This document shows, piece by piece, positions 1-64,000 of a stretch of 64,000 nt of DNA. Each line of letters begins with the position of its first letter. Positions within the stretch are counted from its first letter, which is position 1. The stretch spans positions 1-64,000 of the forward strand of contig NZ_JAFBCW010000006.1 in the NCBI RefSeq assembly GCF_016907915.1, in the 5' to 3' direction. The stretch comes from Desulforadius tongensis (GTDB taxonomy: Bacteria; Bacillota; Desulfotomaculia; Desulfotomaculales; Desulfohalotomaculaceae). Under the pieces are notes generated by a model, which was not told the origin of the DNA, ran no database searches, and was given only the letters and a program-made list of their open reading frames with translations. The position numbers and the translations under genes were made by a program.

Positions 1-117
1 GTATATCCGGCGGCAGGTTTCCAGCCAGCGCAGGAGTTTGTGCTCCTGTTCCTTATTGGGGTAGATACGGAACTTGTAGTTACGGATTACCTTGGAATTG
101 AACGTATCGTTTGACAT
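1..117 (-). CDS. tnpB: TnpB (IS200/IS605 OrfB) N-terminus, cut by window edge
   Basis: Reading from an ATG at 117 leftward gives 39 codons without a stop up to the window edge. The translation contains YKFRIYPNKEQE followed by LLRWLETCRR, the characteristic N-terminus of IS200/IS605-family TnpB. TnpB proteins are RNA-guided DNA nucleases encoded by these elements (established for the family). Only the start is visible, so neither the RuvC catalytic residues nor the guide-RNA region can be assessed. The element's end-like hairpin lies just upstream of the gene (226-298). Identity as TnpB is fairly sure; whether the gene is intact is unknown. Confidence 0.75.
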   Translation of the reverse strand, partial: MSNDTFNSKVIRNYKFRIYPNKEQEHKLLRWLETCRRIY

Positions 118-225
118 CCTCGAGTTTCACCTCACCCACGGTGGACAAAAAATAACTGGGAGATTTCATAGCTTTATTCTACAGGAGGTACTAATGCAAA
201 ACAATAGTTCTCCGGAAAAACACGG

Positions 226-298
226 CCCGCCTTTCATCCCCGCCCTTTGCTCTCGCTTCGCGAGCAAGGAAAGCTCAGGACGGGGACTTCCCGGCGGG
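226..298. repeat. Large nested hairpin, probable IS200/IS605-type end
   Basis: Nested inverted repeats are visible: outer CCCGCC/GGCGGG, then CCCCG/CGGGG, then an inner GCTC..GAGC arm around TCGCTTC. The hairpin sits upstream of the truncated tnpB, where a structured transposon end would be expected. Its right half, extended to 311, is part of a 37-bp sequence found again in inverse orientation at 22863-22899. Confidence 0.45.
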
Positions 299-311
299 AA
301 AGTTAAAATCA
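275..311 (+). repeat. 37-bp repeat, copy 1 (inverse of 22863-22899)
   Basis: By eye this 37-bp stretch is identical to the reverse complement of 22863-22899. It begins TCAGGACGGGGACTTC and ends AAGTTAAAATCA. The two copies lie 22.6 kb apart and bracket the CRISPR array, nif operon and DISARM island. The likeliest origin is the shared end of a decayed insertion sequence. Confidence 0.75.
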
Positions 312-326
312 AAGGCGGTATATATT

Positions 327-506
327 ATGGAAGCAAACAAAGCTCTGGCACTATTTTTTTGTATTGCAGGAGCAATTTTAATGATTATTAGCCTTCTTTA
401 TCGCAAAGGATATTATCAAATACCTTTTATATCAGAACATAGTGAATCACAAAGAAAGCAATACACTGACATTGGTATCCTGCAATCATTATTCCTTATA
501 TCATAA
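327..506 (+). CDS. Possible small membrane protein, 59 aa
   Basis: An ATG at 327 preceded by AGGCGG opens a 59-codon frame. The translation has one strongly hydrophobic segment (about residues 7-25, LALFFCIAGAILMI) followed by a basic then polar tail (RKGYY, SQRKQY). It resembles a single-pass membrane peptide. I recognise no family. It lies between a transposon-end hairpin and the CRISPR region with no operon partners, so it may be a chance frame. Confidence 0.3.
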   Translation: MEANKALALFFCIAGAILMIISLLYRKGYYQIPFISEHSESQRKQYTDIGILQSLFLIS

Positions 507-547
507 AGAACTTTGGGATACTTATTGTTTAATTTATCAAGTTACTA

Positions 548-603
548 AAAAATGTCGTCGACCCCCGGTAGTGTAATTTTCCCGGGGGATCGACGACATT
601 TTT
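548..603. terminator. GC-rich bidirectional hairpin upstream of CRISPR leader
   Basis: The left arm 548-568 and right arm 582-603 pair over 21 bases with a single bulged A (589) and a 13-nt loop. The arms are AAAAATGTCGTCGA plus CCCCCGG and its complement. It has an A-run on one side and a T-run on the other, so it could terminate transcription in both directions. It lies 117 bp upstream of the first CRISPR repeat and could insulate the array, though a protein-binding role is also possible. Confidence 0.6.
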
Positions 604-719
604 CAGCAGCTCCAATGTATTGATATAACTGGTATGTTAGAAAAATCTAAGATGAAATGCTTGTTTTTGGCATTAGTATTGTGTAAACTAAAATGCAGAT
701 ATTAAGCGCTTTTTAATGG
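604..719 (+). promoter_or_regulatory. Probable CRISPR leader
   Basis: An AT-rich stretch without a gene directly precedes the first repeat. The far end of the array holds the degenerate repeats, so this is the leader side (inference from array polarity). No unambiguous -35/-10 pair was identified. Confidence 0.55.
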
Positions 720-1400
720 GTTTCTAGTCTACCTATGAGGAATTGAAACAATAATATTATTTAAAAATTCAATTGTTTTTTTAAGTTTCTAGTCTACCTA
801 TGAGGAATTGAAACTAACGCAGGCCACGCATAGTCAAAAAGGTGGTTATGATGTTTCTAGTCTACCTATGAGGAATTGAAACAGAATATACAACGGGCGA
901 CTCCAATATTATAATGGAGTTTCTAGTCTACCTATGAGGAATTGAAACCTAATACCATTTTGAATTCTGCACCCACACCGGCGTGTTTCTAGTCTACCTA
1001 TGAGGAATTGAAACAACGGCAGTCTTACAAAATTAAAATCTGCCACCGAGTTTCTAGTCTACCTATGAGGAATTGAAACATCATATCAAGTACTGGCTTC
1101 AACATCTCAGCAGTTGTTTCTAGTCTACCTATGAGGAATTGAAACTATCAACCAATGCGATGGAGAAAGCCGCGCCGGGTAGTTTCTAGTCTACCTATGA
1201 GGAATTGAAACACCGGCTAATTAACTTGACTAACGGACAAATTAGTCACGTTTCTAGTCTACCTATGAGGAATTGAAACTCCATCGGGGCCCTATGTGTT
1301 CTTGCCACCACTTCATTGTTTCTAGCCTACCTATGATGAATTGAAACGGCCAACAAAGAACAGACTCAAAACCAAGCAGGATGGTTTCTAGCCTGCCTAT
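720..1400 (+). CRISPR. CRISPR array, 10 full repeats plus a truncated one
   Basis: A 30-bp repeat starting GTTTCTAGTC and ending ATTGAAAC occurs at 720, 785, 853, 919, 985, 1050, 1116, 1182 and 1250. A variant copy is at 1318 (two changes) and a truncated copy at 1384-1400. Spacers are 35-38 bp and mutually different. The decayed repeats on the right put the leader on the left, so transcription runs rightward. The ATTGAAAC 3' end is typical of type I/III arrays, giving the usual 8-nt 5' handle; subtype I-B is likely from repeat resemblance, not proven. No cas gene is present in this window. Confidence 0.97.
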
Positions 1401-1653
1401 TGATTGTCAATAAAATTGGCCCACCTTATGCACATAAATTTAACCCATCCATTGAAACAAAAATAATAAAAAAACACTCTGCTGATGGGCGAAAATTTTG
1501 TCTGGATCGCTTCGCGCGGCCTTGACAAAGAAACGCCTGCAGGCTGCAGCCGGTGCAGGAAAATACGAGCAGGGCGCCGGAGATAAAGCTCTGCTCGAGC
1601 TCAAAAGAGCATGAGATTATGATTTTACCATTTTAGACAGTCGTTTGCTGCTT
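1401..1653. other. Gene-free stretch after CRISPR array
   Basis: No supported gene. The truncated last repeat is followed by 48 bp of unrelated sequence (TGATTGTCAATAAAATTGG...) and then ATTGAAAC at 1449-1456, as if the last repeat had been split. The remainder up to the nifV stop is unassigned apart from the hairpin at 1566-1597. Confidence 0.5.
1556..1597 (-). terminator. Possible terminator of nif operon
   Basis: On the minus strand CGAGCAG (1597-1591) pairs with CTGCTCG (1572-1566) and is followed by TATTTTCC. The loop is long and the T-run short, so this is a weak terminator candidate. It lies 57 bp after the nifV stop. Confidence 0.35.
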
Positions 1654-2472
1654 TTAGCCTGAAATTAGCGGTCGGTTTGCCCCGCGGGCCACGTAACGGC
1701 TCAGGGCTCGCAATACCCTGCCGTTTAAACCCAGGTCAATGCCGCAGGTTCCTTTAAGTGCCCCGGCCAGTTCTTCCAGACAGGTGTTGCCGGCCCTCTC
1801 TCCCAGTCCACCGATAGTTGTATCTATATATCGAACACCTTCCTTAACAGCCGTAAGGGAATTAGCAGTGGCCAGGCCGAAATCGTTATGCCCGTGAAAC
1901 TCAATTTCAATGGTCAGGGTCTCTTTTAAACGACCAATAACCCGGGAAAGAGAAAATGGAGTCAGAACGCCAACGGTATCGCAGTATCGCAGCCGCTCGG
2001 CACCCATTTCCTGGGCCAATAATGCAAATTCCAGTAAAAAGCTTTCATCCGCCCGGGAAGCGTCTTCCGCCCCCACTGTAACCCGGCACCCGTAGTCGGC
2101 GGCATAGCGAAGCGCCCGTTTCAAACAATCCAGCACCCACCGGCGGGATTTAACCAGTTTATAGTAAATATGAATATCGGAAACCGGAGCCGAGATATGG
2201 AGATCTTTAACCCCGCATCCCAAAGATGCCCGGATATCAGCCAGCAGCAGGCGGTTCCATGTGGACACCCTGCTTTTCAGCCCCAGGTCGGCAATGGTTT
2301 TAATAGCAGCCTGCTCCACTTCCCCCATTACGGGTATACCGGCTTCAATCTGGTATACCCCCAGCCGGTCCAGTAATTTGGCAATGGTAACTTTTTCCCT
2401 GAAGTCAAATACCACACCCGGTGCCTGTTCCCCATCTCTCAAGGTGCTGTCCACAATGTATACTTCCTGCAT
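1654..2472 (-). CDS. nifV: Homocitrate synthase NifV, short form
   Basis: The predicted product condenses acetyl-CoA with 2-oxoglutarate to homocitrate, the organic ligand of FeMo-cofactor. The 272-aa product has the DRE-TIM metallolyase signatures: STLRDGEQAPG near the N-terminus, the metal-binding FHGHNDFG, and GGLGERAGNT. The start at 2472 is chosen because GGGGGGAA precedes it and the conserved EVYIVDSTLRDG follows at once; an in-frame extension upstream lacks homology. It is about 100 residues shorter than usual NifV (roughly 370-390 aa): the catalytic barrel is present but the C-terminal region is absent, and no separate C-terminal gene is in view. Split NifV is known in Clostridium pasteurianum. 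It is the last gene of the nif operon, 17 bp after nifB. Confidence 0.88.
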   Translation of the reverse strand: MQEVYIVDSTLRDGEQAPGVVFDFREKVTIAKLLDRLGVYQIEAGIPVMGEVEQAAIKTIADLGLKSRVSTWNRLLLADIRASLGCGVKDLHISAPVSDIHIYYKLVKSRRWVLDCLKRALRYAADYGCRVTVGAEDASRADESFLLEFALLAQEMGAERLRYCDTVGVLTPFSLSRVIGRLKETLTIEIEFHGHNDFGLATANSLTAVKEGVRYIDTTIGGLGERAGNTCLEELAGALKGTCGIDLGLNGRVLRALSRYVARGANRPLISG

Positions 2473-2489
2473 ACGTCTTCCCCCCGGTT

Positions 2490-3299
2490 TTAAACAAGCA
2501 TTCCCACCGCATCGGCTCTGCACTGGCGACAGTGTTCCATTTGAGAAATAATAAAAGCAAGCTTCTGACGCGCCAGGTGTATCTCTTTCCTGGTGGGACG
2601 TTCCAGCGCTGCAAACTCCGCTTGCGGAATCAGCGGCATCACATTCATGATATATGCCCCCAGGGCTTTTACCGCCCTAGCTATGTCCGCCAGATGATTA
2701 TCGTTAACTCCGGGAATGAATACAGTATTAATCTTCACTGTCATTCCCATTTCCGCTGCCTTTTTGATTCCTGCTTTTTGGCGACGCCACAACAGCTGCG
2801 CCCCAGCGGTTCCGTAGTATACTTTATTACGGTAAGAGATGTAACCGTAAATTTTACTGCCTACCACAGGGCAAACGGCATTTACCGTCACGGTTACGGC
2901 CTTGACCCCTGTATCTTGCAGCCGCTCAAGATTATCTTCCAACATAAGACCGTTGGTGCTGATGCATTTTATCAGATGTGGATACTGTTTATGCACCAAC
3001 TCCAAAGTCTCCAAGGTTTCCGGGTTGGCCAGGGGATCCCCGGGACCGGCAATACCCACAACTCGAATACGATGATCCTTTTTCACCACCTCGGATACAC
3101 GGTCCAGCGCTTCTCCGGGTGTTAATATCCGGCTGGTTACACCGGGACGGCTTTCATTCACACAATCATAAAGCCTGGTACAATAATGACACTTTATGTT
3201 GCAGCTGGGGGCTACCGGCAGATGGATTCTGCCGAACCAGCGGGCCGCTTTCTTATCTAAACAGGGATGCTGCCTGATTACCTCCCGTAATTCTGTCAT
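2490..3299 (-). CDS. nifB: NifB, radical SAM FeMo-co core synthase
   Basis: NifB builds NifB-co, the [8Fe-9S-C] core of FeMo-cofactor, using S-adenosylmethionine chemistry. The 269-aa protein has the radical SAM cluster motif CNIKCHYC (about residues 34-41), the NifB signatures NESRPGV and GIAGPGDPLAN, and the C-terminal CRQCRADAVG. It lacks the C-terminal NifX-like domain that many NifB proteins carry; that domain is instead fused to the neighbouring NifE. It lies between nifE and nifV in the same direction with short spacings and is surely part of the nif operon. Confidence 0.95.
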   Translation of the reverse strand: MTELREVIRQHPCLDKKAARWFGRIHLPVAPSCNIKCHYCTRLYDCVNESRPGVTSRILTPGEALDRVSEVVKKDHRIRVVGIAGPGDPLANPETLETLELVHKQYPHLIKCISTNGLMLEDNLERLQDTGVKAVTVTVNAVCPVVGSKIYGYISYRNKVYYGTAGAQLLWRRQKAGIKKAAEMGMTVKINTVFIPGVNDNHLADIARAVKALGAYIMNVMPLIPQAEFAALERPTRKEIHLARQKLAFIISQMEHCRQCRADAVGMLV

Positions 3300-3320
3300 A
3301 ATTTACTGATCCTCCTTTCG

Positions 3321-4982
3321 TCACAAAACACTGGAACACCATTTCAATGCCTCGGATAAAGGCCCTTCCTTTTCCAACACCGTCAACCCGGTATTGCCCG
3401 CCTGCTTCCGGGCGCATTCTCCGGCCCGGGTACACAGCACTGCCCGGCAATCTGCCAGTAAATCTATGCGCTGCCGGACTCCGTCCCTGCCGCCGGAATC
3501 CTGATACGAAACACTCTCTTTTCCCGCAGGCCGTCTTATTTCCAGCAAACTCACACTGTTGGGAGTTAACTCAAAAATCATAAACTGCTCAGCCCTGCCG
3601 AAGTGTTGGTCAATGGTTAGGCCATTGCCGGATGCTACGGCCACCTTCAATTTAGAAACCTCCCGTCTACTCTGTGCTAATCGCCAAACCGGCGCGCCCA
3701 TTATCCCGCTTACTTCCCGGGCCAAGTTTACAAAACCGTTAAACCCGGCAAAAGGGCTCATTTCCTGTGGAAATACCAGGAACGGTACACCTAATTTATG
3801 AGCCATGTATTTTTCCTTGGTTCCCCCCACCAGGAGGTCAGGCCGGTATTTAGTTAAGAGTTCTTCCAGTTCCCGGTCGTGGGCATCATCCATTAATAAT
3901 ACACCTTCTTTAACCTTATCCCCGGCCTCCCGGTAATCCTGGCGGCAGCCAAACTGGGAGCCAGCCATTATCACTTCCATACCCAGTTCTTGAAAAGCCT
4001 TAGCCATGGAACCCATCCGGGAAGCACCGAAGAATAGGGCCACCCGCCTGCCGGCCAGCCCGGGCAAAAAAGGTTCTATCTCCCGGCGGGCTTTCTTCAC
4101 ATCCTGGGCAATTACTTTCTCAGTCTTATCTGACCCAAAAAACTCCCCAACAGCTCGCAGTGCAGCAGTGGTTTCTTCCAGGCCAAAAAACGATACTTTT
4201 AGAAACGGTATATGAAAACGATCATGCATAGCTTCAGCCAGAGCCTGCCCTGTACGGCGACAGTGGACAATATTTAATTTGGCCCGGTGAGAGTTAGCCA
4301 TGGCAGTTGTCGAAGCGCGTCCCGAAAAAGTACAAATGATATTAATTCCCAGCTGTCCCAGTAATGCCTCAATTTCTCCTAAATCACCCTGTACATCAAA
4401 CTCCCCCAGAATGTTTACCGTATTATCCAAGGGTGGTTCTTTCTTATCTCCTTTACCGATAAAATGTTCGAGCAATACATTTACGGCAATATCGTGACCG
4501 GCTGCCTGGCTGGTGCCGCAAAAGCCGGGGCAGTTCACCGGCACCACCGGTAAGCCCAAGTCCGTAGAAGCGCGATTACAAATGGCAGACAGATCCTCAC
4601 CGGTGATCCCCACCACGCAGGTAGCGTATACTATAACGGCACGTGTACCGGAAAATTGCCGAACGGCTTCGCGAATCGAATTATATAACTTATCCCCGGC
4701 CCCAAAAACAATGTCACGTTCCGCCAGGTTCGAGGAAAATATGCGGTAGTTGGTGCGCCGGACGGTGCGCCCGTAGTAGGCACACCCCACCGGGCCATGT
4801 ACCAGGTGAACCACATCGGGAATGGCGGCCAGCATCCACCGCGCCCCGTAAAAGGCACATGCCCTTTGAGAAATCACGCCCGGCAGGGTAGACCTGCCGC
4901 ATTCCGGCTTTTCCGCTGCATCCTTTTTATTTAAAACCACATGCCCACGGCGGTTGGGTAATAATTCTAAGGAAGCTGACAT
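3321..4982 (-). CDS. nifE: NifE fused to a NifX-like cofactor-binding domain
   Basis: NifE pairs with NifN to form the scaffold on which FeMo-cofactor matures. Residues to about 435 are NifD/NifE-like, with RACAFYGAR, HGPVGCAYYG and ATCVVGITGEDL holding the cluster cysteines, plus NCPGFCGTSQ. Residues from about 440 to 553 form a dinitrogenase cofactor (NifX/NafY-like) domain, VAVASGNGLTIDQHFGRAEQ. The position equivalent to the NifD TGA is an ordinary TGT Cys codon here. Start at 4982 follows GAGGGTG with good spacing. It lies after nifN, the reverse of the common nifE-nifN order. Confidence 0.92.
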   Translation of the reverse strand: MSASLELLPNRRGHVVLNKKDAAEKPECGRSTLPGVISQRACAFYGARWMLAAIPDVVHLVHGPVGCAYYGRTVRRTNYRIFSSNLAERDIVFGAGDKLYNSIREAVRQFSGTRAVIVYATCVVGITGEDLSAICNRASTDLGLPVVPVNCPGFCGTSQAAGHDIAVNVLLEHFIGKGDKKEPPLDNTVNILGEFDVQGDLGEIEALLGQLGINIICTFSGRASTTAMANSHRAKLNIVHCRRTGQALAEAMHDRFHIPFLKVSFFGLEETTAALRAVGEFFGSDKTEKVIAQDVKKARREIEPFLPGLAGRRVALFFGASRMGSMAKAFQELGMEVIMAGSQFGCRQDYREAGDKVKEGVLLMDDAHDRELEELLTKYRPDLLVGGTKEKYMAHKLGVPFLVFPQEMSPFAGFNGFVNLAREVSGIMGAPVWRLAQSRREVSKLKVAVASGNGLTIDQHFGRAEQFMIFELTPNSVSLLEIRRPAGKESVSYQDSGGRDGVRQRIDLLADCRAVLCTRAGECARKQAGNTGLTVLEKEGPLSEALKWCSSVL

Positions 4983-5001
4983 TTTAAATCACCCTCTTTA
5001 A

Positions 5002-6345
5002 TCAACTAAACTCAAGCAAACTGTTAACGATAAGGTCTAATAAGCTGAGGCTCCCGCGGTAACCTACTATAGCGCGCCGGTGATACCCTACCCTATCATA
5101 AACGGGAAAACCCAGCCGAACCACGGGAACCTTTACCTTGCGAGCAATTTCCACACCGTGGGACGGTGATAAAATGATATCCGCACGTCTTTCTTTAAGG
5201 GCTGACTCAAAGTCATAAAGGTCTCCACCCGAAATAACGACGGGATTATAGTCATATTCCCGCGCAATAACTTCCACTTCCCTTACAAATTCGTCGCTGG
5301 CGGTGCTGCTCATCACCACCGCCGGCTCCATTCCCAACTCGCAGATGAATCGGGTTGTACCGGCCACAATGTCCGGGTCTCCCACTAGGGCCGCGCGCTT
5401 CATCATAGTGTACTGGCAGGAATCAGCCATGGCGTCCAGCAGGATTCCTCGCTCCCACTCCAGCGAGGATGGTATTTCCTTACCGATCAGTTTTTTTACG
5501 CTGTCCAGGAACCGGTCCGTGTTGGCTATTCCCACCGGTAGAGGTCCCAACAGCGCGGGAATATTGAATTTCTTTTGCAGGTAGCGGGCCCCCGCACCCC
5601 CGGCGTGCCGGCAGAGGGCAATGGTTCCCAGGGAATTAGCGGCATCCGCCAGCTCTTTAACAGAAGTCCCCTCTTTTGGCAAACGGCTCATTGATATTTC
5701 CAGGGGAGTATCAAGTGTCCGCGAAATATCATATAGCACAAGGAAGGGAACATCCATTTCCACTAAAATATGTTTTATCTCTTCAATATCTCCCGGGTTA
5801 ATTATTCCGGGTATGACATTTAACTTACCATTGGAATCCTTGCCCGGCTGCACCAGGTATTCCAAAACAGCACGGGATGCATTATCGTATCCCTTAATAT
5901 GACTGCCTGCATAGCTGGGGGTATGAATGGGTACGATTTTTACCTGCTTCGAGCTAACATTTATTTTCCCGTTTAACTCTTTTTGCACTTCCCTTATTAT
6001 GGAATCAATATTATCACCGATGGTTTCACTGAGACAGGTACTGACCACACCAATAAACCGCGGGCTATAGCAAAGCAAAAGATTCTTGATACCCTCGACC
6101 AGATTCCGCCTGCCTCCGAAAACAGCCGCATCCTCGTGAAAGGATGTGGCGGCCACTTTAACCGGCTCTCTAAAATGCCGGTTAAGCAGGTAGCGTACAT
6201 AACTGCAGCAGCCCTGTGAGCCGTGCACCAGGGGCACAGCCCCCCGGATGCCCAGGAGAAGGTAGGCAGCACCCAGGGGCTGGCAAGTATGACAGGGATC
6301 TATAGTTACCACCCGCGCACCGGTTGCGGCAGCCAATTTATTCAC
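5002..6345 (-). CDS. nifN: NifN, FeMo-cofactor scaffold beta-like subunit
   Basis: A 447-aa NifK/NifN-family protein, the expected partner of NifE in the cofactor assembly scaffold. Motifs include DPCHTCQPLGA, HGSQGCCSYVRY, VSTCLSETIGDN, TPSYAGSHIKGYD and the C-terminal VGYRGSL. It is shorter and more diverged than the adjacent NifK, which supports NifN rather than a second NifK. The start is uncertain: GTG at 6345 abuts GGAGGT directly, while a TTG at 6336 has better spacing to it. It sits 20 bp after nifK. Confidence 0.85.
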   Translation of the reverse strand: MNKLAAATGARVVTIDPCHTCQPLGAAYLLLGIRGAVPLVHGSQGCCSYVRYLLNRHFREPVKVAATSFHEDAAVFGGRRNLVEGIKNLLLCYSPRFIGVVSTCLSETIGDNIDSIIREVQKELNGKINVSSKQVKIVPIHTPSYAGSHIKGYDNASRAVLEYLVQPGKDSNGKLNVIPGIINPGDIEEIKHILVEMDVPFLVLYDISRTLDTPLEISMSRLPKEGTSVKELADAANSLGTIALCRHAGGAGARYLQKKFNIPALLGPLPVGIANTDRFLDSVKKLIGKEIPSSLEWERGILLDAMADSCQYTMMKRAALVGDPDIVAGTTRFICELGMEPAVVMSSTASDEFVREVEVIAREYDYNPVVISGGDLYDFESALKERRADIILSPSHGVEIARKVKVPVVRLGFPVYDRVGYHRRAIVGYRGSLSLLDLIVNSLLEFS

Positions 6346-6367
6346 ACCTCCGGAGTAAAATAATAAT

Positions 6368-7834
6368 TTAAAGCTGCTGCGTGCGGTCGTCGGGATAACT
6401 GTAATCCAGAAGGGCGTTTACTATTTCCGCCAGCAAGAACTCGCCCCCGCGGTAACCCACCACCGGCCTCTTCTGGTAACCTACCCTGTCCCACACCATC
6501 AGCCCGACTCTAACCAGCGGCACTTCCAATTCGTTGGCAATGTCCACTCCCTTGGAATTTCCGATAATCATGTTAACCCTTATCTTTTTTAGGTGCTCTT
6601 CAAACTCAAAGAGATCCCCACCGTTGAAAATCTCGGGATTACATTGGTACTCCCGGGCAATATCCTCGATTTCTTTAGTAAAGATTTTACTGGGCGTGCC
6701 GCTCAGAACCGCCACTGGTTCCATTCCCAGTTCACAGACAAACCGGGTCACTCCCACCACAATATCCGGATCGCCGAAAACAGCCACTTTTTTCATCATG
6801 GTATGGTGGAAAGTATCGGCCATAAAATCTAACAGCAGACCCCGTTCATCTAAAAGTTGTTCAGGAACCGGTATTCCAGTTAGTTCACTAATATTTTTAA
6901 GAAAGATATCAGTATTATGCACACCTAACGGCAGGGGGCCCAAAATTGCTTTAACGCCAAATTTTCTTTCCAAGTACTGCGCCCCGAGCCCCCCTTCATG
7001 GGGGCACAGGACCACTGTCCCCAGTGAATTAGCCATGTCCTTTATCTCATCCGCCGGCGTTCCTCCCTTGGGATAACACGGTATAGACTGGGGAGGGCGC
7101 AGAGGGGCGTCAAAAACACCGGCAATATCAAACATCATTATGCTTTCCGTGCCCATTGCTTCCAACAGGTGCTTAATCTCCCGGATATCCCCGGGATTGA
7201 GCATCCCCGGTATGATATTTACCTTGTTGTTGGGAGCAGTTTTTTCCGCGGCCAGAGTCTCGATAAAGGCTCTGGCCGCCCTGTCATACCCGGCTACATG
7301 AGAACCAGCAAAACTGGGAGTGTTAATGAGAACAATTTTTGTCTGCGACGATATTTCCTCCCCCAGCTCTTCAACCAACCGTTTCCTGGCCATTTTGATA
7401 AAACTCACCATATCGTCACCGATAATTTCACTGGAGCAGGTGGTAACCACGCCTATGACGTCCGGCCGGTAGCGCACCACCAGGTTGCGAATACCTTCAA
7501 TAAAATTTTTCCGCCCGCCGAAAACTGCGGCATCTTCATGAAAAGAAGCGTTGGCAATCATATTCGGTTCCTTAAAAATGCGGCAGAATGTGTAACGAAC
7601 GTACGTCGTGCAGCCTTGGGCCCCCTGGACAAAAGGAATACCCCTGTGCACGCCCATGGTGGCGAACATGGCCCCCAGCGGCATACAAGTCCGGCAAGGA
7701 TTGATTACCACCGCCCGGTTGGCTACCCGCACCAGAGTAGGATCCCTTTCTATATATTCTTCGGTCATGGGAATTCTATCTATCTTAAGCTGGTCGTAAG
7801 TAATACCCTCTATTGGTATTTCCTGAACTCGCAT
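6368..7834 (-). CDS. nifK: Nitrogenase MoFe protein beta subunit NifK
   Basis: The beta subunit of dinitrogenase shares the P-cluster with NifD. Cluster cysteines are visible in NPCRTCMPLGA, GAQGCTTYVRY and VVTTCSSEIIGDD, all with ordinary Cys codons; the nearby TPSFAGSHVAGYD is also typical. The 488-aa length is normal. The ATG at 7834 is preferred over one seven codons upstream because AGGAGGAGGGAG lies just before it. It follows nifD by 24 bp. The intact partner subunit argues that the nif operon is under selection. Confidence 0.95.
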   Translation of the reverse strand: MRVQEIPIEGITYDQLKIDRIPMTEEYIERDPTLVRVANRAVVINPCRTCMPLGAMFATMGVHRGIPFVQGAQGCTTYVRYTFCRIFKEPNMIANASFHEDAAVFGGRKNFIEGIRNLVVRYRPDVIGVVTTCSSEIIGDDMVSFIKMARKRLVEELGEEISSQTKIVLINTPSFAGSHVAGYDRAARAFIETLAAEKTAPNNKVNIIPGMLNPGDIREIKHLLEAMGTESIMMFDIAGVFDAPLRPPQSIPCYPKGGTPADEIKDMANSLGTVVLCPHEGGLGAQYLERKFGVKAILGPLPLGVHNTDIFLKNISELTGIPVPEQLLDERGLLLDFMADTFHHTMMKKVAVFGDPDIVVGVTRFVCELGMEPVAVLSGTPSKIFTKEIEDIAREYQCNPEIFNGGDLFEFEEHLKKIRVNMIIGNSKGVDIANELEVPLVRVGLMVWDRVGYQKRPVVGYRGGEFLLAEIVNALLDYSYPDDRTQQL

Positions 7835-7858
7835 ACTCGCTCCCTCCTCCTGCAAGCA

Positions 7859-9268
7859 TTAAAGAAACTTCCATACCGGTGCGTATATTGCCTGATAAAT
7901 GTCCCGGGCAAAGTTAACAAAGCCAGCATAGCCGGCATACGGCCCTTTTTCATAGGAGTGAGAATTAAGCGTAGGAATGCCCATTTTGCGGCCGATAAAC
8001 TTTTCCTTGAGGCCGGTCAGAAAAAGATCCGGCTTATACTCATGGAGCATTTCCTCTATTTCAAACTCGTTGGGATTGTCAATAATTAGTACACCGTCTT
8101 TGGCCCGGGCATTAATCTTTTCGTAATCATCTTCATGGGCAAAGGTACAGGCGCCTGCCACAACCTCCATACCAAGTTCTTCCATAACCTTAATCCAGTG
8201 CCACACCCGGGGTGCACCTACATAAATTGCTACCTTCTTCCCCTTCAACCGTTCCCGGTAAAAGGAAAGGGCCTTTTCTACCCTGGCAGTCTCCTCGGCA
8301 ATAACCTTTTCGGCCTGCTCTTCCAGCCCGAAAAATTTAGCCGTTCTGCGCAGGGCATTGGATGTCTGCTGAATACCGAACAGGGAGCAGCCAACATAAG
8401 GTACCTCGAACCCCTCCTGAATTAACTCCGCAATGTAGGTGGCCGATCGCTGGCAGTGAACGACATTTAACTCGGCATCGGGCATCTTAATCAGATCTTC
8501 TATCCTGGAATTACCGGTAAAAGTGACAATTACCCGTACCCCCATTTTTTCAAACAAGGGTAAAATCACTTTTGTATCCCAGTCAATGTTGTACTCGCCC
8601 ACTAAAGCGATGTCATAAGGAGTTTTCTCCTCTTCCTTCATGCACAAGTCCGGCCGCTTTTCCCTTAACTTTCTAATCTGCCGGAAAAACTGGTGATTGG
8701 CAACGTGGTGACCCTTGGATTGGCTTACCCCCGAACATCCCGGCGCTTCAGCATAGAGAATAAATTTTCCCGTTTCTTCCTCCAGCTGCCGCGCCACGGC
8801 AGATACGTCGTCCCCTATTAGGCCGGTGGTACAGGTGGTATAAATAACCATTCCCCTGGCTTCAGGAAACATGCGGAAGGCCTCCAGGCAAGCCTTCTTT
8901 AATTTTTTCATTCCCCCGAAAACAACATCTTTTTCTTCCATATCGGTAACAGTACAGTAACGGCGGTTGAACGCCACGTTGGTCAATTTACCCGGGAGAG
9001 CCCAGGTATAAAGATCAGACAGGTGGCGCCGCGTACCCCAGGTATACCAGGCGCACCCCACCGGGGCATGCACCATGTGTATAACATCGGTAATAGGTCC
9101 GCCCACGACCCCGCGTGAGCCGGCAAAAGCTCACCCGCGCTCGGTCATATCACCCGGAACGGTTTTTGTATTACAAAGCGGGATTACCGGATTTTTTTGG
9201 TCGGTAATGTAAGTGTGTTTTCCCCTTTCGGGAATTAATTCATCACATTTTAAAGTTACCAGCGGCAT
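7859..9268 (-). CDS. nifD: Nitrogenase MoFe protein alpha subunit NifD with in-frame TGA at P-cluster Cys
   Basis: The alpha subunit of dinitrogenase binds FeMo-cofactor and half of the P-cluster. From ATG 9268 (AGGAGG nine bases upstream) the frame runs 469 codons with one internal TGA at 9131-9133, codon 46. The context is MTERG-TGA-AFAGSRGVVGG, where relatives have RGCA(Y/F)AG; this is A. vinelandii alpha-Cys62, a P-cluster ligand. The other two ligands are Cys72 (APVGCAWY, 26 residues later as in A. vinelandii) and Cys146 (TTCTTGLIGDD). FeMo-co ligands are present: Cys272 (VVHCQRS) and a His near 437 (NSHSYEKGPY), with GVSQSKGHH between. There is no frameshift or other stop. If TGA is read as selenocysteine the protein is full length; otherwise it is a nonsense allele. 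Sequence style is of the NifI-associated (group III-like) NifD. Recalled from memory, not searched: no selenocysteine NifD is known to me. Confidence 0.9.
9101..9133 (-). promoter_or_regulatory. Candidate bacterial SECIS element in nifD
   Basis: After the TGA (9133-9131) come 10 nt, then GCTCACG (9120-9114), a 6-nt loop CGGGGT (9113-9108), and CGTGGGC (9107-9101). The arms form seven base pairs including one T-G wobble. The apical loop starts 17 nt after the TGA and has G at its second position. This fits the bacterial SECIS consensus as I recall it (loop about 16-37 nt downstream, a G among the first two loop bases). A competing hairpin (TGAGC with GCTCA) includes the TGA itself. The stretch also encodes conserved residues, so some pairing could be chance. 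Confidence 0.5.
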
Positions 9269-9281
9269 CTATATACCCTCC

Positions 9282-9647
9282 TCAGCAAATTGCTTCCCTG
9301 CCTCTTTCCTGCGTCCGCACCCGGACAGCTTCTTCCACCGGGCAAACAAAGATCCTCCCGTCACCGACCTCGCCGGTGCGGTTGACTCTGGTGATTACTT
9401 CTACCACCAGAGATACATCTTCGTTGTTGACAACCAGGGAGATAAGTCTTTTAGGAATATATCTCATACTGCTTTCCTGGCTTAATACTTCTGAACTGAT
9501 CTTGAAAGAAACTTCCTGCTTCAGGCCTTTCTGTTTACCCCGCCCCATGACCTTACAGGCAGTCATTGCCGGAAAACCGAGGGTACTCAATACTTCTTTG
9601 GTCCTGGTCATTTTATTAGTGCGGATAACGGCCACTATTTCCTTCAC
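9282..9647 (-). CDS. nifI2: NifI2, PII-like nitrogenase regulator
   Basis: A PII (GlnB) family protein of the NifI2 type. NifI1 and NifI2 together inhibit dinitrogenase in response to ammonium and 2-oxoglutarate in methanogens and some Firmicutes. The 121-aa protein has the GRGKQKG T-loop start, a longer variable insert than NifI1, and the C-terminal GEVGDGRIFVCPV. GTG at 9647 is chosen because GGAGGT precedes it and the family begins there (KEIVAVIRTNK); an ATG at 9671 overlaps the nifI1 stop. The position between nifH and nifD is diagnostic. Confidence 0.92.
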   Translation of the reverse strand: MKEIVAVIRTNKMTRTKEVLSTLGFPAMTACKVMGRGKQKGLKQEVSFKISSEVLSQESSMRYIPKRLISLVVNNEDVSLVVEVITRVNRTGEVGDGRIFVCPVEEAVRVRTQERGREAIC

Positions 9648-9667
9648 TGCTGCAGCACCTCCCCATT

Positions 9668-9985
9668 TCATAAGCCTTTGGCGCCCGTCCTTACGGTATA
9701 GGCTTCTTGCACCGGGCTGATGAACAGTTTTCCGTCACCAAAATTCCCCGTATATGCGGAACGATTAATAATATCAATAATTTGCTCTACATTTTCATCT
9801 TCAGCCACCAGCATAATCATTACTTTAGGCAGTTCATCATAATAAACGCTGCCCACATGAATGCCCTTTTGCTTACCGCGGCCCACTACGTCCATTTTGG
9901 TTAATGCTACGTACCCGGCATCAGCCAGGGCATCAACTACCTCCTCGGTTTTTTCGGGCCTTAAAACAGCTCGAATCATTTTCAT
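9668..9985 (-). CDS. nifI1: NifI1, PII-like nitrogenase regulator
   Basis: A 105-aa PII-family protein with IRAVLRPEKTEEV at the N-terminus, VVGRGKQKGIHVG at the T-loop and YTGNFGDGKLFISPV at the C-terminus. It is expected to act with NifI2 on NifDK for post-translational ammonium switch-off. ATG 9985 follows AGGGGG with eight-base spacing; longer starts add residues unlike the family. It lies 13 bp after nifH and is followed closely by nifI2. Confidence 0.93.
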   Translation of the reverse strand: MKMIRAVLRPEKTEEVVDALADAGYVALTKMDVVGRGKQKGIHVGSVYYDELPKVMIMLVAEDENVEQIIDIINRSAYTGNFGDGKLFISPVQEAYTVRTGAKGL

Positions 9986-9998
9986 AATCTTAACCCCC

Positions 9999-10841
<843 letters not shown>

Positions 10842-10901
10842 TTATTTTGGTTATCAACCGCCTGTTTCCCGGCGGAACTCCCTCTGGTTAGAACACCCCA
10901 C

Positions 10902-10955
10902 AAAATAAAAAAAGGGGCTTTTCCAAGCGTTGTTTGATACCTTGGAATAGCACCC
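10902..10955 (-). terminator. Intrinsic terminator in the nif leader (attenuator)
   Basis: On the minus strand TTCCAAG (10947-10941) pairs with CTTGGAA (10927-10921). The stem extends imperfectly (GGGTGCTA against AAGCCCC) and is followed by CCCCTTTTTTTATTTT. It sits between the nif promoter and nifH, so readthrough must be allowed for nif expression. This is the expected layout of a transcription attenuator. Confidence 0.65.
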
Positions 10956-11010
10956 TCGCTTCATAAGGGAACAATACGTCCCGTGTAACCACGCTGCATA
11001 GTGGTTGTAT

Positions 11011-11151
11011 GGCACCTTTACCCTTAAATAAGTAAATCCCCCAGGAAAACATTTCCTGCGGGCATCTTTGCCTTTAAAAAGTCATAAAGCCCGCAGGGAC
11101 ATCTCCCCTGCAGGCTTCTTCGCCTTAACTGCGTGCTCTTCTTTGATGCAC
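11011..11151 (-). promoter_or_regulatory. Periodic hexaloop hairpins in the nif leader
   Basis: Three small hairpins on the minus strand share the plan GGC-hexaloop-GCC: GAAGAA (11124-11113), AAAGAT (11072-11061) and AAAGGT (11022-11011, with one wobble pair). They are 50-52 nt apart. Each is followed by a larger hairpin, for example GCAGGG/CCCTGC at 11111-11093. A fourth stem, GTGC/GCAC, is at 11151-11133 with AAAGAAG in its loop. ANTAR antiterminators bind tandem hexaloop hairpins with A at position 1 and G at position 4; two of the three loops fit. No ANTAR protein is encoded in this window. Confidence 0.5.
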
Positions 11152-11178
11152 TTAATTTAGTTTGTTACCTTGCAGCTT

Positions 11179-11207
11179 ATTATAAATCTACATGGCACTC
11201 CTTGCAA
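11179..11207 (-). promoter_or_regulatory. Sigma-A-type promoter of the nif operon
   Basis: Minus strand TTGCAA (11207-11202), 17 bp, then a perfect TATAAT (11184-11179). Transcription would start near 11172, giving a leader of about 345 nt before nifH. No correctly spaced -24/-12 (sigma-54) site was found. Confidence 0.7.
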
Positions 11208-11515
11208 GTAAAGTTTTTAGCCAAAAATTCCCGTTATAAAGTAAAAAGATTTAATTACCTTGAGCAATTATGGGATTTCGGAATGATACCACCAATATGA
11301 TGGTCTACCCATCTCTCTAATGAATTGGAGAGGATTCCCGGCGGGCTTCCTAAAATATAGTTTTTTCGCCTTACGTTTCTAGTTCATTAAAACATGGGAA
11401 GGTTAAAACTACTAACTAGTAAAAAGAAACCGGCAATACCTTCAAGTAATAGGCCGCAGTTTATGGTTCTTTATGATATACTTAAACATAAATTAAACTG
11501 GGGAGTAATTTTTCC
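11208..11515. other. Intergenic between nif promoter and glycosylase gene
   Basis: No gene seen. It contains a hairpin CTCTC/GAGAG at 11313-11332 followed by ATTCCCGGCGGGCTTCC, which resembles part of the transposon-end sequence at 275-311. TTTATGATATACTT before 11490 may include a -10 for the rightward gene. This marks the left edge of the defence island. Confidence 0.35.
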
Positions 11516-12175
11516 ATGTTTAGTCTTTCTTCGGAAACGATATCAACCTTCAGAACGGAAATAATTTCATGGTTTCGGAATAACGGTAGGCCCTTTCCTT
11601 GGAGAAACACCCGCAATCCCTACCGTGTACTGATATCCGAGATACTTCTTCAACGAACACGTGCGGTACAGGTCGTACCCGTTTATCTGAATTTAATAAG
11701 CAGTTATCCAGACATCTTCTCATTATCGGTAGCCGATGAGAACGATCTTAGTCTCCTCATAACACCTCTGGGCCTACGTAAGCGTACCCGTTACCTTATA
11801 GATCTGGCCGAAGAAATAGTAAGAAGATTCGACGGGGTAATACCGTCCGATAAAAATGAACTCATTAGCCTGCCGGGAATCGGTACTTACACCGCACATG
11901 CGGTTCTATCTTTTGCATTTAACCTTCCGTATCCCGTAGTAGACTCCACCGTTATAAGGGTATTCAGGAGATTTCTTAATCTAAGCTATCCCGGGCATAA
12001 ACCTAACCGTAAAATTATGGAAATTGCCGAAATACTTATGGATAATTCGGATAGCAGGTTATATAATTACGGTCTTCTGGATTTTGCTGCAGATGTATGC
12101 AGTACGTATAACCCCGAATGCACCGTTTGTCCCGTTTCCCGATTATGTGCAAATATGCTTTCTTCCAAAAGTTGA
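11516..12175 (+). CDS. MIG-type T/G mismatch DNA glycosylase (EndoIII/MutY family)
   Basis: A 219-aa HhH-GPD glycosylase. It shows the helix-hairpin-helix LPGIGTYTAHAV, a catalytic-position Asp in VVDSTVIRV, and a C-terminal [4Fe-4S] motif CX6CX2CX5C in GLLDFAADVC. Length and sequence style match MIG.Mth, the mismatch glycosylase beside a 5-methylcytosine methyltransferase in Methanothermobacter: Tyr follows GT in the HhH, and GLLDF precedes the cluster. MIG removes thymine from T/G mispairs made by deamination of 5-methylcytosine. Here a cytosine-C5 methyltransferase lies at the other end of the island, so a repair role for the DISARM methylation is a natural inference. MutY proper is longer, with a C-terminal NUDIX-like domain that is absent here. 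It ends two bases from the convergent neighbour. Confidence 0.8.
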   Translation: MFSLSSETISTFRTEIISWFRNNGRPFPWRNTRNPYRVLISEILLQRTRAVQVVPVYLNLISSYPDIFSLSVADENDLSLLITPLGLRKRTRYLIDLAEEIVRRFDGVIPSDKNELISLPGIGTYTAHAVLSFAFNLPYPVVDSTVIRVFRRFLNLSYPGHKPNRKIMEIAEILMDNSDSRLYNYGLLDFAADVCSTYNPECTVCPVSRLCANMLSSKS

Positions 12176-12177
12176 TC

Positions 12178-12489
12178 TTATTCGTTACTTTTCGAAGCAG
12201 CACTAAGAAGAATATTTACCACCATCTTCCTTAGCTCATCCTTAGGCGTATCCTTATACCTTTTATAAATTTCTCTAGCCTTCTCTCCCCCACCGCTCAG
12301 GCCCGACCCTTTCTTTTCAACATTTAAAAAATTTGCGAATCTCATTATCAGAGAATCGGGGGTTCTTCCCATTATCTCGGCAATTCGGGAATAATTTACC
12401 CCAAGTTCTTCGTAACCGAATCGATAAAGATAAAAAGCGATTATGTGTTCCTCATTGCTCCATATTCTTTTAACCAATTTTAGCTTCAC
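12178..12489 (-). CDS. Small putative DNA-binding protein at end of DISARM operon
   Basis: A 103-aa protein with WSNEEHIIAFYLY, then RIAEIMGRTPDSLIMRFANF and GLSGGG. This pattern matches the helical domain often found at the N-terminus of restriction-type HNH nucleases (WT.EE..LAL.LY ... LGRTP.SV.MKL.NF ... GL). The family resemblance is from memory. The nuclease part is missing, so this is a stand-alone version that may recognise DNA. It starts 25 bp after drmC in the same direction and is probably co-transcribed. The function is unknown and it is not one of the named DISARM components. Confidence 0.6.
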   Translation of the reverse strand: MKLKLVKRIWSNEEHIIAFYLYRFGYEELGVNYSRIAEIMGRTPDSLIMRFANFLNVEKKGSGLSGGGEKAREIYKRYKDTPKDELRKMVVNILLSAASKSNE

Positions 12490-12514
12490 ACCTTCCTCTA
12501 TTATATATCCATCG

Positions 12515-13402
12515 CTAAAAACTATCGATGCTTCTAACGTAACCGCTCTTTAATAGGTAATTGACCAGATCATGTAATATCTTGACGTTTCCACCTTCAA
12601 TTTTTACCCCAAGTTCCAGTCGGTTCCCCAAACCGTATTCGGTTAAATTAGCACTTCCTAAATATGCAACCTTACCCTTATCCGCTATAATCATCTTGGC
12701 ATGAAAATCGAAAAAATTCCCTTCCGATTCATTCTTGGATTGGTACAGATAAAGCTTTATACGGGAACGTAGGTCCTTCTTTTTCACTTCAATAAGAAAC
12801 GGTTCGAGGGCTTCCATATTATCCCTTCTTTCCCCCGTTAGGTATCTGGTTATTATCCTTACCTTAACACCCCTCTGCATGCTATATATTAAAGCATTTT
12901 TCAGTTCTTGAACTGCATAACGGTCGAAAAAGGGATTAAGAATTATCAGCTCTTCTTCAGCATTCGATATAATACAGTGAAGTTCGGAAAAAATCGGAAG
13001 TACTTCGGCTACCCTTATTCTTCTGATACACCTGTAATCATCCGGTATATTTCCCATCAGCACGTATCTATTATCGGGTATTAGTCTGTCTTCCAGTTCC
13101 CCGAGATTATTAATTATCACCTCCGCCTCCGACACATTCCTTAGAAGCTCGAGCTTATTTTTTAACCGGTAAGCAATTTGATCCGAACTGACATGATCCT
13201 TAACAATATCAATTATTCCCTTCCTTTTTAGCTCCAGTACGAAGGTGTAAATTAGGGGGTCGTCTCCCTCATTGAAGTATCGAAGTATTTCCCCGACCGT
13301 AAAGCAATTCTTTTTCTCACCGCCTAAGTACAGAATGATACCGCTCAATCTTTGGAGAAGTTTCGGTCTGCTTCTAAATGCCATTGCCAAATTAACGCTC
13401 AT
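12515..13402 (-). CDS. drmC: DrmC, phospholipase D-like DISARM protein
   Basis: A 295-aa protein with one HKD motif of the phospholipase D/nuclease superfamily, FHAKMIIADKGKVAYLGSANLTEYG, located in the last third. The N-terminal part looks like a winged-helix segment (FTVGEILRYFN, LIYTFVLELKRKGI). DrmC is a DISARM component that was found not essential for protection in the described Bacillus system. Its start overlaps the drmB stop by four bases, implying translational coupling. Confidence 0.85.
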   Translation of the reverse strand: MSVNLAMAFRSRPKLLQRLSGIILYLGGEKKNCFTVGEILRYFNEGDDPLIYTFVLELKRKGIIDIVKDHVSSDQIAYRLKNKLELLRNVSEAEVIINNLGELEDRLIPDNRYVLMGNIPDDYRCIRRIRVAEVLPIFSELHCIISNAEEELIILNPFFDRYAVQELKNALIYSMQRGVKVRIITRYLTGERRDNMEALEPFLIEVKKKDLRSRIKLYLYQSKNESEGNFFDFHAKMIIADKGKVAYLGSANLTEYGLGNRLELGVKIEGGNVKILHDLVNYLLKSGYVRSIDSF

Positions 13403-15255
13403 CTACGAAACGCACCCTTCAGGTTCTCCCAGAAGCCTTTAATCTTTCTTCCATTTAATTCTCCTCCATATAGAAACACCCGGCCCAGCTGTCTGTTAAA
13501 ATATGAACAGGTGATTTCAGGTAGATGCATACAACCGTGACACGATCCGCCTTTAGAAATGCATACGGGATCGTAAACGCAAAGTCTGAGTTCCGGGTCA
13601 AGGCATTTCTCCATCAATTCCGCAAGACTTTGTTCAAATAGAGTATGAAAGCCACCTATGGTAAATACCGTCTTGTTACTGTAAATTACAAAGGAAAGTT
13701 CCCGTGGAAATATGTATTCCGCCATTCCCATCTTCTCGAAGCCGCTTATCAGCGAAGCCGCCCCTATAAAGCAGTGGGAGAGGGAATGCAGTAGGTTAAA
13801 AACGTAATATGTAACTTCATCTTCTTCATTTAGCATCGCATATCTATCAATATTAGCTATATTCTGTAGGTAATGCATCTTCAGCTTAGCTTTATCGGAA
13901 TTATACAGATTAACAGAAAGACCGTTGCCCTTTAACCATTCTGTAACTGCTAGGGGATCAAGTCTAAATAAAAGTGCTTCCGTTCCTCCCCTATCAACGT
14001 AAACGGGTACCCTTCCGTCCCTACGTCTAGGAAATGCTTTAATAACAGTTTCTATATTCCTTCCGTTACGGTTGTCTACCGGTTCAAATGATACCCTCGT
14101 ATACCCGAAAACAGCCGTAATAACCGGAAATTCTTCTATAAGGTGAATGTCCTCAAAACCGAACTTTTTAACCGCATCCTCTGCTGCTAAAAGTATCCCT
14201 TCACTGCCGGGTCGCTCTTTTCTTAATCTTTCCGCCCGTTGACTTATGTTTTCGTTTTTAAGCTTATTGAGAACAAAAGTATATTCGCTAAGCTCCGTAA
14301 AACCGGTATCGTCTATCCCTTCCGTATTAATTTTGCCTATATCGTTATCTTTTTCTATTTTTGATTTAATTTTTGTGAGTTCTTCCTCTAAGTATTCCTT
14401 TACCGGCTCGGGCAACTCCGGGTTTTTAAGCTCACGTTCGTAAGTTTCCATTTTATTTCTTTCTTCTTTAGTTAGGACAGATCTTGGTGATCTTAACCCC
14501 AAATATTCTGACATAATCCATTTCTTTTTATCAATATCAGCAACAGATATTCCGTCGCCTACATCTACCAGCCTTATATAATGCGGGTAATACGTTAAGT
14601 TGGCTCTGTGAGGAGTAAGAACCATACTACAATCTTCTTTACCCTTAGAAGAACATTTCACGCACCTCTTAAATACAGGAGCAATTTCTGCATTACATTT
14701 CAGGCATACCCATCTGAAATCTCTGGCCTTCTGGCTCCTTCTTTCGTCCAGAGCTATGTGATTATAACCGTGTTTGTTACACCCGTACGGAATGCTTAAC
14801 GGCTCTATTTCACCGCATTGGTGTACGAACACGTGATAGATCTGCCTTAGTCTTCCATTATCACCGCAGTTATGATTGCATATCACCCCAGGGTTTCTGG
14901 CCTTCAACTTCTCATGTGATTCGTACTGATAAACCCTACCGCATTTTATACATCTGAATACAAGGGGAAAAATATCAAACCTTACGTTCTCTGGTTCTTC
15001 GAAAATAAACCCGTTATAATCGGAATAAAAATCTTTCTTATCCGGAAATCCTATAACCCTTCCTTTAGACCACCTGGGGTTAGAAGACGTGCCGTAAATA
15101 TATCTTCCTATTTCCTGTAGTATTCTTTTTTCATTTATGTTTCTCTCCTCAATCCCATCTATATCCGTCACAATACAAATAACGTTACCGCCATCGTAAT
15201 CAAATGTGGTACCGGGCAGGTAATTGTATAAAACCTGCTGCTTGCCTCTATTCAT
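13399..15255 (-). CDS. drmB: DrmB, DUF1998 DISARM protein
   Basis: A 618-aa protein with several zinc-binding-like cysteine groups: FRCIKCGRVYQ near residue 98, VCLKCNAEI and RCVKC near 185, and a C-terminal CVYDPVCISKGGSCHGC near 565. The last is the hallmark of DUF1998. DrmA and DrmB form a complex that engages DNA in DISARM (known for the family). The gene is flanked by drmA and drmC in the standard order, 38 bp after drmA. Confidence 0.88.
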   Translation of the reverse strand: MNRGKQQVLYNYLPGTTFDYDGGNVICIVTDIDGIEERNINEKRILQEIGRYIYGTSSNPRWSKGRVIGFPDKKDFYSDYNGFIFEEPENVRFDIFPLVFRCIKCGRVYQYESHEKLKARNPGVICNHNCGDNGRLRQIYHVFVHQCGEIEPLSIPYGCNKHGYNHIALDERRSQKARDFRWVCLKCNAEIAPVFKRCVKCSSKGKEDCSMVLTPHRANLTYYPHYIRLVDVGDGISVADIDKKKWIMSEYLGLRSPRSVLTKEERNKMETYERELKNPELPEPVKEYLEEELTKIKSKIEKDNDIGKINTEGIDDTGFTELSEYTFVLNKLKNENISQRAERLRKERPGSEGILLAAEDAVKKFGFEDIHLIEEFPVITAVFGYTRVSFEPVDNRNGRNIETVIKAFPRRRDGRVPVYVDRGGTEALLFRLDPLAVTEWLKGNGLSVNLYNSDKAKLKMHYLQNIANIDRYAMLNEEDEVTYYVFNLLHSLSHCFIGAASLISGFEKMGMAEYIFPRELSFVIYSNKTVFTIGGFHTLFEQSLAELMEKCLDPELRLCVYDPVCISKGGSCHGCMHLPEITCSYFNRQLGRVFLYGGELNGRKIKGFWENLKGAFRR

Positions 15256-15293
15256 ACCGTTTTACCACCCCTCCTAAATTAAATCACACTATT

Positions 15294-18200
15294 TTATTTC
15301 CTTAATAGTTGTTTTAAAAGGCTTCTTACCCTATAACTTTCAGTAAAATATATAGGCTCGTCCGTATCCCTAAGGCTTCTCATCGGTTTATGAATTAACG
15401 GCGGGTAACCTAAAGCTAACGGTAGACTTTCTTTTGTTCTTTCGTTTGCAAGTATGTATACAATATCCGTCAGTTTTTTATCAATTTCACTTTTAAATTC
15501 GCTTCCCGGGGGTAGATCGGTTCTGTAGGCATCGTGTAAATACTCCTTAACTTCATCCATATCGAGCGAGGAAATTACCGGATACCATGCTTTCTTTTTA
15601 AACAAACTCTTATTATGTAGTCTTGAATACCTGTTCAGTATGAGGGCACTGAATATCCCGGGCAGGGTTTTATCGATACTGAACTTTGACCATCTATTTA
15701 TAGCCGGAGGCTCTACTAATCTCTCCGTATATTCGTGATATTTAGAAAAATAATGATAGTGACTTCTATCCCTCTCTCTAGCTGGTGCAAAACAGATAAT
15801 CGATATTCCGGGACTTTTTCTTCCAACACGGCTGGAAGCCTGGATATATTCGGCCGTTTGCCTGGGCATGCCGAAAAAGACCATGAAATTGAATCTTTCG
15901 ATATCCACACCGTGGCTGATCATGCTCGTAGCGGTAACGGATCTAATTCTGTCCTCGGGCTTTTTATTTTTGTAGTCCTCCTGCATTTCCTTGAGTAATG
16001 CGGTAATGCGATATCCCTCGGTACCGCCCGTCATCATTTCATTTCTTACCGCAGTATATCCGTCTCTGGTCAGATAGAGGTTGATCTGACTGGCAATACT
16101 CTCCGCTACCTGATCCCCTCCCCTTTTCGTAAGAACGTACGTCAGGCTAACCTCATACTCATCCAGAATTTCTTCCACCTGCTTATCGTATAGCGATTCC
16201 GTTACTCCTATAGCATCCGCAAATTCGGCAGCGGAAAGCTTCCTTAACCTCTGAATTTCTCTGTGGAAGTACCACAGTATTTCAACCGTAGAGTTGATGT
16301 GCGTTTTGTTATGAGGCATTATCCCTAGAAAGTATCTTCCTATCCTCCCGGTATCCGTATCGCTGTAAAAGGACTCCTCCCATGAAGGACCCGGTACCGG
16401 AAATCTATAGGGCTCATCCCTGCAGTATAGTTGATCTACGTGATATTCGTAACGCTTTATGGTGGCCGTCGATGCTATGTTCTTCCAGGCCCTACCGCCG
16501 GATATATCCTTCTGCATTTTTACGATAAACGTCTCGTAATGAGAATCAAAAGCCCCCAGTTCTTCCTTTACAAGGTGGATCTCATCCTGAACCTGCAGGG
16601 TCGGTACCATTAGCCGTTTTACGGAATCATCAACCCTTGCCACCTTTCTTCCGCCGCAATACCGGCATTTATCTTCCCATAGGTATCCATGCTTATCGCA
16701 TTTATATCTTACGTCTCCGAACAGGTTGCCAAATTTGGTCTGATAACCGCATAGTGCTATCTTATCAACCGTAGATACTATTACCGTAGGCAGGTATCTG
16801 TATATTTCGTCGTCAACAATGTATATAGGCAGTGCCCTACCTCCCCAGCTGCAAACGGTACTGTCGGAGGTACATTCATGTACCAGTCTCCACTCATCAA
16901 AATCAAATCTGATTTTAACGCTTTCCCTGCCGCAGAAGGGACATACGTGTACCTTTCTGTATTTTTTATCCCTATCGGGATCATCATTAATTTGTTCTGC
17001 ATTCGATCTATAATAAATATTATTTTGCGTTTGGCTACTGCCTACCCAAAGACCAACGCTGAAGGGTTCACCCTTTATTGCTCTTTCCTCCCTAATCAGT
17101 TCCGCAGCACCTATAATTCCCGTAAGTCTTTCCAGCTGCTGGGCGCTAAGAAGCCTTAAAGGAAATCTGAACAGTGCCGTTAATCCGGCAGTCTTTCCTC
17201 TTAACCTGTCAAAGAAGGCATTACATATCGTTAGGCCCAGATATGCCTCCGTCTTCCCGCCGCCCGTGGGAAACCATAACACCACTGGACTTTCAATAGA
17301 ATTACTATCCTTAAAATCATCCGTCCAATGCTGGGCGGCAAGGTCGGGCAGCTGGGAAACTATAAACACCAGCTGGAACGGTCGCCACCCCTCGTATCCC
17401 CTTCCGGCAATTTCGTTCTTTTTTATAAAGGCCTCGTTCATTACCCTAAATGCTTTATTTAGCATTTCATACTTATGATTTTTCAGTACTTCTATTCCCT
17501 TTTTATACCTATCGATTTCTGCCCTGAAGTTATCCAGATCCCGTTTAAATTCCTCTTCATACCTTGCATCCTTCAAAAATTCGTTCTTATTTGCTTCCCA
17601 GTACCCGTAATAATCCTCCATATCTTTCAAAAGTTCCTCTAAAACATTTATCGGGTCATCGCTTAAACTCCGAAAGGTTAACTCCGTCAGCTTTCTACCT
17701 CCTATTTTTTTAGGAAGTTGAGTCCTGGTACCGTACCTTTTCTGTCTCACCACCGGTGCATTAACAGTTTTTAATCCTCTGCCGTGGTCATCCCCGTAAA
17801 GCGGCTCAACGGTACAGTTTAGTCCTATCGCCGGCATTATAGTATCGTATCTATAACTATCCTTTAGAGAATTAAACTCGAAAGGTATTAACTCCGCAGA
17901 AACAAACGATGTCTCGATAGAAGCATCAAATATAAAGCTATCCTCCATCTTCTCGGTACCGACGGGATCCCTATCCTCTCCAGTATTAACCAGTAAAACC
18001 TTTAAAAGGTAAACATCATTTTCAACGGGATTAAGCTCGATATGCAGTTCGAACTTCCATTTCGGCAGGTTCACATCTCCATGCGTCGCATCCCTAATTA
18101 GTTCGTTAAAAAATTCTTCGTATTTATCAGGACTCTCATCTGGATTCTTGGACAGCTTCCTTTCGGGTATTTTTTTGAATGCCTTAGAATCTCTTTTGAT

Positions 18201-18713
18201 TTCTTCATAAATGTCTTCCATAACCCGCTTAAACGGTTCGTCGGAAGAACTTATTATTTTTTTACCTTCCCTTATCAGTAATGATAAATTTACAGTTATA
18301 AAAGGAAAATTCGGTCTTAAACGCTTAAATACCACCGCCAGTTCCCTGGCTCCCTTTATCCTTTTCTGTTGTTCCAAATCGGGAACTATTCTGTAATATA
18401 GGGACATATTAGGTCTGATTTTTAGCATCGCATCCCGGTTGCTGATTTTCAACCTGCACTCGAAACCGAGTGCATAGGGAGAAAGTCTGGAATGAAACTC
18501 GGATCTCAGTTCGTTTTCCGACAGTTCTACTTCCGATACGGCAGAATTGGGTCTCAGGCTCCCGACAAAATAGGTGTCTCTGGGACGTTCGTAAAGACAG
18601 TACTCTCCATCCTCACCCTTACCCGATCCCGAAGTGCATTCGGTAATCCTTTTAATTAAATATTCACATAATTTCTCCTTTACGGCATATTCATCGGCCT
18701 TCGATAAGCTCAT
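15294..18713 (-). CDS. drmA: DrmA, DISARM helicase
   Basis: A 1139-aa superfamily 2 helicase. Walker A FPTGGGKTEAYLG lies near residue 481, a DEIH box (QVQDEIHLVKE) near 708, and motif VI-like IQASSRVGRKSPG near 959, preceded by SMISHGVDIERF. A four-cysteine zinc-like group (HVCPFCGRE, YKCDKHGY, CRYCGGRK) lies between the two helicase halves. DrmA is the DNA translocase or unwinding core of DISARM. It lies 14 bp after drmE. The composition of this region is AT-richer than the nif and cob regions, which suggests horizontal acquisition; this was judged by eye. Confidence 0.92.
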   Translation of the reverse strand: MSLSKADEYAVKEKLCEYLIKRITECTSGSGKGEDGEYCLYERPRDTYFVGSLRPNSAVSEVELSENELRSEFHSRLSPYALGFECRLKISNRDAMLKIRPNMSLYYRIVPDLEQQKRIKGARELAVVFKRLRPNFPFITVNLSLLIREGKKIISSSDEPFKRVMEDIYEEIKRDSKAFKKIPERKLSKNPDESPDKYEEFFNELIRDATHGDVNLPKWKFELHIELNPVENDVYLLKVLLVNTGEDRDPVGTEKMEDSFIFDASIETSFVSAELIPFEFNSLKDSYRYDTIMPAIGLNCTVEPLYGDDHGRGLKTVNAPVVRQKRYGTRTQLPKKIGGRKLTELTFRSLSDDPINVLEELLKDMEDYYGYWEANKNEFLKDARYEEEFKRDLDNFRAEIDRYKKGIEVLKNHKYEMLNKAFRVMNEAFIKKNEIAGRGYEGWRPFQLVFIVSQLPDLAAQHWTDDFKDSNSIESPVVLWFPTGGGKTEAYLGLTICNAFFDRLRGKTAGLTALFRFPLRLLSAQQLERLTGIIGAAELIREERAIKGEPFSVGLWVGSSQTQNNIYYRSNAEQINDDPDRDKKYRKVHVCPFCGRESVKIRFDFDEWRLVHECTSDSTVCSWGGRALPIYIVDDEIYRYLPTVIVSTVDKIALCGYQTKFGNLFGDVRYKCDKHGYLWEDKCRYCGGRKVARVDDSVKRLMVPTLQVQDEIHLVKEELGAFDSHYETFIVKMQKDISGGRAWKNIASTATIKRYEYHVDQLYCRDEPYRFPVPGPSWEESFYSDTDTGRIGRYFLGIMPHNKTHINSTVEILWYFHREIQRLRKLSAAEFADAIGVTESLYDKQVEEILDEYEVSLTYVLTKRGGDQVAESIASQINLYLTRDGYTAVRNEMMTGGTEGYRITALLKEMQEDYKNKKPEDRIRSVTATSMISHGVDIERFNFMVFFGMPRQTAEYIQASSRVGRKSPGISIICFAPARERDRSHYHYFSKYHEYTERLVEPPAINRWSKFSIDKTLPGIFSALILNRYSRLHNKSLFKKKAWYPVISSLDMDEVKEYLHDAYRTDLPPGSEFKSEIDKKLTDIVYILANERTKESLPLALGYPPLIHKPMRSLRDTDEPIYFTESYRVRSLLKQLLRK

Positions 18714-18727
18714 AAAATATCCCCCCT

Positions 18728-21247
18728 TTAAACCGTAAAAATTATTCCCGTATATCCGGGCTTTACGTACTTTATTGCTTCGGATATTTCCTCTATCGTT
18801 TTAACCGTTAAAGCATCCCTAAAATCAGCCATGGATAACCCCCACTCTACAAGTTCGTCATCTGGTTCGACTAATAAGTTAGTTGAAGAAGAAGCTATTA
18901 TGACCCTATTAAGCTGTACTGCTACCACCCTATGAATCCTTCTCAGCCTCTTCATGGCCCGGTATATCATCTTCCAGCTCTTCGTTAGCTCGTCCAACCC
19001 CAATACGATTCCTAACCTTTTTATATCCTCGGGATCTTCAGGCCCCATAACATCTCCCCTGATCCAGTTACCGATAGTCGCGGAAGATGTTATGCGGCTT
19101 CCTAAACGTACGAGCATACTATGAATTTCTTCATATGTTAACCCTCTTCTGTAAAATGCATCGTTGATACTTCTCTGCCAGAATCTGATATACTTCGTAT
19201 CCAGATCTACCTGCGGCTGTTCTTCATTTTTTTCTAATATCAGGTCGTACAGGCTGTTCCTGGCATTACCCCTGATTATAACTACCCTATCGCCAGCCTT
19301 TAATTTTTTTACCTTAATGCTATAAATAGCTCCGCTAACTCCTTCAATTTTCTTTAGATTATCGTCGGCGGCGCAGAACATTCTGCTCCCGTCCGTAAAT
19401 ATAATTTCCCTTGCTTCTACGGTATGAGTACCGCTACGGTGTACCGCCTCTCCTCCCCGTACGGAAAAGAGCGGTATAAGGCCGTCTTCGCTAATTGAAG
19501 TAGCAACTCCAGACAGCATAGCAAGCAGGTCCGAGTGCAAGCCTGTTTTTCTAACCTTATCACCCAGAATATTCGATACGGCATCTGCCAGTTCTCTCAA
19601 AAAATCTTCGTCTTCTTCAAATACCTTTGCTTTTAAAAGAAATTCTTTCTTATTACGTCCCGTTTGGATGATTCTGTTTCTAACCCCCTGCAGCATAATC
19701 TTAAGGCCACGCATTTCCTCATCATACAGAACCATTATCGTTCCCTTAGCAGGCGGTATCAGAATGATTTCCGGTAATTTAATCCAATCAATTCCGGTAA
19801 TAACAACCGTATCGGGATTAACGCCATCATTATGTAGCTCTTTAACCAGCCGTTTTAGGCCCTTATAGGAAGTTACGTATAAACCCGCTCCTTCAGGACC
19901 ATACTTTTCCCACCCGAATTTTTCGGAGAGAAATTTTTTCAAAGCCATGGCCGATGTAGCATTAATTGTAACAATAATCGTTTTGAGCCCCGATTCCACC
20001 TGTCTATTAACAATATTCAGAATATTATTCATCTTCTCGTTGTTCTCATCCAGCAGTTCGTTAATCCTATGAAATACTCTGCTCGTCTCGTAAATAAGAA
20101 CCTTCATGTCTCCATCATCCAAATACATCGTACGGGATACCGATGTAAGTTCATCCAGCAGGTCCAAAATGGTGAAGGTATTTCCCGTTTTTCCAGCAAT
20201 AATATCGTATAATTCCGGTTTTACAGGAAGCTCCATAAGCATTCTGTATGCATACGAAGCCCTTCTGATAACTTCTTTAACCTCCCTACCGTAATCGAAT
20301 TTCTTAAGAAGCTTTAACATTTTCCTTAAATTCTTACCTAATTCGTTAAAATCCTTATCAAGGCGATCTTCACACCTGATTATCATCGGCATCCTGCGCT
20401 TCTTCATATTTCGGATCTCATAAATCCCCGAAGAAAACGGGGAATTTTTGCCGCCGTCACAAATGTCGCATTTATTCTCATGTGCCCTTATCATTCCGGA
20501 AGACCAAAGAAATACCTCGGCATCGCCGTTACGTACCTTCGGAATTCTATAATCGGTTATATTATCAAAAATATGTATAATCGGAATACTTCCATCACCT
20601 ACCACGGGGTCACTCTCTCTAATGTGAGAATAATCGCAGAGTATATAGTCGCATTTCGGGCAGCGGTTTACTACATCGGGTGATGAAGAAAGGTAAAATA
20701 CGGGAGACTGTCCGTCGTATCTTCCGAAGTAATCGCGGCTACCGATTATCGATACGTTTCCGTCCTTACGTACATAACCGGCAGGAAAAAAATAGTGCAC
20801 GGGTAGTTTTTGCGGAATTCTTTCCCTTATATACCTTTTTTTAATATAATAACTCCAGTACAGGTGACAGTTATAGGGATCATCCATATTCAAGTCTAAA
20901 CCTTTCTTATACTCGTCTATAAGAAGGTTAATCTTTCTAATAGAAAGTTTCATAACATCTTCAACGTAAATGTATGTTTTTTCAAGAAATTTTCTTATAA
21001 CGCTGGATCTTGCGATAAGCAGCATACTAGGACGTTTCTTGGGATCCTTTTTGGTAGGAATATTTACGGTGTAGTCATGCAGTACTAATTCTATAGCAAG
21101 GGGTACGATTAGATAACCGAACGGTCCGGCAATTACGGAACTCCTTCCTTTTTCATATATCTTCTTACAGTAATCTATAGTTACAGTTTCGAATTCGTGA
21201 AGATTGATTTCTTCATCACGGTAAGTTAACCGGTAAATTCTTCCCAA
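18728..21247 (-). CDS. drmE: DrmE, class 2 DISARM protein of unknown function
   Basis: An 839-aa protein without an obvious catalytic motif. It has a cysteine cluster RCPKCDYILCDY near residue 192 and CDICDGG near 258, a central region with alternating strands and helices (TIIVTINATSAMALKKFL, TVVITGIDWIK), and a late segment SSATIGNWIRGDV. Identity is assigned mainly by position and size: class 2 DISARM has drmE directly before drmA together with a cytosine methyltransferase. Biochemical function is unknown. Confidence 0.75.
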   Translation of the reverse strand: MGRIYRLTYRDEEINLHEFETVTIDYCKKIYEKGRSSVIAGPFGYLIVPLAIELVLHDYTVNIPTKKDPKKRPSMLLIARSSVIRKFLEKTYIYVEDVMKLSIRKINLLIDEYKKGLDLNMDDPYNCHLYWSYYIKKRYIRERIPQKLPVHYFFPAGYVRKDGNVSIIGSRDYFGRYDGQSPVFYLSSSPDVVNRCPKCDYILCDYSHIRESDPVVGDGSIPIIHIFDNITDYRIPKVRNGDAEVFLWSSGMIRAHENKCDICDGGKNSPFSSGIYEIRNMKKRRMPMIIRCEDRLDKDFNELGKNLRKMLKLLKKFDYGREVKEVIRRASYAYRMLMELPVKPELYDIIAGKTGNTFTILDLLDELTSVSRTMYLDDGDMKVLIYETSRVFHRINELLDENNEKMNNILNIVNRQVESGLKTIIVTINATSAMALKKFLSEKFGWEKYGPEGAGLYVTSYKGLKRLVKELHNDGVNPDTVVITGIDWIKLPEIILIPPAKGTIMVLYDEEMRGLKIMLQGVRNRIIQTGRNKKEFLLKAKVFEEDEDFLRELADAVSNILGDKVRKTGLHSDLLAMLSGVATSISEDGLIPLFSVRGGEAVHRSGTHTVEAREIIFTDGSRMFCAADDNLKKIEGVSGAIYSIKVKKLKAGDRVVIIRGNARNSLYDLILEKNEEQPQVDLDTKYIRFWQRSINDAFYRRGLTYEEIHSMLVRLGSRITSSATIGNWIRGDVMGPEDPEDIKRLGIVLGLDELTKSWKMIYRAMKRLRRIHRVVAVQLNRVIIASSSTNLLVEPDDELVEWGLSMADFRDALTVKTIEEISEAIKYVKPGYTGIIFTV

Positions 21248-21439
21248 AACCCACTCGTCTCCCTCTCTAATTTATAAAACTTATTATTTCTTGTTATATA
21301 ATTCTCAAATACATGTTAAAATCCTTCTGCTTTTGGCAATTAATGTAACTTATCCGGAAATTTTTTAAAATAATAAAAAATATGTAAATATAAGCAGCAA
21401 TGAGGTAGTAAATGGATAGCAATAAAAAAAGAAGGACTT
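21248..21439. other. Intergenic, DISARM methyltransferase to drmE
   Basis: AT-rich 190 bp with no gene. A promoter for drmE may lie here, but no clear -35/-10 pair was identified. Confidence 0.3.
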
Positions 21440-22588
21440 TTACACATCCTTCTCAATATCCTTCCTAATACATTCAAAAAAAGTTCTTCCCATTTTTACC
21501 GGTACCGCATTACCGATCTGTAATGCTATCTTACCGAAAGAACCGGTAAATTTGTAATCCGGCGGAAATGTTTGTATTAGAGCAGCCTCCCTTAGGCTTA
21601 TTGCCCTGTCCTCGACGGGATGACCGAATCTACCTTTCGAAATCGTACAGCATCCGCCGGTTAATGTCGGGGCAACCTTATTATAATCCATACGCCCGTA
21701 TACATCCTTATATCCAACCCCCCTTTTTTTATGACATTTTAACCATAACTCTATTTGCTCACCCTTATCATTCCGTACGGTTTGCGGCCAATCCGTTCTG
21801 CTACCACCGTTCTTGGGCGTGTATTTCATCCGAAGAAGATTTAACTCGCTTAAGTTAGCCGCTCTATGCAATTTATCTTCCTTACATGTCTCACCCGCTT
21901 TAATTTTTTTTAGGTGGCTTATCGTTTCCTTGAGGGTGACCCATTTTTTTAACCCGCAGTCTTCTGTCAATAATTCGGGATTTATATGGGTTGGTTTTGC
22001 AAAAATACTTTCAGCTTCGCTCTCATTTAACGCAATATCCCTTCTTTTACCGATCAATACGAAGCGTAATCTGTTTTGAGGAACCCCGTAATCAGCCGCA
22101 TTCACGACATCATAATGCACATAGTATAACGGCCTATCCTTCCTTCCCCATCCCGTCTCAAGCAGTTCTATAAATTTATCAAATATATATTTATGCCTCT
22201 GTATCCCGGGAACATTTTCCATAAAAATATATTTAGGTTTTAGTAACCTTACCATTCTATAATACTGAAATACCAGATAATTTCTTAAATCCTTTTTTCC
22301 TTTTTTTACATTCTGTTTAGAAAAGCCCTGACAGGGAGGACATCCCGCAAGAAGATCCAGTTCCCCAGGTGTAACTCCGCAGGCCGATATCAAATCCTCT
22401 AACGTAACTTTTCTTATATCATTAATAATAATTTTACTACTATAATTTAGTTTATAACTTTCCGCTATAACTTCGTCTAATTCTATACCGCACAAAACGT
22501 TAAAACCGGCATCCTTAAGAGCACAGGTAATACCGCCTGCTCCGCTAAAAATGTCAATGGCAGTTGGTTTTATACTCTCGCTAGACAT
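21440..22588 (-). CDS. drmMII: DrmMII, DNA cytosine-C5 methyltransferase
   Basis: A 382-aa C5-cytosine methyltransferase. Motifs run in order: I DIFSGAGG, IV GCPPCQGFS with the catalytic Cys, VI MENVPG, VIII PQNRLRFVLIG, IX in RMDYNKVAPTLTGG, X QIGNAVPV. In class 2 DISARM this enzyme marks host DNA so the restriction machinery spares it. It is the first gene of the DISARM cluster on the minus strand. The paired presence with a T/G glycosylase 10 kb away is notable. The target recognition region lies between motifs VIII and IX. Confidence 0.92.
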   Translation of the reverse strand: MSSESIKPTAIDIFSGAGGITCALKDAGFNVLCGIELDEVIAESYKLNYSSKIIINDIRKVTLEDLISACGVTPGELDLLAGCPPCQGFSKQNVKKGKKDLRNYLVFQYYRMVRLLKPKYIFMENVPGIQRHKYIFDKFIELLETGWGRKDRPLYYVHYDVVNAADYGVPQNRLRFVLIGKRRDIALNESEAESIFAKPTHINPELLTEDCGLKKWVTLKETISHLKKIKAGETCKEDKLHRAANLSELNLLRMKYTPKNGGSRTDWPQTVRNDKGEQIELWLKCHKKRGVGYKDVYGRMDYNKVAPTLTGGCCTISKGRFGHPVEDRAISLREAALIQTFPPDYKFTGSFGKIALQIGNAVPVKMGRTFFECIRKDIEKDV

Positions 22589-22769
22589 TTAACCAACCCT
22601 CCTAATTTAATATTAACATAGGATAATAAGCATTTTAATACATTTCTGGCGATTTCGTTATCTTTCTCACAGTACAAACCCCACGGATGAATCTGGGGGC
22701 TTTACGGCGCGTTTGGTAGAGGAATTATGTTAATACCAAATAAAACAGATTTTCCCTCAATAAAATAAA

Positions 22770-22824
22770 AAATTGGTGGCATCGGGACGCATCCCTTACG
22801 GCACGCATGCCGCTCCACCAATTT
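22770..22824. terminator. Hairpin with A- and T-rich flanks
   Basis: AAATTGGTGG pairs with CCACCAATTT around an internally structured loop (GGCACGCATGCC). It is flanked by A-runs on the left and a later T-run on the right. It could serve as a terminator in either direction or be part of an element end. Confidence 0.4.
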
Positions 22825-22862
22825 CCTAACTTTTTTATTTGAAAATCAACATTTTTGAAAGA

Positions 22863-22899
22863 TGATTTTAACTTTCCCGCCGGGAAGTCCCCGTCCTGA
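22863..22899 (-). repeat. 37-bp repeat, copy 2
   Basis: Exact reverse complement of 275-311 by eye. It stands alone here without the full nested hairpin of the first copy and is next to hicB. Confidence 0.75.
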
Positions 22900-22925
22900 T
22901 TTCGCGAAGGGCAGTAATGAAATTA

Positions 22926-23186
22926 TTATAGAGTTAGTATAAGGTTGTTGACGCTAAACTTATCATCTGGAGCAGGTTCCGGAATTTCCCTGCCTAATTC
23001 TAACGCCGTTTCTATCCATGCTATTTTTGCATCTTCAATCATCTCTAGTGCTTCTTCTTTTGTTTCTCCCTGGGATAAACAGCCAGGCAATTCTGATATT
23101 TCTGCCACATAGCCACCTTCCTCTGCAGGGTGTAAAACTATTTTATATGTTAATGATAGATAATAATTTAAATTCTTTTCTTTCAT
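22926..23186 (-). CDS. hicB: HicB-family antitoxin, orphan
   Basis: An 86-aa protein with the HicB fold signature: YKIVLHPAEEGGYVAEISELPGC, then GETKEEALEMIEDAK. HicB proteins neutralise the HicA mRNA nuclease. ATG 23186 is preferred to one two codons upstream because GGAAGGG lies eight bases before it. No hicA is found on either side. It has no C-terminal DNA-binding domain, as in many short HicBs. It lies among transposon remnants and may be a relic or act alone. Confidence 0.8.
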   Translation of the reverse strand: MKEKNLNYYLSLTYKIVLHPAEEGGYVAEISELPGCLSQGETKEEALEMIEDAKIAWIETALELGREIPEPAPDDKFSVNNLILTL

Positions 23187-23313
23187 AAACATTACCCTTC
23201 CATGATATTTTAAATATTATGGATTAGGAGATTACTCTTCAAAGTAATCTCTTATTAATTCTAATGCTGGTGGCAAAAATTTCACTTAAATATGACACAC
23301 CTTGACTAGTTAG

Positions 23314-23367
23314 CTATGATAATTTTTTAAATTCATCGGTGTAGACTCTTCTTTGTCGTCTTGTCAT
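23314..23367 (-). pseudogene. IS3-family transposase OrfA fragment
   Basis: ATG 23367 after AGGAGAG gives MTRRQRRVYTDEFKK, the typical start of an IS3-type OrfA. It stops after 17 residues and the rest is gone. Confidence 0.65.
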
Positions 23368-23431
23368 AGCAGTCTCTCCTTACTTTTTGACTCCCCAGAC
23401 TAAATTTAACATTTTAATACTACTTTAATCA

Positions 23432-23478
23432 CCAAAATGCCGTGGAAGGCTCCGCTTTTTAAGCGTGGGGACTAAGAC
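23432..23478. repeat. IS200/IS605-type end fragment
   Basis: AATGCCGTGGAAGGCTCCGC followed by TTTTTAAGCGTGGGG resembles the right-end hairpin of IS200/IS605 elements. No transposase accompanies it. Confidence 0.35.
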
Positions 23479-23497
23479 ACCGAAACTGTTGACCATA

Positions 23498-23755
23498 TTA
23501 CTTTACCGGTTGAACGAATTTCCATATTTCATTCGGTGAAAATGTATGCACTTCAATAAATTGCTTCTCTTTTAAAGTCTCTTTTCCAAACTCTTGTGAA
23601 ATTATAGCAACATCAATATCACTATCTTTATCAGCTTTTATCAGCTGTACCTTTAGCATGGGAACCAAAATAAGATAACAGAATCTATGTTTATATTTTT
23701 TTGAAGGGCTTTAACAAGTTTAGTAATCTTTTAGTCTATTTTAATTTGCCTTCCA
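23498..23755 (-). pseudogene. MNT-type nucleotidyltransferase, frameshifted
   Basis: In pieces the minus strand encodes KITKLVKALQKNINIDSVILF, then FGSHAKGTADK, then KADKDSDIDVAIIS, ending KFVQPVK and a stop at 23498. This is the GS...DSDID signature of minimal nucleotidyltransferases (MNT antitoxin family). Two lesions break it: an extra T in TTTTGG before GSHAKG, and an exact 10-bp tandem duplication (23627-23636 and 23637-23646) between TADK and DSDID. The start is not clear. No HEPN toxin partner is seen. Confidence 0.75.
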
Positions 23756-23826
23756 AACATTCAAACCCATTCTTAGTTCTTTTATATTTTAACCTTTCTC
23801 AACAACTATCATTTGGTCAAAGGCGG

Positions 23827-23880
23827 TTTTGCGAGCATCGCCTTAAATCCCCCGGTTCTGCACACAACGATGCTCGCAAA
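23827..23880. repeat. 13-bp inverted repeat after spoVR
   Basis: TTTGCGAGCATCG and CGATGCTCGCAAA flank about 27 bases. It lies just past the spoVR stop without a clear T-run. It may be a terminator-like hairpin or an element remnant. Confidence 0.45.
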
Positions 23881-23885
23881 CTTAG

Positions 23886-25304
23886 TTAAATAAATTTTTT
23901 TGTTATCTTTTCCCCATCATAACTAAACAGTACAGGTTTTTCATCAATTTTGGTTTCCAAATGTACCGGGCGGCCCCAGATTAGATAAACATGGGGCAGT
24001 GTTTTTTCTAAATGCACCACATCCAGCTCTAAACCCTCGTAGCAGTGTTTCAAATACAGCTCTCCCCGCTTCCCATAGTCCCCGTTTTCCACCACAATAT
24101 AGGGCACGCCGCAGTTGGTCAAGTTTTTTATCAACCCGTCCCTAACCGTTTCCCAATCCTTATCGGTTATTTTATAATCATGGCCAACCCTGCGAAAGAG
24201 ATACAGGTCCAGTTCTTCCACCAGTTCTTTAGTTAAATAGTTCCTGATAAAGCTGACATCATTATCAATACTTCTTACCTCAAATATCTTTTCCCTGCCC
24301 TCGCCACCTTTGCGGTTGTATTTCTGTCTTTCCTCCTCACTGGGGTTATCCCAGCGTTTTTCTATGTCTTCAAAAATCTTTATCCCCAGGTAATAGGGGT
24401 TAATACTTTTGGTTGAAGGTTGTATCACCCCGGCATGCATTTTGGCAAACTCCACCGCTTCCCACTCATCCAGGTCCAGCTCCCGCATTATCCTCACGTG
24501 CCAGTAGCTGGCCCATCCCTCATTGATAATTTTGGTCTGCATCTGGGGCCAAAAATAAAGCATCTCATCCCGCAGTACAGAAATAATGTCCCGCTGCCAC
24601 TCTTCCAAATCCTTGGCATGTTTCATCATAAACAACATTAGATCTCGTTCCGGTTTTTCCGGAAAACGACGGGTTTTTTTGTGGCAGCCGCTGCCGCAGG
24701 AACAGCCCTTCGGTTTATCCAGGTCCCACAAGTCATCGTAGGGCGTCTGCCGGCGCTCACTGCAGCAGTCCCTTTTCTTTGGCCCGGGTTCTTTTATGCT
24801 GTGGTGCGGGTTGATGTGCTGCTGGATTGCCATCACCGCATCAAGAAACTGCTCCACCCTTTCCCGGCCGTACCGCAGTTCATAGCTTCTAAACCGCTGG
24901 GCGGCAATGGACATGGATTCCAGCATATCCCGGTTGGTATTTCTAAACCAGGCGTTGTTCTTAAAAAAATCACAGTGGGCCAGTACATGGGCCACCACCA
25001 GCTTGTTTTGAATGAGCGAGTTTCCCTCCAGTAAAAATGCATAACAGGGATTAGAGTTAATAACCATCTCATAAATCCGGCTGAGATTAAAATCATACTG
25101 CATTTTCAATTTATGGTATGCCTTGCCAAATGACCAGTGCGTGTAGCGGGCCGGCATACCATAAGCACCAAAGGTGTATATTATCTCGGCCGGACAAATT
25201 TCAAACCGCATGGGATAAAAATCCAACCCCAACCCCTTGGCAATGTGAATAATTTCTTCAATAGCCCTTTCCAGTTCCTTAATTTCTCCGGACATATTGT
25301 TCAT
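23886..25304 (-). CDS. spoVR: SpoVR family sporulation protein
   Basis: A 472-aa SpoVR-like protein, made in the mother cell of Bacillus and involved in spore cortex formation; the exact biochemistry is unknown. Recognisable segments are [40 protein letters not shown] and HYNRKGG-like [11 protein letters not shown] cysteine-rich insert, [15 protein letters not shown], near residue 210 looks metal-binding. ATG 25304 follows GGGGG. It is the third gene of the prkA-yhbH-spoVR operon, which is conserved in Bacillus. Confidence 0.93.
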
Positions 25305-25317
25305 ACTATTCCCCCGC

Positions 25318-26502
25318 TTATTCTTCATATGACTGCATCATACGCACTGTACTGTTTTCCCTTTTATCACTGAAGAAGGCCTTCAAAGCCGGATAAACAC
25401 CGTTTTTATCCCTTATAGATACAGTAGTAAACTTGGGATTTTCAATCCTTCTAAAGGCAGTTTTTAATGTGCTGGTGTAATAATAAGGGCCCTCTATTTC
25501 ACCGTAACCCACCAGGTTGCAGTATTCCAGCAGTTTATTTACCAGTTTCACACACTTCTCATTATCCGAGCTCAGATTATCGCCGTCGGTAAAATGAAAG
25601 GCATAGATGTTATAGTCCGTGGGGCTGTAACGCTGTTCAATTAGTTTTAAAGCCAGTTCATACACCGATGAACACCTGGTGCCGCCGCTTTCTCCCTTGG
25701 TAAAAAACTCCTCCTCGGTAACTTCTTTGGCCTCGGTGTGGTGGGCCAAAAACACTATCTCCACCTGCTGGTATTTAGAGCGTAAAAAACGCACCATCCA
25801 AAAGAAGAAACTGCGGGCAATGTATTTTTCAAAGGGTCCCATGGAACCGGATGTATCAAGCATGGCAATCACAACAGCGGCAGATTCATATTTAAACGAA
25901 GTTTCCCAGGTTTTATACCTTAAATCATCCGGCTTGATACCGTATATGCCTGGCTTGCCCTCCATGGCATTTCGCTTTAATACTTCCAATAAAGTGCGCT
26001 TGCGGTCAATATTACCCTGCAAACCCTTTTTACGTATGTCCCTAAATTCAAGGGCCTCTGAAGCCAGTTTTTTGTTTTGTTTTTCCTTTAAATCAGGCAG
26101 TTTTAAATTTTCAAACACCATTTCCGACAGCTCTTCCATGTTTACATCGGCTTCATAGTAATCAACACCGGGTTCTTCTCCCGCCCCTTTACCTTTGCCG
26201 GGGCCACCGGATGCAGATGGGTCACTGCCAATAACATCACCCACTTTGCTGTCTCCCCTGCCGGTGCCGGCATGTTTCTGGCTGCGGTAGTTGTGGCGAA
26301 AACGGTATTCCTCCAACGAACGTATGGGCACCCGGATAATTTTCTTGCCGTCGGACATAATAATACTTTCTTCGGTAATAATATCCGCCAGATTTTTTTT
26401 AATGGCCTCCCGTACTTTTTCCCTGTGTCTTTGCTGGTCCAGCTCTCCCTTGCGGTGCAGCGACCAGTCTTCCCTGGAAACTATATAGCTGCTGCCTTCC
26501 AT
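25318..26502 (-). CDS. yhbH: YhbH (YeaH/YhbH, DUF444) protein
   Basis: A 394-aa DUF444 protein. It has a von Willebrand A-like segment [15 protein letters not shown] with the DxSxS metal site near residue 215, then [13 protein letters not shown] and [11 protein letters not shown]. The family travels with PrkA and SpoVR in spore formers and gammaproteobacteria; its role is unclear but sporulation-linked in Bacillus. ATG 26502 follows GGTAGGTGAT; a GTG four codons earlier is possible. It ends 13 bp before the chosen spoVR start. Confidence 0.9.
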
Positions 26503-26514
26503 AACGGCTATCAC

Positions 26515-28410
26515 CTACCGATTTAGCAAACTGCCCACATACTTCAGCAGTTCGTTGGCACAAACCGGACAGTACCCATAATCCGCCACCAGGCGGGCAC
26601 TAACTTCATTGATGCGCTTTAACTGCTCGGCATCGGGGGTTTTAGTAGAAGTGGTAATTTTAACCACATCTTTTAAATCGGCAAAAAGTTTCTTTTCAAT
26701 GGCTTCCCGCAGCCGTTCATGGGATTTATAGTTAAAACGCTTGTTTTTACGGGCATAAGTTGACAGGCGAATGAGAATTTCTTCCCGGAAGCCGTTTTTG
26801 GCATTTTCCGAAATACCAATCTGCTCCTCAATAGAACGCATCAGCCTCTCATCGGGGTCAATTTCTTCATCGGTAATGGGATCCTTTATTTTTACCCCGT
26901 TGCAGTAAGCCTCCACATTATCCAGGTAATTTTCAAACAGCACCCTGGCATTATCTTCAAAGGAATATACAAAGGCCTTCTGCACTTCTTTTTTAGCCAG
27001 CTGGTCATATTCCCGGCGGGCTATGGAAATAAAGTTCAGCAACTTTTCCCTTTCTTCCCTGGTGATGGATGAATGCTGGTCCAAACCGTCTTTTAATGCT
27101 CTTAATACATCCAGCGGGTTGATGCATTTGGTGTCGGTACGGATCAAGGCGCTGGAAAGGCGGTTGATTACATAGCGCGGGTCTACACCGCTCATTCCCT
27201 CTTCATCCGCTTCCTGCTGCAGTTCGTAAATATCCTTCTGCTTGAAACCTTCCACATCTTCCCCGTCATAAAGACGCATTTTTTTCACAATATCCATGCC
27301 CTGTTTTTTAGATTCCTTTAACCGGGACAGCACGGAAAAAATGGCCGCCACCCGCAGGGCATGGGGGGCAATGTGCACATCTCTCAAATCGCTCTGCTTG
27401 ATGAGTTTGTCATATATCTTTATTTCTTCTGATACTTTGAGATTATAAGGTACTTTCAAAACAATCATCCGGGACTGCAGCGCTTCATTCTTTTTATTGG
27501 CAATAAACGCTTTGTACTCGCTTTCGTTGGTGTGAGCCACCACCATTACGTCGGCATAAATTAGAGCAAAACGACCCGCTTTGAAGTTTCCCTCCTGGGA
27601 GAGGGAAAGAAGGTTCCAAAGAAATTTTTCGTCGCATTTTAACATTTCCTGGAATTCCATCAAACCCCTATTGCTGATGTTTAATTCCCCGTCAAAGCGG
27701 TAGGCCCGGGGGTCACTTTCAGATCCGTATTCGGCAATGGTAGAAAAGTCGATGCTGCCGGTGAGCTCGGCTATATCCTGGCTTTTGGGGTCAGAGGGGG
27801 CAAAGGTGCCGATACCAACCCGGTCGTCCTCGGACAGAATCACCCGTTCCACCGGAACTCTCATAATATCGCCGTTATACTCCGTTTCCAGCCTCTTGCG
27901 GCAGGCGGGGCACAATTCTCCTTCTATATAAACGTTGTATTCCTGCATAAAGTCTGCCCTCAGTTCCCTGGGTATCAAGTGCAGCGGTTCTTCATGCATG
28001 GGACAGCCCTTTATACCGTACAATGCCCCGGCATCGGTGCGGCTGTATTCCTCCAGCCCCTGCTTTAACATGTTTACCAACGTCGACTTACCCCCGCTGA
28101 CCGGACCCATCAGCAGCAGGATGCGCTTGCGCACATCCAACCTTCTTGAAGCGGGATGAAAATATTCCTCCACCAGTTTCTCCAATGTTTTGTCCAGTCC
28201 AAAGAGTTCTTTGTTAAAAAATTTATAACTCTTTACACCATTTTTAACTTCTACCCCGGCATCTTTTATCATGCTGTACAAGCGGGCATGGGATAACTGG
28301 CATACCTGTGGATTTTTTTTAACTATCTCTAAATAATCAGCAAAAGTACCTTCCCAATTCATTTTTTTCTCATTGGCTCGATACTCTTCCAGACGCTTGA
28401 AAAAATCCAT
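26515..28410 (-). CDS. prkA: PrkA serine protein kinase/AAA protein
   Basis: A 631-aa PrkA homologue. An AAA-type ATPase N-terminal part carries Walker A MGPVSGGKSTLVN near residue 90, and the C-terminal PrkA domain follows. PrkA is a sigma-E-dependent sporulation protein in Bacillus with reported kinase or Lon-like activity. ATG 28410 after GGGGAG is preferred over an upstream TTG. It is first in the operon with yhbH and spoVR. A CATATAAT element on the minus strand about 100 bp upstream would suit a sigma-E -10, but no matching -35 was assigned. Confidence 0.93.
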   Translation of the reverse strand: MDFFKRLEEYRANEKKMNWEGTFADYLEIVKKNPQVCQLSHARLYSMIKDAGVEVKNGVKSYKFFNKELFGLDKTLEKLVEEYFHPASRRLDVRKRILLLMGPVSGGKSTLVNMLKQGLEEYSRTDAGALYGIKGCPMHEEPLHLIPRELRADFMQEYNVYIEGELCPACRKRLETEYNGDIMRVPVERVILSEDDRVGIGTFAPSDPKSQDIAELTGSIDFSTIAEYGSESDPRAYRFDGELNISNRGLMEFQEMLKCDEKFLWNLLSLSQEGNFKAGRFALIYADVMVVAHTNESEYKAFIANKKNEALQSRMIVLKVPYNLKVSEEIKIYDKLIKQSDLRDVHIAPHALRVAAIFSVLSRLKESKKQGMDIVKKMRLYDGEDVEGFKQKDIYELQQEADEEGMSGVDPRYVINRLSSALIRTDTKCINPLDVLRALKDGLDQHSSITREEREKLLNFISIARREYDQLAKKEVQKAFVYSFEDNARVLFENYLDNVEAYCNGVKIKDPITDEEIDPDERLMRSIEEQIGISENAKNGFREEILIRLSTYARKNKRFNYKSHERLREAIEKKLFADLKDVVKITTSTKTPDAEQLKRINEVSARLVADYGYCPVCANELLKYVGSLLNR

Positions 28411-28447
28411 GCTATCATCACTCCCCAACCTAAAATTGCAGGGGCAC

Positions 28448-28463
28448 CTTGTATAAATACAAG
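28448..28463. promoter_or_regulatory. Perfect palindrome upstream of prkA
   Basis: CTTGTATAAATACAAG: seven-base arms CTTGTAT/ATACAAG around AA. It lies 38 bp before the prkA start and may be an operator. Confidence 0.35.
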
Positions 28464-28571
28464 CGCCGCATATTGTCTGTATAAGAGTTGTAAATTAATA
28501 TATGCATTATATGTTACAAAAAGAAGATTGGAACCAAATTTAATAAGTTATAACAGGGATAAAAAAATAAA

Positions 28572-28600
28572 AAAAGCCGTGTTTTCTGAACACAGCTTTT
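28572..28600 (-). terminator. Intrinsic terminator
   Basis: Minus strand AAAAGCTGTGTT and AACACGGCTTTT pair around TCAGA, followed by a T-rich run. It ends the transcript of the 42-aa gene just upstream. Confidence 0.75.
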
Positions 28601-28628
28601 ACTTTCAAAGTTATTAATTTGTTTTTAA

Positions 28629-28757
28629 CTATTCATCTTCCAGGGGAGCAACAATCAGGTGATAATCTTCATATAAATTTTTATCAAATTCCTCTGGGGA
28701 GTCTATAAAACGGTACTGCACTTCGTTTCCTTCAACCCATGTTACGAGATATTTCAT
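28629..28757 (-). CDS. Small conserved-looking protein, 42 aa
   Basis: ATG 28757 follows GGGGGTGGGGTTG, a strong ribosome-binding site. The product begins MKYLVTWVEGNEVQYRF, continues IDSPEEFDKNLYEDY and ends in an acidic tail. A terminator follows the stop within 30 bases. Its own ribosome-binding site and terminator make it a credible small gene. I do not recognise the family. It is soluble and acidic, without a membrane segment. Confidence 0.6.
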   Translation of the reverse strand: MKYLVTWVEGNEVQYRFIDSPEEFDKNLYEDYHLIVAPLEDE

Positions 28758-28836
28758 CAACCCCACCCCCGTAATATTGTATACAATATCCTACACACAG
28801 GATAACAAAATATGCTCCATTTGACAATAGGCTGGT

Positions 28837-28868
28837 AAAAAAAATCCACCGAATACAACCGGTGGATT
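28837..28868 (-). terminator. Intrinsic terminator
   Basis: Minus strand AAATCCACCG, loop, CGGTGGATTT followed by T residues. It lies directly after the 139-aa membrane protein gene. Confidence 0.8.
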
Positions 28869-28880
28869 TCTGCTGTTCTT

Positions 28881-29300
28881 TTACTCCGCTTCCAGTTGAG
28901 ATAAATTAAACTGCAGCATGCGGTATATCACTGCAACACCCATCAGCATAAGAACTAGATGGGGAATAGAAAAAGCCCAGTGGCCGGCAAGCTGCCCGGA
29001 CCCGGTGCCCACAGCAATATAAGTGCTGTTTTCCGAAAGCCACAGCATAACGGGTGGAACCTGCAGCAGCACCAAAACAGAATATTCCAGGGCCAAAACA
29101 GCCCTTATTATCTTGGTATTAATATGACTTACCGCCACAGCAGAGGCGATTAATAAAAATCCTATAAATACAGAGGCTATGCCCCAGGATGTTAATTCAG
29201 TTTTTACAGAACTAAAAATTTTTAAAATATAAGGGAGCCCTATAACCATTGAACTTATGCCGCTGAAAACCATTAAACACATAAATTTTTTATTCCACAT
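28881..29300 (-). CDS. Four-helix membrane protein of unknown function
   Basis: A 139-aa very hydrophobic protein with about four membrane segments (near residues 7-28, 40-58, 64-88 and 108-128). Start ATG 29300 follows GGGGGGAA. I do not recognise a family. It has its own terminator and no close neighbours, so it is monocistronic. Confidence 0.7.
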   Translation of the reverse strand: MWNKKFMCLMVFSGISSMVIGLPYILKIFSSVKTELTSWGIASVFIGFLLIASAVAVSHINTKIIRAVLALEYSVLVLLQVPPVMLWLSENSTYIAVGTGSGQLAGHWAFSIPHLVLMLMGVAVIYRMLQFNLSQLEAE

Positions 29301-29632
29301 CAGCCATTCCCCCCTATGCGTTTAGGAAATGTTTATTCTATCAGCATCCCCAATATTTTAAAAATTAAAGTTAGTGAAATTACGAACTAATTTTTCTATA
29401 TAATACTATAATAAGCGGGTTTTGTGAACCAAAATTTAATAAAATCAGATAAAATTTTAATTTGAGAATAAATAGATAAAGGCTTATAAATAACGGCTGC
29501 AGGAAAATAATTCATAAGGAAAATTATTCAAATCATACAATTATTTATATGTGAACGTGCTCACATTAAAGCCCAAAGCACCTGCTTACACAGGTGCTTC
29601 CGGAGGTGCAGGGGCCAAATAAGCCCCGCAGT
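29301..29632. other. AT-rich intergenic region
   Basis: No gene seen. It contains the terminator hairpin of gatD at its right end and otherwise AT-rich DNA that should hold the promoter of the membrane protein gene. Confidence 0.4.
29577..29601 (-). terminator. Hairpin after gatD
   Basis: AAGCACCTG and CAGGTGCTT form a nine-base stem with a six-base loop, 31 bp after the gatD stop. The following T-run is interrupted. Confidence 0.55.
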
Positions 29633-30355
29633 TTATTTGAGCAGCCGGTTTAACATTGTATTATTGGCACTTTTTTCAAAGCTGTCATCTAAAGGGGTTA
29701 ATTGTTTATCTATTCCCCGGCGCTGCAAAGCCAGTTTAATAAGATAATCGGTAAATTGATGATTTTTAGGCAGTAGAGGGCCGTGCAGGTATGAACAAAA
29801 TACATTTTTATACCGGGCTCCCTCTGTGCCGTCTTTACCGTTGTTGCCGTAACCGGCCAGCACTTTACCCAGGGGTTCTACACTGCCCAAATATGTTTGA
29901 CCGCCGTGATTTTCAAAGCCGGTGGCTTTAATGGATTGGCCATCCAGGTTCATCTCTATGGCCACATTGCCAATTAATCTCTTCTCGCCGGCCACCGTAT
30001 AGTGATCCAGAATTCCCAGGCCCGGTATCTCTTCGCCCCGGGGCGTGCGGTAATACTGCCCCAGCAGCTGGTACCCACCGCAAATGCTTAATACCACCAG
30101 CCCGTCTTCTATGGCCTCGCGCAGTGATTCTTTATGTTTTTCCAGGTCTGCAGCCATTAAATTCTGCTCCCGGTCCGACCCGCCCCCCAGGAACAAAAAA
30201 TCCACCCGGTTAAAATCAATACTTTCACCGGCGTTAAGCTCTATTAACTGTACCGGAATATCACGCCAGCGGCAGCGCTGTAAAAAAGCTATCACATTTC
30301 CCCGGTCGCCGTAAAGGTTTAATAAATCAGGATACAGATGGCATACCGACAGCAT
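29633..30355 (-). CDS. gatD: GatD, lipid II isoglutaminyl synthase glutaminase subunit
   Basis: A 240-aa class I glutamine amidotransferase of the CobB/CobQ-like type. The nucleophile Cys is in LSICGGYQLLG and the catalytic His in CSYLHGPLL. GatD supplies ammonia to MurT, which amidates the D-glutamate of lipid II in peptidoglycan. The start at 30355 follows AAAAGGAGG and overlaps the murT end by 29 bp; a longer upstream frame is an artefact of the murT sequence. The murT-gatD pairing is diagnostic. Confidence 0.93.
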   Translation of the reverse strand: MLSVCHLYPDLLNLYGDRGNVIAFLQRCRWRDIPVQLIELNAGESIDFNRVDFLFLGGGSDREQNLMAADLEKHKESLREAIEDGLVVLSICGGYQLLGQYYRTPRGEEIPGLGILDHYTVAGEKRLIGNVAIEMNLDGQSIKATGFENHGGQTYLGSVEPLGKVLAGYGNNGKDGTEGARYKNVFCSYLHGPLLPKNHQFTDYLIKLALQRRGIDKQLTPLDDSFEKSANNTMLNRLLK

Positions 30356-31727
30356 GGTGTTCCTCCTTTTCTGCCAGGCGGCAGAGTATGTTCTGGGAAG
30401 GCCACAGAGCGGTATAGGTGGCAAATAAGTAAGCGGTTCGCGCTTCTCCCTGCAGCGCCGCGGTAATGGCATTTTCCAAACTCGGTATCACGGTAATTTT
30501 ACCGGTGGGCACCCCGGCATATTTTAACCGCAGGGCCATTTCCTCCGCCCTGGTTCCGGAACAGGTAAAGCTTTGTAAATCTTCCAGGTGCCTGGTTAAT
30601 ATTTCAAAATCCACATCCCACAGCCAGGAAATATCCCGCCCGTCGGCAGCATTGTCATTGAGGGCTAAAAAGACATCTTTGCTGCCGGGCAGCGACAGCA
30701 GTGTGGCCAATCCCTCGTTATAACCGGTGGGGTTCTTAACCAGGTTCAAAAACACCGGTTTACCCCGGTAGCGAAAACGTTCCATCCGCCCAATGGCCGG
30801 TTTATACCTTTCCAGCCCCGATTGAATGGTGGCAAGCTCTATGTTCAGCAGCCGACCCACGGCAAAGGCGGCCAGGGCATTGTACAGGTTATAAAAACCG
30901 GCGGTTTGCACTGCTATTGTGTAACAGTCCCCGGCGCAGCACACCCGGGCGCGAAGGCCGTCAATGGTGGTGCTGACGCCGGTGCCTTCAACATCGGGCC
31001 GGGGGCGTTTAAAGCCGCACCGGGTACAGCTGTAATCACCCAGCTGACTGTAATGATAGTAATTATATTGCAGTTCTTCTCCGCACCGGGGGCAAAAGCG
31101 GGATTCCCTGGTTTGAGCAACCGTACGTTCCATACCTTCCTGCTTTGCCAGGCCATAGTATACCGCATTATGGCCGGTGGCTTGTCCCAGCTGGGCCACC
31201 AGCGGGTCATCGGCATTTAAAACCAGGGTTACATCTTTCAGTTCTTTAAGGGCCTGTTTTACCACCTGAACAGTTTTATCCAGTTCTCCGTATCTATCTA
31301 ACTGGTCGCGAAAAAAGTTGGTAACCACCACAATTTCCGGCCGCACTTCTTTTACCACCTTGGGAAAGGAAGCTTCATCCACTTCCAGCGAGGCATAATC
31401 AAAGTTAACCCGGCCGGTAAGGGTGGAAAAACGTATAAAACAGGCGGTAACACCGGTAATTAAGTTGGCTCCTTCCTGGTTATAAATCACCCTGTGTCCC
31501 CCTGCCTGCAGTATACCGGCAATCATGTTGTTGGTTGTGGTTTTGCCATTGGTACCGGTAACCATAATAATTCCCCTATTTCCCTGGGCAGACAGCCTGC
31601 GCAGCGTGTGGGGGTAAATACGCCGGGCCACCACCCCCGGCAGAGACGACCCCCTGCCGCCGGCCAATTTACTGATCATTGAAGATATTTTGCCGCCTAT
31701 AACGGCGGCAGACAGGCATAATCGCAC
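30327..31727 (-). CDS. murT: MurT, lipid II isoglutaminyl synthase ligase subunit
   Basis: A 466-aa Mur ligase-like protein that amidates lipid II D-Glu using ammonia from GatD. ATP site GTNGKTTTNNM lies near residue 57. The zinc ribbon characteristic of MurT (CPRCGEEL ... CTRCGF) lies near residues 212-238. The catalytic segment LNDNAADGRDISWLWDVDFE is near residue 355. GTG 31727 follows GGAGG with nine bases. It overlaps gatD. Confidence 0.94.
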   Translation of the reverse strand: MRLCLSAAVIGGKISSMISKLAGGRGSSLPGVVARRIYPHTLRRLSAQGNRGIIMVTGTNGKTTTNNMIAGILQAGGHRVIYNQEGANLITGVTACFIRFSTLTGRVNFDYASLEVDEASFPKVVKEVRPEIVVVTNFFRDQLDRYGELDKTVQVVKQALKELKDVTLVLNADDPLVAQLGQATGHNAVYYGLAKQEGMERTVAQTRESRFCPRCGEELQYNYYHYSQLGDYSCTRCGFKRPRPDVEGTGVSTTIDGLRARVCCAGDCYTIAVQTAGFYNLYNALAAFAVGRLLNIELATIQSGLERYKPAIGRMERFRYRGKPVFLNLVKNPTGYNEGLATLLSLPGSKDVFLALNDNAADGRDISWLWDVDFEILTRHLEDLQSFTCSGTRAEEMALRLKYAGVPTGKITVIPSLENAITAALQGEARTAYLFATYTALWPSQNILCRLAEKEEHHAVGMPSVS

Positions 31728-31808
31728 TCCCTATATCCTCCCCTGCTGCTAAAGTTTACTAAAGGATTAATTTCTGCTGATTTCTAATGTTAATTCTATC
31801 CATTATAC

Positions 31809-32627
31809 TTATCGTTTATAATTCCACTGCCGGGTGCGGTATTGACTGTCCACCAGTTCTCCGGCCCGTTTTTTTTCCAAACCGGTTAACTCGCCATCAA
31901 ATAATTGTATCTCTAAACCTTCCATAAATCCAGCTTTAAATGCCTCTGCCACACGGTGAAAAGGGGGCTGGTAATTCATTTCCGCTGCCAGGCAGGTGGC
32001 TTTGCCGGCAAATCTTTTCCTGGCAGCCCGGCGCACCTGTTCACTGGAAAAATTCAACAGGCTGAATAACAAATCATCGTCCGCTTTAATCAATACGGAA
32101 CCGTGCTGTAACAGCACCCCCCGTTTGCGGGTTTGGGCACTGCCCACTAACTTTTTGCCATTGACCACCAATTCATACCAGGATGGAGCGTCAAAACAGG
32201 CGGCGGTACTCTGCCGGTGTGTTTCCGCTCCCTCAACCATCCGGCCTTCCACTCCCAGGTTTTTCAACCCGGCCAGCAGTCCCCTGCTGATGGCCAGGTA
32301 GGATTGTAAAATTGTACCGGCCACCTGCGGGTGATTTTCCGGTGCAATTACACTGTATGTCAGCTCATGCCGGTGCAGTACAGCCCGTCCACCGGTAAGC
32401 CGGCGCACCACATCTATCCCCTTTCTCCGGCAGGCTTCCAGGTCAATTTCTTTATTGATTTTCTGAAAATAACCAATGGTTATCCCCGGCGGGTGCCAGC
32501 GGTAAAATCTGATGGTTGGCGGCGACTTTCCAGCGGCCACACTTTCCAATATGGCGTGGTCCACCGCCATATTGGTATAGGCATCAAGGGGATCTGTTTC
32601 GATAAATCGCCATGCTGTTTCTTTCAT
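31809..32627 (-). CDS. lipM: Octanoyltransferase LipM / lipoate ligase family
   Basis: A 272-aa BPL/LplA/LipB-family protein. The segment TAACFDAPSWYEL contains the active-site Cys of LipM, and GKKLVGSAQTRKRG the conserved Lys. Lipoate ligases lack this Cys, so octanoyl-ACP:GcvH octanoyltransferase (LipM) is preferred over LplA. RRLTGGRAVLH is the shared substrate motif. It is monocistronic, with start ATG 32627. Confidence 0.85.
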   Translation of the reverse strand: MKETAWRFIETDPLDAYTNMAVDHAILESVAAGKSPPTIRFYRWHPPGITIGYFQKINKEIDLEACRRKGIDVVRRLTGGRAVLHRHELTYSVIAPENHPQVAGTILQSYLAISRGLLAGLKNLGVEGRMVEGAETHRQSTAACFDAPSWYELVVNGKKLVGSAQTRKRGVLLQHGSVLIKADDDLLFSLLNFSSEQVRRAARKRFAGKATCLAAEMNYQPPFHRVAEAFKAGFMEGLEIQLFDGELTGLEKKRAGELVDSQYRTRQWNYKR

Positions 32628-32741
32628 TTACATTATCACCCGGCCTTCTGCTTCCAGATAATTAAATTAGTACTATTTCAGTATACTCCATATTTATTAA
32701 TCTAAAAACCCCGAAAATATAGTGCTGGGCCCGGCACCAGC

Positions 32742-32802
32742 TTGATTTCTAAAAAAAGAACCTTTATAATGTAGATAATTAGATAAGTTTCTAAATATCT
32801 AA
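32742..32802 (+). promoter_or_regulatory. Promoter and operator of the arsR-type/sdpI operon
   Basis: TTGATT (32742-32747), 17 bp, then TATAAT (32765-32770) forms a good sigma-A promoter. An inverted repeat TTAGATA (32779-32785)/TATCTAA (32796-32802) lies over the expected start of transcription, a typical ArsR-family operator. This suggests autorepression by the gene that follows. Confidence 0.7.
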
Positions 32803-32820
32803 GAAGGGCTGATACCAGTA

Positions 32821-33102
32821 ATGATCCAGAAAACATTTCAAGCGTTATCCGACAGTACCAGAAGGGAAATATTAAAAATGCTGCGGGATAAGGATTTAAC
32901 CGCCGGGGAAATTGCCGAACATTTTAACATTTCCCGCCCCAGTGTTTCTCATCACCTGAATGTGCTGAAAAATGCTGACTTAGTGCTGGATGAACGAAGG
33001 GGCCAATACATTTATTACTCTTTAAACACCACTGTGTTAGACGAAGTTTTAAGCTGGTTTGTCAACCTGTTGGAAAAAAGGGGGAATATAAATGACCGGT
33101 AA
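32821..33102 (+). CDS. ArsR-family repressor, SdpR-like
   Basis: A 93-aa winged-helix protein beginning IQKTFQALSDSTRREILKML. The recognition helix region is ISRPSVSHHLNVLKNADL and the wing RRGQYIYYSLN. It has no metal-binding cysteines, as in SdpR of Bacillus, the autorepressor of the sdpRI operon. It overlaps sdpI by 11 bp. It probably binds the inverted repeat at 32779-32802. Confidence 0.88.
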   Translation: MIQKTFQALSDSTRREILKMLRDKDLTAGEIAEHFNISRPSVSHHLNVLKNADLVLDERRGQYIYYSLNTTVLDEVLSWFVNLLEKRGNINDR

Positions 33103-33745
33103 ATTTAACATGAAGTTCAGCTGGCTTACAGTGCTGGCGCTCATTATCTTTTGGGGTGTCTGCGCCTCTTTTTATCCGGCACTGCCGGATCAGGTGCCCA
33201 GTCACTGGAATATCCGGGGTGAAGTGGACGGTTATTCCCACAAGTCGGTGGTGGCACTGGTAATGCCGCTTTTACCCCTGGTTATCTATGTGTTAATGAC
33301 CGTTATGCCTCAAATTGATCCTCAAAAATATAATTACAGCAAATTCGGCTCCAGTTATGCTAAAATAAGAACCATACTGGTATTAATCATGATGGGTGTC
33401 ACATTACTGCCCCTCTTATCCGCACTGGGGTACAGCATTAACATCGGTTTATTAACGCGTATTTTTATCCCGGTGCTGTTTATTGCCTTAGGTAATTATA
33501 TGGGAAAAATTAGGCCCAACTATTTTATCGGCATAAGGGTGCCCTGGACACTGGCCAGTGAAGAAGTATGGATCAAAACGCACCGCCTGGCGGGAAAATT
33601 AATGGTCATTGGCGGTTTGATAGCCTTGGCAGGTGCTCTCACTCCCCCGGTGGCGGGTTTTATCATCATGATGGCAGGAATTTTAGTACCTTTGTTAGTA
33701 ACAACGGTCTACTCATATTTTTTATATGTTCAGGTATCAAAATAA
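33092..33745 (+). CDS. SdpI-family immunity membrane protein
   Basis: A 217-aa membrane protein with about six helices. It has the DUF1648 start (FYPALPDQVPSHWNIRGEVDG) and the SdpI signature GNYMGKIRPNYFIGIRVPWTL. In Bacillus, SdpI gives immunity to the SdpC killing factor and senses it, sequestering SdpR at the membrane. No sdpABC toxin genes are near, so the pair may protect against foreign toxin or serve another envelope-stress role. Confidence 0.88.
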   Translation: MTGKFNMKFSWLTVLALIIFWGVCASFYPALPDQVPSHWNIRGEVDGYSHKSVVALVMPLLPLVIYVLMTVMPQIDPQKYNYSKFGSSYAKIRTILVLIMMGVTLLPLLSALGYSINIGLLTRIFIPVLFIALGNYMGKIRPNYFIGIRVPWTLASEEVWIKTHRLAGKLMVIGGLIALAGALTPPVAGFIIMMAGILVPLLVTTVYSYFLYVQVSK

Positions 33746-33767
33746 TCCCATGCTATAAGGTGATTTT

Positions 33768-34247
33768 ATGAACTGGTTGGCTTTAATAACGGCTTTAATT
33801 ATTATGCTCGCCGGGCTGGCAGGAACGGTAATTCCCCTGCTGCCCGGGGCCCCGCTGATTATACTGGGTATCGTTGTTTACGGCTTGATAGACGGCTTTG
33901 AAATTTTCAGCACCGGTTTTTGGATCGGCCAGGCAGTACTGCTGATACTTGTATTTGCAGTGGATTACCTTGCCGGGGCGGTAGGTGCAAAGTACTACGG
34001 CGGTACCAAGGCATCCGTCTGGGGCAGCATAATTGGCGGGCTGGTGGGATTATTAACCCTGGGACCGCTGGGAGTAATTTTAGGGCCCTTTTTAGGTGCC
34101 GTGACGGGAGAACTAATAGCCCGGCAGCCCTTTAAGCAGGCGGTAAAAAGCGGCATCGGCACTTTAATTGGCTTTGCCGGCGGTGCTGTGGTCAAAATGA
34201 TTATTGAAATGGCCATGATAGCATGGTTTTTACTGGTGATATTTTAA
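33768..34247 (+). CDS. DUF456 membrane protein
   Basis: A 159-aa DUF456 family protein with glycine-rich membrane helices. Signatures are LAGTVIPLLPGAPLI near the start and GPLGVILGPFLGAVTGEL in the middle. The function is unknown. AAGGTGATTTT precedes ATG 33768. It follows sdpI by 22 bp and may be in the same transcript. Confidence 0.85.
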   Translation: MNWLALITALIIMLAGLAGTVIPLLPGAPLIILGIVVYGLIDGFEIFSTGFWIGQAVLLILVFAVDYLAGAVGAKYYGGTKASVWGSIIGGLVGLLTLGPLGVILGPFLGAVTGELIARQPFKQAVKSGIGTLIGFAGGAVVKMIIEMAMIAWFLLVIF

Positions 34248-34257
34248 AAGGAAAGTG

Positions 34258-35328
34258 CTAAACTATTTCATTTAAGGCTTTTAATAACAGCCGGTTTTCC
34301 TTTTCCCGGCGAACCGCCACCCGAAAATAACAGTGATCCAATCCGATAAAGTTATCAGCCACCCGGATTAAAATATTTTTTTCAGCCAACCGGTCTCTAA
34401 TTTCTTTTGCTGTTTTACCCGTACCAGAACAGTTGACCAAAATAAAGTTGGCCCGGGGCGGGTAAGGATGCAGCCCGGGTACCCCCGCCAACCCTTGATA
34501 TAAAAATTCTTTTTCTTTACTGATAAGTTTCAAAGTTTTACTAATATATGACCGGTCTTCCAGGGAAGCCTGTGCTGCCAGTTGGGCCAGGGTGTTTACC
34601 CGCCAGGGCGGCAGCTGCCGGGATACTTTTTCCACCAGCGTTTTTTCCGCCGTCAGGTACCCCAAACGCAGCCCGGGAAGGGCAAAAAACTTGGTCAGTG
34701 ATCCCACCACTGCCGCGCTGCAGCAGCTTAAAACATCCGGCAGTATCGTTTCTTTACGGCCTGTAAAGTCCATAAAGGCTTCGTCCACCACCAATGCAGC
34801 CCCCGTTTCAAAAGCCCTTTGGGCCAGCGGCAGCAATTCTCCCCTGGAGACAAGGTAACCGGTGGGATTATTAGGGTTGCAGATAAATACAGCATCCCCC
34901 GGCTGCATGATCCTTTTTATTTGATCAACCGGTAAAGCAAAATCGCTGCCGGCGGGCAGCGGTATAAACTTCACCGGCACCCGGGGCAGCGCCTGCCGAT
35001 ATTCGCTAAAAGTGGGCACCGGCAGCACCAGCCTGCGGGGATTTAACGCCCTGCCCAGGGCATAGATTATTTCCGCCCCGCCGTTGCCCAGCAGTAAGTT
35101 TTCCCCCGGCACTTCGAGATAACGGGAAAGCTTTATTTTTAAATCCCGGGCATCCGGGTCCGGGTAATGCTGCACCAGGCTGATTCCCTTACGCATCGCT
35201 TCCAGCGCCAAGGGCGACGGCCCCAGCGGGTTGATATTGGCACTGAAGTCAATAAAATTCTCCGGTTTCCGGTTATACCGGCGGGCAGCAGCCCAAATAT
35301 TTCCCCCATGCATATTTTCTGTGCACAT
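34258..35328 (-). CDS. cobD: CobD, L-threonine-O-3-phosphate decarboxylase
   Basis: A 356-aa class I/II PLP aminotransferase-fold enzyme making (R)-1-amino-2-propanol phosphate for the cobalamin nucleotide loop. IDFSANINPLGPS at the N-terminus and the PLP lysine region GSLTKFFALPGLRLGY support CobD; the fold is shared with histidinol-phosphate aminotransferase, but the cobalamin context decides. It is the last gene of the cob operon, next to the threonine kinase that makes its substrate. Confidence 0.9.
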   Translation of the reverse strand: MCTENMHGGNIWAAARRYNRKPENFIDFSANINPLGPSPLALEAMRKGISLVQHYPDPDARDLKIKLSRYLEVPGENLLLGNGGAEIIYALGRALNPRRLVLPVPTFSEYRQALPRVPVKFIPLPAGSDFALPVDQIKRIMQPGDAVFICNPNNPTGYLVSRGELLPLAQRAFETGAALVVDEAFMDFTGRKETILPDVLSCCSAAVVGSLTKFFALPGLRLGYLTAEKTLVEKVSRQLPPWRVNTLAQLAAQASLEDRSYISKTLKLISKEKEFLYQGLAGVPGLHPYPPRANFILVNCSGTGKTAKEIRDRLAEKNILIRVADNFIGLDHCYFRVAVRREKENRLLLKALNEIV

Positions 35329-35340
35329 GTTTTCTCTCCC

Positions 35341-36207
35341 TCATTTCACTCCACCGGCGGTCAGTTTTACCAACTTTATTTTCCAGTGGGGTTTCTTCTT
35401 CCTTATATAATCCGCCGCTTCCTCCGGCGCGGTAATTTCCCCGGGCATTATCAGGCCCATTACCGTACCGCTGTGAGCAATTACCACCCCGGCAGCACCA
35501 AGCTGCCCGCACCAGCGGACCACCTCCGGAAGTTCTTCTTTGGGCAGCAGCTTTTGGTTGGCCAGCGCGCTGATGGTACTGCCCCGGCCGATCATTTCTA
35601 TATCCCGGCACTCTATACCCCGGCATACCAAATCCAGCGCCTGCTTAACTTCCCGCTCTTTAAGTTCGTTTAAGTATTTTAAATTTGGCCGCCGGTTAAA
35701 AGAAACGGTATCCACCGTCCCCCCAGGGTCCAGCAGGATTATGTCCGCCTCCGGCGGGCTGCCCAGGGGCTGACAGATACGCCCCTGTTTATAATCTAAC
35801 AGGCAGGCACCGTTAAACATTATGCCGTCGCTGGGTTCCACCTGCAGCGCTATCCGGGCAATTTCTCCTGCTCTGATATGAAAATTCAGCGCTCTGGCCG
35901 CCGCCGCCAGCGCGGCGGCGATATCGGCAGTGCTGCTGGCCATTCCTTTGCCCGGCTTAAGCCGGCTGTTTCTGGTTATTATCCACCCCAGTTCACCAAA
36001 CCCCTTCTTTTTTAACAATATCTCCAGGGCGGTATCCATCTTTTTAAATCCACTGCACCGGGGGTATTTTTTGTGCAGCCGGATGCTTATTTCACTATAT
36101 ATGTTTACCGGGCAGCTGATTAATAAAGGCTGCCCCTTCACCGTTCCCTGTACCAGCTCGCCGCAGGTGCCCGGGGCAGCGGCAGACCCCGTCAAAACAG
36201 CTGACAC
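35341..36207 (-). CDS. pduX: PduX-like L-threonine kinase
   Basis: A 288-aa GHMP-family kinase with APGTCGELVQG at the start and the ATP loop LKPGKGMASSTADIAAAL. PduX phosphorylates L-threonine, giving the substrate of CobD, so the pair completes aminopropanol phosphate synthesis. GTG start at 36207 overlaps cobS by 16 bp. Confidence 0.87.
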   Translation of the reverse strand: MSAVLTGSAAAPGTCGELVQGTVKGQPLLISCPVNIYSEISIRLHKKYPRCSGFKKMDTALEILLKKKGFGELGWIITRNSRLKPGKGMASSTADIAAALAAAARALNFHIRAGEIARIALQVEPSDGIMFNGACLLDYKQGRICQPLGSPPEADIILLDPGGTVDTVSFNRRPNLKYLNELKEREVKQALDLVCRGIECRDIEMIGRGSTISALANQKLLPKEELPEVVRWCGQLGAAGVVIAHSGTVMGLIMPGEITAPEEAADYIRKKKPHWKIKLVKLTAGGVK

Positions 36208-36935
36208 ACCAGCGCCCCCATTATTATCACTGCCGCCTCGGTCAGTTCGGTAACCGCACCGTACACATCACCGGTTAAACCGCCCAGCCTGCGGCACACA
36301 TACCGGGATACCAGCAGCGAAAACCCGAAACCTAAAGCCAGTAAAATAAGTCCCCACGGCCGGTACAGTAAAGCGGTAACAGCAGCAGCGGTTACCGCCG
36401 CCAGCGCCAGTTGACTTTTTCCGGCATGGTGAGCAAAAATGCTGCCGGTACCTTTTTTTCTGGCATAGGGAAAACCGGTGATGCTGTACACCATAGATGC
36501 CCTGCTTATCACCGGGGCCAGAACAAGGCAGTGCAGCTTGTCCGGCATGGGAATTTCAAACACAAAGGCTATTTTGAGCAGCAAAACACAGAGCGCTGCC
36601 AGTACACCCATGGCCCCCACGCTGCTGTCTTTCATAATGGCCAGCATTTGCTCTCTCTCCCGGTATGACAGCAGGCCGTCTGCCGTATCCATCAAACCAT
36701 CCCAGTGCAGTCCCCCGGTCAGTATCACCAGCGACAGCACTGCCGCCGCATCCGCCGCCAGGTTGAGGCCAATTAAATGCAGTATATAGCACCAGCCCGC
36801 CGCTATACCGCCTAAGATTAATCCCACCGTTGGAAACCAGCCCAGGGAGCGGCCGATATCTCTTTCCGCAGCCTGGATATTTCTCCCCACCGGCAGCACC
36901 GTTAAAAATCCGGTGGCTAAAATTAAACCGCGCAC
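36192..36935 (-). CDS. cobS: CobS, cobalamin 5'-phosphate synthase
   Basis: A 247-aa integral membrane enzyme joining adenosyl-GDP-cobinamide and alpha-ribazole phosphate. Signatures are GGLHWDGLMDTADGLLS and MKDSSVGAMGV (metal-binding Asp residues). GTG start follows AGAGGTG. It lies two bases after cbiB. Confidence 0.93.
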   Translation of the reverse strand: MRGLILATGFLTVLPVGRNIQAAERDIGRSLGWFPTVGLILGGIAAGWCYILHLIGLNLAADAAAVLSLVILTGGLHWDGLMDTADGLLSYREREQMLAIMKDSSVGAMGVLAALCVLLLKIAFVFEIPMPDKLHCLVLAPVISRASMVYSITGFPYARKKGTGSIFAHHAGKSQLALAAVTAAAVTALLYRPWGLILLALGFGFSLLVSRYVCRRLGGLTGDVYGAVTELTEAAVIIMGALVCQLF

Positions 36936-36937
36936 AT

Positions 36938-37891
36938 TTATACACCTCTGATAATTATTGTCACTGCCCAGCCCAGCCCGGCAGCAGCTGCCGTCACCGC
37001 ATACATCAGTTTTACCGCCCGGTGAATGTGCTGCACTCCCAAAGCCTCCAGGTTTTCTCCCATCAGCGCCCGGTGGGAGGCCACACCCCGGTAGTAATTG
37101 GTGCCGCCAAGCTGTACTTTTAACGCCCCGGCCACCGCCGCTTCGGGAATACCGCTGTTGGGGCTGGGGTGTTTGGCAGCATCTCTTCGCAGTGCTGTAT
37201 AGGTACCTTTGAACCCGCCGGGGGTAAAGGGTGAAATTAACAGGAAGATCAAACCGGTTATTCTGGCCGGCAGGTAGTTGGCAATGTCGTCAAGCCTGGC
37301 CGCAGCCCAACCCAGCCTGGCGTATCTCTCATCCCGGTAACCAATCATGGAGTCCAACGTGTTTACCGCTTTATAAGCCATGGCCAGCGGCGCCCCGCCG
37401 ATGAAGGCATAAAACAGCGGCGAGATAATGCCGTCCACCGTATTTTCGGCCACCGTTTCCACTGCTCCCCGGCTCACCTCCCGGGGCGAAAGATTATCTG
37501 TATCCCGCCCCACAATTTTGGCCAGCTGCCTGCGGGCCTCTGCAATATTTCCTTTCGCCAGGGGCTCAGCCACCGCCAGGGCATGCTGGTGCAGGCTTCT
37601 TACCGCCAGGGTGGTAAATAACAGCAGCAGGTGCACCGTCCACCCCAGGTAACTATTTAACCTGAAGGCCCAAAAAATCAACTGCCAGGTAATAAAAAAG
37701 GCACTGCCCACCGTTACCAGCACCATAATCACACCGGCAAAATACTGCCCGGTGCTGCTTTTAAACACCCGGCGCAGTAAACCCTCCAGCCGCAGTATTA
37801 ATCTGCCCATCAATACCACCGGGTGGGGCAGCCAGTGGGGGTCGCCCAGCAGAAAATCCAGCAGCAGCGCCCCGGCAATTAACTTAATCAT
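36938..37891 (-). CDS. cbiB: CbiB, adenosylcobinamide-phosphate synthase
   Basis: A 317-aa membrane protein (CbiB/CobD family) attaching aminopropanol phosphate to adenosylcobyric acid. Signatures are LLGDPHWLPHPVVLMG at the N-terminus, VETVAENTVDGIISPLFY, and MIGYRDERY. It overlaps cobQ by eight bases. Confidence 0.94.
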   Translation of the reverse strand: MIKLIAGALLLDFLLGDPHWLPHPVVLMGRLILRLEGLLRRVFKSSTGQYFAGVIMVLVTVGSAFFITWQLIFWAFRLNSYLGWTVHLLLLFTTLAVRSLHQHALAVAEPLAKGNIAEARRQLAKIVGRDTDNLSPREVSRGAVETVAENTVDGIISPLFYAFIGGAPLAMAYKAVNTLDSMIGYRDERYARLGWAAARLDDIANYLPARITGLIFLLISPFTPGGFKGTYTALRRDAAKHPSPNSGIPEAAVAGALKVQLGGTNYYRGVASHRALMGENLEALGVQHIHRAVKLMYAVTAAAAGLGWAVTIIIRGV

Positions 37892-39410
37892 GCCTGTTAA
37901 CTCCCATAATTTGATACAGTTTTTTCATATCCAGGTGCTCGCGCACCTGGTCCGCCAATTTATCGTACGCTGCTTCCCGGTCCATTGTGCCTACCTGCCG
38001 GGAATTAATTTCCGGCAGACCCCTGCTGCGGCGCAGGTTGTTGATCCAGGCCAGGGTAAAATTTTTATTATCAAAAATGCCGTGCAAGTAGGTTCCCCAC
38101 ACCCGGCCGCCGGGGGCAGTTACGCCAATAATATCGGACCCCGACACCAGCACCGGTTGGCAGGAGGCGCCGTAGCGGCTGTGACCGCTGTGTATTTCAT
38201 ATCCTTTAACCCTCTGCTGCTGCAGCTGATGCCAAAAGTCATCGCTGCCTTTTACAACACACTGCACCTGCCTGGTAATTTTACCGGGTTTAAATATCGT
38301 CTCCATATCCAGCAGGCCCAACCCCGGCACTTTTTCTTCCCCGGTTCCCTCCAGGCCCTCCGGATCCAGCAGCACCTGCCCCAGCATTTGGTAGCCGCCG
38401 CAGATACCCACCACAGACACCCTGTTGTGATAGGCTGAAATAATGTCCCGGGCAGTATTGGTTTGCCACAACCGCTGCATATCCAGCACAGAATTTTTAG
38501 TGCCGGGCAAAATTATCACATCGGGGCGGCCCAGTTCTTCCCCCGGTTCAACAAAACGCACGCCGTTTCCCGGCACCTTAAACAGCGGGTCAAGGTCGGT
38601 GAAATTAGAAATACGGGGCAGTTTTATCACCGCTATATCGATATCCCCCTGCCTGTTCCGGTAAACGGGGTTTTCAGACAGCACCACCGAATCTTCCTGG
38701 TCCACACCGTGCCGGTGCAGGTAGGGTATTACCCCCAGCACCGGCTTCCCGGTGCGCTGTTCCAAAAAATCCAAACCGGGGCGCAGCAGGCTGATATCAC
38801 CGCGGAATTTATTGATAATAAATCCCGCCACCCGTTCCCGCTCGTGGGGCGCTAAAAGTTCCAAAGTGCCCACCAGCGAGGCAAATACACCGCCCCGGTC
38901 AATATCTGCCACCAGCAGCACCGGGGCATCAGCCAGTTCTGCCGTTTTCATGTTCACTATGTCTTTATCCTTCAGGTTCACTTCGGCAGGGCTGCCCGCC
39001 CCTTCTATCACCAGGATATGAAAATCCCGGCGCAGCTCATCAATGCAATTTTGTACCAAAGCTACCGCCCGGGGCAAAAAACGGGCCCGGTAATCCCTGG
39101 CACTCATATCAGCAAGGGGTTTGCCCATTACTATCACCTGGGCATCCATATCCGCCTTGGGTTTAAGCAGTACCGGGTTCATTCTGGCCTCCGCCGGCAC
39201 CCCGGCGGCTTCAGCCTGCACCCCCTGGGCCCGGCCAATTTCATCCCCCTCCGCCGTCACAAAGGAATTCAGCGCCATGTTTTGGGCTTTAAAGGGGGCC
39301 ACCCTGTAGCCGTCCTGCTTGAAAATACGGCACAGGGCGGTGCACAGCAGGCTTTTACCCACATGGGATGATGTGCCCTGGAGCATGATGGTTTTTGCTT
39401 TACTATCCAT
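37884..39410 (-). CDS. cobQ: CobQ/CbiP, cobyric acid synthase
   Basis: A 508-aa amidotransferase that amidates four side chains of adenosyl-cobyrinic acid a,c-diamide. The N-terminal ATPase motif is GTSSHVGKSLLCTALC. The C-terminal glutaminase has the Cys in GICGGYQMLG and the His in YLHGIFDN. Length is normal. It overlaps cbiC by eight bases. Confidence 0.95.
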   Translation of the reverse strand: MDSKAKTIMLQGTSSHVGKSLLCTALCRIFKQDGYRVAPFKAQNMALNSFVTAEGDEIGRAQGVQAEAAGVPAEARMNPVLLKPKADMDAQVIVMGKPLADMSARDYRARFLPRAVALVQNCIDELRRDFHILVIEGAGSPAEVNLKDKDIVNMKTAELADAPVLLVADIDRGGVFASLVGTLELLAPHERERVAGFIINKFRGDISLLRPGLDFLEQRTGKPVLGVIPYLHRHGVDQEDSVVLSENPVYRNRQGDIDIAVIKLPRISNFTDLDPLFKVPGNGVRFVEPGEELGRPDVIILPGTKNSVLDMQRLWQTNTARDIISAYHNRVSVVGICGGYQMLGQVLLDPEGLEGTGEEKVPGLGLLDMETIFKPGKITRQVQCVVKGSDDFWHQLQQQRVKGYEIHSGHSRYGASCQPVLVSGSDIIGVTAPGGRVWGTYLHGIFDNKNFTLAWINNLRRSRGLPEINSRQVGTMDREAAYDKLADQVREHLDMKKLYQIMGVNRHD

Positions 39411-40065
39411 TTTTCTCCTCCAGCATGTATATCAAGGCGTTGACCACCGCTGCCGCCACCGGGCTGCCTCCCCTGGTGCCCGGCAGGGTAATATACGGAA
39501 CATTAAATTTGGTTAAAAGTGCTTTAGATTCGGCAGCACCCACAAAGCCCACCGGAATACCCACGACGAGGGCCGGTACCGCTGTGCCCTGCTGTACCAT
39601 GCGCAGCACCTCAAACAGCGCGGTGGGGGCATTGCCCACGGCCACCAGCTGATTGTTCAGCTGCGGGCCGTACAGCCGCATGGCAGCGGCGCTGCGGGTA
39701 ATGCCCATTTTCCGGGCCGCTTCGGCCACCTCCGGGCGGTGAACGGCACAGCAAACGGTACCGCCGTACCGGCGCAGTTTTTTCAAGTTAATTCCCGCCC
39801 GCACCATGTTTACATCGGTAAATACCCTGGCCCCGGCTGCCAGTGCCGCCAGGCCGGCTTCCACAGCCCGGGGGTGAAATTTTACTTTGCCCGCCAGGCT
39901 CAGGTCACCGGTGGTATGCACTATCCGCTTCACAACGGTCCTTTGTCCTTCATCCAGCTGCAGTGCACCGATATGTTTTTCAATTTCGGCCATGCTGGTG
40001 TTTTCTATGGTCTGGGGGTCCCAAATTATTTCACTGAAGCAGTCTTTTTCTGTCAATATATTCAC
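39403..40065 (-). CDS. cbiC: CbiC, cobalt-precorrin-8 methylmutase
   Basis: A 220-aa CbiC/CobH enzyme moving a methyl group from C-11 to C-12. KFHPRAVEAG holds the catalytic-type His; GNAPTALFEVLRM and GIPVGFVGAAESK are family signatures. The start is uncertain: a GTG at 40065 lies in the AGGTG that may be the ribosome-binding site, and a TTG nine bases on is an alternative. Confidence 0.93.
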   Translation of the reverse strand: MNILTEKDCFSEIIWDPQTIENTSMAEIEKHIGALQLDEGQRTVVKRIVHTTGDLSLAGKVKFHPRAVEAGLAALAAGARVFTDVNMVRAGINLKKLRRYGGTVCCAVHRPEVAEAARKMGITRSAAAMRLYGPQLNNQLVAVGNAPTALFEVLRMVQQGTAVPALVVGIPVGFVGAAESKALLTKFNVPYITLPGTRGGSPVAAAVVNALIYMLEEKNG

Positions 40066-40088
40066 CTACTCTACCGGTTGCCCTTTAT

Positions 40089-40463
40089 TTAATTTTTTGA
40101 CCCGTCTTCTATCAAATCAATAATTACATTGGCAAGGTTGGAATGGGCACCCAGGTGGCCGGTAAGTATGAAGTTTATTTCGGGGTGTTTTTCCCTCTGC
40201 TGCCGTAACAAATCCGGTATGTGCTTCCGCACGTGGTTGCCGGCCACTAAAAACAGCGGCACCACTATTATTACTTCCGCCCCGGCAGCAGCCATTTTTT
40301 CTACCCCTTCGGCCAGAGTGGGACGGGCAAATTCTAAAAAGCATATTTCATAGAGCCGTTCTTTCGGGTCTCTTTTTTTCACTTGTTCCAGTATTTTTTC
40401 TACCTGGGTGTTGCCTTCTTCCCGGCGGCTGCCGTGAGCCAGCAACAGCACTGCCTCTTTCAT
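40089..40463 (-). CDS. cbiX: CbiX, small sirohydrochlorin cobaltochelatase
   Basis: A 124-aa single-domain chelatase that inserts cobalt into sirohydrochlorin, the entry step of the anaerobic pathway. LLAHGSRREEGN and VVPLFLVAGNHVRKHIP hold the two metal-binding His residues. Size is that of the short CbiX form, thought to act as a homodimer. No separate cbiK is present. Confidence 0.9.
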   Translation of the reverse strand: MKEAVLLLAHGSRREEGNTQVEKILEQVKKRDPKERLYEICFLEFARPTLAEGVEKMAAAGAEVIIVVPLFLVAGNHVRKHIPDLLRQQREKHPEINFILTGHLGAHSNLANVIIDLIEDGSKN

Positions 40464-40474
40464 TGATTATCTCT

Positions 40475-40510
40475 CCTACCCTGAAAAATGTTATCCTGCT
40501 GAGCCGGCGG
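40475..40510. repeat. Short intergenic repeat
   Basis: CCTACCCTGAAAAATGTTAT followed by CCTGCTGAGCC recurs with changes at 43837-43870, and its first half at 62597. All three copies lie between genes of minus-strand operons. Confidence 0.4.
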
Positions 40511-40551
40511 CTTTTGTAACCTTCGCTTTCTGCAAATAGCTGCCGGAGTTT

Positions 40552-41349
40552 TCATTCCCTGATGGTGCCGTTTAAACCGTTCCCGCCAATAATTCCATGC
40601 AGTCTTGTCAGCACTTCTTCTATACTGCTTAACTTTACCGGGTAGTCCAGTTTAGGCCGCTGCCACACCACCACCGGTATCTGCAGTTCCAGGGCGGGGG
40701 CTATTTTTTCTTCCAAGCCACCGTTAACACCGCTCTCCTTAGTCAGTACCACCGATGGCCTGTAAAATTTGTACAGGGCCCTGTTAATTTCCCGGCTGGC
40801 CGGTCCCTGCATGGCAATTAGGTTTGATTTTTCAATGCCCAAATCGATGCACTTGGCTACTATTTGGGGATCCGGCAGTACCCTGGCCACCACCCGTACT
40901 CTTCTTTCCCCGGCCTTTTCCATGATGTATTCCAGGTGTTTGCTGCCTAAAGTGCAAAAGCAGGTCTCCCCCATGGCAAAGGCCAGGTCCACCGCCCGGG
41001 GCAAACCAGCGGCCTTGTGCACCAGCTGATGCCCGGGCAGCTGTGCCGGCGGCCTCTCCAGCCTTATATACGGTATATTCATGCCGGAACAGGCTTCCAT
41101 GGCCTGTTTGCTTACCTCCACCGCGTAAGGATGGGTGGCATCCACCACCACAGACACGCGGTGGGCAGACAGTGTTTCATTCCAAAGTGTACCCGTAAGG
41201 CGGGCGCGTATTACCTGTTTCACCCCCGCCCGGTACAGCAGAGAAGCACCGTAATCGGTGGCCACCGACGCCACCACGGGATATCCCCTTTTTTGCAGTT
41301 CCAGCGCCAGCTGCCTGCCTTCGGTGGTTCCGGCCAGCACCAGGATCAC
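40552..41349 (-). CDS. cbiJ: CbiJ, cobalt-precorrin-6A reductase
   Basis: A 265-aa reductase of the CobK/CbiJ family. LVLAGTTEGRQLALEL at the N-terminus is the nucleotide-binding signature; VDATHPYAVEVS and LGSKHLE follow. GTG start overlaps the cbiH stop. Confidence 0.92.
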   Translation of the reverse strand: MILVLAGTTEGRQLALELQKRGYPVVASVATDYGASLLYRAGVKQVIRARLTGTLWNETLSAHRVSVVVDATHPYAVEVSKQAMEACSGMNIPYIRLERPPAQLPGHQLVHKAAGLPRAVDLAFAMGETCFCTLGSKHLEYIMEKAGERRVRVVARVLPDPQIVAKCIDLGIEKSNLIAMQGPASREINRALYKFYRPSVVLTKESGVNGGLEEKIAPALELQIPVVVWQRPKLDYPVKLSSIEEVLTRLHGIIGGNGLNGTIRE

Positions 41350-42053
41350 AGTTTGTACCCCCGGGGGGTTATCATATAGCCGTTCTCCACAACGGTTTGG
41401 GAGTTGCCAATTATCACCGTGCTGAGCATGTCCACCCGGTGCTCCAGCATGTTTGAGAGGGTGGTTATCACTCTGGTCTCTTCCCCGCGGCGGGCGCTGC
41501 GTACAATGCCCACCGGAGTGTCCGGCCTGCGGTGGCGCAGTATCACCTGCCGGGCACCGGCCAGGTGCCGCTGCCTGCCTTTGCTCTTAGGATTGTACAG
41601 CACGATGACAAAATCGGCACCGGCCGCCGCTTCCAGCCTTTTTACAATGGTTTCCCAGGGAGTGAGCAAATCACTTAAACTAATCACCGCAAAATCATGC
41701 ATCAGCGGCGCCCCCAGTGAGGCCGCCGCCGCGGTGGCGGCGGTAAGGCCCGGCACCACCGCCACCGGCACTTTTCCCGCCGCAACTTCCAGCACTAAAC
41801 CAGCCATGCCGTACACCCCGGGGTCTCCGCTGGATACCACTGCCACTTTTCTGCCGCCGGCAGCCAGTTCCACCGCCTTTCGGGCCCGCTGTATTTCGGC
41901 TCTCATACCGTTGGAAATCACTTCTTTGTCTGCCACCAGGTGGGCTATCAGGTTGATATACGTTTTATAACCCACCACCACGTCTGCCTGCCTGACAGCC
42001 TGCAGTGCTTCCGGGGTAAGGCAGTTTTCATTGCCGGGACCCAAACCTACCAC
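41346..42053 (-). CDS. cbiH: CbiH, cobalt-precorrin-3 C17-methyltransferase
   Basis: A SAM-dependent tetrapyrrole methyltransferase (C-17 methylation and ring contraction). VGLGPGNENCLTPEA, SSGDPGVYGMAGLVLE and LYNPKSKGRQ are typical. The chosen GTG 42053 gives 235 aa, the normal family length. An ATG at 42152 with a better ribosome-binding site (AGGAGTGGGAG) would add 33 unconserved residues read through the cbiG end. The core is certain; the start is not. Confidence 0.88.
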   Translation of the reverse strand: MVGLGPGNENCLTPEALQAVRQADVVVGYKTYINLIAHLVADKEVISNGMRAEIQRARKAVELAAGGRKVAVVSSGDPGVYGMAGLVLEVAAGKVPVAVVPGLTAATAAAASLGAPLMHDFAVISLSDLLTPWETIVKRLEAAAGADFVIVLYNPKSKGRQRHLAGARQVILRHRRPDTPVGIVRSARRGEETRVITTLSNMLEHRVDMLSTVIIGNSQTVVENGYMITPRGYKL

Positions 42054-43102
42054 TGTAACGGCTGCTCTGCCACCGCCACCGTCACCCGGCCCATTTTTTG
42101 TTTCGGCACCAGCAATTTGCCCCGGCTGACGTGAATGGCCGAAGGTTCGCATACTGCTCCCACTCCTATCTTTTGTTTTACTATTTCCGATTCCCGGTAA
42201 CATCCGGCCAGGTTATGTATATCTTCTCTGCTGACAAACCGCAGCGGCACCTGCAGATGTTCCGCCGCTTCAATTAAGCCCCGCTCCTGTTTTTTTATTT
42301 CCACCGAGGCTAAAGTCTTAATGGCCGGCAGGGCCAGTTTGTAAAGGTGAAAGGTATCCCTAACGGCGCTGATAACTTCAGCGGCAGAAATACCTTTACG
42401 ACACCCCACTCCCACCACCAGGTTGCGGGGAGTTAGTAAAATATAATCTTCTCCCTCCACCTCAATGTCCCGGTTGCTGACAATTACAGAGGGAAAGTTA
42501 CCGGCGGAAGCAACCTCCCGCCAGTGCCGCACCCGCATTCCCGCGGTCATATCACCGGGCAGCGGCCACTGGCTGTACAGTTCAACATATTCTTCCTCTG
42601 CCAGCAGGCGGTTGAAGTATTTTACCCGCTTGAGCGGCCGGAGGGTACAATTTAGTTTTTCTGCCAGCACATCCACCGCCGCTTTACCCCGCACATCGGT
42701 GGCGGTGGTAATCACCGGCACAGCACCGCAAATATCAGCCACCCGGCCGGCCAGTTCATTGGCCCCGCCCCTGTGCCCGCTCAATAGACTGATGGCAAAC
42801 TGTCCCTTTTCATCCATTACCACCACCGCCGGGTCAGTATGTTTGCTGCCCAGCAGCGGGGCCAGCGTGCGCACCACTATTCCGGCAGCCATGATAAAAA
42901 CCAGCCCCCGGTGCTTTTGAAAGGCCTGCTGTACGCAGCCGTTCCAGTTTTCAAAATAGGTAATACTGCCGGTTTCATTGAGCCGATCCCTTAACCTTTG
43001 GGGCAGGTAAACCCGGGCCTTTAGTTCCGGTGCCAGTTCTGCGGCCAGCTTCGCCCCGCCGGAGGTAAGGGCCAGCACGCCAATGTCAACGGCGGTAACC
43101 AT
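42047..43102 (-). CDS. cbiG: CbiG, cobalt-precorrin-5A hydrolase
   Basis: A 351-aa CbiG that opens the delta-lactone and releases acetaldehyde. The N-terminal part is DIGVLALTSGG ... FIMAAGIVVR; the middle has SLLSGHRGGANELA; the C-terminal domain has VVGVGCRKGISA and ends GRVTVAVAEQ. It overlaps cbiF by 17 bp. Confidence 0.93.
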   Translation of the reverse strand: MVTAVDIGVLALTSGGAKLAAELAPELKARVYLPQRLRDRLNETGSITYFENWNGCVQQAFQKHRGLVFIMAAGIVVRTLAPLLGSKHTDPAVVVMDEKGQFAISLLSGHRGGANELAGRVADICGAVPVITTATDVRGKAAVDVLAEKLNCTLRPLKRVKYFNRLLAEEEYVELYSQWPLPGDMTAGMRVRHWREVASAGNFPSVIVSNRDIEVEGEDYILLTPRNLVVGVGCRKGISAAEVISAVRDTFHLYKLALPAIKTLASVEIKKQERGLIEAAEHLQVPLRFVSREDIHNLAGCYRESEIVKQKIGVGAVCEPSAIHVSRGKLLVPKQKMGRVTVAVAEQPLQW

Positions 43103-43826
43103 GGGTAAAGTCCCGGTGATACAATTTAGAACGGCCGGTTTTCTGCAGAAATTCCCCCACCAGTATTAAGGCGGTGGATTTAATATTGTTCTCCTCTGCC
43201 ATCTGCTGCAGTTGATCCAACCGCCCCTGTACAACCTTTTCCTCCGGCCAGGAAGCTTTGTACACCAGTGCCACCGGGGTATCGCCGGGGTAGTTTTGCA
43301 AAAGCTGCTGCTGTACTTTACCCGCCAGGCCGGCGGAAAGGAAAATGGCCATACCGGAGCGGTGGGCCGCCAGCGCCTGCAGCCTTTCGCTATCCGGCAC
43401 AGGGGTACGGCCGGCGGCGCGGGTGATAATCACCGTTTGCGAACCACCGGGCACGGTATATTCTCTTTTTAATGCCGCAGCAGCAGCGGAAAAGGAACTG
43501 ACTCCCGGTATTACCCGGTAGGGAATCTGCCGTTTATCCAGTTCTTTCATTTGTTCTCCAATGGCCCCGTATAAGCAGGGATCACCGGTGTGTAAACGCA
43601 CAATACACAGCCCCTGTTCATGGGCCCGGGCAATTTCGGTAATTATTTGTTCCAGGGTCAATGGAGCGCTGTCCACCAGTTTGGCCCCGGGGCGGCAGAC
43701 GTTTAATATAGCGGGGTTAACCAGCGACCCGGCGTATATCACCACATCCGCCTGCTGCAGAATGCGCCGGCCGCGCACCGTCAGCAGTTCCGGATCCCCC
43801 GGCCCCGCTCCCACAATGTAGACCAA
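43086..43826 (-). CDS. cbiF: CbiF, cobalt-precorrin-4 C11-methyltransferase
   Basis: A 246-aa tetrapyrrole methyltransferase with VGAGPGDPELLTVRG, LHTGDPCLYGAIGEQ and VIPGVSSFSAAAA. These specific motifs fit the C-11 enzyme. A TTG start at 43826 follows AGGTGG with eight bases. Confidence 0.92.
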   Translation of the reverse strand: MVYIVGAGPGDPELLTVRGRRILQQADVVIYAGSLVNPAILNVCRPGAKLVDSAPLTLEQIITEIARAHEQGLCIVRLHTGDPCLYGAIGEQMKELDKRQIPYRVIPGVSSFSAAAAALKREYTVPGGSQTVIITRAAGRTPVPDSERLQALAAHRSGMAIFLSAGLAGKVQQQLLQNYPGDTPVALVYKASWPEEKVVQGRLDQLQQMAEENNIKSTALILVGEFLQKTGRSKLYHRDFTHGYRR

Positions 43827-43836
43827 GATTATTCCA

Positions 43837-43870
43837 CCTACCTTGAAAAACGGTATCCTGCTAAGCCCGG
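43837..43870. repeat. Short intergenic repeat
   Basis: CCTACCTTGAAAAACGGTAT followed by CCTGCTAAGCC; a second copy of the sequence at 40475-40510. Confidence 0.4.
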
Positions 43871-43919
43871 CATATTCGCCTTACCCGGATCGAATGCCGG
43901 TACCCAGAAAGGTTTTACT

Positions 43920-44519
43920 TTAATCACACTTTATACCGGATACAATTTGCACCGGGTTATTGGCCCGCCACAGGTTGACCCGGCCCACTTTGGCCGTTCT
44001 GGCCAGGTTTAGCGACACCACTTCTATGTCTTGATACCCGTTCTGTGCCAAAAACTGCCGCACTACGGGGGCTGTGTCCAGCGTCACCGCAGTGGCCACC
44101 AGTATGCCGCCGGGCAGAAGTTTATTATGGCTTCCCGTTAGTATTTCTGCCAGTTTTCCTCCGCTGCCGCCGATAAAAATGCGGTGGGCCGGTGGTAGTT
44201 CTGCCATCACCTGTGCCGCGTCTCCGGCAATTACTTTCACATTTTTTAGTCCAAAACGCCCGGTGTTTTCTTTAACCAGCAGCAGGGCATCCGGTTTACA
44301 CTCCAGCGCATATACCGTTCCATCCTTCACCTGCAGACCCATTTCCACCGTCACCGAACCGCTGCCGGCACCAACATCATAGGCGGTGATACCGGCACAA
44401 AGCCGCAGTTTGGACAGCACCACCGCTCTTATTTCGGCGGCGGTAATGGGCACCCCCTCCCGGCGCACAAATAACCGGTCCGGTATTCCCGGCGTACTGT
44501 AGGGCCAAATATCACGCAT
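43920..44519 (-). CDS. cbiT: CbiT, cobalt-precorrin-6B C15-methyltransferase (decarboxylating)
   Basis: A 199-aa Rossmann-fold methyltransferase with the SAM motif YDVGAGSGSVTVEMG and RIFIGGSGGKL. With CbiE it methylates C-5 and C-15 and decarboxylates the C-12 acetate. It overlaps cbiE by eight bases; in other bacteria the two are fused as CobL. Confidence 0.93.
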   Translation of the reverse strand: MRDIWPYSTPGIPDRLFVRREGVPITAAEIRAVVLSKLRLCAGITAYDVGAGSGSVTVEMGLQVKDGTVYALECKPDALLLVKENTGRFGLKNVKVIAGDAAQVMAELPPAHRIFIGGSGGKLAEILTGSHNKLLPGGILVATAVTLDTAPVVRQFLAQNGYQDIEVVSLNLARTAKVGRVNLWRANNPVQIVSGIKCD

Positions 44520-45141
44520 CGCCGATCACCATTACACTGTTATTTAACCGGTCATTACAGCGGCACAGCTGGCTGAGAGTGCCGGAGTATATCCGTTCGT
44601 CATCATAAGAAAGATTACACCCCACCGTCACCCCGGCATCGGGGCAGCCGCTGGACAGCAGCCACCGGGCAATGGCCTGGGGGGTGTTATTTTTATCAGT
44701 GAGTACCGCCACCAGCCGTCCTCTTTTTACCAGTTCAATTAATTCACCGCTTGTCCTGCCGTGCATGCTGATTATTACCGCCTGCTGCCACGGTTTTTTT
44801 ATCCGGGCAAATAAAAGCTGCACCGGGCTGATGCCGGGGATTATTTCTAACTGCTTGCCATCAATATGTTTGGTTAAGCAGCTGGCAAAACTGTACAACC
44901 CGCTGTCTCCGGAAACCAGCACCGCCACTTTATGCCGCCGGCTCTCTTCTTTGATAACACGGATAGTTTGCTGCAAATCGGCAGTGATGGTATAGCATTT
45001 CTGTCCCGGTTGGGCAAAGGTTTTTATCAAACGGCAGGCACCCACCAGCACTTCCGCCTCAGATATATGCCTGGCTGCGGCGGGAGTAAGATAATCAGCA
45101 CTGCCCGGCCCCACTCCCAGCACCGCTATGGTATTTGCCAT
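44512..45141 (-). CDS. cbiE: CbiE, cobalt-precorrin-7 C5-methyltransferase
   Basis: A 209-aa tetrapyrrole methyltransferase with AVLGVGPGSADYLTPAA, VSGDSGLYSFAS and IPGISPVQLLFARI. It works with the adjacent CbiT. It overlaps cbiD by 16 bp. Confidence 0.93.
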   Translation of the reverse strand: MANTIAVLGVGPGSADYLTPAAARHISEAEVLVGACRLIKTFAQPGQKCYTITADLQQTIRVIKEESRRHKVAVLVSGDSGLYSFASCLTKHIDGKQLEIIPGISPVQLLFARIKKPWQQAVIISMHGRTSGELIELVKRGRLVAVLTDKNNTPQAIARWLLSSGCPDAGVTVGCNLSYDDERIYSGTLSQLCRCNDRLNNSVMVIGDA

Positions 45142-46250
45142 CCCATCACACCTCCGATTTTTCTGGCTGTTCTGCTGCAGCCCACCACTTCACCAGCCAT
45201 GGAATATATCACGGTACCCACTTCCATGCTGTGATAACAAAACAGAGTGCACCGCTCCTCGGCAGCACCGGCTATGGATGAGAAAACTTTCATCAAGCCA
45301 TTTTTACGCAGCAGTTCAACCGATTGGTCTACGGTATTCAACTCCATAATTTGCCGCACCAGTTTATAATCTGCCCCGTGCAGTGCAGCGTGAGCTGCCA
45401 GTATTTCCCGCCGGGCGTCAGCCATTTTACTGTGGGTATGAAAAATCCCCCCGGCCAGCTTCACCAGTTTACCCAAATGACCCAGTATAATAACACCGGG
45501 CACTTTACGTTTTGCACACTCTTCCAGCATGGTACCGATAAAGTTGCTGGTCTCCACCACACATTCAGCGGGAATACCCATTTCACCGGCCCTTTTAACC
45601 CCCATGCGGCCGGGAGTTAAAACCAGGTGGCGGTATCCCTGGGCCAGTGCCACATCAATCTGCGGCACCAGCGACCGGCGGTAAGCATCTTCAGACATGG
45701 GGCGCACAATTCCGCCGGTACCTAGAATGGATATTCCCCCCACAATGCCCAGCCGCTGGTTCATGGTGCGTTTAGCAACCTCTGCACCCCCGGGCACGCT
45801 GATTACCACTTTAGCTCCTTTACCGGCGGGAAGAACTTTCTGCACTTCCGCGGTTATCATCCGGCGGGGGGCCGGGTTTATGGCATATTCTCCCACCGGC
45901 ACCTGCAGGCCCGGTTTAGTAACCCTTCCCACCCCGGTGCCGCCGGTAACAGTAATACCCCGGGAGGCCGGGTACACTGCAGCCCAAATTTCCAAGCCGT
46001 GGGTAACATCGGGGTCATCACCCCCGTCTTTTATCACCGCAGCCCGGGCAAACCCATCATTTAATATTAGCGACCGCACCGGCAGCCGGGCACTGCCCCC
46101 GCCGGGTAAATCCACACTGACCGCGGGCGGCTTTTCACCTCTAAACAATGCCAGCGCCGCGGCTTTGGCGGCCGCAGCGGCGCAGGTGCCGGTGGTATAA
46201 CCAGTGCGCAATTTTTTATTTGTACCGCTGTTTGTACTGTCTTTAATCAT
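45126..46250 (-). CDS. cbiD: CbiD, cobalt-precorrin-5B C1-methyltransferase
   Basis: A 374-aa CbiD, hallmark of the anaerobic route. LRTGYTTGTCAAAAAKAA opens the protein, and PGGAEVAKRTMNQRLGIVGG and GTGGIVRPMSEDAY follow. It is preceded closely by cbiA. Confidence 0.95.
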   Translation of the reverse strand: MIKDSTNSGTNKKLRTGYTTGTCAAAAAKAAALALFRGEKPPAVSVDLPGGGSARLPVRSLILNDGFARAAVIKDGGDDPDVTHGLEIWAAVYPASRGITVTGGTGVGRVTKPGLQVPVGEYAINPAPRRMITAEVQKVLPAGKGAKVVISVPGGAEVAKRTMNQRLGIVGGISILGTGGIVRPMSEDAYRRSLVPQIDVALAQGYRHLVLTPGRMGVKRAGEMGIPAECVVETSNFIGTMLEECAKRKVPGVIILGHLGKLVKLAGGIFHTHSKMADARREILAAHAALHGADYKLVRQIMELNTVDQSVELLRKNGLMKVFSSIAGAAEERCTLFCYHSMEVGTVIYSMAGEVVGCSRTARKIGGVMGWQIP

Positions 46251-46257
46251 TTAAAAG

Positions 46258-47637
46258 CTACCGTCCTCCCGCTTTATATTTGGCACAGGCTAATAAAAAG
46301 TTTCTAGCTGCCCCGGGATTGCCCCGCCAGTGTATATGCACATATGAAGCGAACAAATTACCCAGGGTATAACCATCCCGGCGCCCGTCCTGCCCCCTGC
46401 CCCCCTGTAAACTGTAGGCAGCATGGCCGGGAGATAAACCCGATACCGTTGACCAGTGAAATTCATGCCCCTTTATCAAATCTCCCGCCCTGCCCAGCAG
46501 ACAGTTTTTTTGCAGTTTACCGGTAACATAGCCCAGGGCAGACAGGCTATTCTGCATTTTCACCGTTCCCGGTACTAAACCCACACCGGGGTAACTTATG
46601 CCGTCCATACCATAAATATCACTGCAGAGGTACATGAACCCGCCGCATTCGGCATAAATGGGCACTCCCCGGCGGGCCATGCTTTTTAATTCTGTTCTCA
46701 TCGCCCGGTTAGCGGATAAACGGGGTAAAAACACTTCCGGAAAACCGCCCCCCAAAATAATGCCGTTCACCGGTTGGGGAAGGGCAGTATCATTAAGGGG
46801 ACTAAAATAAACCAGCCCGGCACCCAGTTCTTTTAAGTAGTGCAGTGAATCCTGGTAATAGAAGTTAAAAGCCTCATCCATGGCCACCGCTATGGTAACA
46901 TCCCTTACCACCGGATCACAACCCGGCAGTTCGCAGTCCAGCGGCGGCGCTTTACCGGCCAGGGATAAAAGCCGGTCTATATCTATTTCTTCATCCACAA
47001 TCCCCGCCAGCTGTTCCAGCCGGCCGGGTAAACCGGGCATTTCTGACGCCGGCATCAAACCCAGGTGCCGGCCGGGTATTTCAAGCTGCCCGTGTCTGGC
47101 CAGCACCCCCAGCACCGGTACACCCAGTTCTTCTTCTATGCTGTGCCGCAGCAGTTCGGCGTGGCTGCGGCTGCCGGCTTGATTGACAACCACTCCTATC
47201 ATGTTTACTTTGGGGTCAAATTCTAAATAACCCTTTACCATGGCTGCCAGGCTGCGGCCCACCCCCCTGGCAGACACAACCAAGACCACCGGGGTGCCGG
47301 TAATTTTACTAATTTGGGCTGTGCTGGCCAGTTCCCCTTGATACCGCATTCCGTCATATAGACCCATCACCCCTTCCACCACCGCCACCTGTGCACCGGC
47401 ACAATAGCGGGCGAAGGTGGTTTTAAGTTCCGGTTCCGGGCACAGCCAGCTGTCCAGGTTGTGGGAATAACAGCCGGCAGCCACCCGGTGCAGGCCGGGA
47501 TCAATATAGTCCGGCCCCACTTTAAAGGGCTGCACGGACAGTCCCCGGCGGCGCAGGGCGGCCATTAAACCCAAGCTGACGGTGGTTTTACCCACCCCAC
47601 TGTGGGTTCCGGCAACTACAAAGCGCGGTATATACAA
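46258..47637 (-). CDS. cbiA: CbiA, cobyrinic acid a,c-diamide synthase
   Basis: A 459-aa ATP-dependent amidotransferase that amidates the a and c side chains. P-loop THSGVGKTTVSLGL lies at the start. The glutaminase domain has YAECGGFMYL with the Cys and a C-terminal ASYVHIHW with the His. A TTG at 47637 is preferred by spacing from GGGAGGG; the frame extends five codons further upstream. Confidence 0.93.
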   Translation of the reverse strand: MYIPRFVVAGTHSGVGKTTVSLGLMAALRRRGLSVQPFKVGPDYIDPGLHRVAAGCYSHNLDSWLCPEPELKTTFARYCAGAQVAVVEGVMGLYDGMRYQGELASTAQISKITGTPVVLVVSARGVGRSLAAMVKGYLEFDPKVNMIGVVVNQAGSRSHAELLRHSIEEELGVPVLGVLARHGQLEIPGRHLGLMPASEMPGLPGRLEQLAGIVDEEIDIDRLLSLAGKAPPLDCELPGCDPVVRDVTIAVAMDEAFNFYYQDSLHYLKELGAGLVYFSPLNDTALPQPVNGIILGGGFPEVFLPRLSANRAMRTELKSMARRGVPIYAECGGFMYLCSDIYGMDGISYPGVGLVPGTVKMQNSLSALGYVTGKLQKNCLLGRAGDLIKGHEFHWSTVSGLSPGHAAYSLQGGRGQDGRRDGYTLGNLFASYVHIHWRGNPGAARNFLLACAKYKAGGR

Positions 47638-47733
47638 CAACAACCCTCCCAAAGCCAGTTAATAAAAACCTACCGGCGATGTTCACCTGTACAAAATTCA
47701 TTTCCAAACGGTGCCGCAAAGCGGCCCAGGGGG

Positions 47734-48795
47734 CTATTTTAAAGTTTGGGCCGCCAACTCTTCAAAGGTGGCCATTTCCTTCAACACCTTCACAGCCGCA
47801 TCCAGCAGCGGGAAAACCAGCACCGCCCCGGTTCCTTCGCCAAGCCTCATACCCATGCGCAGCACAGGCTTTAATTCCAGCATTTCCACCATCACCCGGT
47901 GGCCGGGTTCTTCCGACAGGTGGGAACCAAACATATAATCCTTACACCGGGGAGCTATTTTATACGCCACCAGTGCCGCAGCACCGGAAATGAACCCGTC
48001 TACCACCACCGGAACTCCGAAAGCGGCACCGCCCAGTATCAACCCGGCCAGCGCACCGATTTCCAATCCTCCCACCTTGGCCAGCACGTCAATCCCGTCC
48101 TCCGGGTCAGGGTTATTTACAGCCAAGCCCCTGGCAATTACATCCCGTTTAACGGCCAGTGAGCGGTCACTTACCCCCGTGCCCCTGCCGGTTACCTGAT
48201 CCGGTGACAGCCCGGAGATAGCGGCCAGCACCGCACTGCTGGCAGTGGTGTTGCCGATACCCATTTCACCGGTGGCCAATACCTTAGTGCCCCGCTGTAC
48301 CTGCTGCTGAGCCAGTTTAATACCGGCTTCCAGCGCCGCCACCGCTTCCGCCCTGCTCATGGCCGGCCCCCGGGTAAAGTTGTCGGTGCCGTTTTTTACC
48401 CGCATATTGATTAAATCGGGATGATTAACGGGAATACCGTTTACCCCCACGTCTGCCACCACCACACTGGCTCCCACCGCCCGGGACAACACATTAATGG
48501 CCGCCCCTCCATTTAAAAAATTAATTACCATCTGCCCCGTCACTTCCGGCGGAAAGGCACTGACGCCCTCTTCTGCCACACCATGGTCAGCGGCACATAC
48601 CACCACCGCTTTGGAGCCCACATCTAAATTAACGCTGCGCTGAATACCGGCCAGCCTCACAGCCATATCTTCTAAGGCACCGAGGCTCCCAACGGGCTTA
48701 GTCAAGTTGTCCAGCCTTTCCTTAACTTTCTGCATGGCATTAGTATCCAGCGGTTTAATGTTCCCAACAGTGTCCTGCAGCAAACTCAATGACAA
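47734..48795 (-). CDS. cobT: CobT, nicotinate-nucleotide:dimethylbenzimidazole phosphoribosyltransferase
   Basis: A 353-aa enzyme activating the lower-ligand base as alpha-ribazole phosphate. Signatures are KPVGSLGALEDMAVRLAG, CAADHGVAEEGVSAFP and ATGEMGIGNTTASSA. The start is TTG 48795, or TTG 48789 with better spacing from GGGAGGG. It is the first recognisable cobalamin gene of the operon. Confidence 0.94.
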   Translation of the reverse strand: MSLSLLQDTVGNIKPLDTNAMQKVKERLDNLTKPVGSLGALEDMAVRLAGIQRSVNLDVGSKAVVVCAADHGVAEEGVSAFPPEVTGQMVINFLNGGAAINVLSRAVGASVVVADVGVNGIPVNHPDLINMRVKNGTDNFTRGPAMSRAEAVAALEAGIKLAQQQVQRGTKVLATGEMGIGNTTASSAVLAAISGLSPDQVTGRGTGVSDRSLAVKRDVIARGLAVNNPDPEDGIDVLAKVGGLEIGALAGLILGGAAFGVPVVVDGFISGAAALVAYKIAPRCKDYMFGSHLSEEPGHRVMVEMLELKPVLRMGMRLGEGTGAVLVFPLLDAAVKVLKEMATFEELAAQTLK

Positions 48796-48857
48796 CGCCC
48801 TCCCGAAACTTTATTTAAAACCTCTTAAATTAAACAGCCGCTTAAATAAAACAAGAA

Positions 48858-48885
48858 AATTCCCAGCCCAAAAAAGCCGGGAATT
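48858..48885 (-). terminator. Terminator or attenuator upstream of cobT
   Basis: Minus strand AATTCCC and GGGAATT pair around a T/G-rich loop, followed by TTCTTGTTTTATTT. It lies 63 bp before cobT, so it either ends the upstream 115-aa gene transcript or attenuates the operon. No cobalamin riboswitch was recognised around it. Confidence 0.5.
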
Positions 48886-48946
48886 CTGCCATCATCCCCA
48901 GTTGTAGCTATATTTTAATTTCCCCCAAAATTCTTTTCAAGAGGAT

Positions 48947-49088
48947 GTTCGAAAAGTCCGCACCATATCCACTTCGAATTTCTGCGTTAGCTCGGCTTCT
49001 GCGGTGCTCACGTATTTTCGCATACGCTCCGCTCCTCAAAGCCTTTGCCGCCTTGAACTTCTCGTGTCTCTTGCACTCCTTTTCGAAC
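48947..49088. repeat. MITE-like element, 142 bp
   Basis: GTTCGAAAAG (48947-48956) and CTTTTCGAAC (49079-49088) form perfect 10-bp terminal inverted repeats; similarity continues inward imperfectly. A short frame across it reads KRHEKFKAAKALRSGAYAKI, a peptide I recall from many copies in related genomes and regard as spurious. It is probably a non-autonomous repeat inserted in the cob leader. Confidence 0.6.
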
Positions 49089-49107
49089 ACTCACTTTAAG
49101 TATCTTC

Positions 49108-49455
49108 TTACTTTAATATTTTCATTACATAGGCCGCCGCGGTCATTTTGGCATTTAATATACCCGGGGGCTGTTTTTGAGCCAGCTCCACCTGCTGCTC
49201 AAAGCTGCAGTTACCTTGAAAACAGCTGAACAATTCTTCACTGATGGCCTGCATGGCCTGCTGGCTGTCAGCGAACCTAATGGCCGAGGACAAAACATCC
49301 TTTAATAAACTTTTTTCCTGCTCTGCATCGATATGGGGTACAGCAACCTTATATCCCCGGTAAACTTCTATTAAAGCCGCCAAATATTCCTCTGCCGTTA
49401 TATTACTGCTGATACCAATCACTTCCCTTCTACAATTAAAATCTATTTTTGACAT
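49108..49455 (-). CDS. Unknown 115-aa protein heading the cob operon
   Basis: An acidic, helical 115-aa protein (ITAEEYLAALIEVYRGYKV, EEQEKSLLKDVL-like DAEQEKSLLKDVL, KMTAAAYVMKIL). No catalytic or metal motif is obvious; one CFQGNCSF cysteine pair is present. It points into the cobalamin operon but is separated from cobT by the MITE-like element and the hairpin, so co-transcription is uncertain. I do not recognise the family. Confidence 0.6.
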   Translation of the reverse strand: MSKIDFNCRREVIGISSNITAEEYLAALIEVYRGYKVAVPHIDAEQEKSLLKDVLSSAIRFADSQQAMQAISEELFSCFQGNCSFEQQVELAQKQPPGILNAKMTAAAYVMKILK

Positions 49456-49598
49456 TTACCATTTTTATCCTCTATTTTCCTAAAAAAATATACATAAAAT
49501 TTAATTTTTTTATTTTTCTTAAAAGGATAAATTAACAGCGTATAGAAAATCCATTATCAATAAAAATAATTTCCAAAATTACTGCGGGATGGTTTACA

Positions 49599-51239
49599 GT
49601 GAAAAAAACAATAATCTATTCATCACTTAGCTACTTAGTTGTAATAAGTATCATAGCAATTTCTTTTTACCAGTATTTTATCCCCTTTCCATACAACCTG
49701 ACATTGAGGGAACGAAAGTATTTAGAAGAACACCCGGTTATACGTTTTACCGGCGACTGTAATTTCCCCCCCTTCTCTTATGCTGACTCCCCGGATCGCA
49801 GCCGGTCAATGGGTTATGAACAGGAGTTATTAAAATTTTTAGAACTGAAATTTTCCAAACTGAATGTAGATGTAGTAATCCGTCAAATGCACTGGCAGGA
49901 TGCTGTCAAGGCACTTAGAAGTAAGCAAAGCGATGTTATCTCCGGTATTATAATAACCGAGAACAGGAAAAAATACTACACCTTTACCGAACCCTATATG
50001 CAGGTATCTTACAGCATGGTACAAAGTAAAAAAATCAAAAAATTACATTCCCTGGAGGATGCGGCCGGTTATAACATAATAGCGGTCAAAGATTATTCCA
50101 CCGAAGAACTGCTTAAATCCAATGGCATTAATTCATATCATGTGGTTTCCGATATTGCCCAGGCGGTGGAATTATTAAAAAAAGATGACAGTTACATTTG
50201 GCTGGAGCTTCAGCCCACAGCCGTTTACATGATCCATAAGTACGGAATGGCAGACCGGTTTAACGTCACCACTTTGGATATTCCCCAGCCGGCCTATGCC
50301 ATGGCCTGCAGCAGAGATAACGAAGTACTGGCCGGTATATTAACTAAGGCTCTTAGAAGTTTAGATTCAGAAAATATTTTCCACTACCTGGATAATAAAT
50401 ATTTTGGCGTTTCGCTGCAGAGAAACTTTCACCAGCTGAATACCGTCATCGGCAGCCTGCTGTTTATTTTATCCACCATTGCCTATGTTGCTTTTCTTAA
50501 CTCTGCTCTTTTAAAAAACAAGGTGGACAAAAAAACCAAACAGATTCGCCTGCTGTACAGCCAGCTGCAGAACAGTTTTAACAACACCCTCTCTTTGGCG
50601 GCGTCGGCAGTGGATGCCCGGGATTCATACACCTCGTCCCACTCGCAAAAGGTGGCCGTTTACTCCACTGTACTGGCCAGTTATATGAATTTAGACAGCG
50701 ATACAATCACTAAAATTTTCCAGGCTTCGCTGCTCCACGACATTGGTAAAATCGCTGTCCCGGACGAAATTTTATTAAAACCGGGCCGGTTAACCGATGA
50801 TGAATATGAAGTAATAAAGCAGCATCCACTCATCGGCGCGGACATGCTGCGCACAGCAGGGGGGCCCATTGCCAAACTGGCCGCTTGTGTACAAAACCAC
50901 CATGAACGTTACGATGGAAAGGGATATCCCAATGGTATTCAGCAGCGGGATATTGCCACCGCCATAATTTCATTTTCAGATGCTTTAGATGCCATGGCCT
51001 CTAACAGGCCCTATCGAAAAGCCATCAGCAGCAGTGAAATTTTAAAAGAAATCAAAGCACAAAAGGGCAGGCAGTTTCATCCCACGGTGGTAGATTCATT
51101 CATAGATTTACTGCTGTACCGGTATGGAGAAATTAATTTGGACAAATTTCTGCAGGAGGCGGAAGATATTTTCAACAGTTATCAAAGGAATGATCTGCCG
51201 CTGATTCATAATAAAAAAATCATGTCCACCGCCCCTTGA
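49599..51239 (+). CDS. Solute-binding sensor with HD-GYP phosphodiesterase domain
   Basis: A 546-aa membrane protein. A signal anchor (about residues 7-27) precedes an extracytoplasmic solute-binding family 3 domain (about 42-265, IRFTGDCNFPPFSY, TEPYMQVSYSM). A second membrane helix (about 280-300) and an HD-GYP domain follow: LLHDIGKIAVPDEILLKPGRL, HHERYDGKGYPNG. HD-GYP enzymes hydrolyse cyclic di-GMP. Ligand sensing outside probably controls c-di-GMP breakdown inside; the ligand is not predictable. It is monocistronic. Confidence 0.88.
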   Translation: MKKTIIYSSLSYLVVISIIAISFYQYFIPFPYNLTLRERKYLEEHPVIRFTGDCNFPPFSYADSPDRSRSMGYEQELLKFLELKFSKLNVDVVIRQMHWQDAVKALRSKQSDVISGIIITENRKKYYTFTEPYMQVSYSMVQSKKIKKLHSLEDAAGYNIIAVKDYSTEELLKSNGINSYHVVSDIAQAVELLKKDDSYIWLELQPTAVYMIHKYGMADRFNVTTLDIPQPAYAMACSRDNEVLAGILTKALRSLDSENIFHYLDNKYFGVSLQRNFHQLNTVIGSLLFILSTIAYVAFLNSALLKNKVDKKTKQIRLLYSQLQNSFNNTLSLAASAVDARDSYTSSHSQKVAVYSTVLASYMNLDSDTITKIFQASLLHDIGKIAVPDEILLKPGRLTDDEYEVIKQHPLIGADMLRTAGGPIAKLAACVQNHHERYDGKGYPNGIQQRDIATAIISFSDALDAMASNRPYRKAISSSEILKEIKAQKGRQFHPTVVDSFIDLLLYRYGEINLDKFLQEAEDIFNSYQRNDLPLIHNKKIMSTAP

Positions 51240-51244
51240 TTACT

Positions 51245-51274
51245 GACCCTGGCTTAAGGCCAGGGCTTTTAATA
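51245..51274 (+). terminator. Intrinsic terminator
   Basis: CCCTGGC TTAA GGCCAGGG followed by CTTTTAAT directly after the HD-GYP gene. Confidence 0.75.
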
Positions 51275-51303
51275 TGCCCCAGCACTAAATTGCAAATTTT
51301 ATC

Positions 51304-51333
51304 TTGCTAATCATTGGCACAAATCACTATAAT
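51304..51333 (+). promoter_or_regulatory. Putative promoter upstream of PAP2 gene
   Basis: TTGCTA, 18 bp, TATAAT. It lies 222 bp before the gene, leaving a long leader without an evident structured element. Confidence 0.35.
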
Positions 51334-51554
51334 ATCTAATAAGCTCGAGCATTCCCCCAACGCGCAGTTTTTTTACCTTCTAAAAGATTATTTCAGTGCA
51401 CAATTATTTTTCCTAGATTAACCAACCTTTTTTGTTACCTTCGAGCAGCCTTTTACGTCTTATATACGTCTTATAAATGTCTATACATTAAGATATAAGG
51501 TTTTTGTTCCGGAATATAAATTAACTAAAATACATTAAAGGGGGGAACCAGGAA

Positions 51555-52238
51555 GTGGTAAAAAAATTTAACAAGCACCTTATTCCACTGAGTTTCATGC
51601 TCTCCATACCTGTTTCAAACATATTTTACGCGCTGCTGAACAACTCCGCCAGGGGAGCACACAGCATGATCACAGAAATAGATAAAGCAATCCCCTTTTT
51701 AAAGATATTTATTCTGCCGTACATAATTTGGTATCCCTTTATATTTTTTACATTGTTTTACCTGTGTCTGCGGGATAAAAAAATTTATTTTCATACTTTA
51801 GCTGCTTTAAATTTAGGCCTGATAATTTGTTACATAATTTACTATACATATCAAACAACAGTGCCCAGACCGGAGGTGGCTGGAAAAGACCTGCTGGCAT
51901 TACTGGTGATGTATATTTACAGCTCCGACCAGCCCTTTAACTGTTTTCCCAGCATTCACTGTCTAACCAGTTTCTTAATGATAAAGGGTATCAACAACTC
52001 CACCGTCAAAAACACTTTTAATACTACAATTATCAGTTTTACCGCGGCAGTAATTATTTTATCGACGCTGTTTGTTAAGCAGCACGTTATATTAGATGTA
52101 ATATCAGCCATACTGCTGGGAGATCTCGTTTTCAGATTGGTACATTACTTCCCCACCAGTGCTGTCTTACTGTGGTTAAGAAACTCCTACCCCTTAGCCA
52201 CCATGAAAAAGAAATTGGAAATTTACATGGATATTTAA
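51555..52238 (+). CDS. PAP2-superfamily membrane phosphatase
   Basis: A 227-aa membrane protein with about six helices. NCFPSIHCLTSFL and FVKQHVILDVISAILLGD correspond to the second and third motifs of PAP2 lipid phosphatases, with the catalytic His residues. The substrate is probably a lipid phosphate or pyrophosphate. The GTG start follows GGGGGG and AGGAA. It is not obviously in an operon. Confidence 0.8.
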   Translation: MVKKFNKHLIPLSFMLSIPVSNIFYALLNNSARGAHSMITEIDKAIPFLKIFILPYIIWYPFIFFTLFYLCLRDKKIYFHTLAALNLGLIICYIIYYTYQTTVPRPEVAGKDLLALLVMYIYSSDQPFNCFPSIHCLTSFLMIKGINNSTVKNTFNTTIISFTAAVIILSTLFVKQHVILDVISAILLGDLVFRLVHYFPTSAVLLWLRNSYPLATMKKKLEIYMDI

Positions 52239-52309
52239 AGATGCCCGGCAGGTAAAAGCAAATCTATACTAGAATATACAAATATCGCCAACATTTGGAG
52301 GATATTTGT

Positions 52310-53842
52310 ATGCTGGCCATGATTAGCAGTATCGCGCTGCAGGGATTAGAAGGCGTGATTGTCAAAGTGGAAATTGATGTTTCCACCGGGCTGCCGGGGT
52401 TTGACCTGGTGGGGCTGCCCGATGCCGCGGTGCGGGAATCTAAAGAAAGGGTACGGGCAGCTATAAAAAACTCCGGTTTTGAATTTCCGGTAAAACGCAT
52501 TACCGTTAACCTTGCCCCGGCAGATATTCGCAAGGAAGGGCCAATGTACGATTTACCCATTGCCATAGGCATACTGGCCGCCGGCGGTCAAATTGATATT
52601 ACAAGCTGCTCGGAGTATATCTTCATCGGGGAACTGTCACTGGACGGTACCATCAGAGAGGTCAGCGGTTCCCTGCCCGCCGCGCTGGCGGCCCGGGATA
52701 AGGGCTACCAAAAGATGGTTGTCCCCGCAGCCAACGCCGGTGAAGCAGCACTGGTGCAGGGGATTGACATATACCCGGCAGGAAGTTTAAATAAACTGGT
52801 GGCGGCTTTAAAAGGTGAGGAAGAACTTACCGTCCACAGGGTGGAGGCCCAAAAGCTGCTGGCCGGCAGCTCCCGGCCGCTGCCGGACTTTGCCGATGTT
52901 AAAGGGCAAATGGCCGTCAAGCGGGCACTGGAAGTATCCGCCGCCGGCGGTCACAACATTTTAATGGTGGGCAGCCCCGGTTCCGGCAAAACCATGCTGG
53001 CCCGCCGCCTGCCCGGTATACTGCCCGGCCTCACCTTTGAAGAAGCGGTAGAAGTAACCAAGATACACAGCCTGGCGGGCCGGTTGAAACCCCATCAAGC
53101 CCTGGTTACCGAGCGTCCCTTTCGCGCCCCTCATCATTCCGCTTCGGCAGCCAGCTTGATCGGCGGCGGCCGAATTCCCCGGCCGGGTGAAGTCAGCCTG
53201 GCCCATCACGGCATACTTTTCCTAGATGAAATTTTAGAGTTCCGCAAGGATGTACTGGAGTCACTGCGCCAGCCGCTGGAAGACGGCATCGTTTCCATCA
53301 CCAGGGTGCAGTCTTCACTGACCTATCCCGCCCAAATAATGCTGGTGGCCAGTGCCAATCCCTGTCCGTGCGGCTTTTACGGTGACAGCACCAGGGAATG
53401 TACCTGCACTCCCCATCAAATACGGCGCTACCTGCGCCGCTTATCCGGACCGCTGTTAGACCGCATTGATATACACATTGAGGTATCCCGGGTGGAGTAC
53501 AGCGATTTGGAAAATGCCCCACCGGGAGAACCCTCTGCCGTTATAAAAGCCAGGGTGGAACAGGCCAGGAACATTCAGCGGCAGCGGTTTTCTAAAAATA
53601 AAGCTGTATCCTGCAATGCCCAGATGCCCGGCCCACTGGTACGAAAACACTGCATTACCTCTCCCCGGGCCAGGGAATTATTAAAATCAGCCTTTACCCA
53701 GCTGCAGCTGTCAGCCCGCAGTTACGACAAAATATTAAAAATCGCCAGAACCATCGCCGATTTAGCCGGCCGCGAAACCATTGCCGCAGAACACATGGCC
53801 GAAGCACTGCAGTACCGGCGGCTGGAAGCTAATTTGTTTTAA
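52310..53842 (+). CDS. YifB/ComM-type Mg-chelatase-like ATPase
   Basis: A 510-aa AAA+ protein with an N-terminal Lon-protease-like fold (VEIDVSTGLPGFDLVGLPD), Walker A GSPGSGKTMLARRLPG near residue 222, Walker B GILFLDEI, and the C-terminal Mg-chelatase domain. The ComM relative is a helicase acting in natural transformation. ATG 52310 follows GGAGG. It is downstream of the PAP2 gene. Confidence 0.92.
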   Translation: MLAMISSIALQGLEGVIVKVEIDVSTGLPGFDLVGLPDAAVRESKERVRAAIKNSGFEFPVKRITVNLAPADIRKEGPMYDLPIAIGILAAGGQIDITSCSEYIFIGELSLDGTIREVSGSLPAALAARDKGYQKMVVPAANAGEAALVQGIDIYPAGSLNKLVAALKGEEELTVHRVEAQKLLAGSSRPLPDFADVKGQMAVKRALEVSAAGGHNILMVGSPGSGKTMLARRLPGILPGLTFEEAVEVTKIHSLAGRLKPHQALVTERPFRAPHHSASAASLIGGGRIPRPGEVSLAHHGILFLDEILEFRKDVLESLRQPLEDGIVSITRVQSSLTYPAQIMLVASANPCPCGFYGDSTRECTCTPHQIRRYLRRLSGPLLDRIDIHIEVSRVEYSDLENAPPGEPSAVIKARVEQARNIQRQRFSKNKAVSCNAQMPGPLVRKHCITSPRARELLKSAFTQLQLSARSYDKILKIARTIADLAGRETIAAEHMAEALQYRRLEANLF

Positions 53843-53913
53843 TAAGTATTTGCAGATACGGTTTGGGATAATATTTTATGGGAAAAAATAACTTTCAAAA
53901 GGAGATGATAGCA

Positions 53914-54348
53914 GTGCTTTTAGATCAACTGAAGGATAAAATGAAAGAATCCATGAAAAATAAGGACAAATTCACCCTTACCACGGTGCGTATGGCTATA
54001 AATACACTGCAGCAGAAAGCCAAAGAGCTGAACAGGCCTTTAACTGCAGAAGAAGAAATTGACCTGCTGGTTAAAGAAGTCAAACAAAGGCGGGAGGCTG
54101 TAAAAATGTTTGACCGCCAGGATTTGATAGACCAGTATGAAAGGGAAATTGCCATTTTAGAGCAGTATTTACCGGAACAAATGTCTGAAGAAGAAATCAT
54201 GCGCTTAGTAAGGGAAAAATGCCGGGAATTGGGACTTTCCGGCCCCCGGGATATGGGCAAGGCAATGAAAGAAATTATGCCCTTGGTAAAAGGTAAAGCC
54301 GACGGCAGCAGAGTAAGGGACTGCGTTAGTAAAGTTTTAAATGAATAA
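53914..54348 (+). CDS. YqeY-like protein
   Basis: A 144-aa GatB/YqeY-domain protein (LLDQLKDKMKESMKNKD, LEQYLPEQMSEEEIM). The domain resembles the tRNA-binding tail of GatB, but the free protein has no settled role. GTG 53914 after AGGAGAT is preferred to an ATG 12 codons upstream. Confidence 0.88.
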   Translation: MLLDQLKDKMKESMKNKDKFTLTTVRMAINTLQQKAKELNRPLTAEEEIDLLVKEVKQRREAVKMFDRQDLIDQYEREIAILEQYLPEQMSEEEIMRLVREKCRELGLSGPRDMGKAMKEIMPLVKGKADGSRVRDCVSKVLNE

Positions 54349-54357
54349 ATTATAATA

Positions 54358-54388
54358 AAGCCGGCCTTTAACAGAGCCGGCTTTTAAA
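54358..54388. terminator. Bidirectional terminator
   Basis: AAAGCCGGC and GCCGGCTTT around a loop with A- and T-runs outside, between convergent yqeY-like and yraN. It overlaps the last codons of yraN. Confidence 0.75.
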
Positions 54389-54746
54389 ATGCGTTTTTAA
54401 TATACTCAATATTTTCCACCTTCCCCTTCAGGTCCATTTTCACGGCCACAACATCAAAGCGGCAGTCCGCATCACTTAATTCATTAACCGCCATATAATA
54501 TTGAGCTGCTCTGCGCACTTTGGCCGCTTTTTGCGGGCCGATGGATTCCTGGGGTAAACCGTAACCGCCGGTACGCCGGGAACGGACCTCTACAAATACC
54601 AATGTACCGCCGTCTTCGGCAATGATATCTATTTCCCCCAACCGGCAGCGGTAGTTGCGGCATCTTACCCGCATTCCCCTCCGACGCACTGCGGCCACCG
54701 CCTTATCCTCGCCCATTTTCCCGGTATCCCGGCGAAAAAAAGTCAT
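54384..54746 (-). CDS. yraN: YraN/UPF0102 endonuclease-like protein
   Basis: A 120-aa UPF0102 protein with [40 protein letters not shown] (Holliday-junction-resolvase-like catalytic core), and FDVVAV. The function is unproven. Its first two thirds and upstream region recur in damaged form at 57421-57689. Confidence 0.92.
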   Translation of the reverse strand: MTFFRRDTGKMGEDKAVAAVRRRGMRVRCRNYRCRLGEIDIIAEDGGTLVFVEVRSRRTGGYGLPQESIGPQKAAKVRRAAQYYMAVNELSDADCRFDVVAVKMDLKGKVENIEYIKNAF

Positions 54747-54825
54747 ACCTAATTACACCCCAAAATAATTTTCTTTGATTATACAACAAAAAAGGGCCCG
54801 GAAGAGCAGACCCTTTTGAAAAAGC
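54556..54825. repeat. Direct repeat, intact copy (yraN 5' region)
   Basis: About 270 bp comprising the yraN start, its upstream region and a hairpin (54794-54821). It is nearly identical to 57421-57689. The two copies flank the chemoreceptor gene and a transposase remnant. Confidence 0.8.
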
Positions 54826-54827
54826 GG

Positions 54828-54968
54828 ATGAAAAATGTACCTCTTAGGAAAAAGGCAGAGCGCCGGCGTATACGTACAGTGATACAGAACCTAATAACAC
54901 TGGCATCAAGATTAATTTCCCATGCCCGGACAAAGAGGCTGCGATTTGGAAAACCCAACAACATTTAG
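54828..54968 (+). pseudogene. Transposase C-terminal remnant
   Basis: A 46-codon frame reads ERRRIRTVIQNLITLASRL, then ISHARTKRLRFGK, typical of the C-terminus of DDE transposases (IS4/IS1380-like pattern of hydrophobic helix then HAR...LRFG). Only the tail is left. It starts where the first direct repeat ends, pointing to IS-driven rearrangement. Confidence 0.45.
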
Positions 54969-55244
54969 GGAAATTTACATGGCTATCTTGAGAAATATAA
55001 ACCACAACCAAAATGCTGTAAAACACCTATACATAATAGGTTATATCTGGGTGGATGGAAGTCTAAAGATACATCACGGATTCAGGTAAAACGTATTTTT
55101 AGTTAATTTATGTCGCGTTGACGACAAAATATCAAAAGTTGATATGTTAAAATTTCTTAAATAAGAAATAAGAAAAATGTTATTTATTGTCTAAATTAGA
55201 AGTCTGCTAAAAACATTATCAAACATTAAAGGGTGGAGGGAACT
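54969..55244. other. Upstream region of chemoreceptor gene
   Basis: AT-rich, no gene seen. TTGACG at about 55118, 17 bp, then GATATG is a possible weak promoter. Confidence 0.3.
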
Positions 55245-57104
55245 ATGAAAATTAAACACAAGGTTCTTGTGCCGGTATTTGTACTGATGGTGATGGTGCT
55301 CGGAGGCCTAGTATATTACAACTATCAAAAAACAAAAGCATCTATTTTAAAAAATGAAAGCCAGTACTATAACCTAGTAGAAAAGATAGTAAATAATGCA
55401 GTGGCTTCCCAAATTTCTAAAGCCAGGTCTGGGGTGATTCCCATTGCAGAAAATCCAGCGGTTCAAAAGGCTTTTGCCGAACGAGATCGTGAACAATTAG
55501 CTATCTTAGTAAAGCCCATTTATGATAAACTGAGCAAAGAAGGAGTTTCTCAACTGCAGTTTCACCTGCCGCCTGCCAGATCCTTTTACCGGGCACATAA
55601 ACCAGAAAAGTACGGTGATGATTTGTCAAGTTTTCGCAGGACTGTAGTTGCATGCAATAAGGAGAAAAAAATAGTTCAGGGGTTGGAAGAAGGAGTAGCC
55701 GGATTTGGATTTAGGGTAGTTGTTCCGGCAACCTATCAGAACAGGCATATTGGCAGTGTAGAGGTAGGCAGCAGTTTTGGCACCAGTTTTGCTCAAAATT
55801 TAAAAAAGAATATACCCGGTGAGTTCTTTATTTACAAATACAGCAGCAAAATTAGCGAAGGACCAGGAGAACTTCTGGGGGGGACTATAAAAAATGACAA
55901 TCTGCCAGTAGACTTAAATTTAACCAAGCAGGCCTTGGATCAGGGAAAAATGAAATTTTTTAACACTCCTGATGAAAAAACTGCCGTTTTAATTATTCCC
56001 ATTAAAGATTATTCAAATAAAGTTATTGGCTATATTAAGGGCGGTATATCCCGGGAAGAACATGTACAAAGGCTTAATGGCCTGCTGATTTCAGGAATTG
56101 TTTCACTTGTACTGGGAGCGCTGGCTGCAGCTCTAATGCTGCAGTTTATACTGAGCGTAGTCTTAAAACCGGTAAGCGGGCTGGTAACAGCAAGCAGCAT
56201 TATAGCCAGTGGTGACCTTACTAAAGACATTGAGGCTGCCACCAATGATGAGATGGGCAAACTTACAGAGTCATTCAATCTGATGCAGAACCATCTTCGC
56301 AATTTTGTACGACAGGTTGCAGATAAGTCCGCTGATGTATATAAGTCCGTCAAGCAGCTGCAGTCAGTGGCAGAAGAAACCACTGCCCAGGCAAATGAAA
56401 ATGCCAAAATTTTAAACGATATGACGTATACAGTGGAAAAAGTCAGCAGCAGCCTAGAAAACATATTTTCTGCTTCCAGCAGTGCTGACCGCAATGCCAA
56501 GGAAGGGGCAGAAGATATAAATAAAATTGAGATGCAGATGAATGAGATCTTTAATACATCACAAAAAGTTTCTAAAGTAATTAATGACTTAAAAAATAAA
56601 ACCTCTCAAATTGATCAAATAGTGGAGTTAATTACCAGTATAGCCGATCAAACTAACCTGCTGGCTCTTAATGCAGCTATAGAGGCTGCTAGGGCTGGAG
56701 ACCAGGGGCGCGGTTTTGCCGTGGTGGCAGAGGACGTAAGAAAGCTGGCTGAGCAGTCTTCAGCGGCAGCCAAGAAAATAAAAGAAATTGTTATAGATAT
56801 ACAGGCTGAATCACAAAAAGCTATAGAAAGAAGGGCAGAGGGCGCACGGCAGGTCGAAGAGGGAGTAAAAATTGTTGAAGAAGTAAAAGGCAGATTTGAA
56901 AGCATAATAAAGGAAGCTTACAATCTGACGGAACGGATACATGAAGTTGCTGCGGCAGCTCAGCAGGTTACTTCAGGAATACAAAGTGTATCAGCTTCCA
57001 CACAAGAGCAGACTGCAACCATGGAGGAGGTAACGACCGCTGCCGAGGCGTTAAACGGCATATGTTATGAGCTGAATGCGCTGGTCCGTAAATTTAAAAT
57101 ATAA
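55245..57104 (+). CDS. Methyl-accepting chemotaxis protein with Cache-type sensor
   Basis: A 619-aa receptor. Order: membrane helix (7-27), extracytoplasmic Cache-like domain (about 30-270, [20 protein letters not shown]), second membrane helix (about 282-305), HAMP ([19 protein letters not shown]), then a long coiled-coil signalling domain with the conserved tip [20 protein letters not shown]. The domain with the Ser-Phe-His-Lys pattern FHLPPARSF...HKP resembles sCache sensors of small ligands. ATG 55245 follows GGAGGG. The gene lies between two copies of the yraN 5' region, so it probably arrived by insertion. Confidence 0.92.
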
Positions 57105-57130
57105 CGCCTACCAACTAATTATAACCTATC

Positions 57131-57163
57131 TGGGTTCAAGATTAATTCTTGAACCCATTTTTT
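57131..57163 (+). terminator. Intrinsic terminator of chemoreceptor gene
   Basis: GGGTTCAAGA TTAAT TCTTGAACCC followed by ATTTTTTTAT. Confidence 0.88.
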
Positions 57164-57176
57164 TATACTATTAAAA

Positions 57177-57420
57177 AGTATAGTTTTGACCCAGCTCAGG
57201 ATTATTATTATTATTTGCCAGCTTTCGGGCTTTCCCATTTATGGCAAGGTTACCCACACGGTAGGCCAACACCGGTTCGCTTTCGCTATGTTCCAAGTTC
57301 CCCCTTCAGCGCACCAATAGACCCCGCCGTTACCAGTGACGCCCCTGCTTACAGGTTGTCTTCCCGCTGGTTAGGCAACAGGGTTTCTTTCAACCCATCG
57401 GCTCGGCAGACATGCCGGGC
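57177..57420 (-). other. Possible group II intron domain I remnant
   Basis: Noncoding sequence that on the minus strand contains GAGCCGATGGGTTGAAAG, CACTGGTAACGGCGGGGTC and ACATAGCGAAAGCGAACCGG. These resemble the 5' structured domain of bacterial group II introns as I remember them. No reverse transcriptase is present. It ends exactly where the second yraN copy begins. The identification is from memory only. Confidence 0.35.
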
Positions 57421-57610
57421 AAACCGTAACCGCCGGTACGCCGGGAACGGACCTCTACAAATACCAATGTACCGCCGTCTTCGGCAATGATATCTATTTC
57501 CCCCAACCGGCAGCGGTAGTTGCGGCATTTTACCCGCATTCCATCCGACGCACTGCAGCCACCGCCTTATCCTCGCCCATTTTCCCGGTATCCCGGCGAA
57601 AAAAAGTCAT
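57421..57610 (-). pseudogene. Truncated, frameshifted yraN copy
   Basis: It encodes the first part of YraN ([19 protein letters not shown]) from ATG 57610. It differs from 54556-54746 by a few bases, including a one-base loss (CCCCTCC to CCATCC) that shifts the frame near codon 23. The 3' third is missing. Confidence 0.85.
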
Positions 57611-57654
57611 ATTTATTACACCTCAAAATCAAGTTTCTTTGATTATACAACAAA

Positions 57655-57686
57655 AAAGGATCCGGAAGACCGGACCCTTTTGAAAG
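57655..57686 (-). terminator. Terminator of the nuo operon
   Basis: Minus strand AAAAGGGTCCGG TCTT CCGGATCC TTTTTT, nine bases after the nuoN stop. It belongs to the direct repeat, so a sister copy lies at 54786-54822. Confidence 0.75.
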
Positions 57687-57694
57687 AGCAGATT

Positions 57695-59122
57695 TTAGTG
57701 TAAAAAGAACGTACCGGCGGCAGTGTTTACCACTTCTGAAAGGGGACCGGGGTAAATGCCAATGACCATGGTCCCTATCATGGCCACCAGCAGTACCACC
57801 GCAACGGCACCGGAAACTTCTATGGGAGTATTTTCCTTTGGATCATCCCGGTACATAACCAGGCATACCCGCAGGTAATAGTATACAGATATCATAGACA
57901 TGATTAAACCCAAAAGCGCCAGCCAAAAGTAGCCGGAAATGATGGTTTTAAAGAGGTAGAACTTGCCTACAAAGCCGGCCAGCGGTGGAATACCGGCCAT
58001 GGAAAGCATGCTGATAGTCAGCACCGCGGCCAGCAGCGGCGCCCGCTGGGCCAAGCCGGCATAATCGGCAATTTCCTCACTTTTAATTTTATTATATACC
58101 GCTGCCACCACCACAAAGGCACCCATGGTGGCAAAGACATACAGGAAGGAGTAAAACATCACCCCTTTGATGCCGGATTCATTTGCAGCCACCAACCCCA
58201 CCAGAATGTAGCCGGCCTGGGCAATGCTGGAGTAAGCCAGCATCCGTTTAATGTTGGTCTGGGGAATGGCCAGCAGGTTGCCTATTACCATGGTCAATGC
58301 CGCCAGCACCGCCACCGGCATAATCCAGGTGCCTGCCATGCCGGCCAATCCCGCCACAAAAAGGCGCAGCAAAACAGCAAAGGAAGCCGCCTTGGAACCC
58401 ACCGCCAAAAAGGCGGTAACCGGGGTGGGAGCACCATGGTATATATCCGGTGCCCACATGTGGAAGGGAACCACCGATACCTTGAACCCCAAACCTGCCA
58501 CCAGCAGTACCAAAGCAAAAATCAGCACCGGAGATATGCTGCCTGCAGCAACCAGCCGGGCGATGTCATAAATCATAATGGTACCGGTCATGCCGTACAC
58601 CAGTGACAGCCCGTACAGCAGCGCCGCCGATGATAAACCGGCCAGCACCAGGTACTTCATCCCCGCCTCCACCGCTTTGCCGTCCCTTTTGTTGACGGCC
58701 ACCAATATAATGAAGGCTATGGTCATTAACTCCAAGCCGAGATACAGCGTGATAAAATCCCCCGCCGATGCCATCACACACATACCCAGGGCTGCAAATA
58801 CAATCATGGCATAGTATTCGCCGTGCACGCCCATGTTTCGCACGTACTGGGTACAGCCTAAAGTAACCAGCACTGCAGCGCTTAAACAGAGAATTTTAAA
58901 GAAAGCAGCATACTTATCCACCACAAACATGCCGTCAAACAGTGTTCCCTGGGTATTCCACAGTACCATGGCCGCAGCCAGAGCACCCAAAAAACCCATC
59001 ACCGTCAGCGGGCCCAGTCCCTTCTGTTTGTTTTCCGGTGCTATCAAGCCCAGTACCAGCACGATCAGTCCCAGGGCCGCCACTATCATTTCTATGGTTA
59101 GTAAACGGTAATCAAACGGCAT
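57695..59122 (-). CDS. nuoN: NADH-quinone oxidoreductase subunit N
   Basis: A 475-aa antiporter-like membrane subunit of complex I with about 14 helices. It shows the charged residues expected for proton channels (YLGLELMTIAF, KVSVVPFHMWAPDIY, KRMLAYSSIAQAGY). ATG 59122 overlaps nothing but directly follows the nuoM stop. It is the last gene of the operon. Confidence 0.95.
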   Translation of the reverse strand: MPFDYRLLTIEMIVAALGLIVLVLGLIAPENKQKGLGPLTVMGFLGALAAAMVLWNTQGTLFDGMFVVDKYAAFFKILCLSAAVLVTLGCTQYVRNMGVHGEYYAMIVFAALGMCVMASAGDFITLYLGLELMTIAFIILVAVNKRDGKAVEAGMKYLVLAGLSSAALLYGLSLVYGMTGTIMIYDIARLVAAGSISPVLIFALVLLVAGLGFKVSVVPFHMWAPDIYHGAPTPVTAFLAVGSKAASFAVLLRLFVAGLAGMAGTWIMPVAVLAALTMVIGNLLAIPQTNIKRMLAYSSIAQAGYILVGLVAANESGIKGVMFYSFLYVFATMGAFVVVAAVYNKIKSEEIADYAGLAQRAPLLAAVLTISMLSMAGIPPLAGFVGKFYLFKTIISGYFWLALLGLIMSMISVYYYLRVCLVMYRDDPKENTPIEVSGAVAVVLLVAMIGTMVIGIYPGPLSEVVNTAAGTFFLH

Positions 59123-60643
59123 CTAGTATTTCCCCCCAATCTGAACGGCAGCGGGCAAATAATCGGCAATATGGGCCATAATCGGTTCCACACCGCTGTT
59201 AATCACGTCAAACAGCAGCGCCGGCAATAAGCCCCCTACCACCAGTACGGTACCCAACACCACCAGCGGCACCATTTCCGGGCCCTGAATATCTTTCAGG
59301 TGATTGTATTCCTCACGGGGCGGGCCAAACAGCGTGTTAGCCCCGGCCCGGAGTACGTACAAAGCGGTGATGATAATACCGGCAATGGCCACCACCGCCA
59401 GCAGGCCAAACCGTTCAAAGGAACCCACAAAGATAGTGAATTCGGGAATAAAGCTTACCAGGCCCGGTAATCCCAATGAAGCCATGGCCGCCATCATAAA
59501 TCCTACTGCCAGGCGGGGTACCTGGCGGGCCAGGCCCCCCAGGTCCGGTATCCAGCGGGTGTGGGTTTTTTCATAGATAAAGCCGATCATGGAAAAGAAC
59601 AGTGCCGCCATTACACCGTGGGCAAACATGTTGGCCACCGCCCCGTTTATGCCGACCACGCTGAGCGCCGCCACACCCAGCAGTACATATCCCATGTGAC
59701 TAACCGAGGAGTAACCAACCACATACTTCAAGTCTTTCTGTGCCAGCGCCCCCATGGCGGCATAGGCACACCCGATCACACCCAGTACGGCAATAAACGG
59801 TGCCCAATATGCCGCCCCCGCGGGCATTACGTAAACCGCAAAGCGAATTAAACCGTAACCACCGATCTTCTTCAATATACCGGCATGAATCATGGAAACT
59901 GCAGTGGGCGCCCCGGCGTAACCGTCGGGGGACCAGCTGTGAAACGGCCACATGGAAAGCAGTGAGCCAAAACCTATCAGCATTAACAGGAACATGTATA
60001 TTTGAAACTGTTCCGGAAAGGCCACCTGGCCCAACCCCTTAAAGCTCATGTCCGGTGTTCCGGTTATCTGCACCGACTTTACAAAGGTAGCGATTACCGC
60101 TGCCAGCAGGAATGCCGATCCAATCAACAGGTAAATGGTCAGTTTCATGCCGGCATATTCCTTAGTTACTCTCTTGGAACTGCCCCAGATAATTACCATA
60201 AGGTAAATGGGGATGACCACCACTTCATAGAACAACAGGAAAATAAATACATCCTGAGCGATAAAGGTTCCCATCACCCCGGCAATCAGTATCAGCAGCA
60301 GCACAAAAAACTCTTTAGTGCGGTTTTTAATGTTCCAGGAGGCAAATACCGCCGAAAAGCCAATCAGGTTTGTGAGCAGCAGCATGGGCAGTGACAAGCC
60401 GTCAACACCCATGAAATAGGTTACGCCCAGGTCTTTAATCCAGGGCACCCGTTCCACAAACTGCAAACCGCCCAGTTCTTTATTATAAGCAAAGTACACG
60501 TACAAACTGATGGCCAGGGATACGAAAGTACCCGCAGCCGCCACCCATTTGTGCAGCTTATCTTCATCTTTGGGTAAGAAAACCAGGATTAAAGCCGCAG
60601 CCAACGGGGCCAGCAGGCAAGCAGTTAATACCGGAAAACCCAT
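59123..60643 (-). CDS. nuoM: NADH-quinone oxidoreductase subunit M
   Basis: A 506-aa antiporter-like complex I subunit. FYEVVVIPIYLMVIIWG, FHSWSPDGYAGAPTAVSMIHAG and LKYVVGYSSVSHMGYVLLG are diagnostic. Its ATG overlaps the nuoL stop by one base (TAATG). Confidence 0.95.
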   Translation of the reverse strand: MGFPVLTACLLAPLAAALILVFLPKDEDKLHKWVAAAGTFVSLAISLYVYFAYNKELGGLQFVERVPWIKDLGVTYFMGVDGLSLPMLLLTNLIGFSAVFASWNIKNRTKEFFVLLLILIAGVMGTFIAQDVFIFLLFYEVVVIPIYLMVIIWGSSKRVTKEYAGMKLTIYLLIGSAFLLAAVIATFVKSVQITGTPDMSFKGLGQVAFPEQFQIYMFLLMLIGFGSLLSMWPFHSWSPDGYAGAPTAVSMIHAGILKKIGGYGLIRFAVYVMPAGAAYWAPFIAVLGVIGCAYAAMGALAQKDLKYVVGYSSVSHMGYVLLGVAALSVVGINGAVANMFAHGVMAALFFSMIGFIYEKTHTRWIPDLGGLARQVPRLAVGFMMAAMASLGLPGLVSFIPEFTIFVGSFERFGLLAVVAIAGIIITALYVLRAGANTLFGPPREEYNHLKDIQGPEMVPLVVLGTVLVVGGLLPALLFDVINSGVEPIMAHIADYLPAAVQIGGKY

Positions 60644-62559
60644 TATTTAGCACCTCCCATCACCAGGGCGGTTGAGGATGAATCGGTAAAGGCCAGGGCC
60701 ACAGTGATTACCAGTACAGCCAGGAAAAACACCAGAGCATAGGTCTGCATTTTACCGGTCTGCACGCAGCGCAGATTTTGGCCCAAACCCTTGGTAACGG
60801 CACCGACCCCGTTTACTATCCCGTCCACAACATAAATATCAAACAGGTAGGTCATACGGGCACTGCCGTCTACAATTTTACGGTTAAACCAGAGGTACAG
60901 TTCGTCCACATAATATTTGTTATAGATCAGTTTGTAAACCGGCCGGAACATTCCGGCCAGCGCCCTGGCGTTGGCTTTATCTTTATCCTTTAGGTACAGC
61001 AGGTAAGCCAAACCAATACCTGCCGCCGCCAGGGCTGTGGAAATGAGCATGATGGGAATGTTCGGTTCCCCGTGATGCGGGTGGCCGAAGAAAATCCAAT
61101 TCTGCCAAAGGGGATTACCGGGCGTACCTATTAAACCGGCCGCAGTGGCCATAACCGCCAGCACCAAAAGCGGCCCGGTCATACTCCCCGGCGACTCGTG
61201 GGGATGATTTTCCGGTTTCTCTGCTCCAAAAAAGGCCAGGAAAATCATCCGCCAGATGTAGAAGGCCGTTAGAAAAGCAGTGCAGGAAGCCAGCGCGAAT
61301 AATACATAATGTCCTTCCAAAAAGGTGGCCAGTAAAATCTCATCCTTGGACCAAAAACCGGCAAAGGGTGGAATGCCGGCAATGGCCAGTCCGCCAACCA
61401 CAAAGGTCCACCCGGTAACGGGCATTTTTTTAATTAAACCGCCCATTTCCCATACGTCTGCCTTGTGGTGCAGGGCATGCAGCACAGAGCCCGCCCCCAA
61501 AAACATCAACGCTTTAAAGAAGGCGTGGGTCCAAAGGTGGAAAAACGATGCGGTGAGACTGCCCACTCCCAGGGCCAGCATCATGTAACCCAACTGGCTG
61601 ACGGTGGAATATGCCAGTATGCGCTTGATTTCCCGCTGGGTAATGGCAATGGTGGCCGCAAAAAAGGCGGTAAAGGCACCGGTTACAGCAACCAGGTGCA
61701 TAGCTGGTTCCACTTCAGTAAACAAAAACATGGTTCGGCCCACCAGGTATACACCGGCCACCACCATGGTGGCAGCGTGAATTAACGCCGAAACCGGGGT
61801 GGGTCCTTCCATGGCGTCCGGCAGCCACACATGCAGCGGAAATTGACCGGATTTACCAACGGGACCGATAAACACCAGCACTGCAATCAACGTCATCATA
61901 CCGGCAGTGGTATAATTTTCAAAATGGGGCATTATTTCAGACAGCTCATCCAGGTTCAGCGTGCCAAAGATAATTTGAATGGCCAGCATACCTAAAAGCA
62001 GGGCAAAATCTGCCACCCGGCAGGTAATAAAGGCCTTTTTAGCCGCTTCCCTGGCTGAAATTTTATGGCTGTAAAATCCAATTAACAGGTATGAACAAAG
62101 ACCTACCAGCTCCCAGAATATAAACATCTGCAGCAAATTGCTGGATAATATTAAACCCAGCATTGCCGCCGCAAATAATGACAGGTAGGAAAAGAATACC
62201 GGATAACCGGGATCGCCTTTCATGTATCCTGTGGAGTAAATTTGCACCAGTGACGCCACCATGGTAACCATGAATATCATCATGGCCGATGACGGATCTA
62301 AATAAATGCCGACATCCACGTTCAGCCCCTGCATTCCAAACCAGTGCACATCATAAATCAGCGGCCGGTGCTGGAAATGATTATCGGTGAATACACCGTA
62401 AGCAGCCAGTGCCGCCAGCGCAAAGGAACCCAGCATACAGGCAATGGAAACGGCGGCGCTGAGTTTTGGCCGCGGCCGGGTTATAAATACGATAACCAGG
62501 AATGAAAGGGCGGGCAGCAGAGGTACCAGCCAAGCGTGATGCATTGCAAACTCTACCAT
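60643..62559 (-). CDS. nuoL: NADH-quinone oxidoreductase subunit L
   Basis: A 638-aa subunit, the largest antiporter-like protein, with a C-terminal amphipathic helix region (YLFDIYVVDGIVNG) followed by a final membrane helix. Motifs are FWELVGLCSYLLIGFY, HVWLPDAMEGPTPVSALIHA and YSTVSQLGYMMLALG. ATG 62559 is used; a GTG five codons upstream is possible. Confidence 0.95.
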   Translation of the reverse strand: MVEFAMHHAWLVPLLPALSFLVIVFITRPRPKLSAAVSIACMLGSFALAALAAYGVFTDNHFQHRPLIYDVHWFGMQGLNVDVGIYLDPSSAMMIFMVTMVASLVQIYSTGYMKGDPGYPVFFSYLSLFAAAMLGLILSSNLLQMFIFWELVGLCSYLLIGFYSHKISAREAAKKAFITCRVADFALLLGMLAIQIIFGTLNLDELSEIMPHFENYTTAGMMTLIAVLVFIGPVGKSGQFPLHVWLPDAMEGPTPVSALIHAATMVVAGVYLVGRTMFLFTEVEPAMHLVAVTGAFTAFFAATIAITQREIKRILAYSTVSQLGYMMLALGVGSLTASFFHLWTHAFFKALMFLGAGSVLHALHHKADVWEMGGLIKKMPVTGWTFVVGGLAIAGIPPFAGFWSKDEILLATFLEGHYVLFALASCTAFLTAFYIWRMIFLAFFGAEKPENHPHESPGSMTGPLLVLAVMATAAGLIGTPGNPLWQNWIFFGHPHHGEPNIPIMLISTALAAAGIGLAYLLYLKDKDKANARALAGMFRPVYKLIYNKYYVDELYLWFNRKIVDGSARMTYLFDIYVVDGIVNGVGAVTKGLGQNLRCVQTGKMQTYALVFFLAVLVITVALAFTDSSSTALVMGGAK

Positions 62560-62596
62560 AGTTATATACAGCACCTACCTTTATAAATGGAACTAT

Positions 62597-62629
62597 CCTA
62601 CCCTGAAAAGTGCTACCGTTTTAAAGCCG
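62597..62629. repeat. Short intergenic repeat, diverged copy
   Basis: CCTACCCTGAAAAGTGCTAC resembles the first half of the repeat at 40475 and 43837. Confidence 0.25.
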
Positions 62630-62646
62630 TTAGTTTTTACTCCCAG

Positions 62647-62964
62647 CTACCACTTGAGCCAATCAAAATCATCCAGATTAACGGATAAGCGGTGGCGGAA
62701 AATGGCAATAATAATTGCCAATGCCACCCCCACCTCTGCCGCTGCCACTGTGATGATAAAAATGGCAAATAACTGGCCGATGAAGGTACCGGGGGTAACA
62801 TATTTATTGAAAGCCACCAGGTTAATGTTCACAGCGTTCAGCATCAGCTCAATGCAGATCAGCACTGAAATGGCATTCTTTTTAACCAGCGCGCCAAACA
62901 ATCCAATCCCGAACAGAGCCGCCGAAAGCAGTACAAAGTGTACTGCACTAACGCCCATCAGCAT
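62647..62964 (-). CDS. nuoK: NADH-quinone oxidoreductase subunit K
   Basis: A 105-aa three-helix subunit with GIGLFGALVKKNAISVLICIELMLNAVN, where the membrane Glu residues lie, and AAAEVGVALAIIIAIFR. It overlaps nuoJ by 17 bp. AGGTG precedes ATG 62964. Confidence 0.95.
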   Translation of the reverse strand: MLMGVSAVHFVLLSAALFGIGLFGALVKKNAISVLICIELMLNAVNINLVAFNKYVTPGTFIGQLFAIFIITVAAAEVGVALAIIIAIFRHRLSVNLDDFDWLKW

Positions 62965-63475
62965 CGGTATTCACCTCCCCGGCCAGGAAAACAGCACCGA
63001 TTAACGCCACCAGCAGCAGTATGGCAGCCGCTTCAAAAGGAACCACATACCTGGTCAACATCCATTCCCCGATACTGCTCACCGTATCTGCCGGAACGGT
63101 GCCGCCGGACAGCGGAACACTTTCTTTACTGACAGCAGCCAGAAAACCGGCCACCGCTAAAATCAATCCCGCCAGTGGAGCAGCAATGATTACCCGTTTG
63201 TTAAACAGGCTGCTCTTTTCCATACTGCCCCGCTGGGTGAGCATAACGCCGAACACAACCATGATACAAACCGCCCCGGCATAAACTAAAACTTGCACGG
63301 CAGCCAGAAACATGGCATCTAACATGATGAATACGCCGGCAATACCTAAAAATGTCACCACCAGCCACAGTATGCTGTGCACGATGTTTTTACCGGTCAC
63401 CACCAGCAGAGCCGATACGATGATTACCGCCGCCAGGGTCCAAAAAGCAGCTGCTTCCAAAGTTAACTCCATCAT
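62948..63475 (-). CDS. nuoJ: NADH-quinone oxidoreductase subunit J
   Basis: A 175-aa five-helix subunit with HSILWLVVTFLGIAGVFIML and AAVQVLVYAGAVCIMVVFGVML, typical of NuoJ. A second ATG at 63472 is equally possible. Confidence 0.94.
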   Translation of the reverse strand: MMELTLEAAAFWTLAAVIIVSALLVVTGKNIVHSILWLVVTFLGIAGVFIMLDAMFLAAVQVLVYAGAVCIMVVFGVMLTQRGSMEKSSLFNKRVIIAAPLAGLILAVAGFLAAVSKESVPLSGGTVPADTVSSIGEWMLTRYVVPFEAAAILLLVALIGAVFLAGEVNTDADGR

Positions 63476-63984
63476 TCTCCCCCCTCGGCCTTATTACCGA
63501 AAGCTGATCCTCCCCGGGCTCCGGCAGCCTTTTTAGCCGCTGCCGCCCTCTGGGCCGCTTCGGCCTCCAACCGTTCTTTTTCTTCCCGGGGCAGAGGCTC
63601 TTCAGCTGCCAAAACCACGGTCAATTTATCCCTCTTATACTGCGCCAGCTCAAAGTCTTTAACATACCCCAGCGCGTTTTTGGGACAAGCCTCCACGCAC
63701 AGGCCGCAGAATAGGCAGTATTTAATATCCATGGTGTACTTTAACAACCGCTTTTTTCTGGCCACCGTTTCCGTTTCCATGGTAATTACTTTGTTCGGAC
63801 AGGCCCTAACACACATTCCACAGCTGATGCAGGCATCTTTATTCAATTTAAATTTGCCGTGGAAACGGTCCGGCAGCGGGTATATTTCATCCGGATATTG
63901 TACGGTAACCTTTTTGGTAAACAATTCCTTCCAGGTAATTGCTAAGCCCTTTATCAATCCAGAACCGAACATCTGCATCACCAT
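63472..63984 (-). CDS. nuoI: NADH-quinone oxidoreductase subunit I
   Basis: A 170-aa ferredoxin-like subunit with two 4Fe-4S motifs, CISCGMCVRACP and CLFCGLCVEACP. The C-terminus is extended and rich in Ala/Glu/Lys (from about residue 130), which is not usual. It carries electrons between peripheral and membrane arms. It overlaps nuoJ by four bases. nuoH is expected just beyond the window edge. Confidence 0.93.
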   Translation of the reverse strand: MVMQMFGSGLIKGLAITWKELFTKKVTVQYPDEIYPLPDRFHGKFKLNKDACISCGMCVRACPNKVITMETETVARKKRLLKYTMDIKYCLFCGLCVEACPKNALGYVKDFELAQYKRDKLTVVLAAEEPLPREEKERLEAEAAQRAAAAKKAAGARGGSAFGNKAEGGE

Positions 63985-64000
63985 CCAATCATATCCAAGA

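Follow-up and report, generated by a model that had tools for sequence, protein, structure and literature searches.

The in-frame TGA of Desulforadius tongensis nifD is a predicted selenocysteine codon at a P-cluster ligand position of nitrogenase

The nifD gene of Desulforadius tongensis has an in-frame TGA at codon 46 that is very probably a selenocysteine codon, read by SelB with the help of an RNA hairpin and predicted to place selenocysteine (Sec) among the ligands of the nitrogenase P-cluster. The gene lies in the window, by which we mean the whole stretch of 64,000 nucleotides that was analysed (contig NZ_JAFBCW010000006.1, positions 1 to 64,000): it has a recoding signal and a conserved reading frame, and the genome has the decoding machinery. 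In the proposed mechanism, SelB loaded with Sec-tRNA-Sec would bind the hairpin 17 nt downstream of UGA 46, Sec would be inserted at this codon and translation would go on to a NifD of 469 residues, in which the selenolate of Sec46 would take over from the thiolate of alpha-Cys62 in binding an Fe of the P-cluster. The gene is a further case of the already predicted Sec62-NifD, and the case for such proteins is now much stronger.

From its ATG (9268-9266) and Shine-Dalgarno sequence (Table 1), the nifD frame is open for 45 codons, meets the TGA and continues to a TAA at 7859 without any other lesion; an earlier reading of the window from its sequence only had described the gene in identical terms. 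The protein scores 565.3 bits against TIGR01862 (nitrogenase component I alpha), above the cut-off of 486.05, and 470.3 bits against TIGR01282 (Mo nitrogenase NifD equivalog), below the cut-off of 653.55, and by its sequence is a short, Group III-like NifD. In an alignment with solved nitrogenases, residue 46 falls on the Cys that is conserved in their ERGC motif, the P-cluster ligand alpha-Cys62 of A. vinelandii; a role of Sec46 as P-cluster ligand is predicted from this alignment. Ligation of the P-cluster by alpha-Cys62 is established (PMC3760896). The other ligands are kept, namely Cys72 and Cys146 of the P-cluster and Cys272 and His437 of FeMo-co, and so are Gln183, His188 and Arg354; all seven residues are present in 52 of 52 aligned NifD sequences. 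The sequence-only reading had placed the TGA at the first P-cluster Cys, 26 residues before the next one and with all remaining NifD motifs present, and this holds: Sec46 and Cys72 are 26 residues apart.

Table 1. Features of the nif region and of the neighbouring island in the window
Feature	Position	Strand	Remarks
nifV, homocitrate synthase	1654..2523	-	
nifB	2490..3299	-	
nifE, C-terminal NifX-like domain (NifX/NifB-tail)	3321..4982	-	profile match
NifK/NifN-like paralogue	5002..6345	-	nifN position
nifK, beta subunit	6368..7834	-	Ala at beta-92 position (QGAQGC)
nifD, alpha subunit of nitrogenase component 1	7859..9268	-	TIGR01862; PDB matches 9spz_A, 5n6y_A
Conserved 18-nt segment CGCGGGGTCGTGGGCGGA	9098..9115	-	identical in 17/19 TGA-nifD genes
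Predicted bSECIS hairpin GCUCACG-CGGGGU-CGUGGGC	9101..9120	-	loop 17 nt past UGA, 7 bp stem, 6 nt loop, G at position 2
TGA codon 46, predicted Sec	9131..9133	-	position of A. vinelandii alpha-Cys62 (P-cluster ligand)
nifD Shine-Dalgarno AGGAGG	9277..9282	-	
nifI2, PII-like regulator	9282..9671	-	
nifI1, PII-like regulator	9668..10015	-	
nifH	9999..10838	-	TIGR01287, 461 bits, above cut-off
DrmC	12515-13402		DISARM-type island
DrmB	13399-15255		DISARM-type island
DrmA	15294-18713		DISARM-type island
DrmE	18728-21247		DISARM-type island
C5 cytosine methylase	21440-22588		DISARM-type island

Homologues were searched in the order and the phylum of D. tongensis, in Thermodesulfobacteriota and in GTDB contigs, and merging of identical proteins left 52 distinct NifDs: codon 46 is TGA in 19 of them, including the one of the window, and TGC or TGT in 33. 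The sequence-only reading had considered a chance stop at exactly this codon unlikely and had proposed to look for homologues with TGA in the same column; the 18 further distinct NifDs, all from Bacillota and Thermodesulfobacteriota, bear out the argument. The carriers are both isolates and MAGs, the cultured ones being Desulfofundulus thermosubterraneus DSM 16057, Carboxydothermus islandicus SET IS-9, Thermosulfurimonas dismutans S95 and Desulfovirgula thermocuniculi DSM 16036, and within the order of D. tongensis the TGA is found in half of the genomes that have this NifD (10/20). Cys-type NifDs of the clade (Moorella, Desulfofundulus thermobenzoicus, Methanoregulaceae) are 63-80% identical to the protein of the window and mostly share its cluster order as well as beta-Ala92, but have TGC or TGT at codon 46 and either lack a SECIS or keep only its remnants. 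In one genome of the Moorella group (G125, L130), a truncated nifK adjoins a Cys-type nifD that is intact, and no nifH, nifE or nifB was found within the fetched stretch: this nif cluster is decaying.

SelB scores above the cut-off in each of the 19 TGA genomes, while all seven tested genomes without SelB have a Cys-type NifD. Since most of the Cys genomes also have SelB, the protein is necessary but not sufficient for a Sec-NifD, as remarked before by Howard et al. (PMC3760896).

When a phylogenetic tree of the 52 NifD proteins is constructed with IQ-TREE and the residue of codon 46 masked, the Sec proteins fall into three separated groups (window and Desulforudis; Desulfofundulus/Carboxydothermus; Thermodesulfobacteriota), with L039 of Desulfovirgula thermocuniculi as a lone further TGA case. 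The tree needs at least nine changes between Sec and Cys, and its starred branches by themselves force nine. One Sec genome from outside the order of D. tongensis (G114; L103, L069) has a NifD that is 86% identical to the one of the window, together with the same N-like gene, a likeness that is likely the result of horizontal transfer.

The strongest new evidence for recoding is the RNA signal after the TGA. Besides the 17 TGA genes with an exact copy of the 18-nt segment of Table 1, one more TGA gene is off by a single base. Synonymous variation was scanned in 15 thinned TGA genes (without L039) and in 26 Cys genes: in the TGA genes, codons +5 to +10 past the TGA have zero synonymous differences at a gene mean of 0.53, the lowest of 273 scan windows, whereas the same codons of the Cys genes come 329th of 354, their values being near the average or higher. 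A hairpin with at least 6 bp and GGU in the loop can be formed by 18 of the 19 TGA genes, but only by two of the 33 Cys genes and by 6-8% of synonymous recodings. In most TGA genes this hairpin is GCCCGCG-GGGU-CGUGGGC; in the window and in G114, the Ser codon TCA replaces GCC and the hairpin register moves two bases along, to the form listed in Table 1. Published criteria for a bSECIS are a loop of 3-9 nt with G in loop positions 1-2, an upper stem of 4-16 bp, a UGA-loop spacing of 16-37 nt and an MFE of at most -7.5 kcal/mol (PMC13188914), and the hairpin of the window lies within each of these limits; its MFE is -12.0 kcal/mol as a 27-mer and -8.8 kcal/mol for the hairpin alone, while a 54-nt piece folds otherwise. 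The stem barely varies and, the slipped register aside, there is therefore little base-pair covariation. L039 and L107 (Desulfovirgula thermocuniculi DSM 16036) have the TGA at the Sec codon, no recognisable SECIS and changes at conserved spots (SRDVV, GCARY): their TGA is possibly a true nonsense mutation, or it uses a different signal. A TGA at codon 46 is thus apparently possible without the signal, as L039 has no hairpin.

The genome of D. tongensis (2.58 Mb, 99.6% complete) was searched for the selenocysteine machinery, as the sequence-only reading had proposed for selA, selB, selD and tRNA-Sec, and all four were found: selA and selB adjoin each other on contig 32, tRNA-Sec has the anticodon UCA, and selD (G000:C25:1183-2106, L142) has an in-frame TGA of its own (SG-U-AAK), indicating that SelD is likely a Sec-containing protein and a second selenoprotein of this genome. 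A second intact nifD, which in the sequence-only reading would have spoken against recoding, was not found in the whole genome: there is one NifD, and the other matches are NifE, NifK and N-like homologues.

Past the TGA, dN/dS between TGA genes is 0.03-0.11, and 0.043 between the window and its nearest relative L035; the part ahead of the TGA gives comparably low values wherever they can be computed (0.09). The low values past the TGA argue that the read-through product is a maintained protein. Remnants of the signal are visible in Cys genes: L033, L046, L048 and L062 are one base away from the 18-nt consensus and L079 is two bases away, and all five sit inside Sec clades on the NifD tree, while the remaining Cys genes, among them L099 and L036 close to Sec genes, have three to seven differences from it. 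What the five nested genes carry resembles a SECIS left over from a former Sec codon, so that the most parsimonious reading is repeated loss, and Sec in NifD has probably been lost several times by change to Cys. Most likely, Sec-NifD and its SECIS have a single old origin and would have spread partly by horizontal transfer, the reversions to Cys leaving the SECIS remnants behind.

A nifD broken by a nonsense mutation or a sequencing error, in a gene that is decaying, would fit the reported lack of nitrogen fixation in D. kuznetsovii, whose nifD has the same TGA, and such genes were taken as fragmented in a paper of 2024 (PMC11206085). However, the same TGA codon is found in 19 distinct genes of two phyla, the frame past the TGA is under strong purifying selection, the invariant RNA segment is specific to TGA genes and the entire nif cluster of the window is open: we consider decay extremely improbable, and the presence of the TGA in isolates and MAGs alike, in 19 distinct genes, excludes a sequencing error in practice. 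There is hardly any room, either, for a restart of translation past the TGA or for a misreading of UGA as another residue. An ORF that starts from GTG 9106 does exist, but its product would be without the first P-cluster ligand and without residues 1-54, a conserved part of the protein, and a restart leaves the invariant hairpin unexplained. TGA is also an ordinary stop elsewhere in the cluster, where it terminates nifE, the N-like gene, nifI1 and nifI2; a global reassignment of the genetic code is ruled out by these four neighbours.

It is conceivable, albeit rather unlikely, that the Sec codon serves mainly for regulation, as a gate at which the selenium supply sets the amount of NifD made past codon 46, with no catalytic role of its own for Se. 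The codon is early (46/469) and depends on SelB and the hairpin, and Sec and Cys swap freely within the clade while the other ligands are constant, which is expected if the chemistry tolerates both. Against this, the codon is not an arbitrary early one but falls on an invariant cluster ligand, and Sec in most known selenoproteins occupies the position of a functional Cys. A regulatory role was suggested by Howard, Kechris, Rees and Glazer in 2013 (PMC3760896).

These authors had predicted Sec at alpha-62 in Ca. Desulforudis audaxviator, Thermodesulfatator indicus and Desulfotomaculum (Desulfofundulus) kuznetsovii, and had found sel genes and a bSECIS in all three (PMC3760896); the statement of the sequence-only reading that no case was described is thus incorrect. 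They discussed P-cluster ligation and a possible Fe:Se P-cluster. Sec would, in the sequence-only reading, change the redox behaviour of the P-cluster; these authors noted that terminal Se ligands cause no appreciable potential shift in model Fe-S compounds. Their text names the codon as amber TAG, unlike the TGA found in the nifD of the window (PMC3760896). Like the NifD of the window, the three are short Group III proteins with Sec as residue 46, and the four cases share beta-Ala92, a bSECIS and the sel genes; the window differs by its NifN-like gene, which is absent from the three species, and by the two-base shift of the hairpin with the Ser codon TCA in the stem. A 2026 review lists a nitrogenase component I alpha (TIGR01862, WP_153802866.1) with the motif RxU (PMC13188914): it is of the same family and has the same Sec position motif (RGU), but is an entry from GenBank annotation without analysis. 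Our literature search found no protein-level evidence for Sec in NifD.

The enlarged set turns the 2013 remark on three species into a statistically strong case and corrects two of its side claims. Sec62 was reported to be covariant with beta-Ala92 (PMC3760896), but in the fetched NifDK loci every member of the clade with readable nifK (that of L078 is truncated) has beta-Ala92, be it of the Sec or the Cys type, and beta-Ser92 occurs only in the outgroup rows L082-L086. Ala92 is therefore a marker of the clade and at most a precondition for Sec, and was rejected as a marker of Sec itself. Likewise, nifN was reported to be absent from all three Sec species (PMC3760896); most clusters of the clade are without nifN, whether Sec or Cys, but in the window and in the Sec genome G114 nifK and nifE are separated by a NifK/NifN-like gene, which contradicts its absence as a general trait of Sec clusters.

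D. kuznetsovii 17T, a carrier of the TGA-type NifD, was reported to be unable to fix nitrogen, and "fragmentation" of NifD was named as part of the reason why Desulfofundulus fixes nitrogen weakly or not at all (PMC11206085). This fragmentation is probably a misread Sec codon. The enlarged set is a warning that annotation pipelines read such nifD genes as broken. The report on strain 17T means that some Sec-type enzymes may be inactive or conditional. Tentatively, and with somewhat more doubt than confidence, we propose that the D. tongensis enzyme is a working nitrogenase with a selenolate Fe ligand in its P-cluster and altered electron transfer, and the best candidate yet for an active Se-nitrogenase, because its cluster, unlike the three published ones, has a NifN-like partner for cofactor assembly. 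The P-cluster is usually thought to be ligated by cysteine thiolates, and a natural Sec ligand would be a single-atom spectroscopic probe (Se) on the route of electrons through nitrogenase. [NiFeSe] hydrogenases and Sec formate dehydrogenases are likewise anaerobic oxidoreductases with Sec in place of a metal-ligating Cys, but have unrelated folds and Sec on the active-site Ni or Mo/W, whereas the Sec of NifD would bind an Fe of an electron-transfer cluster. The main value of the paired Sec and Cys NifDs, which form an evolutionary series, is as testable natural nitrogenase pairs, of which L040 and L046 (Desulforudis) are a close one.

The nif cluster of the window has the order nifH-I1-I2-D-K-(N-like)-E(X)-B-V. 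The sequence-only reading had listed nifK, nifE, nifN, nifB and nifH as intact: all genes are indeed open, but the product of the gene called nifN scores below the curated NifN cut-off and is only NifN-like. In this protein the residue equivalent to beta-92 is the Ser of a GSQGC motif, and the sequence groups outside the NifK of the clade; the position of the gene suggests a NifN-like role. Elsewhere in the window there is a CRISPR array at 720-1279 with nine repeats of the CRISPR-DR2 type, and these repeats were the only match when the whole window was searched with Rfam at gathering thresholds. Beside the nif genes, a DISARM-type anti-phage island extends from 12178 to 22588.

Follow-up and report, generated by a model that had tools for sequence, protein, structure and literature searches.

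A conserved hairpin behind an in-frame TGA of nifD is probably a bacterial SECIS element serving a P-cluster ligand position

We analysed a 64,000-nucleotide stretch of the Desulforadius tongensis genome (contig NZ_JAFBCW010000006.1, positions 1 to 64,000; hereafter the window), in which a nif cluster is encoded on the minus strand (Table 1). The nifD frame contains a single in-frame TGA, in the context MTERG-U-AFAG, and the relatives of the gene are 64-89% identical to it across nearly the full length. The residue assigned to this codon, U46, aligns to Cys46 in 9spz_A, the most closely related chain with a solved structure, and corresponds to the residue numbered alpha-62 (A. vinelandii numbering) in Howard 2013 (PMC3760896), described in the available text of that paper as a P-cluster ligand. 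A standard listing of open reading frames begins nifD at a GTG inside the hairpin considered here (9106-7859, minus), which conceals residues 1-54 and with them the presumed selenocysteine (Sec) codon. The space between nifD and nifE could hold a second NifK/NifN-like gene in genomes G000 and G006; in G035, G059, G025 and G045 it could not. The nif cluster is adjoined by DISARM-type defence genes (12515-18713, minus; DrmA 567 bits, DrmB 166 bits, DrmC-like 61 bits), and an ORF at 21440-22588 reads as a putative cytosine-methyltransferase-like gene.

Table 1 Features of the nif cluster and of the hairpin behind the nifD TGA in the window
Feature	Position	Strand	Remarks
nifH	9999-10838	minus	TIGR01287 461 bits, above cut-off
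Two PII-type genes, nifI1 and nifI2 by position	9282-10015	minus	both stop at TGA
nifD, alpha subunit of nitrogenase component 1; 469 residues, predicted Sec at codon 46	7859-9268	minus	TIGR01862 565 bits, cut-off 486
In-frame TGA, nifD codon 46, predicted to be read as Sec	9131-9133	minus	shared by 24 distinct genes
Rival stem GTGAGCT/GGCTCAC, pairing the TGA itself	9115-9134	minus	incompatible with the SECIS hairpin in free RNA
Candidate SECIS hairpin, 5' arm GCTCACG	9114-9120	minus	slipped 2 nt relative to the common form GCCCGCG
Apical loop CGGGGT	9108-9113	minus	common form GGGT
Candidate SECIS hairpin, 3' arm CGTGGGC	9101-9107	minus	invariant in 23/24 TGA genes
Frozen 17-nt core CGCGGGGTCGTGGGCGG	9099-9115	minus	codons 52-57 minus the last base
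nifK, beta subunit	6368-7855	minus	Ala at beta-92; profile search
Second NifK/NifN-like gene	5002-6345	minus	vnfK 389, nifK 375, nifN 288 bits, all below cut-offs
nifE with NifX/NifB-C-terminal-like tail	3321-4982	minus	TIGR01283 413 bits, against a cut-off of 505; NifB and NifX models match the tail at 440-540
nifB	2490-3299	minus	TIGR01290 329 bits, below cut-off
nifV	1654-2523	minus	TIGR02660 345 bits, below cut-off

Relatives were collected from overlapping genome samples. Matches at any similarity were present in 38 of 60 near genomes. Close nifD genes occurred in 20 of 113 genomes belonging to the class, 10 of these 20 having TGA, in 22 of 398 genomes sampled from the phylum (7 with TGA) and in 9 of 395 genomes (6 with TGA) from a second phylum, to which a Ca. 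Desulfofervidaceae genome belongs. One class of this second phylum, inferred to be that of Thermodesulfatator, yielded close nifD in 12 of 41 genomes, 11 of them with TGA, and a third phylum yielded a single Cys gene in 295 genomes. Named genomes were scanned with two peptide patterns, and 80 of 135 loci were kept; TGA nifD genes are found in Desulfofundulus thermosubterraneus, Carboxydothermus islandicus, Desulfovirgula sp., Desulforudis sp. SURF_60 and UBA3572. The resulting 93 loci collapsed into 69 distinct nifD genes, 24 with TGA and 45 with Cys, across which the TGA at codon 46 aligns with the conserved Cys of the relatives. This set excludes 46 more distant loci (L075-L120, all Cys), paralogues and an N-terminal piece in genome G013. 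The piece (G013:C21:74743-74907) covers nifD residues 1-55 with one TGA, the G013 genome contains no longer match, and it is possibly a broken gene. All nifD trees were built by a quick method and carry branch support only.

The initial annotation of this DNA had placed a hairpin with a 7-bp stem and the 6-nt loop CGGGGT at 9101-9120, and it lies exactly there; the 10-nt gap between TGA and stem, the 17-nt gap between TGA and loop and the G at the second loop position likewise match the sequence. The annotation had also described a 5-bp rival stem that uses the TGA; such a stem does exist, but it is 7 bp long (9134-9128 paired with 9121-9115). The proposed agreement with bacterial SECIS (bSECIS) geometry was checked using the limits in the Fig. 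2 legend of PMC13188914, the part of that source built into our scanner: a loop of 3-9 nt, an upper stem of 4-16 bp, a G at loop position 1, 2 or both, 16-37 nt from UGA to loop, and an energy <= -7.5 kcal/mol. The nifD hairpin lies within all five (loop of 6 nt, CGGGGT; stem of 7 bp; spacing of 17 nt; -8.8 kcal/mol for the isolated hairpin). In loop, stem, loop G, spacing and energy it thus resembles bSECIS elements as that legend delimits them, but in free RNA the rival stem with the TGA is favoured, and the lowest-energy structure predicted for the 81-nt RNA in its free state does not contain the hairpin.

The limits admit 24/24 TGA genes versus 13/45 Cys genes, and also 1,647 of the 31,572 codon positions (5.2%) across the 69 nifD genes. 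Within the window nifD, 36 of 448 codon positions (the TGA site included) fit the model at least equally well. Relative to shuffled sequences, the folding energy of the region is ordinary: the z-score is -1.12 for the 31-nt stretch (28 of 200 shuffles equally good) and -0.74 for the 81-nt stretch (41 of 200), with values from -0.49 to -1.59 in four of five stretches and +0.85 in the fifth. Folding energy was therefore dropped as evidence for a SECIS, as were the limits as sole evidence, being too loose. With folding near chance and 5.2% of positions within the limits, the geometric argument is correct but weak.

Conservation of the element, in contrast to its folding energy, is far beyond chance. 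The core CGCGGGGTCGTGGGCGG is present without change in 23 of the 24 TGA genes, which belong to two distant lineages, and in 0 of the 45 Cys genes. Twenty-six of these 45 encode the same RGVVGG residues, and all 26 spell them differently from the core. When 23 TGA genes (all except L124) were compared column by column, 7 of 201 invariant degenerate columns used one codon throughout, and five of the seven are the consecutive codons 52-56; the corresponding count for the Cys genes is 0 of 101. On the TGA-gene tree, codons 52-57 require 1 change, against a mean of 31.9 per six-column window, the lowest of 196 windows. L041 and L137, TGA genes drawn one from each lineage, have a protein identity of 69% and use the same codon at 44% of their identical residues; despite this overall figure, they carry eleven consecutive identical codons in the region of the core. 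Among eight independent Sec/Cys pairs on the tree, the core went with Sec in 7, against it in 0 and showed no difference in 1 (p 0.0156). The comparison of synonymous sites suggested by the initial annotation thus bears out its proposal, as codons 52-56 are frozen only in genes that have the TGA.

The common form of the hairpin, GCCCGCG-GGGT-CGTGGGC, occurs with an identical stem in 21 of the 24 TGA genes. The window gene and L145 (87% protein identity) instead carry GCTCACG-CGGGGT-CGTGGGC, in which the 5' arm is slipped by two bases while the 3' arm is the same and all 7 of its bases are paired; this is the only structural variation, L124 being the remaining gene. When codon 51 encodes Ser, 7 pairs within the limits are kept by only 2 of the 24 possible Gly-Ser codon pairs, and both genes use one of these two. 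That codon choice preserves the slipped hairpin (1 in 12) is suggestive, no more. The two genes share 47% of codons at the same residues, and their longest identical run is the seven codons 50-56.

In free RNA of the window, the predicted probability of the SECIS hairpin is 0.0 and the rival 7-bp stem is favoured; removal of the first 9 nt after the TGA, mimicking a ribosome stopped at this codon, raises it to 0.93. L145 behaves differently despite sharing the codons GGC TCA (0.68 free, 0.44 with the TGA side masked). The free hairpin is also improbable in two genes of the common form, L045 (0.18) and L137 (0.05), and L166 falls from 0.85 free to 0.19 masked. Of the TGA genes other than L145, 20 have a free probability of at least 0.73. 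Release of a rival stem by the ribosome is not a general rule across TGA genes. In the lineage of the window, a two-state RNA might nevertheless operate, free mRNA hiding the TGA and only a ribosome stopped there making the second arm available to SelB. Translation and selenium supply would then gate the synthesis of the Sec-nitrogenase; we consider this quite unlikely.

Genes for Sec insertion are present in the genome. It carries a tRNA-Sec with anticodon TCA, a selA gene (631 bits) that adjoins selB (388 bits), and selD (G000:C25:1183-2106; L128). The latter has an in-frame TGA of its own, in ASG-U-AAKIG, and SelD of this genome is accordingly predicted to be a selenoprotein. Since selA scores above the cut-off in 24/24 genomes with TGA nifD versus 28/31 others, its presence alone does not separate the Sec from the Cys group. 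In the window, TGA also ends four of the nine nif-cluster genes examined (nifI1, nifI2, the second NifK-like gene and nifE), indicating that it is still used as a stop codon.

The nifD tree requires 9 Sec/Cys state changes, and the tree of a 58-row clade 8; grouping the 23 Sec genes into a single clade is rejected (p 1.4e-46; quick trees, L124 left out). Six Cys genes are one change away from the core: a GTG to GTA change breaks a stem pair in L054, L150 and L163, the change lies in the loop in L052, and it affects the closing pair in L023 and L155. The initial annotation had named Cys relatives with the same hairpin as evidence against a SECIS. Such relatives exist insofar as L052, L023 and L155 retain a stem of 7-8 bp, but the core is altered by one change in each. 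These near-core genes fit remnants of recent Sec-to-Cys switches rather than a hairpin that exists without Sec. A change from Sec to Cys can leave a remnant SECIS in Cys homologues, as reported in PMC1794560; the main families named in the accessible part of that paper are FdhA and SelD, not NifD, and the six Cys nifD genes appear alike. In L142, a Cys gene inside a TGA clade, the element has decayed. The repeated swapping of Sec and Cys suggests that both residues function at the alpha-62 position.

L124 (genome G086) has a TGA at the same codon, lacks the SECIS core and lies inside a Cys clade; it also carries G53D and W74R, and its genome has selA. L124 may have gained Sec separately, with a different element; otherwise the gene is decaying or was misread.

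Sec-containing NifD is a kind of protein known since 2013. Howard 2013 reported Sec at alpha-62 together with a bSECIS in Ca. Desulforudis audaxviator, Thermodesulfatator indicus and Desulfotomaculum kuznetsovii, raised a role in the control of NifD synthesis, and pointed out that Sec is mostly found in active sites and that a P-cluster selenolate is unusual (PMC3760896, from the portion accessible). The window shares with these genes Sec at the P-cluster ligand residue, number 46 from the N-terminus as in Group III of that paper, a bSECIS behind it, selA, selB and selD, and Ala at beta-92. It may differ in the second NifK/NifN-like gene of its cluster, which scores below every cut-off, the species in the available text all being without nifN. 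Its 5' arm is slipped relative to the hairpin form common in the present gene set. The available text also prints 'amber stop codon, TAG' for the Sec codon, whereas the sequences here have TGA. In a 2026 list of prokaryotic selenoproteins (PMC13188914), WP_153802866.1 appears as nitrogenase component I subunit alpha (TIGR01862, RxU); the window NifD has the same family model and the same R-G-U motif. In the accessible part of the list this entry derives from GenBank annotation with no analysis. We found no experimental study of a Sec nitrogenase in the openly licensed literature, judged by title and abstract. The window thus contributes a further, somewhat unusual member.

Howard 2013 also reported, in the part accessible, covariation of Sec62 with beta-Ala92 (PMC3760896). 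The window NifK has this Ala, in VQGAQGC. Within the 58-row clade it is found in 24/24 Sec rows and in 33/34 Cys rows (one Cys row without a NifK read), and in the 11 rows outside the clade beta-92 is Ser (10) or Gly (1). Ala at beta-92 therefore marks the whole clade, that is, descent, and its role as a partner of Sec62 is not upheld. By Fisher test, the NifD residues most tied to Sec are 468, 398 and 55 (Val55 in 24/24 Sec and 16/34 Cys rows); the independent pairs supported none of residues 468, 398, 55, 133 and 312 as Sec partners.

We conclude that the hairpin is very probably a bSECIS, to which SelB would bind so that Sec is inserted at codon 46 as a P-cluster ligand and the full 469-residue NifD is made. 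Seen directly in the sequences are the conserved TGA, the RNA element frozen together with it, and the genes assigned to SelA, SelB, SelD and tRNA-Sec. The SECIS reading put forward by the initial annotation gains support from the Sec machinery genes, from the tie between frozen core and TGA and from agreement with the model limits; the existence of L124, a TGA gene without the core, is a point against it. In the proposed mechanism, when the ribosome reaches the TGA, the mRNA ahead of it would fold into the stem with its GGGGU loop. SelB carrying Sec-tRNA-Sec would then bind the hairpin, and Sec would take the position held in other NifD proteins by the P-cluster ligand Cys62. Translation would continue to the end of the frame, giving a NifD of 469 residues that supplies a selenolate to the P-cluster, whose chemistry might change as a result.

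The TGA could alternatively be a real stop, due to a pseudogene or a sequencing error, with a 415-residue protein made from the GTG at 9106. The ORF finder does report exactly this ORF, but codon 46 is TGA in 24 distinct genes, which come from many genomes and are otherwise uninterrupted in frame. Moreover, the codons behind the TGA are more, not less, constrained, and the short product would miss the first P-cluster ligand; a genuine stop is therefore highly improbable. We find it scarcely believable, too, that an altered code or a suppressor tRNA reads the TGA as Trp, Cys or Gly and that the hairpin merely reflects protein sequence and codon bias. It is true that a GARGVVGG motif in a GC-rich gene folds readily and that the model admits 13 of 45 Cys genes. 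However, the use of TGA as a stop within the cluster and the presence of tRNA-Sec speak against recoding, and the alternative spelling of RGVVGG in every Cys gene that encodes it speaks against an origin in codon bias.

It is also unlikely that the hairpin mainly regulates NifD translation, as a selenium- or ribosome-dependent brake, the Sec in the P-cluster being incidental. The position of the TGA early in the mRNA (codon 46) and the 7-bp stem that covers it in free RNA of the window would suit such a brake, and repeated exchange of Sec and Cys is compatible with a mild role of the residue. Against it, the folding values of L145 and of the 20 TGA genes with a probable free hairpin indicate that there is no uniform RNA switch, and Sec occupies an essential ligand position rather than a neutral site, as far as the available text of PMC3760896 describes it.

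Compared with the genes known before, the bSECIS reading now extends to many more members, and the present set adds a slipped 5' arm, seen in the window and in a single relative, at least 7 independent Sec/Cys contrasts, and the recognition of beta-Ala92 as a clade marker. A selenolate on the P-cluster is unusual, and the eight independent Sec/Cys pairs make the question testable. They include named strains, with Sec in Desulfofundulus thermosubterraneus and Carboxydothermus islandicus and Cys with a remnant in Moorella stamsii.

Follow-up and report, generated by a model that had tools for sequence, protein, structure and literature searches.

A probable serial ANTAR transcription-attenuation leader before nifH in Desulforadius tongensis

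How is nitrogenase transcription governed at a locus where repeated hexaloop hairpins and terminator-like stems lie between the promoter and nifH? An initial annotation had proposed an ANTAR antitermination switch for this leader of Desulforadius tongensis. We analyzed the leader within a 64,000-nt stretch of genomic DNA (hereafter the window) and compared it with the nif leaders of its order. From sequence comparison, we consider it probable (roughly 85%) that the leader is a serial ANTAR transcription-attenuation array before nifH.

Anatomy of the leader

Features are listed in the direction of transcription, T1, T2, and T4 being the terminators and R2 the covariance model described below.

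11179..11207, minus strand: sigma-A-like promoter TTGCAA-17-TATAAT, 10/12 consensus match
11133..11151, minus strand: module 1 P1 hairpin GUGC(A)UC-AAAGAA-GAGCAC, one bulged A
11113..11124, minus strand: module 1 P2 hairpin GGC-GAAGAA-GCC, 3' arm common to T1 (R2 match 11113-11151, 10.8 bits)
11086..11118, minus strand: terminator T1, -24.3 kcal/mol, U tract interrupted
11061..11072, minus strand: module 2 P2 hairpin GGC-AAAGAT-GCC, without canonical P1 (R2 match 11061-11085, 12.8 bits)
11038..11063, minus strand: terminator T2, -14.8 kcal/mol, weak U tract
11011..11022, minus strand: module 3 P2 hairpin GGU-AAAGGU-GCC (R2 match 11011-11054, 4.1 bits)
10978..11015, minus strand: module 3 decayed terminator-like stem, -10.5 kcal/mol, without U tract, fold no better than shuffles (z -0.39)
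10967..10982, minus strand: module 4 degenerate P1, hairpin GGGAC-GUAUU-GUUCC in the P1 place, five-base loop
10949..10960, minus strand: module 4 P2 hairpin AGC-GAGGGU-GCU, 3' arm common to T4
10907..10957, minus strand: strong terminator T4 (stem 10957-10914, then U7)
9999..10826, minus strand: nifH, first gene 3' of the leader, 91% identity to NifH of named relatives

The promoter proposed by the initial annotation was found, and from it we infer a transcription start near 11172. The leader would then span about 346 nt to the nifH ATG at 10826, in agreement with the earlier estimate of about 345 nt. No sigma-54-like promoter was matched in 520 nt of the leader strand, although the genome has sigma-54. 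The leader folded about 4 SD better than 100 shuffles (z -3.95). It holds four P2-type hexaloop hairpins (purine at loop position 1, G4), with 5' ends at 11124, 11072, 11022, and 10960, against 0.77 expected; at least four occurred in 0.6% and at least three in 3.7% of 3000 dinucleotide shuffles. The first three, spaced 52 and 50 nt apart and each followed by a larger stem (11118-11086, 11063-11038, and 11015-10978), are those originally described, as is the strong terminator, which ends in U7 and lies 81 nt rather than 75 nt before nifH. While all three larger stems are present, the third unit carries no real terminator. The fourth P2 hairpin on T4, the terminator-like T1, the P1 of module 1, and the apparent duplication of modules 1 and 2 had not been described. 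Nor are the GGC hairpins three separate units that replace a pair: each is the P2 of one module in a succession, the canonical unit being a P1-P2 pair.

Two hexaloop stem-loops of at least 3 bp joined by a linker were found in module 1 only, modules 2 and 3 consisting of a P2 without canonical P1. Loop position 4 is G in all four P2 loops and in the P1 of module 1, while position 1 is A in that P1 and in the P2 of modules 2 and 3, and G in the P2 of modules 1 and 4. The 3' arm of every P2 sits within the 5' arm of a larger stem, namely T1, the weak T2, the decayed stem, and the strong T4. In free folds this larger stem or terminator was favored over the P2 form by 7.7, 3.5, 2.4, and 11.3 kcal/mol in modules 1, 2, 3, and 4, which fits a requirement for a protein to hold P2. 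In modules 1, 2, and 4, P2 formation is incompatible with the intrinsic terminator that it overlaps, and forcing P2 costs 7.7, 3.5, and 11.3 kcal/mol; this does not apply to module 3, whose stem contains a nested inner stem at 11006-10987. The U tracts of T1 and T2 are imperfect, leaving T4 as the strong terminator. Modules 1 and 2 align with a score of 42 against 14.6 ± 3.0 in shuffles, 0 of 1000 scoring as high, and look like duplicates.

A further hairpin, CCGCC-GGGAAACA-GGCGG (10853-10870, minus strand), lies between T4 and the nifH start. Elsewhere in the window, a DISARM-like defense set on the minus strand (12515-22588; DrmC, DrmB, DrmA, DrmE, and a C5 methyltransferase with DrmMII-type matches) adjoins the nif cluster, and a CRISPR array with nine or more repeats of Rfam type CRISPR-DR2 occupies 720-1279, also on the minus strand.

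Modules in the nif leaders of the order

Of the 113 genomes of the order, 55 proved to have nifH. The 56 nifH loci yielded 55 leaders of sufficient length, 49 of them nonredundant; one locus at a contig end (L159) was dropped as too short. Terminators were counted if they lay within 420 nt of nifH, were at most 60 nt long, and folded at -12 kcal/mol or better. On the 5' arm of 59 of the 81 terminators so defined we found a P2 hairpin (purine at position 1, G4), compared with 6.9 ± 2.4 (maximum 14) in 200 shuffles of the upstream stretch. A P1 with G4 preceded 42 of these 59 modules (shuffles 6.4 ± 2.5, maximum 15) and was not found before the other 17, though the strict rules overlook some. 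These counts, which replaced earlier descriptor scans that missed or mispaired many P1 hairpins, are independent of the covariance models, though the rules were set after the leaders had been inspected. When the best hexaloop was picked without loop rules, G4 was retained in 57 of 64 loops, and position 1 was A in 37, G in 23, C in 3, and T in 1. G1, represented here by GAAGAA and GAGGGT, is thus a common variant in the order.

Under the strict rules, 0, 1, 2, and 3 modules were counted in 8, 24, 16, and 1 of the 49 leaders. Only one module is counted by these rules in the leader of the window, T1 being lost via its U tract and T4 via the pairing strength or length of its P2. The last terminator before nifH bears a P2 in most leaders of the order, and in 15 of 44 leaders a sigma-A-like promoter (10/12) was located 30 to 170 nt upstream of the first terminator (shuffles 1.3 ± 1.0, maximum 4). 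In the same-genus genome G001, nifH is preceded by three P1-P2-terminator modules (loops ATTGAT/AGAGAC, AATGTT/ATTGAG, and AATGCA/AATGAG), the third P2 having two clear pairs only; nifH was not found in a second genome of the genus, G002. Given the three-module layout of G001, the array in the window is a partly eroded or rebuilt form of the layout in its genus.

These comparisons bear on how many modules are at work. ANTAR control could act through module 1 only (P1-P2-T1), modules 2 and 3 being decaying, functionless duplicates and T4 an unregulated, leaky brake. The confinement of a canonical P1 to module 1, the apparent duplication of modules 1 and 2, and the module 3 fold, which does not surpass shuffles, would all agree with this, as would the reported loss of EutV antitermination upon lengthening of the P1-P2 linker by 20 nt (PMC8934654). 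We nevertheless consider it unlikely, since the P2 of module 4 is placed on T4 exactly as in relatives, most of which carry a P2 on the last terminator, and a permanently closed strong T4 would defeat nif expression. Modules with no P1 found are also not peculiar to this leader (17 of 59 elsewhere, though the strict rules miss some). A relay would fit the report that the dimer binds single hexaloops in turn (PMC8934654): the P1 of module 1 would be the sole landing site of an ANTAR dimer, which would then pass along the P2s, spaced about 50 to 60 nt, so that one recruitment takes polymerase past several terminators. Such a relay appears very unlikely, as P1 was not enriched in first modules of the order relative to later ones (14/17 vs. 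14/18) and the same report describes antitermination by EutV as abolished by a linker 20 nt longer.

A separate observation concerns terminator apices. The apex of T2, CAGGA-AATGTT-TTCCTG, is able to form an A1/G4 hexaloop, and across the order G4 occurs in 8 of 13 six-base apex loops (nif leaders L039, L134, L136, L157, L158, L164, L169, and L172) and in 9 of 25 four-base apex loops opened by one pair. It is as if a further ANTAR-like hexaloop were present at the terminator apex, a post hoc impression from a small sample.

For an assessment by covariance model, R1 was built on three elements from named relatives, and R2 on 30 R1 matches in 47 relative loci with the own genome excluded; some of the 30 may be false. 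A 13-element MAFFT seed, whose P1 arm was broken by the alignment, was not used. Applied to 801 bases around the leader, R2 placed 11061-11085 first (12.8 bits), 11113-11151 second (10.8 bits), and 11011-11054 third (4.1 bits), so that a model built without this genome ranks the three units of the initial annotation 1, 2, and 3. The scores are modest, good relatives reaching 25 to 38 bits. On the leader strand, 0, 1, 2, and 3 matches (E up to 5) were obtained in 5, 12, 28, and 11 of the 56 loci, after dropping 2 of 103 matches that lay elsewhere. In the 49 nonredundant loci the corresponding numbers were 4, 11, 23, and 11, counts that are partly circular, R2 having been applied to the same leaders. 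With at least two matches in 34 of these 49 leaders and three in 11, the suggestion that three units would be unusual was not borne out, within that same circularity. Among the 63 best R2 matches, P1 covariation amounted to 47 cells changed on both sides against 13.9 in shuffles, and G4 was invariant in both loops, in an alignment fitted to the model. R2 matches within 500 nt upstream on the gene strand (E up to 5) were present at 11 of 20 Bacillota-type loci, 2 of 3 titled "bacterium" only, and 1 of 57 others among 80 named nifH loci; groups were set by record title, and L048, titled Armatimonadetes, was counted as Bacillota-type.

An attenuation switch of another kind (leader peptide, T-box, or riboswitch), with the hexaloops incidental, is suggested by the presence of terminators and by two overlapping ORFs of 53 to 54 codons that cross the leader. 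Neither ORF has an evident ribosome-binding site or regulatory codon run, and a leader peptide was rejected for want of a convincing ORF. An Rfam search of the leader returned no match at the gathering score and nothing plausible at E up to 10, including no ANTAR-type family. Together with hexaloop placement conserved across the order, this renders such a switch highly improbable. In a search of the whole D. tongensis genome, 15 R2 matches were recorded, the nif leader not among them, and a 14-base hairpin pattern allowing one mismatch gave 80 matches vs. 121 for its reversed control; with no excess, the hairpin alone is not specific. Chance hairpins beside ordinary terminators, with no regulation, would be compatible with that lack of excess, with the shortness of the hairpins, and with the 3.7% of shuffles that hold at least three, yet this is scarcely credible given placement on terminators and order-wide conservation far above shuffles.

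ANTAR proteins and elements elsewhere in the genome

The search for an ANTAR response regulator recommended by the initial annotation identified three ANTAR proteins, all above the Pfam cut-off and all adjoining nitrogen-assimilation genes, whose names (glutamine synthetase, glnB, glutamate-synthase-like) were read from translations.

Contig C19 (locus L001, 1471-2082, minus strand): REC-ANTAR protein, before a glutamine synthetase gene (glnA)
Contig C11: ANTAR protein L003, before glnB
Contig C45 (locus L175, 3429-3992, minus strand): ANTAR protein L002, before a second glutamine synthetase gene, followed by a glutamate-synthase-like gene

Of the 15 R2 matches in the genome, seven were inspected by sequence (six plus the top one). 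Similar elements with a terminator occur upstream of the glnA and glnB genes, in the interval separating two glnA genes, and downstream of the glutamate-synthase-like gene; an R2 match also precedes asnB, and those on contigs C44 and C5 fall inside ORFs. Directly after one element and terminator, the contig end at L175 1-75 (minus strand) bears what we take to resemble the 5' end of a group II intron. The receiver domain of L002 is degenerate, below the Pfam cut-off, and has Ser at the Asp place.

ANTAR genes were present in 99 of the 113 genomes of the order; among the 55 nifH genomes the count was 53. The two nifH genomes with no ANTAR protein detected are G081, which still has nif-leader modules (L157), and G099; missing sequence is the likely cause. 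Among 30 homologs of the glnA-linked ANTAR protein (L191-L220, own included), the place of the phosphorylated Asp is Glu in 17, Asp in 11, His in 1, and Gln in 1. Phosphorylation may therefore not be the signal for this protein; the frequent Glu points to phosphorylation-independent control or to a constitutive form. G4 is reported to stack on Tyr164 of EutV (PMC8934654), and at the aligned place all 30 homologs have Phe.

Proposed mechanism and known systems

The ANTAR reading draws on the placement of P2 and P1 over shuffles, G4 conservation, P1 covariation, the array of G001, the presence of ANTAR genes and elements at nitrogen genes, the ANTAR genes of nearly all nifH genomes of the order, and the lack of a sigma-54-like match on the leader strand. 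The claim of the initial annotation is well supported by hairpins and terminators conserved across the order, the covariance model, and the three ANTAR proteins. Weighing against it are the weak R2 scores here, the bulged and lone canonical P1, G1 loops, imperfect U tracts, the decay of module 3, the failure of the genome-wide R2 search to list the nif leader, and the negative Rfam result.

In the scheme that we infer, from start site and termination to binding, the acting ANTAR protein, and the nitrogen signal, RNA polymerase would start at the sigma-A promoter and meet T1, T2, and T4 before nifH, a further stem having decayed. The 5' arm of each terminator would double as the source of the P2 3' arm. 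Under nitrogen sufficiency the terminators would form, halting transcription within the leader. Under nitrogen shortage, P1 and then P2 would be bound as each emerges by an active ANTAR dimer, following the EutV model, and a P2 so held would block the terminator, letting polymerase reach nifH. Modules 2 to 4 would presumably respond despite having no canonical P1. Terminators in series would multiply, lowering leak.

Serial ANTAR attenuation would place nitrogenase control in much of the order at transcript elongation, via an RNA-binding nitrogen regulator and not a sigma-54/NifA promoter, with serial ANTAR attenuators as the customary arrangement in its nif leaders. The more useful result is this lineage-wide pattern of serial modules as the rule, G1 loops, and regulators without the phosphorylated Asp. 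The variety of modules (complete, P1-less, and decayed) provides natural test pieces for the need for P1 and the combined action of serial attenuators, and glnA-linked ANTAR proteins that often have no phosphorylated aspartate raise the question of how nitrogen is sensed.

NasR/nasF and AmiR/ami resemble the present array in pairing a two-hairpin RNA with a terminator at nitrogen genes and differ in being single loci, not known to have more than one element per leader. ANTAR elements at nitrogenase operons, several per operon, have been known since 2012, when PMC3369931 defined the element and reported it at nitrogenase units of Pelobacter carbinolicus; for Desulfotomaculum acetoxidans, the same paper gave a minimum of 13 elements distributed over six transcription units. 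A term search of the main text of PMC8164766 returned no mention of nitrogenase or tandem sites, and in the open-licence literature searched, which does not imply absence beyond it, no description of nif leaders with serial ANTAR modules was recognized. The P. carbinolicus and D. acetoxidans elements resemble ours in element kind, gene kind, and an average of more than one element per unit; unlike ours, they come from a genome-wide model search, and the text concerned (PMC3369931) gives neither nif-leader layout nor lineage-wide serial spacing. EutV/eut of Enterococcus faecalis shares G4 hexaloops, P1 then P2, overlap of P2 with an intrinsic terminator, genome-encoded REC-ANTAR proteins, and several terminators per system (PMC3369931, PMC8934654), EutV being reported to bind one hexaloop at a time, with P1 then P2 proposed (PMC8934654). 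In contrast to that system, no cognate kinase was identified here, G1 loops occur, modules 2 to 4 have no canonical P1, and a single leader upstream of nifH contains the terminators in series.
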